From: Capitulum mitella
Lineage: Eukaryota; Arthropoda; Thecostraca; Pollicipedomorpha; Pollicipedidae
Assembly: GCA_030062745.1 (NCBI GenBank)
Contig: CP099839.1
Span: forward strand, 9,608,118 to 9,672,117
Reading direction: 5' to 3'
Length of the DNA stretch: 64,000 bases
Shown: piece after piece, positions 1 to 64,000 of the stretch
Layout of the letters: each line of letters starts with the position of its first letter
Position numbering within the stretch: the stretch's first letter is position 1
Notes under the pieces: generated by a model
Databases searched by the model: none
Told to the model about the DNA's origin: nothing
What the model saw: only the letters and a program-made list of their open reading frames with translations
Position numbers and translations under genes: made by a program

Positions 1-1461
1 CTTAATCTTCAAAGATGGCCGCCACGAAACAAAACGTTTGCTGACCGTTAGTGCGGCCTAGAAATTTCCAGGAGATATGCGCCCCCGTGTAGTTTTTGGT
101 CACGTTCTATTGTGATTATTTAGCACTTTGGCGCCATGCTCTGATGCTAAAATGAGGTTTTTAATGATCAAAATTCATTGTCTTTCAGGCCTTTCCAAAG
201 AGAAATAACATTGATGCCGGCGCCATGCTCTTTGCAATTTGCCGAGACCACGGTTTTACATTACATACCAAAGATAAGGGTGCAATGGTAAACGTCCCTT
301 ACAGATACTCGTGTTCAACCAATGGCCAAAGGGTGTTCCACCTTGGTCGACTTTTAATAAATAGAACTGGTTGGTCTAAAAAATGTCAATGGAAAGGAGC
401 TGTTGATACACATTTTATAAAAAAACGTCTTCTTCAGAAGAACACCAGGGTTCGTTAGGCGGCGCCCGATCGTGACGTGACGTGACACATAGCAGTCGTA
501 CATGGGCAGTTTCAGAACAACCGCCAAGACGAGTCTTCCACATTCTCTCAGACTTCCCTTAAAACTAGTGTAACGGGTTGTACTGGGTCCTCATTCCAGT
601 TTTTCAGTTTGTAAAGCCGTGAGGCCAAGAGGTCACGAGACACAAACGATCGAAAATGTATGCTGAAGGCCGACGACCAACTACGCATTCAGATATATCT
701 CCATCATCAAAAACGTTATGAGAACAAAGCTACGTATCGTTAAAAGGAAAACAACGAATGTGCTTTCGTAACATTTGACCTTATCAGGTCGAATTCGTAA
801 ACTCAAAATCATCACGCATTTTTTCAAGATGAATACCAAACGCATTTTGCCTGTTTCGATTTCATTCAAATTCGCGCACAAAATAGGTGACAATGTTTGT
901 AACATACTGACAAAATTTGATTTTGTAATGGGAACTGCTTGGGGCAACGGGGGACCTGTGTCATGACCTGATTTGAGCCGTCTGCCTATTTACCTCGGTT
1001 TATTCCAAAATATGAGCAATGTGGATATCGTCTGAAAGCATCTACCATGTGGAATACATGTACGACATCAATAGTCACCTTTCATTATGTTTTCGTGTGT
1101 TTCACCCCTCGCCAGTGTACGGCATTTCGACAGCTTCGGTGGCGCATGGGGGACAAGATCCCCTGGACATTGGCCCCTAATTGAGCTAGAGTCACGAAAC
1201 AAAGTAACTGTCTTGCTCGTCATGAGAGGAAGCAAGTGATATCCGCTTTTAAGGTTTTAGGTCAACCAGTGCCCTTCCACGTCACGTAAATGACCCGAAA
1301 TTGGTGAAAATCGCGAGGAGTTTTGTTTGGAGGGCAACATAACAAAATGCTTTACAGTTAGAGGAGCAAGGAAAGACACAGGATTCAATGAGCCCTTGCA
1401 AATCTAATGTTACCCTTCATGGCCACCTTCGGTCAAATACAGGTCAGGTACATTATTATAC
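1..1461. other. Intergenic sequence, no gene recognised
   Basis: No open reading frame here resembles a family I know, and the longest ones are short and lack splice context. The first bases (about 11-22) carry AAGATGGCCGCC, a YY1-type motif usually found just downstream of animal promoters, so the start of a gene lying outside the window is possible but unsupported. The base composition is mixed, with many GACCT/AGGTC words on both strands. Confidence 0.5.
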
Positions 1462-1490
1462 GTTATTTGACCTGGTACAGGTCAAATAAC
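1462..1490. repeat. Perfect inverted repeat, 13-bp arms
   Basis: GTTATTTGACCTG at 1462-1474 is followed by GTA and then its exact reverse complement at 1478-1490. The DNA could form a hairpin, and each arm carries a TGACCT half-site. It may be the core of a small palindromic repeat; no function can be read from it. Confidence 0.8.
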
Positions 1491-1653
1491 GCCAAATCCT
1501 TTGGCCGCCTGGAACGGCATATAATCTGAAGCCCTCTGGGACTATTAAATGATCATGAGTAAGTCGGATTAGTTTAAAATGGATGCAAAGTTCGAAATCA
1601 GTACCTCAAAATACCCTTAAATCGGCACGAGATCAAAAAGCTCATCTTAAGTT

Positions 1654-1676
1654 ACCCGAGGTCATTAACCTCGGGT
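1654..1676. repeat. Perfect palindrome, ACCCGAGGT arms
   Basis: ACCCGAGGT, the five bases CATTA, and ACCTCGGGT form a perfect inverted repeat. It contains AGGTCA and, like the palindrome about 180 bp upstream, is built around an AGGT/ACCT core. Probably a remnant of the same kind of local repeat. Confidence 0.7.
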
Positions 1677-2214
1677 GACCTTAAATGGGTCACGTATGTA
1701 GTGAAACCCATAGGTGTGGTTTGTTTACACGTAATTTGACCTCAGCTGGTGTCCTGAGTTATTCGCTTTTGGTGAATTCGAGACTTTCCGACATTTTGGA
1801 CAAAGTTGGCCTTGGCCTCGCAGAAGTCCACGAATGACGTCATAGGTCAGTGACCTGACATGGCCCGGACTCGATTCGTGTCCAAATGTGTCGGTATGCG
1901 TGCCTTCGAGGATACTGCAAGCTTTGGCGCGCTATTCCGCTCCGTTTTTCTGCGGTTCCGAAAAAGCCGAGGGGTGCATCACCCTCCCTTTACACTGGCT
2001 AAAGTTATTAATGACGAACATCCCCTGTTCTGCAGATAGTCTCTAACATCGCACCACCCGGAGAGCAGCGGCCTAACAACGGTCGTGGATGGACCGTGAG
2101 ATGGCCAGATATTGACTCCAAGTTAGTTTTCCGGTTACCGCGTATCGCACTCAAGACAAAGATCACGTTTTTTATGTGTCGGGGAAGATATCGCACAGGG
2201 GGCAAACAGTCTCA

Positions 2215-2234
2215 CAGATAGGTTAACCTATCTG
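2215..2234. repeat. 20-bp perfect palindrome
   Basis: CAGATAGGTTAACCTATCTG reads identically on both strands. The arm recurs directly afterwards (GCAGATAGGC near 2244-2253). It lies about 50 bp from the dispersed repeat that starts near 2265, so it may mark the edge of that element. Confidence 0.75.
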
Positions 2235-2264
2235 CCTAACCTCGCAGATAGGCAGTCTCGCAAA

Positions 2265-2565
2265 TAACCCGCTTGGCAGTCGGCGCCATGCACGCCCGAC
2301 TGGGTGGGTTGTCCGCCCTCCACTCTAACTCACGAACGGTTGGTCGCATGATAAACATAAGCACACCGTTAGAAAGCTCGTGACGAGTAGAACTCGACAC
2401 TGATCTCATTGTTAGTTTTGGATAATATGTAAGCCATTTACGCTCCAAATATGTTTTCCCATAGCCGACTGCATGAGACCGAGAAACGGCCATCTCAAGG
2501 GCTGTGACTTATAAATTCTAAATAAAGGCACCAGCGGACAGGTAAAAGTCCGCAGATGTCGGTAC
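2265..2565 (+). repeat. Dispersed repeat, copy 1 (about 300 bp)
   Basis: This segment is similar, in reverse orientation, to 45484-45760 inside a domino intron. Shared blocks include GGCGCCATGCACGC, AATATGTAAGCC, CATAGCCGAC, CTCAAGGGCTGTGA, AAAGGCACCAGCG and AAAAGTCCGCAGATG in the same order. No protein is preserved between the copies. It looks like a short non-autonomous interspersed element of unknown class. Confidence 0.65.
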
Positions 2566-2796
2566 ATGTCTAATTTCTCTGATTTGTTTAATATATATGA
2601 GGAAATATTGAATTAAAGACACGGCAATTTTGACACCGCTACGCTGCTGTAGCCGAACACGGTATGAAATTTAGGGAGAACTAATTTTAGTGTTCCTTTA
2701 TTTTTGCAAAATAAACCTTCCGAAGTGTTGTTTCTTTATTCCAATGGTTCTTGTGATGGTTTCACGTGCTTAAATGTTGAAAAATATCACTTATTT

Positions 2797-2905
2797 ATAT
2801 ATTTATCCATGTATATATATATATATATTTATATCTACATATATATATATATATGATATATATATATTTATTTATTTCATATTACTTTTGATATATATAT
2901 TATCT
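2797..2905. repeat. (TA)n-rich microsatellite
   Basis: Long runs of alternating TA are interrupted by TTTATT and CATG. It gives only a low-complexity I/Y/F open reading frame. Between here and about 4280 nothing else gene-like was seen. Confidence 0.85.
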
Positions 2906-4282
2906 ACACGATTGGTGGGGCTTTATTCGCGAGAGCCTGTTTATTTCCAAAGGATGCAATTTTTTAATTTTTTTGTGTTTCTTGATATTATTCGCAACTG
3001 TGCGAGTCAGTTCTACTATTTATTACCGGATCTGAGTCATTCATCACCGATTTTAAAGGCAGTGCATTTTGGCTTATGAGAGTTATTCGTGACCTGACCT
3101 CAGGCCAGCCGTCGGAGATCATTGGAACTTTGCCAGTTGGCGGAAACTGAATGTCTGTATCTCCCCACACTCAAATCGTTTGAACATTCTGTCAGTTTCC
3201 GAAAAATGATATGTATTGAAAACGGTTTTACCTTGGGTCAATGACGCGGAAAATTTCCCAAAAAATCTGAGATAGAAGATTTGTTGCATTTACCAAAATC
3301 TCTAACCCCTGAAAGTTTTATTGTGATGTCACCTTTTCTGAAGAAGTTACAGGGCGCCAAACTATTTTTTGTGTGCATTGGTGTCACCCGTTTTGTGTGT
3401 GAATTCAAATGAAATCGAAACAAGCAAAATGCTTTGATCTTCATCTTGAAAAAAAGCCATGAGGTCAAATTTTCAAATGTGACCTGACAAAAGTGAGACA
3501 GCACACTTTTACGGAAACGCATTCCTTGGTTTTTCGTCTTTGTAATAATATATAGCTTTGTTCTTATGGCGTTTTTGATGATGGAGCATAGGGGCATGCG
3601 TAGTTGGTTGTCGGCATTGACCTCACATTTTCAGTGACCTGTATCTCTTGACGTCACGACTTGATAAACCCAAAAATCGAAATCAGGACCCAGTGCAGCC
3701 CTATACACCAATTCATAGCGAAATCTGGGGTAGTGTGGCGGACTTTTCTTTCCTCACCTTGGTGATTTCACCTCGAGTTACCCAAACAGGACACGGTCAT
3801 AAGGGGCCAACGGGAAAACCACGGGAAATCACTTTGAACTTCAGTAAGTGCAGGGTTTAGACATAATGTATATCACACACTAGCTTCTACGGCTACAGGC
3901 CACAACTTGACTATCTCAGTTCAAAACCTGTGTCATGGTGGTGCATTCCTTTAACAAGAACGGCATCTTGCCTGCAGCCTACTCCAGCCCCAGCTACCGT
4001 ACCAGGCGCGGTAGAGGGTAGAAGACAGGCGCTATGGACGACGCCCCGACCGCCGACCACGGCCGAAGCAGGAGCATCCCTGGACTTGACCGCCGATCTT
4101 AACACCGGACACCGGCACTCATGGCTACGCAGCAAATGCCGCACACAACAGCACCGCCTATTGCACCGTCAGACTGCACCGCATGTCGTCTTGAGGTATC
4201 GCTTGCGGTCAGCTGGGAAATATATGTGCACTGACAGACGAACTTGTTTTTTTCAGGCTCTCCGAGGTAACGGTGTATCTAA

Positions 4283-4304
4283 TCACACCGTATATGCGGT
4301 GTGA
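4283..4304. repeat. Short inverted repeat, 8-bp arms
   Basis: TCACACCG, then TATATG, then CGGTGTGA. The arm word recurs in the flanks (CGGTGT near 4271, GACACCGC near 4303). It is a small hairpin of unknown role. Confidence 0.5.
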
Positions 4305-4439
4305 CACCGCAGACGCGCACGACGTACATCACAGTGCTAAAATATGCCTATCGAGCAGCCTGACTCCAGTAAAAGTTTTGATGTGATGGGCCATTCAGAC
4401 CTCCTGACAGGGGTGTCGATTTGTATACTTTTGAGGGGC

Positions 4440-4496
4440 CCTGGCCCACCCAATGCTGATTTGGGCCCACCCAATGTTGGTTTCGGCCCGCCCAAT
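4440..4496. repeat. GCCCACCCAATG repeated motif (3 copies)
   Basis: Three near-identical words of the form GGCCCACCCAATG lie one after another about 24 bp apart. They fall in the flank of the retroelement fragment that starts near 4850. No function can be assigned. Confidence 0.55.
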
Positions 4497-4849
4497 GTTT
4501 TCTGCTAGTTCTAAAGGAAAATGAGTAAGAATAACGAAAAGAACGGTTGGAATAAATAAGATATAGGCAGAAAGTAAAGAATAAAGTATAAATCGACATA
4601 TCATCTATCTTTTGTCTTCTATTTATATATATCTGTATACATGGGGATAAATGCAATTTTTAATTTGATAAACAGTAACAAAAACTTAAACTCCTTTTAA
4701 AAGAATAAATTTCCGTTGGTCAAAATAAAATGGGCTAAATCCGTTGAGAAACACACATTTGAGGGGAGGTTAGGTTGTCGGGCTCGCGGCTCGGCCCCTC
4801 CAATCATTTACAGAAATCGACATCCCTGCCTCCTGACAAAATTCAGCCT

Positions 4850-5935
4850 TCACGGTACTGACACTTTCTGGTCTTCGGCATATCTTTACGACCACACTCA
4901 GAGCGTCAGCATTACTGACAGCCTAGGAAACGCGAAGCTTTATGCAAAGCTCCTAAATAGCGTGGGAGTTGTCCGGGGATCGGTGTTGGGACCATCGCTC
5001 TGCTGCATTTCTGCTAATGACCTCAGCCTTGTCGCCATCGGACAGTGATAATCCAATGCGCAGACAACATCGAAATATTAGTCAGTGGTAAAACATCTCA
5101 AATCCAAGCGCTGTCAATGGGATGGAATGCACCCTGGCCTCTCTTGATGGGTATCTGGTTCCGCGTGAACGGGCTTAAAGCAAAGTCGGAAAACGTAACT
5201 ACTGGTCTTCGGCAGCCGCCAAAATTCGCGGAACTCTCTTAACCTCCGCATCAAATTTCGCGTTTATGACCTTGTACTTGTGCTTGACTTGTACCTTGTA
5301 CCTTGTACTTGACCTTGCACTACGCCTTGTACGGAAGTTAAAAATCTAGGACTTGTTTTCCACAGCAATCTCACTTGGAGATCTCATTTTTTCTCCTTGT
5401 TAAAAGGTCTTTCGGTCTTTTGTCTGGTCTGTCACATCTCGGAAACCAATGACCTCCTACTGTCATCTCCACCATGGTCAACGCTCTGGTCCTGTCGCCG
5501 CTCCATTATTGCATCACTGTTTACGAGAACAGAACCATGAAAAATCTGGCTGGAATACAAAAGGTGATTAAATTTGCAATGAAAATGGTATTTAGACGTA
5601 AAAAAATGATCACGTGACGGAACTGCTTGAGAACTTGGCAGGCTGTCCGCGGGAGGTATCGTGAAGTACTGCACTCTCACCTTGACTCACAAAGTACTCT
5701 GTCCGGATGACCCCGGGGTGCTCGCCCAAAGCTTGATAAAATTTGCCAAGACCCGCGAGCGACGTACGGAGCGGGACGATGATCTTCATGTCCGTAGGTC
5801 CTGGAATGACATGGGCAGGCGGCGGTTCTGTTGCCGGGCGGTTGCCCAATATAACGCTCTCTCGCTTGAGATGAAGCGGATCCCCGTCCCACGCCTCGGG
5901 GCGCGTTGAGACGCCACCTGCTGGAGGGCTCGGCT
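4850..5935 (+). pseudogene. Dead non-LTR retrotransposon reverse transcriptase (CR1/Jockey-like)
   Basis: Broken reading frames on the plus strand together match the palm and C-terminal part of a CR1/Jockey-type reverse transcriptase. Recognisable pieces in order are YLYDHTQSVSITDSLGN, GSVLGPSLCCISANDLS, a decayed YADD box now reading QCADN near 5052, LVSGKTSQIQAL, WFRVNGLKAKSE, LGLVFHSNLTWRSH near 5347-5390, and the tail RRRFCCRAVAQYNALSLEMK near 5820-5875. The catalytic aspartate pair is damaged and several frameshifts and stops separate the pieces, so the copy is inactive. The endonuclease and ORF1 parts are absent, as in a 5'-truncated copy. The superfamily call comes from memory of motif layout. 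Confidence 0.75.
5269..5333 (+). repeat. CTTGTAC/CTTGACC simple repeat inside the retroelement
   Basis: A run of CTTGTACCTTGTACTTGACCTT-like words interrupts the reverse transcriptase reading frame just before the LGLVFHSNL piece. It is a microsatellite expansion within the dead element. Confidence 0.6.
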
Positions 5936-6983
5936 ATTACTTAACTCACCCGTATGCCGTTCTGACGTTGGACCGGAAAAACCACGAGTGCATTTGTGGA
6001 TTGCCCGAATATATGTCTGCTGTCTATTATCTGTTTTAGTGTTTTACGGTTAAGGAATCACTGTTTATTCCACGCACGCCCTTAACACTCGTAACTGAGC
6101 AGCTGAAAAAAGGCAATCGAGAACACGTCCAAGCGTGAAAACATTATCCAAGGAACGGTTGTTCAGATGGACGGAAAGTACGTAAGAAAAAGAAATGTAG
6201 ATACTGCGTGTGTTCATGCCAAGTGGTTACGCAGTTATTAGCCGCCAAAGGCATCGCAGCCGGGCTAGCAGGTGAAGACTCCACACAGTATCTTGTTACT
6301 ACCCAGTATTCTTTCCGGCTAGCTGTGAAACTGGAGAAACCACTCCACATGTATTCAGAATCCATATTCCAGTACTGAACAACAATGTGCTGTTCTGCAC
6401 AGTGGCGTAGCGAGGGTGCGGTCCAGGAGGGAGCGAGCTCAAATATATGGCCCCCACGAACCTCAAATTGGGAAAACCTCTCATATTTTCCCACTCTGTT
6501 TTCACGGCTCCTAAATAAAACCGGACCACGTTCTTGCCTCACCCCCCAGACAGTCACAAAAAATACAACAAATGAAAAGTTTGCATACAGTGATTTTTCC
6601 ACGGTTTTACACATGCGCCCGCGCGCAAAGGCAGACAAGTGGAAGGATGGTAGGAAGGCGGATGGGTGCAATGATGGATGCAACCAGGCGTGCGTGCAGG
6701 CAGGCTGGGCTCAATTCCCAGCGTTTGCACTGGATATTATTCGTTCTATACTCTTGTTGATTTCTGCCCTTCTTCCTGTTTTTCGTTGGCTAGCTGACGT
6801 TTCGCCACATGACCGTGAAATGACATTAGTAACGGACCGGCAATCAGAGGGCAGTCGGTCCCCCGATTTGAGACGAATGACTGACTCCTGACGAGACAAG
6901 ATTTGACACAAAACTCTGGACACCTGAAGCTAAGAGGATGTGTGTCCTAACCTATGAACAAATAAACGGCCCTCGATTCCCTC
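5936..6983. other. Intergenic sequence, no gene recognised
   Basis: The open reading frames here (up to about 180 codons) have no recognisable domain and overlap on both strands. A GTGGCGTAGCGAGGGTG word near 6402 resembles the GTGGCGTGGCCAGGAT word near 10034 and GTGGCGCAGCCAGGAT near 57430, suggesting pieces of a common dispersed repeat. Confidence 0.45.
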
Positions 6984-7163
6984 CCGTGCGCCTCCAATCT
7001 GGACTACTCTCTGAGGCGCACGTATTTTCCTTACCCATCGTTTCCGTGCGCGTCCGCCCATGGCTACTTTCTGAGGCGCACACTTTTTTTCCTTTCGTCG
7101 TCCCCGTGTGTAACCCAGAGGTTCTATCTAAGGCACACCTTTCCTCTCCATCCTTTCCTTTCA
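6984..7163 (+). repeat. 60-bp tandem repeat, three copies, in frame
   Basis: Three units start near 6984, 7044 and 7104, each beginning CCGTG(C/T)G and containing TCTGAGGCGCAC or a decayed form. The period is exactly 60 bases, so the enclosing frame (from 6938) repeats a 20-residue pattern around LLSEAH or LSKAH. A pyrimidine-rich CCTTTC microsatellite follows at 7140-7205. I do not recognise a protein; the in-frame period may be chance. Confidence 0.6.
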
Positions 7164-7560
7164 TCCTTTCCTTTCCTTTCCTTCCCACACATCCTTTCCC
7201 TACATCCTTATCTTACGGCAAGGTGGAAAAGCCGTCGTTATGCACGCAGTTGGACTATTACTGCATAATGTGTTGTCGTTCGCATGTTAGCACGTTTCTG
7301 TTGGCTGTCGGGTTAGAAATGGCGTTTCTGAATCCAGGTGTCTTTTCAGTCAGGTCTGGTTTCAGGCGGGAGCTGGTTTCTGAAGTGGACTGCGATCGGG
7401 GAGCGTTACGATATATTCGCACCCCACAAAACTAAAACGAGTAAAACGCTTTGTGGAGCATGTGACGAACGAGGCCCGCGTCCGCCTCCTTTTAGTCATC
7501 GGTGTGGTTTACATACTGTGAAACTGGAGCAATGCATTTAACCTATTTCTGTCATTACTG

Positions 7561-8876
7561 TACTTACTTAAGACGTCCCATAAAAAGATATCACATTTCT
7601 GTCCTGAATAAGATTCCTCTCCACAACGCGTGACCTGCATTCTATGCATCACGTGAAAGAAAGTCCATGGGAGATTGAGTATGTTTTTCGTTTATGTATG
7701 TCTGTCGTCAACTCGGCATTCTGCATCGTGTTCTGGACGAACATAGAGCAGAAGAGCAAAACTGTCCAAATTTATCTCCAGACAAAATCTACCATCATTA
7801 CTCAGAGAAAATTAAAGAGCACTTTTCAAGCCGCGTTGCTCCAACTAGAAAAACAATACTCAAGTTAACGAAAAAGTTTCAGGCTCACGGGACTGTGGCG
7901 AACCGACGTAAGGGTCATTCTGGCCGTCCCATCGCCGTGTCGGCCCGGAAGGGTCGAAAATGTCTCACACGGCATTGCGAGCGAGTATAAAACCTCGGGT
8001 CGTCGCCTCGGACGACGCTCGGGCATCTCTGAGTCGGCAGCAAATAGATTCTTGAAAGAAAAAACACCATCTGATCACATACAAGATACAAACTCACCAG
8101 ATACTACAATCATCTGACCAAGAAGAAAGACTAAAGCTGTGGACCTGACTGAAGGAGAAGAATACCGCCCTTGATATCTTCATTGACCATCCGTGCTTTT
8201 CCGACGAAGCATATTTTCATCTGTATGGAATGCCTAATCGCCAAAATCACCGCTACTAGGGACAGCAGCCACCAGTGGAATGCGCACAATTTCCTTGCCG
8301 TCACCCAGATTGACTGGTGCGCGATCATCGGGTCCTTCTTCCAAGACGGCCAAAGAAATAACACAATTACTGCAAATCACTAAGTAGTAGTGCTCAGTCG
8401 GTTCTGCGATGGCTGCAGCAGGACGGCGCGCCTGCCACGCGTCTCGGGTAGCTCTGGGGTAACTTCAGGACCACTCTGGGGATCGTGTTGTCTTCAATAA
8501 GACGGCGGTTCCACGACCTGTGCACTCACCGGATCTAACAACCCCAGAGCCTTTTTCTGATGTATCTGAAGGAACGAGCTTAGCAGGAAGCACTCACGAG
8601 TCTTAAAGACCTGAAGTTGAAAATCCGAGAGGCATGCAAGAAGACCCAGCCGGACATATGCGCCCGAGCCGTGAGACAGGTCCTGCGGTGGGCTGAGCTC
8701 TGCGAAACGTAAGAAGGGGAACAGCTCGAGCGCGATGATGCGATAGTGCGATGTGCGTGGACCTTTTGTTACAGGGAGAATTCCCCAGAAGTACAGTTTC
8801 GTTTGAAGGTTTCACGTCCATAACTACCACAGTTAACGACTTTCAAGACGTGGTAACATTTTGGGGACACCCTGTA
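7561..8876 (+). pseudogene. Dead Tc1/mariner-superfamily transposase and element relic
   Basis: The N-terminal piece (about 7694-7990) has a helix-turn-helix with KTILKLTKKFQAHGTVANRR followed by a GHSGRP linker, typical of IS630/Tc1/mariner transposases. The DDE domain follows in broken frames: FSDEAYFHLYG near 8198-8230 (first Asp), WLQQDGAPATRL near 8410-8445 (second Asp), and SPDLTTPEPF near 8525-8555 (third acidic position). A C-terminal helix LKDLKLKIREACKKTQPD lies near 8602-8655. The right end TTTTGGGGACACCCTGTAC (8859-8877) is a classic element terminus (inward GTACAGGGTGTCC). A decayed left end may be the GACGTCCCATAAAAA word near 7572. Stops and frameshifts make it inactive. Confidence 0.8.
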
Positions 8877-8877
8877 C
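8859..8877 (-). repeat. Terminal inverted repeat of the mariner-like relic (right end)
   Basis: Read on the minus strand this is GTACAGGGTGTCCCCAAAA, the terminal motif of many arthropod Tc1/mariner-like elements. It lies about 170 bp past the end of the recognisable transposase. Confidence 0.65.
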
Positions 8878-8898
8878 ATCGCGCTGCATTACTGTCTC

Positions 8899-9725
8899 AG
8901 CACTCCTGACCATCCCAGGGTCTCTGAGTCCCAGGGCTACTGACCGTCTAAGGGCGGCAGGGACCTGGCTGTTTCAGGGATCACAACTGCCCCAGGACCC
9001 TTGACCGTCTAAAGGTCCCTAGCCGTCACAGGACACCTGGCTATCGAGGCCCATTGACCGTCTCAGGGAACCTGGCGATTCCGGGGCCCCTGATTGTCTC
9101 GGGACTCTTGGCTCTCTCGAGACCACCACTGATGATCCCCCTAGGACCTTGACTCTTCCAGAGCCCTGGCTATCCCCGAACCTTTACCGTCACAGGACCA
9201 TTTCCGTTCCGGGGGCTCTGGCCGACCCAAGCTCCCCATTATATCCGGATTCATGACTGTCCCAAGACCATTGACCATTCCTGAGCTCCTGGCCATCCCC
9301 GGGCCCTTGACTGCCCCAGCGCTCTTGGCCGTACCAGGGTCCAGAATCTTCCCAGGACCGCTGGCTGTCGTGGGGCTCATGATTGTCCCGGGGCCCAACC
9401 AACCCGGACCATTGCCGTCCCAGGGCCTTTGGGCGTCGCAGGGCCCTGACTCTCTTAACTTTTCTGACTGTCGCAGAGTTCATGGACATCCAGGGCTTCG
9501 ATCGTCCCAGGACCCCTGGTCGTAAAAGGGCCCCTGACTGCTTCGTGTTCATGAGAGATTTGGGATCCTGGCTGTCTCCGGACCCCTGACAGTCCCAAGG
9601 CCCTTGAAATCCCCGGGGGTCTTTGGTCATTTCCGGACCTCCGAAATGGTTCCGGTTTGTTTCAGGACGTATGACCACCCCAGGACCCCTGACTGTCTCG
9701 GCGCCGCTGGCGGCCTCAACGCGCC
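8899..9725 (+). repeat. Degenerate 18-bp minisatellite (about 40 units)
   Basis: The segment breaks into 18-base units close to GACYGTCCCAGGACCCYT, for example at 9253-9380 where successive units line up without gaps. Because 18 is a multiple of three, long frames open on both strands (for example PGPLTA/PGPLAV-type hexapeptides on the plus strand and a 219-codon minus frame). These are by-products of the repeat and not genes. It starts only about 20 bp after the mariner terminus. Confidence 0.8.
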
Positions 9726-9849
9726 TTGTCGCCCTGCACTTGACTCGTCGGTGATGGTGCAAACCAGGAGCTTGGCTATGAGTTTCACAGGAGGGATGGG
9801 GCCCAGGCGGCTGAAAATGCACTAAAAAATTCATAGCAAAAATTGCCAA

Positions 9850-11150
9850 AGAAACCTAACTAAAAGCGCATTATGAATGGCCGGAGCAAATGGGAGGTCA
9901 ATATTTCCGAGGCTAATATCATTTGGTCCCTGTACCTTCACTACCGAGCAGGAATGCCGCCCACTGAAATGGATTGGGGTGCACGCCTATGTATTATATT
10001 CGGGAATAAAATTCACTGTGGGTGCTCGCTCCAGTGGCGTGGCCAGGATTTCACCAATGAGAGGATCAATGCAAAGCTAATTTCCCGCAACACTAAAAAC
10101 CCTTATGATTTCGGCCATTGTATTTTTGAATTCCTGCAATTTCCATTTCTTGTCATTTCTGGTGCGCCAAGAAACCAAACTTCCAAGGGAGAGCCACAGC
10201 CCTTGGACTACGCCCCTGGCTCACTCCATACGGTCCCATGTCTGATTCACAAATCTTTGGGAGATTTGTAGCAACAGGACCCCCACTGCCTAGCCGGCAC
10301 CGGGGGTGCTGAGGCACCGTGAAATAATGTTAAACTACACCGGTGCTATGGAGTACTGCTATAGATATAACAGGCAAGGTTAAACTGACCAATCTAATGC
10401 CGATAAACTGTAATATAACCAACTGATCAATTGCGAATCCGCTACATAGTCATCCACGCCGCCAATAGTCTGGTAGACAAAGAGCCGGACGACAGTCCAG
10501 TGCGTGACAGGCACAGAGTTCCAGTGCCAGATGGACCAGGTCCTCCTCCTGGTCCATGTCTGACCAGATCTTGATTTCTCTGCATCTGCAATACTTCGGC
10601 CGCTGGGAATATATCTGAATCAGATAGCAATGTAAATCAAAACTGCACAAACCTACCCACTGTCGGTCGTTAGGTCACATATCTTGCGCTACCTGATTCG
10701 GTCTCTGAATTATCCCAGATGAGCTTCTTGAAAGCCAGATCAAAAGGAAAAACAGATACCAGTGCTAACAGCACCTAAGAACCTCGTCTTCCATTCAGCT
10801 TGACAGAACAGATCTGACCTGTGAGCCTTTTTCGTCCAAATGTGGCTGTGTTGTTCAGTAGGGATGCCAGAAAATCTGGCCTCGCTGACTGTCGACGTCC
10901 GGAAGGCATGCCGGAAAAACTAAACGGGATGGGCAATGTCCCCGCCCCCAGAAACTCGCGGGTTAAACGCAAACTGCGGCCGGGTAAGAGCGGCTCGTAT
11001 CACAGCCAGTCAGACTGAGTATTGCACGGTCTGATGGACAACACAAGACACGTAGGTGACAGTGTGGCCAGGTCAGGACAGGTCGTATCACGGCCGGTCG
11101 GACGGGGCATCGCAAGGCCAGATCGACGCAACATCGCAAGCAGCGTTGCA
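9850..11150. other. Intergenic sequence upstream of AGMO, no gene recognised
   Basis: No recognisable coding sequence. A GTGGCGTGGCCAGGAT word near 10034 belongs to the dispersed motif also seen near 6402 and 57430. The last 300 bases before AGMO become rich in CG dinucleotides, as expected of an unmethylated promoter region. Confidence 0.45.
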
Positions 11151-11477
11151 GCATGAAGACAGCATTAATACAGCATAATCCACCAAGTATTGGCCGCAGC
11201 AGCAAACAACGACAAAGAAGATCTCGAAAAAAGTGGCCAGTTGTTTCGGAATCCGATGCGCCGCGCAGGTCCAGGTATCCGGTGGTGTTAGCCGCTGCAG
11301 ACCGTCAGCCGGCGGGGCGGTCGGTCGGCTGCCAGCTGGGCGTCCGTGCGTGGCGCCCCGACCTCCCCGACAGCGCACGTCCCGCGCCGGGCGCGATCGC
11401 AGCCGGCGACAGTGCACGCCCGTGCGGAGGCGGCCTGACTCGGCGCCGTCACCTCAGACCTCTACCAGGCTGCGGCG

Positions 11478-12852
11478 ATGGAGCTCGGTCTGGCGCTCGG
11501 CGAGCAGCTGCGGTCGTCCGCGCTCGGCCTGCTCTACATCCGAAACGTGACGGCCTCGTGCTGGCAGCACGTGCACCAGGTGCCCGACTACGCGCGCCAG
11601 GCGGTGCCGGCCTTCCTGCTGCTGACGCTGCTCGAGTTCGCCTTGCTTCAGACGCGGCGGCGCGGCCGGGCCGCCTTCGCCGACCACACGACGTCGCTGG
11701 CCTGCGGGCTGTCGCACCTGGTGGTGTCGGCGGCGGCCGGCGCGCTGCCCGTCTGGGCGTACTCGGCCGTCTGGAGCCGCTGGCGCCTGCTCGAGCTGCC
11801 CTGGAACTCGGCCGGCGTCTGGTGGCTGGCGCTGTTCGGCGTCGACTTCTGCTTCTACTGGCAGCACCGGACGCTGCACGAGGTGCACTGCCTGTGGGCA
11901 CTGCACCAGGCGCACCACAGCTCCGAGTACTTCAACCTCTCGGGGGCGCTGCGGCAGCCGGCGCTGCAGACGTTCGTCACGGGCGTCTTCTACCTGCCGC
12001 TGGCCGTGGTCGGCGTGCCGCCGGCCATGTGGCTGACGCACCGCGTCTTCAACTTCGTCTACCAGTTCTGGATCCACACGGAGCTGGTCGGCCGGCTGGG
12101 GCCGCTCGAGCTCGTCTTCAACACGGCGTCGCACCACCGCGTCCACCACGCCTCCAACCCGCGCTACCTCGACCGCAACTACGGCGGCTTCCTCATCATC
12201 TGGGACCGGCTGTTCGGCACCTTTTGCGCCGAGGACGAGGCGCCGACGTACGGCCTCGTGCACAACGTCGGCACGTTCGACATCGTCGCCGTCCAGCTGG
12301 GGCACTACGCGCGGCTGGCGCGGGCCGCCGCGGCGGAGACCAGCTGGGCGGCGGTGGCCCGGCGCCTGCTGTACGGTCCCGGCTGGCGCCCGGGCGGACC
12401 GCGGCTGGGCGACCCGGCTGCCGTGCCGCCGCCCGACCCGCGCCGCGTCAAGCACGCCTCCCCGGCGCGACCGCCGCTGAAGCTGTACGTGTTCGTGCAT
12501 TTCTCGCTGGCGGGCCTGGCGCTGGTGGGCGGCGCCCGGCTGGCGGCGCCGCCGGCCGCCGCGCTGCTGCTCGCTCTCGGCGGCGGCGTTCACGGCGCTG
12601 CTGGACGGCGCGAGACGGGCGCCGGCGCTGGAGGCCGGCCGCTGTCTGGCCGTGGCCGTCTGGCTGGCGTTCCAACCGCCGAAACCGGCCTGGCTGGCCG
12701 CCGCCTGTCTCGGCGTTTTCGTTGGGTCTTTTGCCCTCTGGCTCTACTACCCCCGTAGCTTCTGGTACCGGGAGGTCCCTGAACAGGCCTCAAAGTTATA
12801 TTGCCATCTGGCAAGGATGTTCGCACGCGTGCGTCGGATACGACGTAGATAA
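11478..12852 (+). CDS. AGMO: Alkylglycerol monooxygenase (single exon, one apparent frameshift)
   Basis: AGMO is a tetrahydrobiopterin-dependent ER membrane enzyme that cleaves the ether bond of alkylglycerols. The start is ATG at 11478 in a GCGATGG context. Fatty-acid-hydroxylase histidine boxes are intact: HRTLH (residues 130-134), HQAHH (143-147) and SHHRVHH (218-224). Family landmarks include LGPLEL, NYGGFLIIWDRLFGTF and a PGWRPG-like stretch near 370. The opening frame runs to 12758, but from about 12565-12588 the expected hydrophobic C-terminus (FTALLDGARR, then ACLGVFVGSFALWLYY) is in another frame that stops at 12850-12852. The span is one base longer than a multiple of three. Corrected length is about 457 residues, close to the roughly 445 of the vertebrate protein. 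A sequencing or assembly indel in a GC-rich tract is the simplest reading. There is no intron, unlike its neighbours. Confidence 0.9.
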
Positions 12853-14433
12853 CGTCCCGCTGCAAATGTTTGCACGATACGTGGACAGTGTACAGGTTGT
12901 CGGTCCGGCGGGAAGTGTACCATTTCTCCCGGCGGTTCTGACGAATGAGCGCCGACTGCCGGACCGACCGGTTCCCGCCGCCCAGTGCCGCGGGCAACTA
13001 ACAACGGTCGGAACCCTCCCGCGCCTGCCGCGCGGAGCAGGGCGAAAACGCCATTCCCATGCGTGAGAGCGGCGGGCCTGATCGGCGTTCACTCTAACCG
13101 GACAGGGGTGGGTCAGCCGTCGACCGCAGCCCAGTTTTCAAATAGATCGGGAGCGGTCACCTGTTGCGTTCCGATTTCCATCTGTGCTAGAATACACACA
13201 CCGAGAACTCATAAAGCCAGATACCTACAGGCATGGGTGTATGCTTAAAGTCACCGAGTGGCAAGGATTCATGCTGTGTCAATCACTGCAGCAAATGCCC
13301 GACTTCACTGTCCGGGTCCGTGCTGGCATTTTCCGCCCTGGCCGACGTAAAGGGGCCTCGGCCAGCTCAACTACAGCCCTAACATGACTAACCGGACCAC
13401 ACCGCGTACACGGACATCCGTTTGACGTCGTTGCGCTGTCTAATGCGTCCACATTGGGGTGGTACATGTTGGCCATATCTTTCTGTTATTCCGTCCAGTG
13501 ACTCAAACACTGCTACCATTTTTACGATTATGGCAACAATTTGCTCGCAAAAAGACGGACGAAACTGCAAGCCATTTTCATGGAAGTCCGCGTTGCTTAA
13601 AGGTTTGCGGTCGTCAGGCAGGACCTGAGTACTTGCCAGAAACAGGCGCGTCACTTTACGGAATGATGCAGACCACTGAAGGGGAGCACGCAGTCACTGC
13701 GTTAGCTAGTTCCACTGTTCGTCTTAAAATAGGAAATTGCCTTTAAACCAGCCTTATATCACTGATCCAAAAGTAAAAAACCGTAACAGCCAATATTTCA
13801 ACCACCTACGCACAAACACCCCGCATGACACAAAATTGCAGAGCATCCTGGGTAATTTCGGGGCCCTTCCAACTCGTCCATTCCTCCCCTCTCCCAACAT
13901 AAAATGGAAATGTTCACTATGTGTATTAATTACACCGTCCAATGAGAAAACAACACAACAGTAGATTTTCCTGGCCAGAAAGGGGTGACTAGAACATGGC
14001 CGCGCATTAAGACCGACATAGCATGTCCTGAACGTGCCCACACAGGAAGACCAGTAAAACATGTCTTCACCTGTATACAGTGGAAAGTCAGAGCAGTTAA
14101 CAAAATGGCTGGGTGAGACTGTGGAACGTTCCACCACCCAGCACCGAGCAACACATATAACCGCTGGTCCCCGTAGCGTGACGCGCACCAAACCAAGTCA
14201 TAGTAAAGCACAGCCAGCGTCACTGAACCAAGAGACACGAAGCACAAACGCGCTGCAACCCGGACTCCCTCGCCTCCACGTTTCGGACACTGCTAGACAC
14301 GGTCCGGGCGGCCCCACACGAGGCAGACGCCATCACAGCCACCTCAGCTCTGCCTGCGGCAGTGCCGCACGCCTCCGGCCACGTCACACCCGAGCCGGCC
14401 GGCCCCGGTGACGTCATCAGAGTGGCGTCGCTC
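12853..14433. other. Intergenic region between AGMO and the CLPB 3' end
   Basis: The AGMO and CLPB genes converge here. I found no recognisable coding sequence and no clear AATAAA for either gene. Open reading frames on both strands are short and overlap each other. Confidence 0.4.
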
Positions 14434-17400
14434 TCAGCTGAGCGGCGAGACGAAGTCCTCCAGGTCGGCAGCGCCGCCGTGCCCCAGCTGGATCTTGATG
14501 GCGCGTTCGCCTGGCCCGGCCGCGCCGTCCGCCACCGTGACGAACACGGCGCAGCCGGGCTGAAGCTGCTGCAGCTCGTGCGCCGCCGCGAGCTGGTTGA
14601 CCACCTGCGCCGCCGGCGGCGGCAGCGCGCCCGTTAGCGCGCTGGTGATGACCACCGGGGCACCGGGCGACGTGTGGCCGCGTGTGGCGCCGCGATTGTG
14701 GCTCTCGGGCCGGCGTGTCGTAGAGTCAACGGATCGGCATGATAAACGGACGTCGATATCACTGTCTTTCCAGCGCTACGAAAAACCGAAACTGGGTGCA
14801 CCGATACCGAAGACTGCTGGGAGCGAAGCGACGTGCCGTACAAGAGAACAGCCCTGGCACTTACAGAATGCCGTCCTATACAAGATTTGACAGTGCCGAC
14901 GTGTGACGTTGACGACGCACGTGGAACAGGAACAACGTCCAATTCAAAGATTCGCTGGTGTCGACGCATGCCGGTGACGCTGACTCTTGTAACAACGGCG
15001 ATTCCAAGACATGGTAGGCTATGGTTCACAGCAGCGAATCAGCTATGGATCTATTTATATGTAACTACTTCGCAACTATGAACAGTGACAGGCTGTCGTT
15101 CACAGCGGCGAGTCAGCTATGGCTTTATCTAACTCTAAGTAATCCGTAACTCAAGCCAAAAGGCCACAGGCGAAGCTCAGAGAGCGGCGTGCAGGCGGGC
15201 CGGGCGGCGCCGGGCGATACTCACCTGCCTCTCCACCTCGTGTTTGATGGAGCGCGCGCCGTAGTAGACGTTGTAGCCGTCCACCAGCACGTCCAGCACG
15301 CGCCGATCCCACTTCAGCTCGATATTGTGCTTCTGCTTCGCCTGCAACGCCGAGGACGTGACGGTCACGAAAGAATTCCGGTCACACAAGACGCACCTGA
15401 TGGACACTGTTTCTGTAACAAACAGCGTCATTTCGTTCCCGTAATGATACTGCATTGACGACGTTTCCTAAAGAAGTCAACGGGACTTGTCTTCAGAAAA
15501 GACACCACGATACTGACTCTCTGCGCCGGTAAGATCCCATGGCGTGTTCACGGCGCTCGTTCTCCCATGGCTGCTCCCCAGTGAGGCCCCCGTCGGCGGC
15601 TGGCCGCCCGCCCCGCATCCATACCCGGTCGGCCCAGAACTGCAGCTCGCGCGTGACGAGCTGGCGCAGCTCGGGCCGCGAGAACGGCAGGAAGTAGACG
15701 ATCTCGTTGATGCGGCCCAGGAACTCGTCGCGCTGGAAGTGCCGCTTCAGGATCGGCTGCACCACCGTCTCCTTGAAGGCGCGCGATATGTTGACGCGCT
15801 CGGTGAACTCCACATCGTCTGCGGCAGGAACAGCGGTCAGAGGGGCGAGAGCATACTGCTGGCACGGCGCCAGGCCACGCACATTACCGGGAGGATCGCA
15901 AGTTTCGACAGTGAAACAGACAGCGTTCGATCTCATAACCTGAAGACGAGTCTAGTTGCGTTTCATGACAGCGTTGCGTGTACAAGGGTCGCGCTATTGG
16001 TATGCTCATTTTTTCTTTACAAAAACATGATGTGGTTTGATAGCATATTTTAGGCCTGACGAAATATATTGTATGATCATTCACGCGAAAAACCAAACCA
16101 CCGATCTGCATGGCGAGCGGACACATGAAATCAACCAATCCCGACTAGTCTAAGGTCATCGTCTACGCTCAGTCCGACTCTGTGTTCGGCGGACAACTCA
16201 CCGATCTTGCCCTCGTATCTCTCCTTGGCCACCTTCTCGGCCTCTCTGCGCAGCTCCAGCGCGTGGTTGGCGATCTGATTGCTGGCCAGATTAGACGTCA
16301 TCACGAAAATTGCGTCCTTGCATTCAATGGTGCGTCCCTTGCCATCTGTGAGCCGGCCCTGTCACACACAGAAGAGCTCAGGAAAAAAAACAGAACACAA
16401 AACTGATCGAAACTCAAGCCGCGCTTTCCAAACGACCAAGGCGAGCACGGAACATGAACAAAGTAAAGCAGTTTACGAGATCACGTGTTTGAAGACGTTC
16501 GAGCATACTGGGACAATGACTAGTATTGCTGACAAATCCATGCATGTAGGCATTCTAGTGACAAAACGCACTGCAAACAACAACATACGCTAGTCACCTG
16601 ACAAGGAGTTTACACATTAGGCCTGCACGGTTCTTGTTCGCCTTTTCCACTGGGAAAACTGCCCGTTTCCGGGACGCTTACCCAAAACAGCAGCCATGAC
16701 GGGTCCCGCGTGACGTACCTCATCGAACAACTGCAGCAGCACGGTGAGCACGTCGGCGTGCGCCTTGTCCACCTCGTCGAACAGCACCACCGCGTTGGGA
16801 CAGCTCTTGAGCCGCTTGGTCAGCTGGCCGCCGTCGTCGTGGCCGACATAGCCGGGCGGCGAGCCGATCAGTTTGGCCACCTGCCAGACCAGAGCGGAAC
16901 TGAGGTCAGGGCTGACCCGGGCGTCCTCCGTCCCACCACCAGGGAGGACAGAGGACCAGAGCGTCCTCCGCCCCACTACCAGGGACGGGAGAGGACCGGG
17001 GCGTGGGGCGCCCTCTGTCCCACCACCAGGGACGGGAGGAGCGGGGCGTGGGGCGTCCTCCGTCCCACCACCTGGGACGGGAGAGGACCGGGGCGTGGGG
17101 AACCCTCCGTCCCACCACCAGGGACGGGAGGAGCGGGGCGTGGGGCGTCCTCCGTCCCACCACCTGGGACGGGAGAGGACCGGGGCGTGGGGCACCCTCC
17201 GTCCCACCACCAGGGACGGGAGGAGCGGGGCGTGGGGCGTCCTCCGTCCCACCACCTGGGACGGGAGAGGACCGGGGCGTGGGGCACCCTCCGTCCCACC
17301 ACCAGGGACGGGAGGAGCGGGGCGTGGGGCGTCCTCCGTCCCACCACCTGGGACGGGAGAGGACCGGGGCGCCTGCCGCCGCCGGGAGCACGACCCGGGT

Positions 17401-20400
17401 ACACCTGTCCACAAGAGACGAGCTACGCACGTCTCCTTTGCGAATAAGACCCAGTTCTGTAACCCCGTTCAGGGCTCCCTGAAATATTCAGCCGTCCATA
17501 TTTTTGGCGCCGTCTCTTTTTCAGATGTCTGACTGGCGAAGTTTCAAATAACCAGTCATGATGACATTTGGTTCGCTGTTCCTGGTCGTTGTTCACAAGC
17601 AGTTTCGGATATGTACTAGAGATGACGCCAGCTGAACCCATTCTTAAAACTAAGTTCGAAAATAAGCTTTGAGATCGAAGACTTTTCCCGACTGGGCATT
17701 GCAAACACTTTCGGACAATATGACTTTGGTTTCCAAAATGGCAACATTCAGAAGAGCCGACACCACCCTGCCGTACACATGCCCGAGGCAGGGCATACCC
17801 ACCTCATGCTTCTCCTGGTACTCGGACATATCGAGCCGGATAAAGCCCTTGGGGTTGTTCTTGTGCAGATAGGCGGCGATCTGTTTGGCAAGCTCTGTCT
17901 TGCCTATGCCGGACGATCCGAGGAAGAGAAACACCAGCGGGTGCTCCTCGTCGTACCATCCGTTCTCTTTGCGGCGGATCGCTAGAGGCAACGCGTGGCG
18001 ACGTCTTCACATGGACCATGCGCTACATCGCGACGTGAGAACGCGCAAGGCACCAAGCATACCAAACAGTACCAGCAGCGGAACCTCAAAGCATAATCTT
18101 ACTGATACATTGTTCCTGAGAATCGAGCCGCAAATTATGAAGAGCCTGAACGCTACTAAGATCGTTGCGGAGGAACGCCAGAGGCGCGGACACAGAACGG
18201 CCAAGCCACCCGAGACCGTGCTTCACTACGCTCCGCAGGGGCAGAGCGGGTCAGGTCCTGCGACGGTCCCCAGGTCCGCGCTGACCGCGGCCGGGCACCC
18301 ACCGGCGGCCACGGTGGCGATGGCGCCGTCCTGGCCCACGATCTTCTCCTTGATGCGCTGCTCGAGGGGGAAGCGGCGCCGCTCCTCGGCCTCCTTGGCA
18401 CGCCGCTCCGCCAGTTGCTGCCGTGGCGGGAACGACCGGTCAGCACGGCCACGCCTCGTGACACTGGCTTTCGCACGAAAGTAAAAAGCCTTTCTAAAGT
18501 CGTGAAAAAGTTGTAAGTCCTCAAGAACAGAAAAAGCGTAAATTCACCAGCTCTTCGCTTCACGTTTGCCGTCAACGAGACCAAGGTCCAGCATACACTG
18601 AAGTGGTGTCTCTCCGCGATCTCCAGCAGTAAACACACGTCTCTTCTCTCAAGCATTCCCGACCCTCGAACTATTCGCCCGCTCTACCACCCCCACACTG
18701 CTGCCCTGGCATCCTCCCGGGCCACCCTCCGCCCCTCCCTCTACCTTCTCCTCTGCGGCGCGCAGCAGCGCCTGCATGGCCTTGTCCTTGGCGTAGTCGA
18801 GCGGCGTGTGTCCGCTGTCGTTCTGGGCGGTGGGAGAGGCGCCGTGGCGCAGCAGCGCCGCCACCACCTCGCGCCGGTCCATCAGCACGGCGTAGTGCAG
18901 CGGCGTACAGCCGCGGAACGATACTCGGTTGTTGAGCCGGTCGCTGAACTCGTCCTCACGCCGTACCAGCACTGCGCGGGAGGCGCGGCGGCCGTCAGTG
19001 CGGACCGAGCTCAGGACGGGGAGGGTTCCGGACAGGAGGAGGCATCGCAGCACCGGTAACGTAAGGGCGGGAAGGGTGGCGGCAGTTGGCACGGACTTTG
19101 GTTAAGACAGGTTGAACTGAGAAAAGGAATGCCTTGTTACGCCGGTGCCACGCCAGGTGGGGTGACACAGAGTAACGGGATTAGCCCATACAATGCAACT
19201 ACACCAAACACGACCCTGAACCAAGACATGACGCTCCCCACGAATTTAAATCTCCAGCGTGTTATGGCAATATCGTCAATAATACAATGCAGCAAATGTA
19301 CCATCAGGCTGTGAAAAAATGGGGCACAGGGGAGTGAAGCAATGCCACAATACTGCAGTGCACAGACCATTCAGGGAGTTGATTCTCTTTTCCCGGGCCG
19401 TTGCATAGACACTGCAGAACTCGTCGGGAATGTCGACCGTCGCCCCCATCTCCAGCAGAGCTGCCAAACACGTCACAAAACGGTCCCAAACAGTCTTAAA
19501 ACAGGCCCAATGACTGGTACGAAAACGCCATTCTTACATCAGAATTCCATTCGGCGGCCCGCGAATGGAACACAAAATTCAAATTCAATTTCCAAGCCAA
19601 ACACTCGCGTTCTAACCACCATTCTCATGCCGCATAAGAAGCACTGAAGACCAAGGTTGGAAAGATGCTGTTTTTCAATGTTGAAGAACATCACAAATGT
19701 ATGTTCCAAAAACATTTTATGCTCCAAAAGATTGATCTTTTGCCTCCATCAAAAAAACTATATTTTATCGATGTTAACAAACTTCTAACTCTGCGAGCAG
19801 GTGACTCTGTCTCCACTTAGTAAGAAGCAGGTATGACATCCCAGCTGCAGAAGTGGTCCCACCTTCGACGGCAGCCAGCTGTCCCCTGACGGCGGCCACG
19901 TGTAGGGCGGTCCAGCCAAGCTGGTGCCTCTGGTTCACGTCCTCCCCGGCCGCCACCAGTCTGATGACACATGCACGTATGGCAAGGAAATTAAACAGAA
20001 CACCCAGAACAATCCAATCGAAGCTGACGTTCCGCACTCCGCTGTGTTTAAATGCCACTTATTTAACTACTCGCAAACTGCAACTGTGTGGCTGCGTCAT
20101 CTGCTTTACTGGCTCTGCTTTACTGGCAGAGCACTGCAACCTGGATATTTTTCATTCAAACTGCAGCATCAATGCAATGCTCATGGACTGTGGGAACTAG
20201 GGGATGACATCATTCTTTGTAGCCCTGTCATAGGTGGCAGACATTTATTAAACAGACATATGCCAGGACAATACTGACAAAACTGACAAAAACCTTACTC
20301 ACTGCCTAAGTTCATGTTCATCTCCATGACGAGCAGCCTTGAAGAACTTGGGTTCTGTGGGGCAGGTTACCCAAACATTATGAAGGGCACAGTAGACACC

Positions 20401-20860
20401 TGGGCTCTCCCAATGCATTCCTCTTGAATGCAAAAGAAACATACCATCCATAAAATCAGTAAATATGACAAAAGTTCCTAATTTGTCAATTTGATAAATA
20501 AAACATGAAATCATGGTACAAATGCTGGTTTCACCATGCAAATGTAATGAAAGAATGCCTCAAACTGTTATCCCATTCCATCAGTATGGGCAGCTGGAGA
20601 CACCTCCACACCTTCATCACTGGTGGCTGCACACACTGTGGCCAACAGCCCAGCTGCCAGCAGAGTCAGGTGGGATCCCTGGTTTTCCTGGTGCTCAGAG
20701 CCTGTGCCATCTGGAAAACTCCAAAGAATGTGTGCAGACTGGGCCTTTGATGGTCTGGCTTGCCAGAGGCACATGCATGGTGTCAGTGCAGGCATTTCCA
20801 GGAATGCCTCTGCCAGCCGGTGTTGGCGGGCCAGTGCCAGTCGTGCCACTCTTCTTGACA
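14434..20860 (-). CDS. CLPB: Mitochondrial AAA+ disaggregase CLPB (ankyrin-ClpB), 12 exons placed
   Basis: CLPB (Skd3) is the animal Hsp104/ClpB-family ATPase of the mitochondrial intermembrane space that keeps proteins soluble. Exons in gene order: 20612-20860, 20303-20354, 19863-19960, 19368-19460, 18745-18971, 18303-18417, 17803-17981, 16719-16880, 16202-16358, 15625-15818, 15225-15341, 14434-14604. Every junction is phase-consistent. The 604 codons hold two ankyrin blocks (about 98-165 and 180-240), Walker A GSSGIGKT (300-307), pore loop GYVG (348-351), Walker [10 protein letters not shown] (369-377), sensor 1 FVMTSN (410-415), an arginine-finger candidate in FLGRINE (R480) and sensor 2 GAR (R539). 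All catalytic residues are present. The start codon lies in, or is completed by, an upstream exon I could not fix. The donor after 19368 (GTCTGT) is poor. The gap between exons 4 and 5 lacks the extra exon found in the long human isoform. Confidence 0.92.
16917..17372. repeat. 92-bp higher-order minisatellite in a CLPB intron
   Basis: GAGAGGACCGGGGCGTGGGG recurs at 16989, 17081, 17173, 17265 and (in part) 17357, exactly 92 bases apart. Each 92-base unit is two half units of about 45 and 47 bases that differ mainly at CCACCTGGGACGGGA versus CCACCAGGGACGGGA and GGAGCGGGG versus GAGGACCGGGG. The array starts about 40 bases upstream, in gene direction, of the exon at 16719-16880. It opens long frames on both strands rich in WWWDGG- or PPPGTG-like repeats; these are not genes. 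Confidence 0.9.
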
Positions 20861-21480
20861 CTGAAACACAGAATTTTTCAACATTGCATTTAAATTACAT
20901 CAGGATGTTACCAGCCACACTGCAATGCTGAAAAAATGGAATATGTCCTACACACTTCACACCAAACATGACAACTTACTACTTTTCTGAAAAGACATCT
21001 GTCTACATCATACCTTTATCAAATTCAAAGTTGGTTCCATATCAAGGTTATGGCAAGCCCATTTATCAGGCACTACACTGCCACCTATCACATAAGGGAA
21101 AGTAACATGGTAATACATACCTGAACTCAACATGTTGTTTGGAAGTCAATGAGTGATGCCTGTATGATTCCAAGCAATATTTGATGTGACTTGAATTGAA
21201 GCAGAACAACTCTGACAAATTTGTATATGTTGCCTATAAATAGAATGACACTGAACCAAGCACTTCCTGGGGTATGCAGACTATATAATGGGAAGGACTA
21301 CTGTTCCTTGGTCTTTCTTTAACCATGGCCAGTACAGGGGGTTGGTGCAAGGGCCAAAACTCTTGTTTTTTAAAATTTTCCCTTCCATGAAGGCACTGAC
21401 TATGCTGAAATTCCACATATAAAAACTAGGCATTTTCTGGCAATTTTAGGATCAGCAACTGAAAAGTTCACTAATCTGTG
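20280..21480. other. CpG-depleted block over the 5' part of CLPB
   Basis: CG dinucleotides are almost absent while TG and CA are frequent; I count three CG in 20341-20940. Sequence on both sides (CLPB exons below about 20000, the segment above about 21520) has many CG. This is the footprint expected from long-term cytosine methylation and deamination in the germline, here over the first exons and introns of CLPB. Confidence 0.7.
20612..20860 (-). CDS. CLPB: CLPB N-terminal exon with presequence-like start and membrane-like stretch
   Basis: The acceptor is a TGTGTTTCAG at 20861-20870 and the donor GTGTGG lies at 20606-20611. The exon starts with TG as the second and third bases of a codon. 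If the upstream exon ends in A, this makes ATG and the protein begins [20 protein letters not shown], which looks like a basic amphipathic mitochondrial presequence. Further on, [20 protein letters not shown] matches the position of the hydrophobic segment that vertebrate CLPB has just before its ankyrin repeats. If the upstream exon ends in another base, the start is further upstream. Confidence 0.65.
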
Positions 21481-21702
21481 AATCTGTGGCATCCATATTG
21501 AAGGCATGTCATTTCACGGAAAACTGTGACAGTGGGACGTTTGTCAATCATCGCATTGAAATGTCCCAGGCACCAGCGCATTCCACCGTTCCACTTGCTC
21601 TTTAACCCCGATCCCTCTCCTCAAAAGCCCTTCTTTCTGGCACAACTTAAGTGTCCTTCAAACCTCTCTTCTTCACCCCATTGCTCCGAAATGACCAGAA
21701 CT

Positions 21703-21833
21703 AAAGAGCACTAATGTTTTTTTTTTTTTTTTTTTTTGGTTGGGCCCCCCCCCTTTTTGGGTTTGGTTTTTAAAGTTTTGGGTTAATTTTGTGTCTCGTC
21801 GGGGGTCAGTCAGTCGTCTGAAAGAGCACTAAT
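21703..21833 (-). mobile_element. Short retroposed insertion with poly(A) tail and 13-bp target-site duplication
   Basis: AAAGAGCACTAAT occurs at 21703-21715 and again at 21821-21833. Between the copies are 105 bases. Read on the minus strand these begin CAGACGACTGACTGACC, become A-rich, and end in an uninterrupted run of 21 A (T at 21717-21737). A direct flanking duplication plus a 3' poly(A) is the signature of LINE-driven target-primed reverse transcription. The body also contains runs of nine G and five A that could include sequencing noise. I do not recognise the parent RNA. Confidence 0.7.
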
Positions 21834-22420
21834 CAGAACAAAACCAAGCCACACCAGCCGGAGCACCGCGCACCACGCACCAGCACGTGTTTCACACACA
21901 AATTTGGGAGACAACTGGGACGAAAACAGCAAACATATCGACTGAATGATGAGTATGGCAAAGTGTACCAAAGTTCCGTATCAGCAATAAGTAAGTTCAA
22001 TTGAGCGTTCCACAGCCTTGAACCGAACCATCAGGACCCGCAAGACATTTTTTCACGCCGACACCGGTAGCATCTCAGGCATTGTTAGTAAATTATTCTG
22101 TTAGCGAACAGCATTGCCAGCTAGAGAGAGCTAGATTTGGGCCAATCAAAACGTGGTCTACATGCGCATCAGCAGGTTTAGCAGTGCGCATTAATTCAAC
22201 AACACCGAAGGTGAGACAGGGTGTAGGTTCAGTGACAGATAACACCAAATCGTTCAGACGACAAAAAAGCTTTTATGACGTTTTGGAAGACCCATGCTGT
22301 TGCTCGAATAAAGATGTCCGCATTTTCCGAGAGCGACATGAAATGGGTTCTTAACTGTCCACGCTCAACGTTGAAACATATGCCCGCCTCAGATTTAAAG
22401 GTACTTAAAACTCCTGTCGG
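21834..22420. promoter_or_regulatory. CpG-containing segment, possible two-way promoter of CLPB and ASPHD
   Basis: CG dinucleotides are common here but rare on both sides (20280-21480 and 22440-23960). It contains CCAAT at 22142-22146 and two NRF1-like half-sites TGCGCAT at 22163-22169 and 22185-22191. On the plus strand a strong donor AAG|GTGAGA sits at 22210/22211, suggesting a non-coding first exon of a plus-strand gene, most simply the ASPHD gene at 24092. CLPB on the minus strand must also start near here. NRF1 sites would fit a mitochondrial gene. Transcription starts are inferred, not seen. Confidence 0.4.
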
Positions 22421-22439
22421 AAAGGTTTAGATGGACCAG

Positions 22440-23960
22440 TGCCTGACCAGTCTGGACTCAAGACTCAATGAACAGGATACCTAGGTCGATGCCATTTTGT
22501 TCATGCCTACATGATCCAAGTGGTCATGTATTGAAGCATGCATTTTCTTGAAGGAGTGACTTAACATTCCAAGCTGATTTTGTGTGGTTGTGTTTGTGCC
22601 AAAGCCCAGGATTTGGATTTGTTGGATTTGAATAGTCTTGAAAAAAATTTGAGCCTTGTAAATCCTTGAATCCCAAAAATGGGGATTCAAACCTTGAAAA
22701 TCAGGATAACAATCATAAAGACAACAGTCCAGTCCTGAAAGTCATTGTTTAAACATGCAAATTAAGGTACTGCAGTATGCTCTAGGCTCAAATTGTCTCC
22801 AGGCAAACTGAGTGGAACATATATATGTGGACGATGACACCTGCACAGGCTGGTGTAAATGCCTCCCTTAATTTTTTGGCTCTGTTAGAAATGCTCCACT
22901 TGCAGAAATGTGAAGAACAGCCAGCCAGAAATCAATTAAATCAGCTCAAAAGTGGTAACTAGACAATAGAAATTTTCAAATTTTGATGCAAAGATCTGAA
23001 TCTAGCTGGCATTGTAGTGCAAATTCGGATCCACCCACCCCAGGATTTGAATTCAGAATGCATGTGAATCCTCAACTCTAGTTTGTGCCCTCATCATTAC
23101 CTAGAAGTCTTTGCCATGGATTTTTTTGAAAGTATGCTGAACATTATTTGTACAAGGATCTTGATTTGGTGATGCACTGTGATCAAGCCATATGGACAGC
23201 TGCTCACATATTATGTATTATTTTGGCTACATCATGGCTACTCTTGTATTACATGTACTGTTTTTTTCATGTTTTTGTTTTTGTTTCCATTCTGAAAGAC
23301 CACAATTTCAAGACACATTGGACAAATAATGCACTGCATGCAGTGCCTTGGTACAGAAACATGCTTTTTATTTCAGATTTTGATGTGTTAGGTGATGTTA
23401 AGAAACATGTATTCTGACATGCACCTGTACAAACATTATTGTGTACAATGTGTAAATGTACAAACATTATACTAAGTACACCAAGAGGTAATTTTTAGGT
23501 TTTTAAATTATGGGCTGGCTGGTTTTGGGCATAGGACAGCCTTTTGGACTGAGGCACCTGAACTTATCAGGCTCTCTTTTGGTATTTGGAAATCCACCAA
23601 TGCTCACAGAATCCTACATCACTAATGTTTCTCAGTAAAGAAGCATTTTCAGCCATGCTCACCTTCACTGACACAAAGCTCTGACACTGGTGGTGGCATG
23701 AAGGCAAGTTGACACTGACATGTAATTGGCCTTTTTTTAGAAAAAGCTCCCCAGGTAACTGGAATTATGGTGTTTAGGAATGGATATATTAAATGTAAGC
23801 ACCCTCTGCATTTATTTCCTGTGCATACTTTTTGGCTGAACTGCAAGTTCACACCAAACTATTTGATTGCACTGGACACCCATTATTGTCTCATATCTAC
23901 ATTGAAATGTGGCCCCAGTTTTGCTGAACCAACCTTTCTGATGCCCTCCTAATTCATCAT
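22440..23960. other. CpG-depleted block upstream of the ASPHD coding exons
   Basis: A second run of sequence with very few CG and many TG/CA. CG returns abruptly near 23980, about 110 bases before the ASPHD start codon. If a plus-strand first exon ends at 22210, this block is the methylated first intron of ASPHD. Otherwise no gene was seen in it; the open reading frames here are short and unrecognised. Confidence 0.55.
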
Positions 23961-24091
23961 GCAAAAGCTGAGGTTCTCGGCCGTACTCTGTCGAGTCCCA
24001 CGCGATGTGACTGATTCGTTATGGGGGAGTGAGGGCACCGCTGCCCGGGTTCACCATTCCGGGCGTCTGCCGCCAGTGCTCCAGCTCGGCG

Positions 24092-25256
24092 ATGGATTTT
24101 GACTGCTGCGGCCAGACGGCGGACGGCCAGGAGGGCCGGCTGCACCTGGCCAGCTCCCTGCTGGTCGGCTCGCTGGTGTCGGCGGCGCTGCTGGCCTTTC
24201 TGTCGGGGCGGCGCGACGGCCGCCGGCCGGACCAGTGCCGCTCGCTCGACTGCACGCGCTGCCACGGCTGGGCGGCGGCCGCCCGGCTGGCCGCCGCGCG
24301 GCTGGCCGCCGCCGGCGAGCGGGCCGGCTCCGCGCGAGTGCGCGCCGCGCTGGCCGACTGGCTGGCCGGCACCGACGGCCGCCTGCTGGTGGCCGGCCTC
24401 TCGGAGCGGCCCTGGTGGGATGGCGCGCTCGGCGACGACACGCGCCGGCTACGGGACGCCTGGCACGAGGTGGCCGCCGAGTACGAATGGGCGCGCCGCC
24501 GGCCGGCCGCCTGGGCCGTCAACGACACGCCGGCCGGCCGCTGGCGCGTCTTCTGGATCGTCAACCAGGGCGTGGCGCGCGACGTGTGTCCGCGCACGCG
24601 GACGGCCGTGGCGCGGCTGGCCGCCGCCATGCCCAGCACGGTGTTCTCGAACGTGTGCTTCTCGGTGCTGGAGCCCGGCACCAGGATCGAGCCGCACACG
24701 GGACCCACCAACGTGCGGATACGCTGCCACCTTGGTGAGTGTGCTGGCGGTTTGGGAGCTGACTTGAGTGTGCGATACGCCATGGGCGGCACGTGGCTGC
24801 GTGTCGCACTCTCAGGGGCGATTCTGCGTCGCGTATGTATGATTCTGTTTCGTTCTGCGCCATGATGTTTTCTTTAAATTGCAGCGCGAAATAACGGTTC
24901 TCACTAGTTAACGTGTTCTCCGCGGTTACGTCAGTCCTTTTGGTTGTGTTTTGAGGCGAGGGCGTCACCGTTAACAGCGCTGTCAGCAGAGCCGTTGGTA
25001 CCGTGCCTGCTGCGTGCCGTCAGGTTTGGAAACGCCGGACGGCTGCCGGCTGGTGGTGGACGGCGCGGCCCGCGGGTGGCGGCGCGGCGACTGCCTCCTG
25101 TTCGACGACTCGTACCTGCACCACGCCGAGCACCCGGGCCCCGGCGACGGCCCGCCCCGCGCCGTGCTCATGGTGGACCTCTGGCATCCGGGCCTGACGC
25201 CGGACGAACGCCAGCTGCTGGCGCACGTGCTGCGGCCGGCGCAGCTGGACGTCTGA
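24092..25256 (+). CDS. ASPHD2: Aspartate beta-hydroxylase domain-containing membrane protein (ASPHD2-like), two exons
   Basis: Exon 1 is 24092-24734 (donor GTGAGT at 24735) and exon 2 is 25024-25256 (acceptor CAG at 25021-25023), joined in phase 1, giving 291 residues. The start ATG at 24092 sits in GGCGATGG. Residues 18-38 (LASSLLVGSLVSAALLAFL) form a type II signal anchor, followed by a CTRCHGW motif as in vertebrate ASPHD2. The C-terminal half is the aspartyl/asparaginyl beta-hydroxylase fold: WIVNQG (155-160), CPRT, FSNVCFSVLEPGT, HTGPTN (His202), RCHLGLETPDGC, LLFDDSYLHH (second metal His about 247) and PRAVLMVDLWHP (Arg260, 2-oxoglutarate binding). The metal ligands look intact. Human ASPHD2 is 369 residues, so the N-terminal linker is shorter here. 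The substrate of ASPHD proteins is not established. ASPHD1 and ASPHD2 cannot be told apart with certainty. Confidence 0.88.
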
Positions 25257-26700
25257 GCGGAGCCGGCTCGCTCACGATGGACCGCTGAGCGAATGGGTTT
25301 GCCCCGTGGCGGACCATGGAGGGGGTCCGCCCGTGCCAGGATGGCCGAACGATGCTCAGGGCAGCTGTCTGGGCCGGGCCGGGAGCCACGCATTCTGACG
25401 ATTCCGTCCTGCCTCCGGTAGGTCTTTCCGACGAGGCCAGAGTTTGAGATCTCGCCACGAACTAACTTTGGCAGGGGCTTTTGGTTTAATGTTTAATGAC
25501 CCTGCTAGGCGGGACGTCTGCAGGTGCGCGTTCGGTGGACCGGTCAAACGAGCCGTACACGTTTTAATGTGATGGTGCTATCCCGCTTCAGATCTCTGTC
25601 GCCGTCAGGCTGCCGGCGACTGGTGCTTGTTGCTTGCATTCTTCGTAGGCTGTGACTAGGAGCAGGCTGCTTCGTAACCGTGACGAGCTTAGGTCAGAGA
25701 CCCCACTAGGGCTTGCAGTCAGTAGATCCCCCTTGCAGCACTGGTGTATGGCCCGTACGTGGTTGGTGAAGGGCTTTCAGGGACGTGTTTCATTCGTGCC
25801 CGAGGTTACTGAGGCGCGAAATAATGTAAACCCATGGTGTGAGGACGACACTGTGCCTTGAAATGACTGTTCAAACACACCCAGTGAAGCACCGGGGGAA
25901 CGGATACAATAATACATGCGTTTATTAATAGCATATTATCACACGGATACGTACAGTGATGCAAGTCGGCGAGAAACGTGGATCACATGGAAACATGAGC
26001 ATGAGGTGACACTGAGGGGGGAGCGACGCACATCCGTGCCGATGAGCGCAGTCGATACATGGGCGAAGCGAGTACTGGGTGAGATATATACAGGCGACGA
26101 GGACGGGCTCAGCTGTTTCGCGTCGTTCCCGGACGTATCGGGCCGACGCGCCAAATAGGTCTACTATCGTGTCCGCGGCGAGGTCAAAGCTCCGGCGACA
26201 GTGACGATCGCCCTGCGGACCAGCTGGAGGACGGGGCTTCAAGACCCCAAAACGGAGGACTGTTCCGCTCAGCTCTGCCGACGTGAGAGCAGAGCGTCAG
26301 TAAACCGCACCAGAAAACCAGCGCCACTGCAGATTTCGTGAACGGACGTGCACACGGACCCAGTCTTAGAAGGTGGGTGGATGACACGGAGGCAGGGCTA
26401 TCGGAGTAGACGACAGGCAGCGCGGCGTCATGGACCAGACGACCCTCCCGGCCCACAGCAGGGGCAATCCAGAAGCGTACCAAGAGAACCATCGACATGC
26501 GTAGTGCGCCACCATGGGACAATCGCAACCCTCGCATCCAGACAATCGCCTGTAACTTCCTGTTCTTTGAAAGACGGCGCAGCGTTCGACCCTGACTGTC
26601 GCACTCCCCATATCAACCATTCTTTAAAAAAGCATTCTGTACTCGCGGATGAATCCAGCCGACGAACCGTTCCTGCGCTGGTCACTGACCGGGAATCCAC
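25257..26700. other. Region between ASPHD and the domino 3' end
   Basis: ASPHD (plus) and domino (minus) converge across 25257-28054. A minus-strand AATAAA (TTTATT on plus) lies at 25921-25926. It is the only such signal I found downstream of the long domino stop, and if used would give a 3' UTR of about 2.1 kb. No convincing plus-strand signal for ASPHD was seen. Open reading frames here are unrecognised. Confidence 0.35.
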
Positions 26701-26704
26701 AAAC

Positions 26705-27210
26705 GCGAACTGGCAGGTCGCCTATTTGCATGGCTTACGGTCGGTCGCACTAAAGGATAAGACAAGCCGTGATTTACTCTGTGGGACGGGCGGCACGCCG
26801 ATGGAGGTCTGAAAGTCTGCCCTGACCGGCGGCCGCGTCCGACGTCCACACCTCCCACGCCGGGCGCCATTGTCATGCCACAACGTACCGCAGTCGTACT
26901 GGATCAGCCGCCGCTCGGGGAACTGAGTCGTCATGGACCTGGCGGACATGCGCTGGCGATCGGATGAAGGTTGGCGCGCGGCGACAGCTCCGACACCAGC
27001 CGCAGCCGCCGCTGGCGTTCCGCCTCACGCGCGGCAGGATTTCCGGACGGCACACGCTCGCCATGTTAGACTCGTGCCTGTTGGCAGACGTGGCCTAACG
27101 TCACCGCACGTCACGCGAATCAACGAACAAGCGCCATTCACGCACCGTCAGACATTGTGTGTAATCAAACCAGCTCAGAGAATGTAGGTAAAAATAGGAT
27201 CATCACATCG
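26705..27210 (-). pseudogene. Partial duplicate of domino exon 16 and its introns
   Basis: This matches 36425-36945 in the same orientation. The shared part covers the 3' piece of exon 16, its donor (TGCG|GTACGT), downstream intron sequence, and, more weakly, sequence upstream of the exon including the word CAGCTCAGAGAATGTAGGTA. The protein piece [12 protein letters not shown] is retained. Just upstream the copy carries small insertions and deletions that break the frame, and it lacks the acceptor and the N-terminal part of the exon ([11 protein letters not shown]). It therefore cannot encode the helicase segment. It lies about 0.8-1.3 kb past the domino long-form stop. Confidence 0.8.
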
Positions 27211-27554
27211 CCGTTCGCAGGTCTGGTGACTGTTTTTAAAAGCAATGTTTTCCCTTAATCTCTCACCTGTTACACATACGCCGCATCCGATCGTGCTGGT
27301 GCAGTTAGCCAATCGCCACAGGTCACCGAAAACACTGGCACCAATCGAAGACTCAACCTGCAAGATTCCGGCAGCGGTTACATACGCCGGGTCGTCAGAT
27401 TCCTGCAGCGGCTACGTGCGCCGGAGCTTACATTTCCAACTCCCGGGGTCCGTCCGAGATCGTGGACGCTGCAATACTTACAGAATCCGATATGTCGATA
27501 TGTGTTAATTCGGATCTGTTTGCTCTCATACTGAAGATTCCCACGCCACTGTTC

Positions 27555-27690
27555 CCCACAGTTCTAGAGGGTGATACACCGCGAGACGTGCACACCTGCT
27601 GGTCGTGAGCGTTCATCTGGCACTGTTGCAAAAGCGGCGCCGGCAGGAGCGGCCGGCACTGCTGATCGTCCGTGCGGAAACGAGCCACAG
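27555..27690 (-). repeat. Near-identical copy of a domino intron 13 segment
   Basis: About 125 bases match 38012-38140 almost base for base (for example TTCTAGAGGGTGATACACCG and GCGTTCATCTGGCACTGTTG in both), while flanking sequence on both sides does not match. In domino the original lies just downstream, in gene direction, of exon 13 (38180-38325). Exons 14 and 15, which in domino lie between this segment and exon 16, are missing from the copy region. Confidence 0.8.
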
Positions 27691-28054
27691 CCTGACGCTA
27701 CTGGAGAGGACATGGACGTACCTGACATCGCACTGTCGGCAGCTGGCGCAAGACGGCGACGGGCGGCCTTCCCCAGCGCGCCGTGGCGCCACCCGGCCTG
27801 TCCGGCCTCCGACGCCGTTCAAAGCAGCGCCACTCACATCGCCCAGCCGGCCGCCATCCAGGCCAAGACCACGGGTCGTTTGGCTGGACTTCGCTTGAAA
27901 CGACGGCTCAGGTAACCTCTTCGCTGAATGAGCGCGGTGCACCACACACCGCAGACGAGTGATGAGCAAACCATGCTGGACGCGTCCCGCCGCCACCGCG
28001 GCCGACACACGCTAAGTCTGCGGCGCCAGCCCCGGCCCTCCAACCGGGGGCCAA

Positions 28055-30256
28055 CTACGGCTCCGGCGGCGTGGACGCCGGGCTGGGTCGGTCCGGCGCC
28101 GAGCCGGACACCGTCCGCAGCCGCATCGTGTAGGGCGAGCCGCGCGCTGCCGCCGCCGCCGCCGCCGCCGCCGGGGAGCCGGCAGAGCTGATCGGCGGCT
28201 TCAGGTGCGTCAGCGCTACGGTGGCTGTCTGGAACAGGGAGCCGTGTGGCAGTACTGCAACCACGCGCCGACATTTGACCTCTTGTTTAGTCACGAGCCG
28301 CCCCCGCGGGAAAAGTGATTCGAGGTCACCGCTCCTGCAAGAGCCATGCTTGAACCTACGGAATATACCTAGGTGCAAACTCAACGTTTTGACGCACAAT
28401 CGTGCTAATCTATTACATTGCAACTTCACACTCATGTGCTATTTACAGAGAAGCATGTTCGACTAAACCCGCAGGCCGAAGTCATGCGCGACACGGGTCC
28501 AGACGTAAGCTCTAAGACATACCGATGGGCTCAACCCATCGATGCGAAACACCGCGGCAACGTTTTATCTCCCAGCCTCACCTGCAGGAGCTGCTGTTGT
28601 TGCTGTTGCTGCTGCGAGGTCTGCGGCTGGGACGGCTGCGTCTGCTGGACCGTCTGCGGCTGCTGCGGCGGCGGCTGCTGGGCGGCCGGCTGCGTGACGG
28701 TGGCGGAGGCGGTGGCCGCCGCCGGCTGCACCACCTGGACGGCGGCCGGCCGCGCCTGCTGCAGCGTGGCCAGCGGCCGCGCCACGCCGGCAGCCGGGAA
28801 GGCGCCGCCGCAGGCCGACACCACCTGGATCGTCTGCTTGATCGGGTGGTGGCCGCTCGGGATGACGCGCGCCTGCAGCTGCGACGGCGAGGCGCGCGCG
28901 CTGCTGCCCGCCGGCGGCGGCACCTTGATCACGTCGCGGCCCATCACCTGCTGGATCTGCTGCACGGTCACCGTGGTCGGCAGCTGCTTCTGGCCCTGCA
29001 CGATCTGCACCGCCGACAGCTGCGTCGGCACCCGCTTGCCGGCCACCTGGGCCAGCTGCGTCGGCCCGGCCAGTTTGCGCTGCGGCGTGATGAGCTGCTT
29101 CTGCAGCGCCAGCTGGCGGATGTGCTGCTGCGAGGCGGTGGTCACCTGTTGGCGGCGGACGGATTGTGGACGATGAGCGGCGCCGGCCGGGTTCAGGCGT
29201 CCGCCGGCCGTCGACCAGCGTCCGACAAATGCCTCAGGTCGGCAACGGTGCCCGCCTGTCGCCGTCGATTCCTGAACCGCACAACACGCGTGCTTCACGC
29301 GTAAAAAGCGCCGTCACGCAAAAGCGCAAGCTCCATCGTAATCTTTCAAAGTGCCGCCGTGAGGCCTAGCAATACACCAGCGCCAGCGTTGCCTCACCCC
29401 GGCCAAGGCAGCGGGCCGGGAGCAGACGACGCGATCCGCGGGCACCACCGCCACGTCCAGTACTCACCTTGGCGGGCGTGCCGGCGCGCATATGCGGCAG
29501 CGTGACGCCGGCCATGCTGATGGCCGTCACGGGGATGGTGACCGTCTGCGTGGCCCCGCTCGTCGACGGGGACGACTGGCCGGCGCGCGCCGCCGCGCTC
29601 TGCACCTGCGCCAGGAACTGCGGCATCAGCTGCGCCGACTGCATCTGCGACAGCGGCGGCTTCTGCTTGAGGATGGCAGCCATCTCGGACTCGGTCATGG
29701 TGCGCGCGGCCACCATCTGCTTGCCGGCCGCCTGCTTGAGGATGCGCACCTGGGTGCGCGCCTGCGCCTGCGTGACCGGCACGGCCGCCATGCCGGTCAC
29801 CGTGCCGAGCGAGGTGACGGCCACCTGCACCTTCTGCGGGCCGGCCATGGCCAGCGCCGCCGACGGCGAGCCGCCGCCCGACACCGTGGTGGCCACCTGC
29901 AGCCGCTTCAGCGGGTCCAGCGTCAGCTTCTGGCGCAGCATCGTCTGTTGCTTCAGCACCTGCAGTTGGCTAGGGGTCAGCGACTTCTGCGTCAGCGTCT
30001 GGATCGGGATGGAGGTGCCGAGGCCGGCCTTGGCGGCGGCCGACGACGCCACCAGGCCGCTGGAGACGAACCGCTGCGCCACCTGGGCGGCCGTCAGGCT
30101 GGAGACGGAGACGACAGCGCCGGCCGAGGTGACGGCCACGGCGCCGACCCGGGCCGGGACCAGCGGCGGCCGCGCCGTCACCAGGCCGCTGGCCGAGGCC
30201 GCGCCGCCGGCCGCCGCCACCTGCACCTTCTGCAGCCGCGACAGCTGTTCGGCCGA
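28055..30256 (-). CDS. dom: Domino Q-rich C-terminus (exons 29468-30256, 28582-29145, 28055-28228)
   Basis: Low-complexity A/Q/V/T-rich sequence as in EP400: [50 protein letters not shown], a run of eight Q before LLQ (about 28588-28616), then a poly-A tract and the final [14 protein letters not shown]. The stop TAG is at 28057-28055. The poly-Q and poly-A runs are short triplet repeats that may vary in length. Confidence 0.85.
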
Positions 30257-33200
30257 CTGCGGGCAGACAGCCAGCACCGGGCGGCGTCAGGCGTTGGCCA
30301 CCGGCAGGAGCAAACAGGGCATTTGACAGGTTTGTGACATACATGACTGCAGAATAACTCATCAGAATGCAGAAATACCGGCCGCAGAATAACTGCATCA
30401 AGAGCTCGCTCATGACTAACACTTAACGGCCGAAGGCGTGGAACTGACCGAAACGTCGCGTTATGACACACCGGCAGAGGACAGAATTTATGGCACAAAT
30501 AATATCGAAGTTCACACGGAGTCGACACTGGCACATTTCTATGTCAAAAGAAGTGCTGCATGACGCGAACGTCATAAAAAGTCCGATGCCAAACATGGCC
30601 TGCACAGTTAATCTACGTCCATCGGATTTAACAGTCCACCAACTCTTGAGTGGTGCATACGTTAGCCTTCGTACTGAACTAGGGCAACCTTACTATGTGC
30701 CGAAGGCGATGCAACGTATATCCAATCAGAAATTAGCATGAGCAGTAAAGCATTCGCGACATTTCCAAAGTAAAGAGATATTATTTGTTTGTTTCCTGCG
30801 CTCCTCTCAACGCAACGAAACAAACACCGCCGGCCTTCCCGGCTGCGGCAGCGACGTCTCTCACCGATTTCTGTTTCTCCTTGGCGATGCGCGTGGCCTT
30901 GTTGGCGGCCACCTCGACGGGCGTCAACGGCGCGTCGTAATCGATGCCCGAGTCGGCCAGGACGGCTGCGTGCTTCGGATTCCGGTTGGCCGGCGGCAGC
31001 AGCGACGGCCGCGTGGTAGGCGCCCGTTTGTTGGCGATCGACTTCATGTTCTCGAAGCGCATGATGAAGAGCTGGCTGAAGCCCTGGTTCTTGTCCTGCA
31101 TGGCCAGCTGGGAGGTGCGCAGCGGCCGGCCGGCCTTGGCCGTCGGCAGGCCCAGCTTGCCCGGGCCCAGCTTGTGCTTCTTTGTCTTCTTGGGGCTGGG
31201 GTCGTAGACGACCTTGCCCTCCTCGCGCGGCTGCACCACGTTCTCGTAGCGCAGCCGGCACTGTTTGGGCGAGCGGTACGCGCGGCTCACGTGGTTCACC
31301 AGGTCCGAGACCAGGTCCCAGTTGGGCGTGTGCGCCGGCGACACCACCGTCAGGTTCAGCGGCATCTCCAACACGTTCTTGATCGCCTGCGGAAGGACGG
31401 CAGTGGTCACGCGGGACGCGCAGGCGGGGGCGCCGCGGCAGCCGGGCGCATCAGGTATTTGTGTCGCTTCGGGTGGTTTAAAGCACAGAGTCCAGCGTTG
31501 ACGGCAGCGTCAGAGTACTCTAGTTTCGGCCTTTTATGTCATCACTGAGCACGGGACGATCTGAACACAATCGGACTCCAGCGGCGGCCGGCGGGGCGCG
31601 ACAACTGACCTGCAGCAGGGCCCAGTCCTCGTGCACCATCCAATCGGGAGCGTGTTCGTCCAGACCGGCCTTGGAGGCGAGCAGGGCCGGCTTGGCGCTG
31701 GGCAGGCTGAGCGTGCCCGGACTGAAGAGGGTGCGCCGCTGCTGCAGCCGCAGGTCGCGTCGCATCTTCAGCGCCGCCGGCGACATCCGGTTGAAGAGCG
31801 AGCGCGGCGCGAAGCCGGCCTCCTCCCGCTTCACCTTCATCGGCTTCTTCATGAGCGGCGGCGCGCCGGACTGCGACGCTGCGGGCGGAGGGCGGACGGA
31901 ACGGTCAGAGAACAGGGACTGGCCAACAGCCACCGCCGGTAGCACGGGAACCGCTGTCGGCCGGGACAGCTCACCCCACACCGCACAACACGCAATCCGC
32001 GGAGGCCCAGAATCTAACTACACCAAGAACATCTTCAAGACAAAGAGGAAACTATCTTCAAGACAAAGAGGAAACTATGTGGCCAGCAGCAGAAAGTGGC
32101 ACGCATACTCGCCGAAACAAGTGTCCCGCCATTACCGCAGACTGCGGCAAACTAAGGGCAGGCCGCCGTCGGCGAGGCTCGCTGGTCGGCAACTCGGGCC
32201 ACTCACGCAGCACGACGCCCGGCTCGGTCTTGACGCGGCGCGGCGCCTCCTTCTTGACGAACACGGGCGGCAGCTGCGCCTCCGTCATGGGTACCGTGTC
32301 GTACAGCAGGCTGTCTACCTGCTCCATGTACACGTCGTTGTCGTCGCGTGGCGGCGTCGGCGGGGCCCAGATCTGCCGGCAGCGAGAGGAGTGGGTGAAG
32401 TTTACCAAGTAATCGGCGCACAGGTGCTGGGCGGAGGCCCGACATGTCGCTGATGGTCGTTTAAGTGGACCGGCAGCGCACAGAGGCGTCTGCGACCATT
32501 CCAACAAGTCCTGTACATTTACAGGCCTAATGCTGACACCACTGTCCCGAAACGTGAGTCATGCAGAAAATCAAAATGTAAAATAGCTCACCGGCATCAT
32601 CTGATTTCCGCCGTTCTCGGAAATCCACACCTAAGGGACAGAAGAGTGATTAGATCGCTGACGATTATCAGACATCCCCTTTCTGATGCTGGTCAAACGT
32701 AGCGACCGAAATAACCCTCAACACCAACAGTGCTCCGGTCCCAGTGATGACAATTTGCACTTCGGTCCGCTTGGGCAATGAACAGCGAATAACTACTTGA
32801 CATTCGACAGGGATAACTGGCTTTTTTTACATCACAACGAAACATTACAGCACAAAATAAAAACAATAGAACCGCAACAATCAATAGTCTTAAAGTCGTC
32901 CTAGTTTGTGCAAAAGATCTGGCCAAGAACGCCCATGATTGGCGCCTACGGACCATTGATGGTCACTCGGTGGCCCAGGCACGAGCTCAACGTGCCGCAC
33001 CACTGCCATCAATCAACGCGCTGACAGCGTGAGCCCTCGGCAACGCCTTGACTGGCCCGTGCGACGGTAACAGCGACCACAATGCCGTTCCGTCACGGAC
33101 CAAGTCCCATTTTCTAGCGCGCCGAGCGTACGCTCTGGCCGCAAGGATTTGCCGTCCCGCGCCTACCCCGGCCCGCTACCGTAGCGGCAAGGCTCAGGTC

Positions 33201-36200
33201 CTGGCGGGGACGCCAGGGCGGGCGCCCCTGGCCGCCGCGCCGCCCTCAGCGGGCGGGGGGCGGCCGGTCCCGAGCGGGCCCAGTTTCAGCGTGCGCTCAC
33301 GGGCCTGCTGGCGTGCTGTCTGTCCAGGGGTCTGACATGATGGTGCCACGGGCGGCGCCTCTCCCCCCGCCCCTGACACACCAGCAGCCGCGCCGAGAGA
33401 GGACACCAAAACTGCACCCCCCGGGACAGACAGGTCCACACCAACAGGCTCCGGGGCGCACAGCTTTATTCGTATCAACGACGCGATCATGACAGCACAT
33501 AAAATCGCCGACTCCAAAATGGAAGCGATCGGTATCACACTAAACGATGGACCTCACCGCGGAGGGGAATACGAGCGAGTAATGCCTGAGAACTGGCAAC
33601 AGCGGGAATTCATTCCGATGGGCGTTTGGCGGACGGGACGGACGGGGCGCGGCTGGCCGGCCGGCGGCTAGTTCTCGACCACTCGCCGCGGCCGGCCGCC
33701 GCCCCGTTTGGCGCCGCGCCGCGACACTGAGGTGGGCCCGTTTTTCACGGCCGCCTCGGGCCCCCGGCCGGGCAGCAGCGGGTTCGAGTCCAGCGTCCAC
33801 AGGTTGATGTCCACCGTGCTGCGCGAGCGCGTTTTGGGCGACTCCAGCTGGTCGTCGATGCGCCGCAGCGTGACGCGGCAGGCGGGCGTGCGGCGCAGCT
33901 CGGCGGCCGCCGCCGGCGCGCGCACCTGGCTCGTCTCGTCCGCCTCGTAGGTGAGTGACTCGGCGTCCGAGAGCTCCGAGTCGCCCTCCTGCTGCCGCAT
34001 CGCCTGCTGGTGGCCCGCCTCCCACTCGCGCTTCCGGGCGTCGATCTCGGCGGCGGCCCGCTCGGCCTCCCGCTGCCACGCGTCGTCCGTCTCCTCGACG
34101 AACGTCATGGCCCAGCGCTCGATCGGCGTCAGCTGCGGGGCACGGCGAGAGGTCAGGGCTCGGCCGGCGCCGCCGTCGGGCACGGTGCGCCACAGCTCCG
34201 GCGTCAGTGAAGGCTCAAGTCATTGGCTTCATAAAATGTAGGTAAATCGGCATCATATACCAACAATGTTCCCACTTCAGTAACACTTGCAGGAGAATAC
34301 ACTCGAATTTTTGATCGCCTCGGCAAGACAAAAACCAGCGCAGCACGATGAACAGTTCTAGCGTCCGCATCCGTCTCCCTCCGACGTCGGGCGGCCGGTC
34401 CAATGGGCCGTGCTCACCTGGTTGACCAGCTGTCGGACCTCGAGCTCTGCGCGGGACACCTCCTCTTGGTCCCCGCCCTCCTCCAGCGGGATTGTCTCGT
34501 CGAACTCGGCCATCTCGGCGTCTGCTTCGGCGCGGGCCGTGCAGGCGGCGCGGGCGTCCGTTTCGTCCTCGGCCGCCGCCAGCGCCGCCTCGAACGCCAC
34601 CTCGGCAGACTTGTCGCTGATGGGCGCCGCAGACGACGGCGGAGACACCTGGCGGCCGTACAGGGTCCGGTCAAACGGCTGCGACCGACGCCACGGGCAA
34701 ACGTAGCCAAAAAGATCGCGATCAGCTGGAAATGGCGAAATAGTTTACAGTCCACATCCAACCTGCTCCACACTCCTACAAAACGCAGACCTTTTGACCA
34801 GTAGCTCTGTCCACGGCACAGAGCAGAATCGAGTACAGCAACATGATACAAGGCAATAAAGCTCTTCACTAATCGCTTACCTCGGTCTTCTCAGGCTTCC
34901 GCTTGAGGACCTCGGCCATGCGTTTGTTGGCGTCATCTTCGCGCATGTCCACGTTAAAGAGATCCTGCAGCGTGGCCTTCTTGAAGAATGCCGTGGTGAA
35001 GTTGCCGCCCTCTATGGCCAGATCGCCAAGCAGCCGTTTCTGGTTCGCCTTCTTCACAATGTTCTCCTCGATTGTCTTGTCGCTTACCAACCTGACGGAA
35101 GGCAATTCTATAGATTACACTATGTCTGTGGGTTGGTGCCATTATTAAAGTTTCATTACATGCCAATAACGAAGCCCGATGCCGCCTGTAAGTGAATCGA
35201 CCGACCACTCCAGTTCCAACAAGTTTCGGGGAATAGCGGACATAAAAAACTACCCCGTCAAAGAATGTCAAGCTGCATCCGAAGTCGCGGCATCCTTCCC
35301 AGTGCGGCACCCGCACCTGTAGATATGGACGTCTCGCGTCTGACCGATCCTGTGACAACGGTCCTGCGCCTGCGCGTCCATGGTCGGGTTCCAGTCCGAG
35401 TCGTAGAAGATGACCGTGTCGGCTCCCGTCAGGTTCACGCCGATGCCACCCGACCGCGTCGACAGGATGAAGCAGAAGATTCGTTTGTCCGCGTTGAACC
35501 GTTCCATCAGAGCCTGGGAAGACGTTACAGGGGAAGGAGTTACGTTGAGCTGGACAGTTGCAGGACGCCGTTCCGTTCAGCATGGACAGCAACACTCCAA
35601 ATCATACCAATGATTCGAGAACTACGTTCGGTACAAACAGACAACGTGTTAATGTGCGGTGGCGTAACCTATCCAGTGAACACCAAGCAAATGCAAAATA
35701 TCCCCCAAAAGAGCAACACAGATCCACTACTTTAAAGACCACTCCCTCCATAAAACTATGTTCCTAAACGGGAACGTTCGCGTCGGCGCCGAGCCGGCCA
35801 GCGATCGGCCGCCTGTCGGAGCCGCCCTAGCCCCCTCCCCTTCTCGCAGAACAGCACGTGTAGGCGCCGCGGGAGCCGGTCGCGCCAGCCGGCGCCGAGT
35901 ACCGACTCCGGAGCGTGGCCGGCATCAGTCCCGCCCGCGCCGCACGCTGTACCGCCGGTCGTCACCGGGCCGGCCACGCTCAGCCGGCCCGGTAATTTCC
36001 GGCGGACGGAGATCCGACGGCCCGCCGTACCTGGCGCTGGTCCACGCGTGTCGTGCCGTCCAACCGCAGGTAGATGTGACCGTGGAAGTTGAGGAACTGC
36101 TCCAGGATGTCGAGCATGCGTGTCATCTGGGTGAAAATGAGTACCCGGTGGCCCTCCGACTTCAGCTTGTGCAACAGCCGGTCCATGACCTGCAGCTTGC

Positions 36201-39200
36201 CTGCAATCCAACACATGACCCGTTAATTCCCACAAACCTATGGTCATTTCATCCTGCTATTCCAAACGGAGTCCACAGACTGCCATCACTAACACACATT
36301 ACCACAAGGCTATTATCAAGCGAGAGATGAACATTAAACTATTTCAACACATCCTGTCTTTAGAAACCTTTGACAAAGGAGACCGCAATAAGGACCTAAA
36401 CATTTCCTTTCAGTATGAAAAGCAAACTGTGGCAGGTCGCCTACTTGCGTGGCTTACGGTCGGCCGCACAAGAAACTAAGACACGCCGTGATTTATTCTG
36501 TGGGACGGGCGGCGCGCCGATCCGGGTCTGAGAGTCTGCCCTGACCGGCGGCCGCGTCCCACGTCCACCCCCCCCCCCCATCGGGCGGCACTGCCGTGCC
36601 ACAACGTACCGCAGTCATACTGGATCAGCCGCCGCTCGGGGAACTGAGTCGTCATGGCGCTGGCGATCGGATGGAGGGCGGTGGCGCGCGGCGACAGCTC
36701 CGACACCAGCCGCAGCCGCCGCTGGCGTTCCGCCTCTATCCGCGAAGGAGGCGGGTGGCTCACGTGCAGCAGAATCTCAGGAGCCAACACGCCCGGCGTG
36801 TACACCACGTACCTGCAGACAGGCGCGGCCAGTGTCGGAACGCGCCTACCGTGCCGCCAACGACAATGGCCGGTCGCAGCGTCAGAAACAGGGTGTAATC
36901 ACACCAGCTCAGAGAATGTAGGTAAAAGTAAGCTCATCACTAACACAGCAGGCTGCGGGGTACGGCGGCGCGGCCGCCGTCCGCTTACCTGCTGAGTATA
37001 TCGTGCATCCTGTCCAGCACGTCGGCGACGGTGGGCAGGAGGCGGTCGAGCGCGGCCGTCTGGCGCCAGTAGCGGCGCGCCGCGGCCGGCGCCGTCTGGT
37101 CGGCCGGCGGCGTACAGTGGGCCAGGCCGTTCCAGGCCGGCACGCGGCCGCCGGCGCCGTCCACCACGCGCACCGACTGCACCAGGTCGGCGCCGTAGAT
37201 CGGACACGCCTCGCAGCGTCGCTTGTTGATCCGGTACAGCGACAGCAGCTTCTCCTTCCTCATCATCTTACGCTGCTCCTCCAGCGAGTTCTGTCAGACA
37301 ACGAGGACAATGGTTTCAATATTAACAGCCGTGTTTGGTATACTACACATCGAACGTCCATTCTGGTCAACCCCATATATCCTCATAACTCAGGCTATTA
37401 TGGAAGACAAAAGCTATAAATACAGCATCCGCGACCTCGTGTCAAATCTAGCTCCATCCGTAGGTCCTAAAAGGTAAGGTTCTCAAATCTCGCCAAAAAG
37501 GCAAAAATTATGCCCAAAAAACTAAGGGCTAAACTCATGGTAATCAACTGCAACTTTTAAATAAAAGTGCTAACACAACCTCAATTTCCATTGCCTCATT
37601 CTCACCACTTGCCCACTATGGAGCGACACACTCACATTTCCCACAGCTCTGCTCCCCTGGACCGGGATCGACGGCCGCCCGCAGCGCTTACGATTCTGAA
37701 GATGGAGTGCGGCTTGGCCTGCTGGGGCGCCGGCTGCGGCCGGCCGGGCGACGGCGGCGGCGTGGGCCGGGGCGACAGCAGACTGGTGGGCTGCGGCTGC
37801 TGCGGCATCCGCAGCGGCACCGGCCGCGAGGCAGGCGCGGACTGAGGCGACGCGGCGTTCACCTGTCGACAGCGAGCGGCCGCTCACACCCGCTCAACGG
37901 TGCCGCACACTACACGTACAGATGACCGAGGGCACACATGCAGTAAAACGAACTACAAATCTGGTTAACAAATCACAAACAAAACATATCTTACTTCAAC
38001 AACTGAAGTTTGTTCCCACAGTTCTAGAGGGTGATACACCGCGAGACGTGCACACCTGCTGGCCGTGAGCGTTCATCTGGCACTGTTGCAAAAGCGGCGC
38101 CGGCAGGAGCGGCCGGCGCCGCTGATCGTGAGTGCGGGCCGCGCTGCGCCTGCGGCCGCCGGACCGGACCGGTACGTACCGCCGGCTGGGCGGGAACCGT
38201 GCTGACCAGCGCGTTGGAGGCGGCCGGCCGGGGCGCCGCGGCCGCCGTCAGCCGGGCGAACGCCACGTTTGTGTTGGCCGACAGGCCGCGCGCCGCCAGC
38301 ATCGCCGCCAGAGACTGCGGGTCCACTGCGGACGGGCGGAGTCGGCGTCAGCGGGCGGCACTCGTGTGACGAGCTGGCGGTGCCGGCACCGAACAGGCAG
38401 CGTGTTGCTAGCTAATCCGCTCGGCAGCCCACGAGGCGGCCTCCGAGAAACGAGACAAGCTCATTGATCTCTGAGGCGCGGAAATCACCGCAACCAACGT
38501 GGTAGGTTAGCGGCATGGAGCACCTCAGCACACAGGACTGCAAGAGCTGGTGGCGTCGACCTAAAACACACTTCTAACGCACGTGTCACGTCAGACTGCT
38601 TCCGGTCATACGCAACAGCACAACACCACGCCCACGACGTCGGTCCGTGGATTCACTGAGCGACTGCACAACCAATCGGCACACCCCCATGACCCAGCTC
38701 TGGTCCCGGAGCGGCCCATCCCCACCTCGCGGCCCGGAACGCACCTGCGGCCGGCGCCGGGAGCCGGGCGCCGTTGCCCAGCGGCCGGGTCTGGCCCAGC
38801 ACCGGCTTGCCGGGCTGCAGCACCAGGCCGGCCGACGTGGCGGCCGACACGAGGCGCGGCCCCTGCGGGGTCTGCTGAATCTGCAGCGCCAGCGGGCTGC
38901 CGCCGGCGCCGCTCAGCGACGACAGCGGGATCGTCTTCACCACGCCGCCCTGCACCACCTTGCAGCGCGTAGCCGCGTAGCGGCGCCGGCGCCGGGGCGG
39001 CCGGCGGCGCCGGCAGCCGCGGCACAGCCGGCGCCGGCAGCCGGGGCGGCGGAGCGGCCGGCGCGCCGGCCGCCGGCGGCGTGGCGCGCACGTGCAGCTT
39101 GATGCGACCGGCCGGACAGCGCGGCGGCGGCGGCGGCCGCAGGTCCACCTCCTCGATCAGCCGGCGCGGCGCCTGGAAGCGGCGCGTCCGGTGCGCCGCG

Positions 39201-42200
39201 AACGCCGTCAGCGTCAGCTCCAGGTCGGCCAGCAGCAGGTTCAGGAAGTTCAGGTCCACATGCTGCCAACAGTGATACTGGTCAGGTGCCTGTCCTGGCC
39301 GCCCAATTCTGGCTCGTGCTCGGCATCAAGAACGATGGCGGCAGTGCCAGTGAGTTCATATTCGTATTTCATATTCATGCAGTCAGTCAAGTCACAAGGA
39401 ATATTGTTGGATGCCTAAAACAAATCAGTGATGAAGATATAATACCTGTCAAGTTGCCAAAAGGCTGTCAGTACTGAACATGACCAAGGATGCAATAGAA
39501 TGAAGAAAATGAGACAAACATAATGAACTATCTGGAAAAATATGGCAAGTAGCATTACAAGTTTTACGAATTATACAAGTTCACGGGCAAGGACCGAGTG
39601 GAATTTAGCAAACTTTTCTGCCCGTAAACCTTCGTATTGGTTGACGGGAAACGAGACATGCCCTTTTTGGGTATGAGGTATAAAGATAAAAACTTTCAAA
39701 AGTTGCAATGATATTTTGGCTACCTCGAGCAGTGTTTGTTAACGCATGCAAGAAATATTTCCAGAAGCTTCAAGCTGGTGCATGGAAAATCTCAGCTACC
39801 CATACCAGCATGTCATCCACCGAGGTCGATGGGCCTCACCTTGAACGGGTCGTACTGGATGGCGCTCCAGGCGCAGGAGGCGGTCACGTATTCGAGCCGC
39901 TGCATGCGGAGCGGCGACACGGTCGGCCGCGGCTCGAACATGTCCGGGTGGTTGCACACCTTCCTCAGCTGCATCAGGATGTTGATCACGCTCATGAAGT
40001 TGCCCGTCGCCAGGGTGTCCTTTGTCCTGCAGAAGAAAAAGCAGTTTGTGACGACTATTGAGAAACAGGTCGCGAGCTCAACTAGTGGTAGCCGCTCCCA
40101 TGATACTAGCATCATAACATCACGGAGCATTGTAATTTGCTAAATCCGACTTTAAATGCCACAGCAAAACAGCTGATGGGTACTGAAGCCGTCGACATCG
40201 TACGGCAACATTCATTATTTCCGACTGCCCCATGGGGTCCTAATTGGCGAACATTATAACACACGCCGTAAATGTACCCTCATCGGCGTAGTGCCTGGCA
40301 TGAAGACTTCATTAACTTCCGTTAATGCCACGCAGTGATGATCTCGTAAGATTTTCCGTCACGGAAAAACGCATGCCCAGAGCGGTGAACTTACTTGGTA
40401 CGGCTCATGAACTCGTCGTAGAGGTAGCGCTGGCGTTTGGAGAGCCTGCACATGATGGCATGCTCGTACTTCTTTGGCAGTTGTTTCTCCACCTCGGTCT
40501 TCAGCCGGCGCAGCAGGAACGGCCGCAGCACCTGACCACACGAACACGTGTTCACGAACGCACCAACGCTACGGACGAACTAGGGTGACAACCCATAAGA
40601 GTTAAATGGCAGAAACGACCAGATGGGATGTAGCAAGCCTTTCTGCCCGTAAACCTACGTACTGGTTGACGGGAAACGAGACATGCCCTTTTGGTCTATG
40701 AGGTAAAAGAATCACAACAACTTCTGACAGCTGCAATGATGTTTGGGCTACCTCAAGCATAAACTTTTCGGTTATGCATGCAAATACATACATACGACAA
40801 AACAGCATCAGCAAATAACATGATACAATATGTCGCACACTCACCGGGCAAAATAAAGTCCACAAACTGCCCATTCAGTTTTGCCCGATGCACTTTTCGA
40901 CCGACACGCTTCACATTTCCCAAGTTTAAGGAACATAACCCACAAACCCCAGAGATAGCAAAAAACCAGCTCGCCCACACAGGGAAGTCTCTCTCCAGAC
41001 ATACCTTGTGCAGCCTCTTGATGATGCTCTCGTTGTACTCGGTGTTGCCCTCGATCATGCCCGACACAGGGTTTGAGAACCACTCCTTGAACTCTCGGTG
41101 CGACGCGAACACGTGCGGCATGAGGAAGTGCATCAGTGACCACAGCTCCATCAGGTTGTTCTGCAGCGGCGTTCCAGTCAGTAGCAGCCGCCTGCGGGGA
41201 GCACAGAGCTCGTGTCGGCAGCTGCGGCACAGGCTGAACCGAGCGTCCCCGCTGCCGCTTTGATAAACCGCAGTCTGCGGTCAATCCCTTCAACAGCCAA
41301 CGACAACACCACGTAGCAGGATTTGTGCCCGATCTTCTAGAAGGCACCATGCGAGGATGAACATGGGCCAGCTGGTGAGGGGGACTTGTCTTTTGCACAC
41401 TTTGCACGCCCGAAAAGGCACAGTAGCCGTCACAGGCTCGATCGCGTGCTTTGCTCTATGCACGATGAAACGCAACATGCTCACCAAACATACAGATCCC
41501 CCTCACAGGTGTCAGTTGTAAGTTGCCACCAATGTCACAGACATCACAGATGCCACCTGTCACTTGAGATACAAGTCACCAATTGCAATCAACCACGTCA
41601 AATGCTACTTGTTAATGATACAAAAGCCTAGGTGCCTGAAACATCCCACTTACCTTTGTGACTGAAAATTGAGGAGCAGCTGCCACCGCTGAGACTTGAA
41701 GTTCTTGATGTTCTGAGCCTCGTCCAGGATCAAATACTTCCACTTCTTCCTCCTGAAAGCACCGTGGTCCTGAAGCACCAGCTTGTAGGAAGTGATGCAC
41801 ACATGAAAGAAGTTCTGTTTTGTCCAGCCTGTACGCTTCATGCGTCGCTCCTTCTGCGTGCCGTAGTACGTCAGGATCTTGAAGGCGGGACACCACTTCT
41901 TCATCTCCATCTCCCAGTTGAGCATGACCGAGGTCGGCACGACAATCAGGTGCGGCCCCCATATGCCCTTCTCACAGGCAAGGTGCGCAAGCAGCGCGAT
42001 CGTCTGGATCGTCTTGCCCAGGCCCATCTCGTCGGCCAGGATGCCGTTCAGCTTCTTCTCGTACATGGTCACCAGCCACTCGAGGCCCACGTGCTGGTAC
42101 TCGCGCAGAGAGTGCTTGAGCAGGAAGGGGACCGGCGTCTTGACCGTGGTCGAGGAGAGGGTGTAGCCCTTGGGCTGGAACGTCTCGGCCAGGGCGGCCA

Positions 42201-45200
42201 CGTCCGTGATCTCGGCCGGTCCGGAGAGGTGTTCCGCCTGGAACGGACCGGGGCAGTCACAGTGCGGCCGGAACGTCGCTCCGCGGACACCGAAACGCCC
42301 GCAGCAGTACCGAATCAGGCATGACGGCAACCAAGCGGTACGTCATAGCACGCTCTTGGTACACCAGCTATGTAAAAATCTGCCAGGGGTGTGCCACCCT
42401 GACACTTGAAAGCATCTATAAACGATCTGATGAAATTCTGGCCCAATGGAACCATTTCCGGAGAGAATGTACGACTGCCTATGTAACTGAAGAGCCGTAC
42501 GTCACTGCCACCGTGAAACAGATACAGCATGGTAACTGAGACTTCGGTGTCATACCTTGGTGGCATCTCCTGAATCACTGGCGTTGACATCGAGCAATGA
42601 CTTCAGGCCTATTTCCATTTCGGTCTCTTTCTCATCGTCCTCCTCCTCCTCCTCTTCTGGATCGTCTTCCACGTCACCATCGTCTGAGTCCTCCTCGTCA
42701 GCGGTGCCTTCCTCGTCGTCACCGTCCTCCTCAGACTCGGGCTGCGAGTCATTGGTGGTTGCTGTGGAGCTGCCGCCGCCGTATTTCTTCATAAGCTCGT
42801 CCAGCGGCATCTGTCCCTCATCCTAAAAACAAGCATCACGATGCTAAGACAACATCATTTTTTCGGGTCCTAATCCGATAATCTTACGGTCGTTGAACGT
42901 CACTCTTCATTAATCACTACTTGAGCAATCCAGCAACGTACGACGCAAGCAGTGAAAAACGTCACTAAAAGCCCTGCAGATAAGCATTCTGTGCCCGATC
43001 TTCTAGAAGGCACCATGCGAGGACGAGCACGGGCCAGCTGGTGAGGGGGACTTGTCTTTAGCACACTCTGCACGCCGGAGACAGCACAGCAGCTGTCACA
43101 GGCTCGATCGGGTGCTGGCAGCGCCACTGCGGCTCCAGGCCTGCGCTGACGGCTCACCTCCAGCTGGTTAATTTCCTTGGCATGGTCCTCGTGCTGCTCT
43201 TTGCCCTCCTGCTCGGCAATGGTCTCCTCGTCATCGCTGTCGGCGCCGGACTGCGCCTCGAAGTCGTCGTCCGAAACCACATCCGAGGCCTGAACCACGA
43301 CATAACCGGGTCAGGTGACGCCACCAAAGCGGTGCTTCATGCACTAGCACTAACAATGTGCGACAGAAACGGATGCATTTGAATGACTGAAAACAGGAAA
43401 AAAAATCCGCAGATATGACTTAGCAAATGGCAGCAATTTCATTAAGCACAGTTGCTAGCAATCAAGAACAGATTGTTTCCAGCGTCAGGATCCACCGGCC
43501 TGAGGGACAGGGGCCGATGGGTTTTTTACAACGGATTTTATATCTCCCAAACGTAAAACCACAATGACCAACGAATGTCATCATGGCTTGTTCATTGGGA
43601 ACTTTGGAATGCCTGATGCCCAATGGAGCTGCAAACCATTCGCTGTCCAAGAGAACAAATTTGCTAGCTCAACTGCCTGCATTGCCTTTTGTTCTGATAC
43701 AATACCTGCAGTAAGGCAAGGTACGACGTCTACTACCAGACACATTTCTCATCTCTTCCCTTCCTTTTAGTCCAGGCGAAAAAAGTCTTGAAATTTGACA
43801 GCGAACCAGATACAACAGTTTACATTAAACCAGGAAACAGCAGTGTCTCAAAGCTCACTTTGTAAATCAAGGTAAACCAAAAAACACATACCATACCTCT
43901 TCTGCCTTCCCTGTGGTTGTGTGGTAACAAACTAAGTTTACCATGTTGCTGGCATCGCTCCCGATATGCATTATCATAAACTAAGGACGTAACTGTAATA
44001 CAATGACTCGCTACTTCGCAATCGGAAACCAACACGTCGGACCCGGAAAACGAGCGCTCAGACCATGTCGTGCACGTGAGGTGGTCTTGGCGGCATGTAA
44101 AACTTCCACCACAGCCATGGGACTCCGTGTCTGTCCAAACCTCTCCGAACGTCCGTTCGAAAGCGCCAGCTGCCACTCTGTCGCCCACGTCCAGACCACC
44201 CATCTCTAGTTGAAGCCAAACGTTGAGGCCCATGTTCCGAAACCGATGTCGCATCGATTCGAAACCCAGCGACATAAAACTCTGTCCGGTAAAAAGTGCA
44301 CGAGTCACGCGTGTCGTCAGCGTACCTTGTCCGGCGGACTGACGTCGCGGTGTCGGTTCTCCAAGTAGCCGGCCGGCAGCTGGTTCAGCACGTCGTGCAG
44401 CGAGAGCTCAGATTCGCGCTGCAGCGCGCTGACCTCGGCCGTCGTGTCGTGCTGCTGTAGCTCGCGCTCGGCCCGCGCGATCGTCTCCTCGTCGTCCTCC
44501 GAGCCGGAGTAGGGCTCGAACTCGCCTGGGGGACGCGCAACCGCGCTCTCAAAACCGGCCGGACGAAAATGCTTACAGACAACGACCTTAACTCGGCAAC
44601 GGCGGGGGGGGGGTCGACCACCCGCCTGAGGTTTTTCCGGGACTACGAGAGAACAAACAAGCGCAGCACCACGAAATTTTATGCATTTCTGCTTAGTCAT
44701 TTTTACATCTTATGCCAAAGTTCCGATCTCAGTTCAAGTCATGTGTCTAAGCTAAGTCAGGTCAAGAAGACATACGTCCAAAAGTTTACTGTTGCGTGGC
44801 TTTTTCGGCAAACACGATATGGCAAAATAACTTTCAGGGATTAGAGATCTTGACAGATGCAGTAAATCTGCTCTACGATTCTTCGGAAACCGCCAGGTCA
44901 TTGGCCCACGTCAAGCCCATTTCAAGTCGTCGTCGCTTTTTTCAGAAACTGACGAAATTTCTTACAACATTTAGAGCTTCAGTGAAGCAGACATCCAATG
45001 ACCGTCATTTGGCAAGGTATCCATGACCTCCAACCAGTGACCTCGTCAGGTCACCAATAACAATTATTAGCCAGAATGTACCGTCGTCAAAATCGACAAT
45101 GGATGACTTGGAACGGATAGGAAATAGCAGAACTGATTGTCACGGTTTCGAATAATACCCAGAAGTTCAAAAAGCTTAAAACGGCGTATTTAGGAAATAT

Positions 45201-48200
45201 ACGTACTTCCTCGAATAAAGCTTCCCCAATTGTGTAGACTGATATCTACTGATTTTTCTTCCAAATTTAAGCACGGGAAACCATCATAAGAACCACTAGC
45301 ATCAAGACATATCACTTGACAAAGCCTATGTCGCCAAAATAAAAGAACGTTAAAATACGTTCCGGTCAATTCCATCTCGTGTTCGGCACCGGCACCCGCG
45401 GTGCAGTGGCGTGAATATTGTTGTGTCTTTGACTAAACGTTCGCGCAAAAATGTTAAACAAATAAGAGAAATAAGGCGTGAATCAGCATCTGCGGACTTT
45501 TCCCTATTCGCTGGTGCCTTTATCTAGGTTTTATTAATCACAGCCCTTGAGATGTAGGCCATTTCTCGGCTTCATGTCGTCGGCTATGAGACAATGTGCA
45601 GCGGAAGAAACGGCTTACATATTATTAAAAAATACATAAATAAAAATGACGCCACTTGCGAGTTCAAACTGTCAAGTTAGAAGGGGGTGGTCAACCGCAC
45701 CCCCCCCCGAGCGTGCATGGCGCCAACTGCCAGTTGCACGCGGGTTAACCATCCAGTTTATTGATTTGTACTCAAGCATATGCGATGGGAAGTTAGTAAA
45801 CAGGGCAATCCCAACCAATGTTACACAGACGTACTTTTCATGTTTGCACAAAAACTTTGAAACTGCAGGAGCTAAAAGTGATTTTATAAAGTCAACAATG
45901 GCAATTATGGGCTGCCGGGGCCTTAGACATGGTTATGAAAATAGAGAGCCTTGTTTGTTGAGATGTTTTTTTACCGAAGTGTGCTTAAGTTTTCCGAATT
46001 TAGTAGCTTTATTTTTATCATTCCTAAAGATGGCCTATGGCTGAAATGCTGAGACCATGTTAATGTGTGCATGCATATACATAGATGTTTTTCCACTAAA
46101 GTGTGCTTAAGTTTTCTGAATTTAGTAGCTTTATTTTCATCATTCCTAAAGATGGCCCATGGCTGAGTCCACTCCACTTTTAATTCATCAAATGCATCCC
46201 AATCAGGCATCCAATCAGGTGAGCAGCACTCCATTACAAATAATGTGGGGGACTAATGCAGTGTCACCAAAGTCAGGATCCACCAGTTTGACCAGTCTCA
46301 GAAAGATGGGTTTTAACAAAGGTTATTAATATGCCCCAGAAATAAAAACCACAGAAGCAAACTGCACCACCATGGCTTGTTCACTGGGATATACATACAA
46401 TAAAATTTTGATGCCAGTTAGAGCGAGCAATAACAGTACAACAAGAAAGGGTACTGAATGCAGGCAAAATGCGATCAAACCATTAAACCGACATGATAAC
46501 AAAAACGTACATATGTAAAACAATCTTCTTACAAACAGGCCATGTAAACAATCCATATTTTCCCTGCAAATCCACAACACATATGCGTCGCAAATGAACA
46601 AGTGCAAGACAGGATGAAAAACAAGTGGTCTGTGGCAGCTGAGCTGCAGACAGGGACTTACCGTCAGAGTGCAGCCGGGAGTCGGGAGCCAGGCCGGACG
46701 CCGACGACGCGCGGCTCGGCTGCCCGCTGTTCTGCTGCAGCGCCTCCACAAGCTTCTCACTGTACTTCTCCGTTTGGTTGACGATGTAGTTGAGGTGCTG
46801 GTCCAGCGCCTTCTTCCGCTTCTCGTCCAGCCGCGCTGTGATCTTGAACTCCACCAGCTTCTCGGCATTAGACCAGAACGTCCGAATCTCGCGCGCCACG
46901 AACGACGCCACGCGGCGCAGGTCGCGCTCCTGGTCCTTGACGGCCCGCTCCGCCTGCGCCGCCTTGTCCTGATGGTATTTCTGCACCATGCGCGCGCACT
47001 TGCGCGCCGCCGCCTTCTTCCACTTGCGCTCCTGCGCGAAGTCAGCGGCCAGCCACTGCATCTCCTCCAGGAGATAGTCCCAGTGGGCCTTGACCCGTTT
47101 GGGTTCGGCCACCTTCGGCAGCCGCTTCTCCGACCAAATGCCCTGCTTCCTGAGGTCGCTGATCCGCTGCATGACATGTGCCTCCTGCGGCAGCGCCGGC
47201 AGTACCGTCTCACAATTCCAGTCATACACAGGAAAAGCAGCGTCGCGTGTGACACGTTTCTGAATGACACGGCACTGATCAACAAAGGAAGCCGCCGAGG
47301 CTATGTGACGGTCTGCGAGCAAAACGACAAAGAGGCTTAATAAATCTCCGCCAGCCATTCGCATGTCACCAGTGTCAGGATCCACCAATCTGACCAGTCT
47401 CAGAAAGATGGGTTTTAACAAAGGTCATCGATATGTCCCAGCTATAAGAACCACAGCAGATAGTGCACAACACCATGGCTTGTTCCAAGGGACTGCAGCA
47501 TGCAATGAGGGGCCCAGCGTTCTGGTCACGGTCAGAGCGACGCACCTGTTTGGCCTTCTCGACCATGTGCTCGGTGCCGGGAGGGTGCGAGTCCTGCGAG
47601 GAATGTGAAGAGCCAGCCGCCGGCGCCGAGCCGGAGCCGGAGCCGGAGCCGGAGCCAGGCGGCCGGCCCGGGCCGCGGGACGACGTCGAGCCGCCGCCTG
47701 CCACGCGGAGTCCGGTCATCAGTGCCCGCGAGCGTCAGCCGCGGCCACGGCGCAGACCACCGACGCACAGGGCATGTCACCAGTGTCAGGATCCACCAGT
47801 CAGATGTATCTCCAGAAAGATGGGTTTTAACAAAGGTCATTAACTTCCCCAACCTGTGTGACCACAATGATCACTACAGCATCATTGTGGCTTGTTCTTT
47901 GGGAAAGGCTATCCAAGTGACTTCACCAGGAGCCTCATCTAGCTTAACTGTCATCAAATACTATTAATTTTAATGTTTTAGCCAGCTCCAATGAAAATGC
48001 TGAGACTCAGAAAGCATCAAACTTGCCAAAAGGTACCACAACTGCTCACAGCAGAAAACGTCAGAATAAAACAGCCACAAAACCAGGCTAACTAAAAATG
48101 CAGAGCCATGCATATAAGCATACCTGAAGCTGATACACTGAGATTAAGCTTCTCTTTTACAGCAGGTGGGTGGTGACTTGCAAACACCATTCCATGCCTC

Positions 48201-50356
48201 CCACCAAGCTGCTTTCCTATAGTGGGGAGCAAGTGTCAAGGACATTACAGCTCCCACCTTCTACTTACTTGCTGAGCAATGCTGAATGGATAAGCAAAAC
48301 TCTGTATGCCTTTGGCTTGTCATGGCACTCCAGCCATGTGCATGAAGCAAAGCATGGTATTTACATGCAAACAAGTACAAGCAGAGCACAATGCATGGTG
48401 TGTATTTTGTAGCTTTATAAGCCTGTGAAGACATCATGAGATGAACTGCCCTAATGCATATTCCAAAATCCCAGCAAGCCTTCAAGCACACAGCGGCAAT
48501 GCCAGCTTACCTTTGATGTGGGCCAGCTTTGAGATGGAGCTGGGAAGTGTGCTTGAGACTGCAACTGGTGTTCCACCACTCACTGGCACTTTCACTTCAG
48601 GTACATCCTCATCGTCTGAGTCCAGAAGCAAGCGTTTCTTGTAGTTAAGGAACTGCAGCGGTGGCCGCTTCTGCCAGGCCGGATACTCCATCATGTTGCC
48701 GCCATCCTCCAGGTAGTAAAGCTCGGCAGTGAGCTCCTCGTAGCGTTCACGTAAGCTCGCCGCCTTGTCCAGTTTGTAGTCCAGCACGTTCTGCCTTTTG
48801 AGGGTGACCTCGTCACTGCTGGACAGCCGCTCCTCCAGCTTGATCTTCTTGCGCGGCTGCTGCGGACTGGTGCGCGCCGCCGCCTTCGTGGGCGTGCCGT
48901 ACATGGGGGAGGGCACGCCCGTGATGGCGGCGGGGCGCGCCAGACCGGCCGGCGGCCGCGACACCAGCCGGCCCGGCCCGGCCGACGACACCCGGTGCAG
49001 GACACCGCCCGACGCCGACTGAAACACCAGCCAGGCAGGAGTCAGTCCGGCAGATGCACAGATGGCCACTACATGGCAAAGCTGGGATCCCAGCTGATCC
49101 CTCTGCCCCCACAGCTGAATATTCCAAACACGGAGACAATTCTGCCCAGGTGCCGAACCAGAAAGTGCTGAAGGGTCAGTATCGTGCTGTGAACTCCAAG
49201 ACCTGGCTGCCCCATGACTGGCTAACCCTTTCAGTATTTGGCAAAATGCAAGTGTTTGGCCTGTGATCGAGTGCCTGCCATCAGTTACTTTTCTGTAACA
49301 GTCAAGCTCCTGATCCACTGGGCCAAGGCAGCAGCATGTCTGACCTGAATTTTGTCAGTGTAATGTTTTGAATCACTGCCAAGCCCCATAAAATGGGTGC
49401 TGGCAGGCGACACGGGCAGATTTTGAGGTAATGCTTGTAGACCCAACAATTTAACAATAAACACACTATCCATCTATACTGAAGACTCTGACCAAAAGCC
49501 ACAGCCTCCATGCCCCTTTTGAACCCAATGGAACACTACTGGGGATCAGCACGCTGATTTTCCCTTTACTCGATCTATGCGAACAATGTGCTGCTTTACA
49601 TCTAAGACCTTACTTTCATAGTCTAATACACAGAAAAGTCAGATCCTAGTTTCTGACAGGCCCAGTGATGTCAGTGCAATGCTCACAGCTTGTTGCTCCT
49701 GTTCAACTAGTTTGGAAACAAGGAGCAAAAGTCAATGCCCAAAATGCCCATCATACTCAAATTCAGAAAAGCATTTCAAACCTGCTCACAATCAGTTTAA
49801 AATTGTGTGACACTGACAATGCTTGTTCCTTCAGTGAAAAAAACCTCCATGCCACATTTCACCAGTGCATGTTTTTTTCTGTACACACTGATGAGGAGGT
49901 GCAAAGGTGCACCATTTACTGGCTGGGCTTATTCACAGCAAACAAAGGATTCCTGATTCAGTCCCTGTGAAAGTGAATCACCACAATGCCCTTGCATGAT
50001 TGGGTATTGTCCTAATGTTCACGGAGCCGGTGGCATTACCTAAACAAAAAGGCTGCAAATGATTTTGAACCATGTGGCTTATATGACTTAAGGCTGCAGA
50101 AAAATCCAGAATGCCAAACATCAATGACTTAATTGATTTAAGCTGGCTTTTGACCTGAGAACCTGTTTTTGTATCATTCTGTGACAACCTTGAAAAAGAT
50201 TTAACCACATCACAGCCTGAGTTACTTTCAGAATCAAAGGTTTTCAGGTTCATTATTCACCATACATTACATTAAGCTCTTAGCTTCACAACTTGCCATC
50301 AGGACCATGTCAGGAAGGCAAAAATGCTTACATACATACATACATATATATGTATG

Positions 50357-50438
<82 letters not shown>

Positions 50439-53400
50439 TATATAACTACATACATGTAATGCAGTGACTTATTTCAAGTCTGCCTGAACATCTGCATGAT
50501 TTCAACCACACATCTTTGCAAACAAGGTAAGAATTTTACTTTCACAAACTGAGGCTGATGTGAACAAAATGAAAAAAATGTTAATGGACTCAGAGTAAAG
50601 TCCTTTTCTGTGACCAGCATGGCAAGTGTACAAATACCATATTGCATGTAGTGTTTTGAAGTGAACATCCAGGCTGTACTGTTACAAACTAACGAAGGGA
50701 AGCATCACATTGGTATTCCAGAATGGGCAGCAGACTGAAAATTTTGACATGTGATAAACCTTGAAACTTATCAATAAGCATTATTGTATTGGGGTAATTG
50801 GACAGGTAAGCCAGCAGGACATTTTTACATAAGAAAAATAGATGTGATTCTGCCTAATCCAAAAGCTGTACTTTGTACAAAAAGTTGAACTTACTGCAAA
50901 AATCTCAACATCCAAGAATTCAAAAAGTACTCTAAATTCTGACCGTGTTTTAGAACCACACTAAAAAGATACCTGGTGGTGGAGCAGCACTCCATGGCAT
51001 GTTGATCTTCTAGTTCTCCTGTTTGTGTATAATTTTTACACCTATATTTGACTGCCTGACTGCAGTGTTCACTCAGCTGGTTTGTCGATATGTGTCTTCT
51101 TTTACAACCAATGTTTTCACTCAGTAACTCAATAAAATTCACTCAGTAACTCAGAAAATGTTTGAATTGAGACCAGGAATAGCCATGCAGTGTGAATATG
51201 TGAGCAGGCTGAACTCTCAATGCCACTACAATACATACAATACATTACTACAACACAAATGAAAGCTCTCAAAACCTAGGATGTTCAGGTGACCTCCATC
51301 CCCTTTTACAAAGTTTTTCTCACTGATGTATGGGGGGATGATACAACCCCCCAGCAATTTCCACCATACCTATCTGTCATAATGCCATCACACAACTCCT
51401 GTGTGATGGCATGTGACACCCATGGCCATTTACAGAATACCTACCAGCTACATCACCACACAATTCCACAAAAGCCTAAAGCATTGCAGAAAAACCAGCA
51501 TGTTGCAGGGGACGAGATCCCCGACTGGTATCTCTTTTCATGGTCTCAGCTCAACTGATGACCTTCCAGGCCAGGTCAAAGGTCAATGATTGGCAGAAAG
51601 TGGCACTTTTTCAAGTCTAAGCACAAATGAATGCCAAAGAATAAACAATAATGGAATGAAATGGATATTGTAATGCTTGTCAATCAATTATGGGTCTATC
51701 TGTACCTCACATAATTGTGTTTCACCCATGGAGTCTGATCCATGACATGCTAGGTCAATCCTCATTAAGCAGTATCATTGGCTTCAATGAGTTCTCAGAG
51801 CAGCACAAGCATTTCTGTAGATAGTAAAAGATGTTGAAGTCAAATCTTGCATCTCGATTAACAAGCACTATTGTCAAGTAGCATTAAGATCATCTTAGAT
51901 CACCCAAAGCCACCTGCAGCCAACGACCTAGTGATGCCGTCTGCTGCACTGTGCCCTCTATTGATGAAATAAAAATAAACTGCACTGAATTCACATCATT
52001 TTGATCCTTTACAATTCAAGTAATCCACATACATGAGTTATTTTGGGATATCTATTTCCTACATATATAGGTTGTTTGTCATACCTATTTCCCATCACAT
52101 TCCAACAGACAAAGTAATGTGCTTACCACCACATGACCTCATTTTACACACTGAAAAATCCTGGCAGTGAGCATAAGCCTATTAAATCTATGAACAGTCT
52201 TGTAAAATGCAACATTTGGAGTCAACTGATGTATATTTTATTGTACCTGTGCACTCCAATCATCTTGCAGTGAGACAAAACTGAGACCATTGTTAAATGG
52301 CTGCATCAGCACATGAAAATGGCTGACATGGTTCCTGTTATGATGTCTTAGCTTGTTACCATGGCCATGTAGAAGAAAAATTATTGCACCATAAGATGTG
52401 GAAAAGATGCCCTAGAGGGTAAACAAAGTTCCAGATAGATCACATTATTCAGAAGTTATCTTTGGACAACCTCAGGGGTGAGTGCATCAACCCCCCTAGA
52501 GGTTACAAGACTGAAACAAATACCTTATAAACTAGCATAAATAATACAGATACACTGTCATCCCTCATTCCAGATAGTTAAGAAAATCATTTCTCAGAAA
52601 ATCAGAAAATCCATTTAACATAGCTATATGCATGATATGGAAACATCGATTTGCTTTCCCCTACCACTACCATGCTGAAAGTAAGAATGAAAGAAGTCTT
52701 ATACATTAATAAAAGGGTAATGAAGCATACATATTATACACTTCAGTAATAACTTGAATGTTTCTCCAATATCTCAGAAAAAATTATGAAGAATTTCAGG
52801 AATGTCTTATTCATACATATGTCTCATGCTCATTTGCTGGCAAGATCCTTTACATCTGTGATGCAGAACACCAGTCTTTGCATCTTCAGATGACATGACT
52901 GCTAATAAAAACCTCTTTGTGATGCATTAACCATTCTGTATCAATGGTGGCCAAGAACACACTTAGTTCCAGAACACCCTTGTGCTATTACATGCTGCAC
53001 ATGTTTAAACATCGGTAATAATACAGAACATGACCGCTATTTCAGATCTGGAGCATCACTGTGTTCATATTCATCTTGGATCTATCCATAACTCAATATA
53101 TATGCCATGAACAGAAGTTCAGAACTCCCCAACATCCCTACCTGATGGATGAGTAGCAATATCTAATTTTCCAGCATTGAAGTATTCCTCTACTCAATAA
53201 AGGCCAGCCATACAGGCACAATTATGGGTCAATGTATACTAGGCATATACAGTTTGGGGCCAATGAAACCTATTAGTTTTAACACAATAAGGTAAAACCA
53301 ACATTTCCTAGCACCCCATAGGCACTGGCCTGGCAACAATGAACATACCTGTGACAGGGTCACCTGCTGAAGTGGGCTTGTGATCACAAAATGTTGTCCA

Positions 53401-53474
53401 CCAGTGGATGCCACTGACGATGTTGTGGCAAGGGGCACCCCCCTTCGTGCCACAACATCTGTTGTATCATTCAT
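28055..53474 (-). CDS. dom: Domino / SWR1-EP400 family chromatin remodelling ATPase, 28 coding exons, long form
   Basis: Catalytic subunit of SWR1/TIP60-type complexes, which exchange H2A for H2A.Z in the nucleus. Exons in gene order: 53349-53474, 48511-49018, 47546-47697, 46662-47184, 44326-44525, 43158-43289, 42556-42822, 41654-42237, 41005-41191, 40395-40531, 39840-40026, 38745-39262, 38180-38325, 37692-37862, 36989-37290, 36610-36812, 36031-36200, 35317-35513, 34881-35091, 34418-34648, 33926-34132, 32592-32630, 32207-32372, 31610-31878, 30865-31386, 29468-30256, 28582-29145, 28055-28228. All junctions are GT-AG and phase-consistent except for one surplus base in exon 12. The protein is about 2626 residues: EP400/Domino N motif, HSA (about 285-355), acidic region (440-636), Snf2 lobe 1 (from about 680), long insert, lobe 2 (about 1440-1640), SANT (about 1950-2010), Q-rich tail. 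An alternative short form ends in exon 21. Confidence 0.93.
30865..31386 (-). CDS. dom: Domino SANT/Myb-like domain exon
   Basis: Following WALLQ across the junction, the exon reads [40 protein letters not shown] and [18 protein letters not shown], an almost textbook EP400/Domino-A SANT domain. It continues with [20 protein letters not shown] and [19 protein letters not shown]. This tail links the long form to TIP60/NuA4-type activity in flies and vertebrates (family knowledge). Confidence 0.92.
31610..32630 (-). CDS. dom: Domino EP400-like linker exons
   Basis: Exon 32592-32630 is only 13 codons ([13 protein letters not shown]). Exon 32207-32372 starts [20 protein letters not shown], the PPTPP box found in EP400/Domino-A. 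Exon 31610-31878 has [40 protein letters not shown] and ends [14 protein letters not shown]. Together they lead into the SANT domain. They are used only when exon 21 is spliced at its internal donor. Confidence 0.85.
33465..33470 (-). terminator. dom: Poly(A) signal for the short domino form
   Basis: AATAAA on the minus strand (TTTATT on plus), 198 bases downstream of the short-form stop at 33668 and well before exon 22 at 32630. The spacing is normal for a 3' UTR. Confidence 0.65.
33668..34132 (-). CDS. dom: Domino exon 21: alternative short C-terminus (SRCAP-like) or internal splice
   Basis: The exon starts [19 protein letters not shown], the box that follows lobe 2 in SRCAP. Read through, it ends at a TAG (33670-33668) after [13 protein letters not shown], which contains an AT-hook-like GRP core. 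This gives a protein of about 1871 residues. An internal phase-0 donor, AGCCAG|GTGCGC at 33925/33926, lets the same exon join to 32630 instead and continue into the EP400-like tail. A minus-strand AATAAA lies about 200 bases past the TAG, supporting a true terminal exon. Confidence 0.8.
   Translation of the reverse strand: MTPIERWAMTFVEETDDAWQREAERAAAEIDARKREWEAGHQQAMRQQEGDSELSDAESLTYEADETSQVRAPAAAAELRRTPACRVTLRRIDDQLESPKTRSRSTVDINLWTLDSNPLLPGRGPEAAVKNGPTSVSRRGAKRGGGRPRRVVEN
34881..37290 (-). CDS. dom: Domino pre-lobe and Snf2 lobe 2 (five exons)
   Basis: Exon 36989-37290 begins [20 protein letters not shown], and 36610-36812 carries [17 protein letters not shown] and [12 protein letters not shown], both typical of SRCAP ahead of lobe 2. 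Exon 36031-36200 has [20 protein letters not shown], 35317-35513 has [20 protein letters not shown] and [16 protein letters not shown] (motifs V and VI with the arginine fingers), and 34881-35091 has [20 protein letters not shown]. The catalytic core is complete. Confidence 0.95.
37692..39262 (-). CDS. dom: Domino inter-lobe insertion (exons 38745-39262, 38180-38325, 37692-37862) with a frame slip
   Basis: INO80/SWR1-class ATPases carry a long insert between the two lobes that recruits the RuvB-like helicases. Exon 12 starts [20 protein letters not shown] and continues into P/A-rich sequence. Its later part, [20 protein letters not shown], is in a different frame. The exon is 518 bases where the flanking phases need 517. 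The slip lies in the GC-rich P/A tract at about 38960-39110. The next exons encode A/Q/P-rich sequence ending [10 protein letters not shown] one-base assembly error is the likely cause. Confidence 0.75.
39594..39756 (+). repeat. Intronic repeat family C, copy 1
   Basis: TTTCTGCCCGTAAACC, TTGACGGGAAACGAGACATG, a TATGAGGTA word, TGCAATGATATTTTGGCTAC and ACGCATGCAAGAAAT. Matches 40613-40790. Confidence 0.8.
39840..42237 (-). CDS. dom: Domino Snf2 ATPase lobe 1 (four exons)
   Basis: Exons 41654-42237, 41005-41191, 40395-40531 and 39840-40026. Motifs in order: [12 protein letters not shown], Walker [14 protein letters not shown] (about 704-715), the Walker B-like LDEAQNIKN (about 807), [16 protein letters not shown] (about 833), [18 protein letters not shown], and [18 protein letters not shown]. 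All nucleotide-binding residues expected of an active INO80/SWR1-class ATPase are present. The DEAQ form of motif II is normal for this subfamily. Confidence 0.95.
40613..40790 (+). repeat. Intronic repeat family C, copy 2
   Basis: TTTCTGCCCGTAAACC, TTGACGGGAAACGAGACATG, TATGAGGTA, TGCAATGATGTTTGGGCTAC and TATGCATGCAAATA. Same orientation as copy 1, about 1.02 kb away; exons 10 and 11 lie between the copies. Confidence 0.8.
41322..41456 (+). repeat. Intronic repeat family B, copy 1
   Basis: GTGCCCGATCTTCTAGAAGG, GGGCCAGCTGGTGAGGGGGA, CTTGTCTTTTGCACAC and GTCACAGGCTCGATCGCGTG. Closely matches 42989-43118. The two copies bracket exons 7 and 8. Confidence 0.8.
42556..44525 (-). CDS. dom: Domino acidic region (exons 44326-44525, 43158-43289, 42556-42822)
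   Basis: Three exons encode D/E/S-rich sequence (for example [36 protein letters not shown] and a run of [14 protein letters not shown]) plus a conserved [13 protein letters not shown] box that in SRCAP/Domino precedes the ATPase. Such acidic tracts in SWR1-type proteins bind H2A.Z-H2B dimers; this is known for the family and inferred here. Confidence 0.85.
42989..43118 (+). repeat. Intronic repeat family B, copy 2
   Basis: GTGCCCGATCTTCTAGAAGG, GGGCCAGCTGGTGAGGGGGA, CTTGTCTTTAGCACAC and GTCACAGGCTCGATCGGGTG. Same orientation as copy 1, about 1.67 kb away. Confidence 0.8.
43480..43626 (+). repeat. Intronic repeat family A, copy 1
   Basis: Begins CAGCGTCAGGATCCACC and contains GATGGGTTTT and ATCATGGCTTGTTCATTGGGA. 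It is the most diverged of four copies, all in domino introns and all in the same orientation. Confidence 0.65.
45484..45760 (-). repeat. Dispersed repeat, copy 2 (reverse of 2265-2565)
   Basis: Read on the minus strand it carries GGCGCCATGCACGC, AATATGTAAGCC, CATAGCCGAC, CTCAAGGGCTGTGA, AAAGGCACCAGCG and AAAAGTCCGCAGATG in the same order as the copy near 2.3 kb. It lies in a domino intron. Confidence 0.65.
45962..46166 (+). repeat. 122-bp tandem duplication in a domino intron
   Basis: Units start at 45962 and 46084. Both contain AAGTGTGCTTAAGTTTTC, GAATTTAGTAGCTTTATTTT and CATTCCTAAAGATGGCC. The second unit is cut short after about 83 bases. Confidence 0.85.
46261..46396 (+). repeat. Intronic repeat family A, copy 2
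   Basis: GTCACCAAAGTCAGGATCCA, then GACCAGTCTCAGAAAGATGG, GTTTTAACAAAGG and ACCATGGCTTGTTCACTGGGA. The order of words is the same as in the other copies. No tRNA-like promoter boxes were recognised. Confidence 0.75.
46662..47184 (-). CDS. dom: Domino HSA domain exon
   Basis: The helicase-SANT-associated domain, which binds actin and actin-related proteins and scaffolds the complex. It is seen as [20 protein letters not shown] followed by [18 protein letters not shown] and long charged helices ([32 protein letters not shown]). The layout is the same as in SRCAP, EP400 and Domino. The donor is GACG|GTAAGT. Confidence 0.92.
47361..47500 (+). repeat. Intronic repeat family A, copy 3 (flanks exon 3)
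   Basis: GCATGTCACCAGTGTCAGGA, GACCAGTCTCAGAAAGATGG and ACACCATGGCTTGTTCCAAGG. It lies about 45 bases from exon 47546-47697 on its downstream (gene-direction) side. Confidence 0.75.
47546..47697 (-). CDS. dom: Domino G/S-rich linker exon bracketed by direct repeats
   Basis: Encodes [20 protein letters not shown], then [13 protein letters not shown] and HMVEKAKQ. It is a flexible linker between the N-terminal motif and the HSA domain. Copies of one repeat family lie on both sides in the same orientation (47361-47500 and 47772-47906). The length is 2 plus 50 codons; skipping it would change the reading frame of the following HSA exon. Confidence 0.8.
47772..47906 (+). repeat. Intronic repeat family A, copy 4 (flanks exon 3)
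   Basis: GCATGTCACCAGTGTCAGGA, CCAGAAAGATGGGTTTTAAC and ATTGTGGCTTGTTCTTTGGGA. It lies on the other side of exon 47546-47697, 411 bases from copy 3, direct orientation. Confidence 0.75.
48511..49018 (-). CDS. dom: Domino exon carrying the EP400/Domino N-terminal motif
   Basis: After a P/A-rich stretch, residues about 98-165 read [15 protein letters not shown], then a helical segment, then [20 protein letters not shown]. The ELxxLxxGGNMMxY motif is a hallmark shared by Domino and EP400 just ahead of the HSA domain. The end is acidic ([10 protein letters not shown]). Donor CAAAG|GTAAGC, phase 1. It is a CpG-rich exon within a CpG-poor block. Confidence 0.85.
50330..50455. repeat. (TA)n/(TACA)n microsatellite in a domino intron
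   Basis: Blocks of CATA, GTAT, GTGT and then a long pure TA run. It lies in the CpG-poor block and gives a low-complexity Y/I reading frame on the minus strand. Confidence 0.9.
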
Positions 53475-53508
53475 GGTTGCTTAGCTGATCATGGCTCATA
53501 TGCCACAC
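53349..53508 (-). CDS. dom: Domino exon 2: main start codon
   Basis: The acceptor TTGTTTTCAG precedes 53508 and the donor TCACAG|GTATGT ends the exon at 53349. ATG at 53474-53472 (AACCATGA) starts a 42-residue N-terminus beginning [14 protein letters not shown]. An in-frame TGA and the short M-I-S ORF lie between the acceptor and this ATG. The exon sits inside the CpG-poor block and holds only a few CG. Confidence 0.8.
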
Positions 53509-54639
53509 CTGAAAACAATTAAGAAAACATTATAACATCAAATAACATGACCATAAACAGAGGAGCTGATTCAAGTTTGCTTAGTAATAACAGTAGGCCA
53601 TGTCACACAATGCAATGAGCAACAAAACAACCACATTATACAGCACAAAATATTTAAAAAGCAGCCTTCTGTTTTGGCATTAACATACAATGACAAATAA
53701 AATGGCTCATAAGGACATAAACACTGAATGAATGAACAATGCAGAAGAACAATAAATGGACCATGCATGGTAATGTAGCCAAATTCTTCTTGCACTAGAT
53801 GTCAAGATAAAGCACAAAGCCAACAGGCAAAAATACTTCAAAGGCTATTGTAAACATAAAGGTTCTCAACAGCGACACTGTTTAAAAAGTTATTTTGGTA
53901 CATGCACAGAATGTTCAAATCCCAAATGCAGGCCAAAATTGGGGGGAGGGCTGCATTGTGATTGAATCCTGTATTGTAATGATGTAACATCAGGATCTGT
54001 GCACATGCTATTACCTGCCAAACTGATGCTTAGGTGTTATCATTTCCACAATTCAGATCCACCAATTTTTCTGTTCAGGTGCCGTTTTCCAAGAAAAGTT
54101 GCAAATCTGGCCACTCAGCACCAAAACAACATAATTATCCTTTACATATGCATTTTAATGCAATCCCTACAACTAAAATAAAAGGCAAATCCTACACATT
54201 ACCTGAAACCTTAAACAAAGCACCTTCCAGTCTTAAGATTTTGCATACAATGGCAGTAAACCAGCTCACCAGCACAAGATGAGTACTTACTATGTATGCT
54301 CTTAGCTAATGAAAAATGTTGGATGAAAATGAAAAAAACAGAATGAAAAAATAAAAAACCAAAGCAAATTTTCCAATCCCAAATACAATATCTGCTTCAA
54401 AGGGCACTCCACCATCTTAAGGAACCCTCAACAATGTCAGGGAGTCCACATTCCTGGTAAATTTACCACAAAAAGTATCAGGCTATCCAAAGAAGCCAGA
54501 TAGCAGGGCTTCTTCAACCACTCAAATGTGTGATACCTTAGACATCATGAACATGCAATAAACATTTATTCAAAAGGCACAGGATATCTCAAAATAGACG
54601 GCAACCAACACAGAGCAATATAGAATGCTACGCAAGGAA

Positions 54640-55040
54640 CGCCACGAGCCACATCATGAAAAGACAAGTAATACTGAAACCACCACAGACCATAATAGTC
54701 ACTTTACAAATTGGGAATTAAATCAATCACAAGAACCTGCCCACATCACAATGAGTCATCACCGCAGCCAGCTGTTTCACCGGCAACGTCGACTTCCATC
54801 CGCCATTATCGCAATCTGACAAAGAAAACTGGGCCCATGGGCACATGCGTGCACCGGAGGAGTGCCAGGAATTTCATGGCCGAATAACACTTCCAAACAC
54901 GACATAACAAAAAGGCACTCACTAAACATGCATTCTATTACGAAGTTCCGACTCACGGGCGAAGCCAGCGCTCTGCATCGATGACAGACATGGCCGCCCG
55001 CGGCACGCCCTGAAGATGGCAGCACTTTCCGGAAATTACA
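54640..55040 (-). promoter_or_regulatory. dom: Domino promoter region
   Basis: CG dinucleotides reappear sharply near 54600 after about 6 kb of depletion and are dense at 54780-55015. A YY1-type GCCATCTT (minus strand; AAGATGGC at 55013-55020 on plus) and GGGCGGCCATG lie next to the inferred first exon. No TATA box was seen, consistent with a housekeeping promoter. Confidence 0.5.
54957..55025 (-). other. dom: Probable non-coding first exon of domino with an upstream ORF
   Basis: A strong minus-strand donor GTGAGT lies at 54951-54956. It would splice to the acceptor at 53509-53510 (TTGTTTTCAG). The joined leader holds an ATG at 54991 in good context (GCCATGT) that opens MSVIDAERWLRPCGI and stops just inside exon 2. 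A second tiny ORF (M-I-S) follows before the main ATG at 53474. Exon 1 is inferred from the donor, CpG recovery and a YY1-type motif, not from transcript data. Confidence 0.5.
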
Positions 55041-55636
55041 AAATGGTATTGCCTGATTGCCTTTTCAAAAAACAGCATTTCAATTTGCTTTTGGTTTGGG
55101 AAATTACAAATAATAGCGTCTAAAGGTTAAACGTCCGGTCCAACCATTATGAAATATTTTTGTAACATATAGCAAAACAAAAGCAATCGCCTATGACGTT
55201 ATGATTAACAGCACGTGAGACTGAAAACTCATTTACTCGGATTTCCGGAGGGACCATGAAATGTCATGTTGGATTCATGAAATAAGTATTTTTTATTCAA
55301 TCTAAGGATCAGAACAGCATACCAGACCTATTTGTTTCATGAACATTTTTATTCTCAGATTGGAACGTGGCGCTAAAATACTAAGAACGGGCAATTTCCT
55401 ACTTAATTGGTCGTGGGGCTCCCCAGATATCATTACTGAAGTTCCGATTGGAGTTGTGTGTTTGCCCGAAAAATACAAACGAATTTCATGCACGAAGGTA
55501 CAAGGCACGATGCTTCGCGAGGCACGTAGGCTCCTTGGCCAGTGAAACAGTGTTGATGTGATCCTTTACTGATGCTGTACCTGAGAGCACCGTCCCCGGC
55601 GTACACTGGGCTTTATGCAGGCCTGTTGTCGGGGTT

Positions 55637-55712
55637 AGCTCAGAAGGTCGAGGTTCAGAAGGTCGAGGCTCAGAAAGTCGAGGTTCAGAAGGTCGAAGCT
55701 CAGAAGGTCGAA
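55637..55712 (-). repeat. 15-bp tandem repeat, five copies
   Basis: The unit is close to CAGAAGGTCGAGGTT. In the minus frame from 55764 it gives a five-residue repeat (PSEPR/LSEPR). The ORF has no other support and is treated as repeat-derived. Confidence 0.75.
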
Positions 55713-58700
55713 TTCCGTTGCCAGGTAACCGAGTATCGCTAGGGAGGGTCGTGTTTTGGCTCACCAGGTATGCGGCCCGCGAGGGAAGGCTCAGGGCGAA
55801 CCGGCATTACCCACAGGTAGCCAGCCACCGCCAGCCGAAACCGGAATGTAAGCAGTGTCAAGTCTAATTTTACACCAACGTTAAAAGCACGCGGACACGC
55901 GCGGTTCTGCCTCTCGAACTGCTCCGCCTGCCTCATGACCGCCGCAACTCACCGACTGGTGACGTTTCATGACGTATTCAAACGTCTTCATCAACCAAAT
56001 AACAAAACATTTTAGGTGGCGCTATATGGATAACATCATCCTTCGGCGCCCCCAGCTCGTTCGAAATGAGACTTGTGGATGATGCAGGCGCATACTCCAG
56101 TGGTGTCCTGGTTCCGGTGGTATCCTGACATTCTGCACGTAGCTGTCGCTCTTAATTGGGGCTAACGGATGCACAGACGGCTTATGGGCCCTCTCCATGC
56201 CTGGTGTTGTGGTCAGTGATATCCCTTTTTACGAAGGGCTTCGGACACGTATTCAAGGGAGGGGCATGGGGCTATGGCCCCTCTTGTTATGTACCATGAC
56301 CAATAAGCTCAACTATGCAGCATCAGAACGATTACATGGAAAATCAGTACTGGTTAGGATAAGATATTGTGCAGACTGATCACTTTTCTTTTATTTTGCA
56401 TGTGATTAATATATGTATTTTACCACGCATCATTGGCTTCTAGCTCAGGTTCGTCTTCGAAACCAGGGACAACACAGTCACCCCACAAAATGCCGTATAG
56501 TATGGCGGAATACCGAACGTAAAATTTTTGGGAACAAATGTCAAAAGCAAAACGCCGAACAGTCTAAATGTCAACGGAGATCAACATCAAACAGGAAAAC
56601 ATGGAAAGACAAAATACTGAGCATGCATTAATATCGAATTGCGATGTTTATGAGACTGGAATAGTATTCTGGGACAAAATATTCAATGAACAAATAACCG
56701 ACGCAAGATTTAGAACTGGAAAAATATTGACCTCGATCACCATCAAAATGGTAAAATGCCAGATGAGAGTATATCGCGAGGTTCACTTTATATCGCCATA
56801 TCAGGGACGGCCATCGTACACGGGCGGGTATGGAATGGCCAGCTTTCGCATTACAAAATATGGGGTGGGACGGTCTGTAACTTGTAAATCTTAAAGGATC
56901 AAGATTATACCAGGACATGAACATGATGGTGAGGTGGTCAAGACTTCCGTCTCTCAAGATCCCGGATGCAGTTGAAATCCCGGCGGTTCGAAATTTTCCC
57001 GTTCCTTCTTCCTGAGTTGCGAATAGGGCCGTCACCGGAGACCGTCGGTATATTTATAGGCGTAGTCAAAGAGGGGGTCCGGCTCCCCTTAGGCCCGCAT
57101 TGTTGTGAAAACCATAGCATATCGTCTTCCCGGCAAGCGGTTTTCGTATGATTTTAAGTTCACGCTGAGCTCTCCCCCCTTAAGAAAACCTTGGCTGCGC
57201 CCCTGGGTGTATTCCGCGGTTCTAATATCCGAGATGCTAGGGAAAAACATTTTCTAGCACGTTGTCATGCGTTGTAACCAGGTGGAAAATCTCTGGCAAC
57301 AGAAGCCACAACTTGTCCTCAAAAGACCACTGGGAAAGACGATGGGAATTTTTTGACGCTCAGGTCTCGAATCCTGCGTACTATATGACATAAAACGCCA
57401 GTATTTTTGCAGCCACACCATGAGGTCTAGTGGCGCAGCCAGGATATTTGTCTGGTCGGCTCACTTTAGCAACCTCTTAACAGTCGGATATTTATTTCAC
57501 GGATTCTTGCTAAATACCGAAGACACTCAGGAAATTATGTGTTAACCCTGGAAAGCTTTCACAGCATTACTTCTGGGATGTCCCCGTACAGTTTTCGTGG
57601 AAAGTTTTGCCCTGCTGTGCTGGTGGTTGTCTTACAACATTTTTCACTGAAAGATTATACCGGTGGTTCACTGAGCTCTGCCCGTATAATTTCTCATTTA
57701 GTCACCCATGATTTGGTATAAATCCGGTTGTTATTTATGCTGCTTCGATATTTCTGCTCAACAGTCTGCATTCCATGTTTATTCATTCCATGTTTTGTTC
57801 GACGAAATAATGTTACCTGTAAGTATATTGCGTCAGTGTGGTTAAAGCGAGCTTATGCCTCATAAGAAGGCAAGCCGTTGCGAGAAACGATGATTTTCAA
57901 GGCAAAATGTATGGTCTGGAAATTCTTCAAAAGTAGACCACTAACAAATAAAGACGTCCTGGTTTCCGGGGTATGGTACAGTTTTCTAGACCCCGTTTTT
58001 TTTCCTTTGCCTCCAACTTACCATATGACCCTTTCTCCCCCCTTTCTCCCCCCCCCCTATATTTCGACCGCATTGTTTTGGTCTTTCCTGTTTTCGGTGT
58101 TATCGCAACACAAGAACGTTATAAGTATCTGTCATTTCCATGCACTTCCACTGCTGATTCACACGTACGGAAAAATACGGACGAAGCATTTTGCAGTGAC
58201 TTCACATTTGTAAAGCATCTTATGTCTCAACAGAAAATCCTGCATTTATTGTATTAGCAAACATATTTGTTTTGCATGTTTCCTTTATCTGCATACATAA
58301 CCGAGGGCGCAGCCACCCAAAAATTCGGAGGCGGGGGCCTCGGCCAACGGTGGACCCCCTCAATTCATGTGTGCTCCCTGGACAAACATATGAAAAAATA
58401 TTACATTGTACAAGGGGGCTCGCAGCATGGACACAGCCAACCCAAAAATGTTGATGACTGCACCAAAAGCATTTTTACTCGGGCGGCTTGTCTGCACATA
58501 TCCAAAGAAGTCTGGCACCGTCTGGGGTTATCGCCCAGAGGGTCAGCGGAGGAGCTGCCTCCTTGTTTATTGGTGATTCATACATACCTGCTTCGTATGA
58601 TGAGTCTTACCTACCATTCAAAAGCCCTTCCGGGAGGAAAGCCCATGGTAACAAATAAAGAAAATTATCTGAAGAGCATCGTAGACATTTGGGTCACGAA

Positions 58701-59047
58701 GCCGATAGCAAAATTTCATATTTCAGACACACAGAATGTCATACGCGTTTGGGCCAGGATTTTCTTAGCCAGGATTTTCTTCAGGATGCGGGGGCAAATG
58801 TCGAATTTTGTCATATGTCACTGGCATATGACAGAATTTGTAGGAAAAAACAAGAATTTCATGTAATTAACCCCGTTTAAAGTGCAAGAACAAATATAAT
58901 GTTTGTTTTTGTATCATATATATCACATTTCCCACAATCTGTCGTGTCCCGAGAAATAAAACAAACTTTGAAAAGTTGTCAAATATTTCATTTTGGACAA
59001 GTGTAAAAATCAGTCGCAAAAACATCAGTAGCTGATCAAGCTACAGG

Positions 59048-59172
59048 TTGGCGAGGGCCCTACAGTTCAACAGGGGGCCCCAAGAGATTGGCAAGGGGCC
59101 CCCACAGGCTGGCAGGGGCCCCTGCAGGCCGGCATGGGCCCCCTTGCAGGGCGGTTAGGGCCCCTCTGTAGG
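59048..59172. repeat. GGGGCCCC-rich minisatellite, about 20-bp unit
   Basis: About six units close to GGGGCCCCYRCAGGCYGGCA. Each holds the palindromic core GGGGCCCC or a near form. Short and imperfect. Confidence 0.7.
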
Positions 59173-60371
59173 CTTGGATCTATATCTTTCATCTTTTGTC
59201 TTCTGTTGTCTACCGTTCTTAAAGCGTTTTGGCGATAGCTTCGGTTTTTGCAAGAGTATTTTCTAGCCTCAGTGGAGGTGGGTCCCCTTCAGTCATTTCG
59301 GGAGAAGGTTTCTGGAACTCCTACCCCTCCTCCCCCCGCTTCGCCTCTGTACATAACGCTGGGCTTGTAATCCCTGTCACTGGTGGCACAAGTGTTGCCG
59401 AAAAATAGACGAACGGGCACTTTTGCTTTGATTTCGCATTTGAAAAAAACACGTTACGTCTCCACAGAAAACCCTGTATCACATTTTGTAATTTCGAGCA
59501 ATCCAACTACTCCCTCCCCGTTACTCAGTTTTGCTTTGACTGGGGGCTAGCGACTCTAATGCGGGGGCTGGGCCCCTCAGTTAATATGTTAGGCGAGGCC
59601 CCGCCCAGTCTCCGTATTCAGTCACTGTACCCACCTTAAATTGTGTCCGCGCTTAAAAATGTAAATGTGTGCGTACATTTCTAGTGCATGAATATACACA
59701 ACGCAAGTTCTTGAAACCATTCCAATCTCAGAAACGCGACATGTATTCCAACAACAAACGTCAAAGATGCATTGCTAGCGGTCGTGCACACGCACGCGCA
59801 CACACAGCTAGACGAAGCTGCAGCTGAACAAAGTGAATACGACAGGTGGCTTTGCACATTCGACCATTTTAGAATCCCTCGAATATCATTTCGCGCTTCA
59901 ATGTATGCTCAAAGCTGCTTGAATTGGTGACCGTGCCTGCGTCGGCACTCTGGACTGGCTGTGGTATCGCGAGCGGCCGGCTCTGCTTTCGCCACCTGAG
60001 CACTTGCCGAGAAGCCGCTGCATCCTCTGACCGCATCTTCGAGCCTCTGAATTTTTACTTTGGCTGCGCACCCCTGCCCATCTCTGATTCCTACCGACCC
60101 TTTAGCGCCTTTCCCCAGTTACCACGAACCCGTCAGCCACCCACACAACCATGTCTATCCGCAATCCTGGTCACCTTTGTAAACACCATTTAATCGTATC
60201 AATGGACCGTCCTGGCAGGGCCACCCGCCTCGGAAGCGCGCCGGCAGTCCAGACAACGCGGCGCCGGCCGTGCATCTCCCCCGCTTCCTCTTGCCCGGCT
60301 AGACTCGGCTGCTCTTCCAGCCAAATGTTTCCACTTTTGTATACACTACCGGTCCCGTCTCCTGCGTTTAC

Positions 60372-60473
60372 CTGCAGACAGTAGAACGACATGTACTTGT
60401 GTGCCTTAGCCAAAGCCTCATCATAACGTGATGTAAATCGGATAAGGGAGACGGATTGCGTTTGCGAGTCCAT
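60372..60473 (-). CDS. Possible first coding exon of an unrecognised minus-strand gene
   Basis: ATG at 60473 opens 34 codons that run MDSQTQSVSLIRFTSRYDEA then LAKAHKYMSFYCLQ, ending at a consensus donor CTGCAG|GTAAAC (60371/60372), phase 0. The helix-like charged sequence and the good donor argue for a real exon. I could not find a convincing second exon between here and 55 kb and do not recognise the protein. Confidence 0.3.
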
Positions 60474-60639
60474 CTTCGGAGAAATATACATCCAAGAGAT
60501 CGAGCCCGTAATCAGCCCTCAGATTAATGCCAGAGACACCTTGCATCTGTACGAGAGTAAACGACTGAGATCCAGAGTACAGTAGAAAAGGAAGCAGTGT
60601 GTGTGTTTCATGTGAAGACATTTCCCTTTTGCTCTTTTC

Positions 60640-61919
60640 CCCTTTTCCCTTTTTTGTTCCCTATTTCACTGTTCATCTATTTGTATTTGTATCTGTATTA
60701 TCTATTTGTGGATTTCATCAAGAACCTTTTCGCTAGTTCTCATTTGAATTAAGCGTGGTTATTGTCCTGTGATTTTCATTTTAATGCCTTCATGTTGCAC
60801 CCATGGCTACCGCACTGAAGACGTCTACAGACTATGCTGAATCGTCAGATATAAACCCTAAATAATCGATGATTTATTTCCTTGAACGACACTTGTGGTT
60901 CAGTTAATGGTAGAGATGACTCCGAAACGAATCTAGGTATCCGGAAAGTAGGAAGCGTGTCGGAGGAATTCTTCAAATCGAATAGTGCTGTGATTTTAAA
61001 CGAGTTTTTGCACGGTGGTAGGCCGGGAGGAGGGCAAATGGGTCATGCCCCCCCCCCCAATCTAGGCCGAGCAGGTCCCCCTGGCGGCCAAGTGGAAGGC
61101 CTCAGTTAGCCCCAAAGCAATGTGTTTTGGATTGTGTGACACGTCTGCAAGACGTCTTGCACTTCCCGAAACATAATTTAAGCAAAATGAAAGTATTTTT
61201 AAAGATTAAAGAGAGTATGCCAATCTAAAAACGTACTTTGAACATTAAAGAGGGCTTCGTGTGCTGTGAAGAAAGGCCCGTGGTCTGAATGAGCGTTTAG
61301 GGGCTCTGCTAACTTGTTCTTAATTGCATGGAAATGTAGGACATAACCCACTTTCTGCATCAACGGTCATTTTACACCATGATGCGATTTTAATCACGTG
61401 AACCCCCATTGGTTACGAGGGCTCCCTGATCTGATTTGCCCCCCCCCCCAACACCACCACCATCGGACAAAATCCTGGTTACGCCCTTGGTCGTGCATAA
61501 CAAGCAATCCGTTCCCGATGTTTATGACTGATGTAAAAGAACGGCGGCACAGGCAACATTCATAGGGCGAGAAATACAAACTGCTCAGATGATTCCTGTC
61601 CAAGTACTGATGTTAAACTAGTGCTTGCCTGTTACTTCGTTCAGCGACATTGCTGCGCCCTTCTGTACTCCATAGTTGTTTGTTCTGATGTCAGTTTGGA
61701 ATCACTCAGATCCCTGGATATGATATTATGTTCTGAGGAATAAAAGCAGGATGTATGCTGTTATGCACTCCAGCGCGAGGCGACGACAAGCAAAATCGGC
61801 CTCTAGGTCCGATGCTAAAAATAAAAGAAAACGTTACAGAAACACATTTTGGTCAGTAATCCTAAGAAGGTGACAGGTGCTGTCTACTGTCGCACGTGCA
61901 TGATGGATTACGATCGGTT
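60640..61919. other. Intergenic sequence, no gene recognised
   Basis: Low-complexity CCCTTTTC runs near 60625-60665 and C runs near 61051 and 61440. Words such as GGTTACGCCC near 61487 belong to the dispersed motif seen elsewhere in the window. No coding sequence recognised. Confidence 0.4.
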
Positions 61920-64000
61920 GTTCTGAGACGATACCCATTTCCAGTCGCTCTGACCTTGGATCGTCGATACAGCTTGCTGGAACCATGGCCACTTTGATAA
62001 CGAAAAGCGTCTGATTTCATCTCGCGTCGGATCCCAGATACTGGGTTTTGCGTTCGCCAGTAAGTTTATTTGACTGTAGATTTAGCCAAAGACTGCAGCC
62101 AGTAAGCGATTTTTTGGCAAAAATCTGCATTTGGACGTGCAGGACTTCACTAAAAGATGGATTGTCACCGAACCGCACATGTGATCTTTTCCCCGTTCAG
62201 TTATCGTTCCAAGTTAACACGTTTCGAGCTGATCTGACCCGTGGTTGCCGAGGAATCTCACCGGAACCGAGACGAGGTTCGTCACTGTTTGTGTTCCTGT
62301 CTCACGTGTTATCCCCATGACCTAAAAATTCTCCTTGAAGCGAGCACCATGCGCCCACAACGGGCCGCAGCGCGACAGCAATTATCAAAAGCACTGGTAG
62401 AGCTCGAGGCCTTTCGAACGGTGCGCTTCATGTGCGGATCCGCCAACCCGTTTGGGCTTTGGACCGGAGCAAAAATTTGTCGACGGACAAATGGAAAAAC
62501 TTTATTCATATCGGACATAGACTAGGGCTCGCCGCTTACTTAGTTACGCAAGTTTCATGAAGACAACTGAACTGACCGCTTTCCAATGGTATCGGTTTCG
62601 AAGCACTCTGACCTTTGGAATCTTTGGCTGCTTTTGGGTTTTGGGGCGCGGATTTCCAGAAACGGCAATAACGTGCTTCTTGCTGGACAATCCTGTGCAA
62701 GACAGACCCTTTTTCTAAACAACCTTCATTTTTCTGCATTCCGTCGTCATGGCCTTATATAGGCAATTGTCTCTACGTCCCACACAAAACGCGAAAAAGG
62801 TGAGAAATAGCCATTTTCTTTTTGCCCAAGAACGGCACACACACATACTTCTGAAGCGCGCACAGGGCGATATGCGATGTGCTGTTCAATTACTTTTGAG
62901 ATATCCATTTCGGGTCACTGTCCCTGGATGACCAAGACAGTCTTCTGAAACCACGACTACTGTGACAAAGAGATGTGCCAATTTTTGACTACCAGGATCC
63001 TGGGTTCTGAGCTGCCCATGCGCTACCCATTTTGCCCGGATGGAAATTTAGCCAGAGAATGTAGCCGACGTGCTGTTTTTTTTGCGATAAATCCGCGTCA
63101 GGGTATGACCAAATATTATTCGCCACTGCTTCACGTGTTATGGCGAAACGGTCACGAGTAGATTGGTTTGTGAACGGGTCAGTTGGTCACGTAACAAAGT
63201 TCAATCACGACACGACCAGATCGCCTGACTTCATATACAGACCACTGATACGATCAGCGAATCTTTGCATTACGGCAATCGCTCCCCAGACATCTTTACC
63301 TTTTTTTTGAAGACAAGGAAATTCCATTTTCCCACAAAGTCCTTCATACAATTCAACTAAAAACACGAGCAGCAAGCATGTGTTTCAAGATTTGCAAATA
63401 TATACACGAGTCCAATAACGGCAAAAACGTAGCCAACTTCACTCACGCGAAAACCTATTCAAAAACGCTCCCTTCACCCATTCATTGCATGGTGAAGTTG
63501 ATACTGAAAGTGCAGTTAAAGAACTTCTTGCCGACGATAGTGCCACGGCCGAATCTTTGCAAGGCCGCCGCGATGGTCACAGTAAGCGTCCTGAACAAGC
63601 AATGGGAAAAACGGCACTGACAAAACAAGAACAGTGAATCGCCTAATGCTAAGTTGTGATAGATTGTGTTTTCAATTGTCAGGCTCGATTTTTTCATGTG
63701 TCGCGGGATACGGTCATCCACTAAATCATTTTAGTGTAAGAAATCATTTTCGTGATCGTTTGCCATTGCTGCACGTGTTATGACGAAAAAGTCACTAACA
63801 GATTCGTTTGTGGACGGTGACCACAAACCGCGATTTGTGGTCAGTAGATCACGTGACAAATCCAATAGCAAAGCGCCCAGATAGCATGACCCCATTTAAC
63901 CTGTCAATGGTTAGTCAAATCAAGTCAAATGTCAAGTCAAGGGACTCAATGAACTCCTGTAGACCATTGAATCAGTCGACGAATCTTCGCATTACGGCAG
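61920..64000 (+). repeat. Degenerate long tandem repeat, period about 0.96 kb
   Basis: Segments near 61920-62160 reappear near 62880-63115 in the same order: a CCATTTC...TCACTG/CTCTGACC...GGAT block, a GATCC(C/T)(A/G)G...CTGGGTT block, then TTTAGCCA-AGA-TGCAGCC and TTTTTTGGCAAAAATC-like words. A shorter shared block follows at 63119-63278 and 63760-64000 (CACGTGTTATG, GATTGGTTTGTG/GATTCGTTTGTG, GAATCTTTGCATTACGGCA / GAATCTTCGCATTACGGCA). The array continues past the window end. Confidence 0.55.
63819..63842. repeat. Inverted repeat with 9-bp arms
   Basis: GACCACAAA, six bases CCGCGA, then TTTGTGGTC, a perfect hairpin within the last tandem unit. Confidence 0.65.

Follow-up and report, generated by a model that had tools for sequence, protein, structure and literature searches.

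A single domino-type gene of Capitulum mitella appears able to encode both a short SRCAP-like and a long EP400-like remodeller

The domino-type locus of Capitulum mitella

The DNA analyzed was a window of 64,000 nt from Capitulum mitella (assembly GCA_030062745.1, contig CP099839.1, positions 9,608,118-9,672,117 of the forward strand), and all coordinates given here are window positions, position 1 being the first letter of the window. On the minus strand lies a domino-type gene, modelled with 28 introns, whose body consists of an HSA domain and an SNF2 ATPase with human SRCAP as the closest match (Table 1). Judged from its reading frames, this gene appears able to make a short SRCAP-like and a long EP400-like remodeller, the two diverging within exon e.

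Exon e, its internal donor, the TAG, the AATAAA, and the 13-codon exon were re-read in the sequence, and the coordinates assigned to them in the initial annotation hold, while the exon numbered 21 there is coding exon 22 in our model. Both ends are in frame from the one locus, as had been proposed, with a tail of 85 residues when exon e is read through and 840 residues when it is spliced; the difference of 755 agrees with that between the totals reported earlier (2626 minus 1871). The shared part came to approximately 1827 residues in our count, versus the 1786 implied by those totals, and residue totals are approximate because the counted exon 39262-38745 carries a one-base frame slip.

Table 1. 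Features of the domino-type gene, listed in the direction of transcription
Feature	Positions	Strand	Basis or remark
Shared exon, pre-HSA and HSA domain	46662..47184	-	Pfam HSA, 78.2 bits
Shared exon, first half of SNF2 ATPase (DEMGLGKT motor)	41654..42237	-	PDB match
Shared exon a, start of helicase C lobe	36031..36200	-	frame, splice sites
Shared exon b, helicase C lobe	35317..35513	-	frame, splice sites, SRCAP match
Shared exon c	34881..35091	-	frame, splice sites
Shared exon d	34418..34678	-	frame; acceptor tcggtcgcag
Exon e, shared part (LTPIERW...ADETSQ)	33926..34132	-	frame, splice sites; preceded by ccccgcag
Internal 5' splice site, GT of CAG/GTGCGC, phase 0	33924..33925	-	donor PWM
Short-form extension, 85 codons	33671..33925	-	codon score, GC3
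TAG stop, short form	33668..33670	-	reading frame
AATAAA, putative intronic poly(A) signal	33465..33470	-	followed by GT-rich stretch (tgttggtgtgg...tgtctgt)
Long-form intron, 1295 nt	32631..33925	-	encloses short-form extension, TAG, and AATAAA
Exon f, 13 codons, first long-form exon	32592..32630	-	phase 0 both sides; frame, EP400 alignment
Exon g, IWAPPTPP...DDNDVYME, match to EP400 post-motor domain	32207..32372	-	EP400 alignment
Exon h, linker and start of SANT region	31610..31878	-	EP400 alignment
Exon i, SANT and TRRAP-binding hydrophobic domain	30865..31386	-	EP400 alignment
Exon j, Q/A-rich tail	29468..30256	-	translation
Exon k, Q-rich tail	28582..29145	-	translation
Exon l, last long-form coding exon, TAG at end	28055..28228	-	translation
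Nearest AATAAA past long-form stop	25921..25926	-	2.1 kb away

The shared body and its closest relatives

The HSA domain was well above the Pfam cut-off (78.2 bits versus 23), and the exon encoding it matched SRCAP at 190.8 bits versus 149.6 for EP400. The pre-HSA residues R807, K809, and H811 of EP400, as named in the available text of PMC11995519, were kept in an alignment read by eye, and SRCAP shares all three. When the ATPase exons 42237-41654, 41191-41005, and 40531-40395 were searched against the PDB, SRCAP scored 578.8 bits, SWR1 392.9, EP400 approximately 316, and INO80 approximately 304, and by these best matches the motor falls in the SWR1/SRCAP/EP400 branch, ahead of INO80. Exons a and b together gave Pfam Helicase_C at 89.8 bits, and 50 of the residues of exon b scored 97.5 bits with SRCAP versus approximately 55 with EP400. 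The ATPase and HSA scores support a gene body of the SRCAP type. The acceptor of exon d was picked for frame preservation; at the thresholds used, the shared segment of exons d and e matched EP400 chains and none from SRCAP, and the LTPIE segment of exon e aligned to EP400 at E 0.021 without the long tail.

Copies of the gene were sought in the 477-Mb assembly of 16 sequences, with the best candidates alone being scored, so that a strongly diverged copy might have escaped detection. Six ends, belonging to three of the 16 sequences, carried no TTAGG or TTAGGG arrays, although one of them read as N at both ends of the piece. The SANT-encoding exon i was found at one place, and exon e with its extension at one place at E 7.7e-96, the three others standing at E 0.4-0.7; these searches turned up no further copy of either tail. 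At the domino-type locus the ATPase exon scored 445.7 bits, and the next of the 14 other places reached 110 bits. PDB typing covered two of these 14, the 110-bit place being LSH-type and another INO80-type by match; two more lie 2-3 kb from two other HSA loci, which we take to be Brahma-type, and ten are untyped. By these searches, no other gene of the domino type (SRCAP/EP400 class) was detected in the assembly.

A candidate fork within exon e

The internal donor of exon e cuts in phase 0 between 33926 and 33925. It had been described as weak, which is not supported by its rank of 10 among 23 donors of the domino-type gene by leave-one-out PWM (23 scored of 28 modelled, the donors of exons e1-e4 and n9 being left out) and by its standing as the best of the 95 GT sites within 32640-34129. 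Exon b uses a GTGCGG donor. By U1 pairing energy (-6.8) the internal donor lies below the middle, with 6 of 23 weaker and one tied, and by this measure it may be mildly weak. The intron that it opens is the third largest of those modelled.

The open frame of the extension is by itself weak evidence, since 52.5% of its dinucleotide shuffles are also free of stops. Scored with the gene's own codon usage, the extension gave 18.3 bits versus a shuffle mean of -51 (sd 13.6), a score reached by none of 3000 dinucleotide shuffles. Its GC3 is 0.94, and among 11 measured donor read-throughs it is the longest, the remainder spanning 3-49 codons. Taken in 60-nt steps, the codon score was positive only as far as 33773, or approximately 51 codons; the next step scored -14.1, the step holding the TAG -2.9, and the first step past the TAG -14.5, and in some steps past the TAG, too, frame 0 outscored both other frames. 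From its codon usage, the extension looks like real protein, with constraint clear over its first 51 codons and no clear codon signal by these steps in its last 34. The AATAAA, 198 nt past the TAG, is the only one within the long-form intron. When the remaining intron was shuffled 2000 times, 1.2% of the shuffles had an AATAAA at most 250 nt from the TAG. A shorter, SANT-less end of the DOM-B type can be read from the same gene, running 85 codons to a TAG with coding signal.

The short tail had no match in the PDB at E<=10, though the 3230-residue SRCAP chain was included, and no relative was confirmed among 25 and 8 pattern matches in prokaryote and viral contigs, respectively, collections that say little here. 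The extension peptides INLWTLD and NLWTLDS had no match in the literature text searched. The initial annotation had called the short form SRCAP-like, a description that fits its SRCAP-type body and its lack of a SANT domain and does not extend to the tail, which has no SRCAP similarity detectable in the PDB at that threshold.

These observations bear on whether the long, EP400-tailed form is the only one produced at an appreciable level, in which case the extension would be an end that is old or seldom used, with a codon bias left from recent coding. A donor of ordinary strength, the missing codon signal in the last 34 codons, and the failure to find an extension relative in the PDB at E<=10 or in the prokaryote and viral contigs would all suit this explanation, but the uninterrupted 85-codon frame, its strong overall codon bias, and the position of the intron's only AATAAA shortly past the stop do not. 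It would also leave no known SANT-less SRCAP/SWR1-type ATPase, there being no near ATPase match in the assembly, and we consider it unlikely. The coding character of the extension would equally be expected if it were part of an alternative internal exon with a second donor past 33926, rather than of a terminal exon. GT sites do exist past the TAG, the next best being at 33558 with a score of 4.55 versus 6.88. However, among the ten top-scoring GT sites of the 95, the donor itself alone precedes the TAG, so that an internal exon of this kind would still run into the in-frame stop, and we regard this possibility as very improbable.

An EP400-type tail on the predicted spliced form

The predicted splice from 33926 to 32630 is in phase 0 and leads into seven exons, in frame to a TAG. 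Exon f extends from GTGTGG to TGCCG, with tctgtcccttag before it and gtgagc after it, and its skipping would keep the frame because both sides are in phase 0. Exons f-i plus the beginning of j matched EP400 at 279.5 bits (E 4.7e-82), and 157 of the 295 EP400 residues covered by the long tail are identical. Of the EP400 residues listed in the available text of PMC11995519, the post-motor D2259 and Y2261 were kept, with V replacing I2260, and 9 of 11 TRRAP contacts were identical, the exceptions being H2464 (R here) and I2512 (V here). Pfam Myb/SANT models fell below the curated cut-off on the long tail, the best reaching 18.7 bits versus 27. A Q-rich tail is present in exons j and k and includes a run of eight Q. 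With the post-motor segment, SANT, and TRRAP-binding domain all matched, the original designation of this tail as EP400-type is borne out. The 3' end of the long form itself is uncertain, because the nearest AATAAA or ATTAAA lies 2.1 kb past its stop, with none closer.

If the tails belonged to two separate tandem genes, with a promoter of its own for the block of exons 32630-28055, the stop and poly(A) signal between the two halves would be expected too. The phase of exon f, however, fits that of the internal donor, and exons d-h with the first part of i, when joined, formed one stretch on human EP400 across the junction (233.6 bits, E 4.2e-68). Human EP400 itself holds both halves in one protein, and we find two genes hard to credit.

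Discussion

The locus probably represents one domino-type gene giving two enzymes by means of a composite terminal exon, in which intronic polyadenylation would compete with one 5' splice site. Where U1 defines the donor, the 1295-nt intron would be removed and the seven further exons would supply the EP400-type post-motor segment together with SANT, the hydrophobic domain, and the Q-rich tail. Where the transcript is instead cleaved and polyadenylated at the intronic AATAAA (33470) before it is spliced, 85 more codons would be read to the TAG, giving the short SANT-less form. We infer by analogy that both RNAs exist and that splicing and polyadenylation race in this manner. From what holds for Drosophila and human, the long form should join a NuA4/TIP60-type complex via TRRAP, and the short form should act in an SWR1/SRCAP-type complex loading H2A.Z. 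That the choice between SWR1 and NuA4 is set by this single composite terminal exon, with one 5' splice site pitted against one intronic poly(A) signal, is a tentative proposal that we hold to be rather doubtful.

Scarcely plausible is an RNA switch in which a predicted hairpin (GUGCG paired with CGCAC) hides the donor and favors the short form: predicted accessibility at +/-150 nt was the lowest of the 23 donors (0.15), but three other donors scored lower at +/-50 nt, as did one at +/-100 nt, and the hairpin was rejected as a fold no stronger than composition gives (z 0.18, with 108 of 200 shuffles folding as well).

With the composite terminal exon, the fork is pinned to one nucleotide position, and the cis signals of both outcomes are visible. 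Should arthropods share this layout as a conserved switch, general changes in U1, cleavage factors, and elongation rate would act directly on the balance between complexes that load H2A.Z and those that acetylate H4. If a fork at this same position, after the LTPIE exon and together with an intronic poly(A) signal, were found throughout arthropods and beyond, the alternative-isoform route would be old, and the vertebrate two-gene and arthropod one-gene states could then be ordered in time.

Human SRCAP, the closest match to the HSA and ATPase encoded here, is not known to carry a SANT domain, and the short form has none. The SRCAP chain has 3230 residues versus approximately 1.9 thousand for the short form, whose tail is without detectable SRCAP similarity. 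Human EP400, of the TIP60 complex, resembles the long tail in its post-motor segment, SANT, hydrophobic domain, and most of the named TRRAP contacts, and differs from the gene described here in that the motor of the latter is closer to SRCAP.

Drosophila domino is, like the Capitulum mitella gene, one gene with a common HSA and SNF2 body and two C-terminal forms; in the available portions of PMC7239659, the long form is described with SANT and Q-rich stretches and the short form without them. The likeness to DOM-A and DOM-B that was drawn at the outset is right. The fly short form would also end upstream, as is predicted here, since the tagging guide RNAs given there target exon 11 for the DOM-B end and exon 14 for that of DOM-A. 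The same portions name DOM-B residues up to 2497, which, with sharing taken to reach residue 2008, suggests a DOM-B tail of approximately 490 residues, versus 85 here. The Drosophila forms are known as isoforms, whereas those of Capitulum mitella are predicted from sequence. Among the literature matches listed, no titles or abstract openings described the exon layout of the switch. Two C-terminal isoforms are reported in the same portions of PMC7239659 for the domino orthologues of honeybee, jewel wasp, jumping ant, red flour beetle, and house spider, and the novelty is therefore smaller than the initial annotation implied. The arrangement in Capitulum mitella looks like a further example of the already known DOM-A/DOM-B layout, and adds another species in which a single locus apparently covers what vertebrates divide between SRCAP and EP400.

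The two readings of exon e

According to the initial annotation of this minus-strand, domino-type (SRCAP/EP400-class) remodeller gene, one exon, here exon e, has two possible continuations: reading runs on to a TAG that precedes an AATAAA, or an internal phase-0 donor is used for splicing. The coordinates given for both all hold. The spliced route takes exon f and six more exons and ends at a TAG at 28057-28055, giving a tail of 840 residues in total. We obtained the same difference in tail length, 755 residues, as had been given before, whereas for the shared part we count about 1827 residues in place of 1786; our count takes in exon 39262-38745, which contains a one-base frame slip. The frames of the two halves of this exon, in very GC-rich sequence, differ by one base, reflecting either a slip in the assembly or a tiny intron that went unrecognised.

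Positions of the fork, neighbouring exons and intronic repeat pairs
Feature	Position	Strand	Remarks
Exon d, shared	34678-34418	minus	
Exon e, shared	34132-33926	minus	donor CAG|GTGCGC at 33926|33925, phase 0
Read-through of exon e	33925-33671	minus	85 codons, then TAG 33670-33668; sequence reading
AATAAA, candidate poly(A) signal	33470-33465	minus	GT-rich stretch next
Exon f	32630-32592	minus	39 nt; first exon of spliced route
Exon g	32372-32207	minus	
Exon h	31878-31610	minus	
Exon i (SANT)	31386-30865	minus	
Exon j	30256-29468	minus	
Repeat pair	41318-41450 and 42983-43116		introns of gene
Repeat pair	39589-39731 and 40614-40759		introns of gene
Repeat pair	46258-46382 and 47361-47485		introns of gene

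Coding signal in the extension

A stop-free frame in the extension (the read-through of exon e) is by itself unremarkable, as 52.5% of dinucleotide shuffles also lacked a stop. The extension scored 18.3 bits under a codon model trained on the long form of the gene, a value reached by none of 3000 dinucleotide shuffles (mean -51, sd 13.6), and its GC3 was 0.94 versus 0.93 in the rest of the gene. Among 11 donors measured, read-through continued for 85 codons at exon e and for 3 to 49 at the other ten. When exon e was left out of training, successive 60-nt steps scored 8.1, 5.6 and 17.5 as far as 33773, followed by -14.1 and -2.9, so that a clear coding signal covers about 51 of the 85 codons. 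Steps past the TAG scored from -5.3 to -35.3. Frame 0 was the best of the three in every step up to the TAG, and also in some steps beyond it.

Among 2000 shuffles, 1.2% placed an AATAAA no more than 250 nt from the TAG. The motif by itself is not strong evidence, because four of the 28 modelled introns contain one (two of them long and more AT-rich, and one at 36497); its weight comes from its position after an in-frame coding end. For the long form, the AATAAA nearest after the stop at 28055 lies at 25926, and the 3′ end is not evident, since neither AATAAA nor ATTAAA occurs within 2.1 kb of that stop.

Enzyme body and the two tails

The ATPase exons scored 578.8 bits with SRCAP, 392.9 with SWR1 and about 316 with EP400, and the HSA domain 190.8 bits with SRCAP and 149.6 with EP400, which makes the body SRCAP-like with one of its two tails EP400-like. 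The short form had been called SRCAP-like; this stands for its body and its missing SANT domain, but does not extend to homology of the tail, which had no match at E<=10 in a PDB set that includes a 3230-residue SRCAP chain.

That the predicted splice leads to EP400-type exons was borne out in sequence, as the joined product aligned to human EP400 across the e/f junction. Exons d-h with the first part of i matched in a single stretch (E 4.2e-68) with only small gaps where it crosses that junction, and exons f-i with the start of j matched at E 4.7e-82. A human TIP60 structure paper (PMC11995519) lists two sets of EP400 residues, one holding TRRAP and the other packing the post-motor domain against the pre-HSA helix. 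Nine of the 11 listed TRRAP-contact residues are identical here (H2464 is R and I2512 is V), as are two of three post-motor residues (I2260 is V). Pre-HSA R807, K809 and H811, read by eye from the alignment, are all kept, and SRCAP has them too. Since the named residues are mostly kept, the spliced-in piece would carry the acetyltransferase-side clamp and TRRAP-binding parts. The Pfam Myb/SANT models fell below cut-off on the long tail (18.7 bits versus 27), and the SANT assignment thus rests on the EP400 match.

Search of the assembly

The assembly (477 Mb, 16 sequences) was searched exon by exon, with only the best candidates scored, a procedure that a very diverged copy could escape. The SANT exon was found in one place, as was exon e with its extension, for which three further matches had E 0.4-0.7. 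The ATPase exon scored 445.7 bits at its own locus and 110 bits at the best of 14 other places, two of which were typed by PDB match. The 110-bit place is closest to LSH (185.7 bits versus 103.7 for SRCAP), and for the other, on C9, INO80 gave the best match (114.4 versus 78.3 for SRCAP). Another two of the 14 lie 2-3 kb from the two other HSA loci, which from their translations we take to be Brahma-type. These loci, C5:2596467 and C4:10613459, are on different chromosomes, each with an SNF2 match 2-3 kb on, and may represent a duplicated Brahma gene.

Repeats and duplicated pieces nearby

Just past the long-form stop, 26711-27677 repeats part of exon 36812-36610 and neighbouring intron pieces (sources 36430-36736, 36875-36940 and 38011-38137; 86-95% identical). 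The copy is broken and its frame disrupted, and it represents a piece of the gene duplicated some 10 kb further downstream. The introns also hold interspersed repeat pairs of 125-150 nt that are 83-90% identical. At 16914-17371 a tandem repeat array lies inside reading frames of a minus-strand gene, presumably ClpB/SKD3-type.

Splice donor and polyadenylation signal

The exon e donor had been regarded as weak against a full poly(A) signal. It proved ordinary for this gene, tenth of 23 under a leave-one-out matrix, and scored highest among 95 GT sites over exon e and its intron, which argues against a donor that gives way through weakness to a strong poly(A) signal; its U1 pairing is below the middle of those scored. 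Probably two reasonable signals, 5′ splice site and poly(A), compete, in the manner usual for composite terminal exons. The hairpin predicted over the donor was set aside, being no stronger than expected from composition (z 0.18). Because exon f is 39 nt long and in phase 0 on both sides, skipping it would keep the frame, a possible third form.

Comparison with known domino genes

The earlier comparison with Drosophila domino was apt. As described in PMC7239659, that gene yields DOM-A, which has SANT and Q-rich parts and belongs to a NuA4-like complex, and DOM-B, which belongs to a SWR1-like complex; the two are identical to residue 2008, and their end-tagging guide RNAs target exon 14 and exon 11, respectively. 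In honeybee, jewel wasp, jumping ant, flour beetle and house spider that work records at least two C-terminal isoforms, and its authors propose that this mode may be widespread in Arthropoda; four predicted isoforms of Aedes p400 are mentioned in PMC7142294. Given these domino, arthropod and p400 isoforms, this kind of arrangement is already known. The two-ended arrangement in Capitulum mitella is confirmed as a sequence observation, and as predicted here the gene is a further member, of modest novelty, in which the fork is visible at base resolution.
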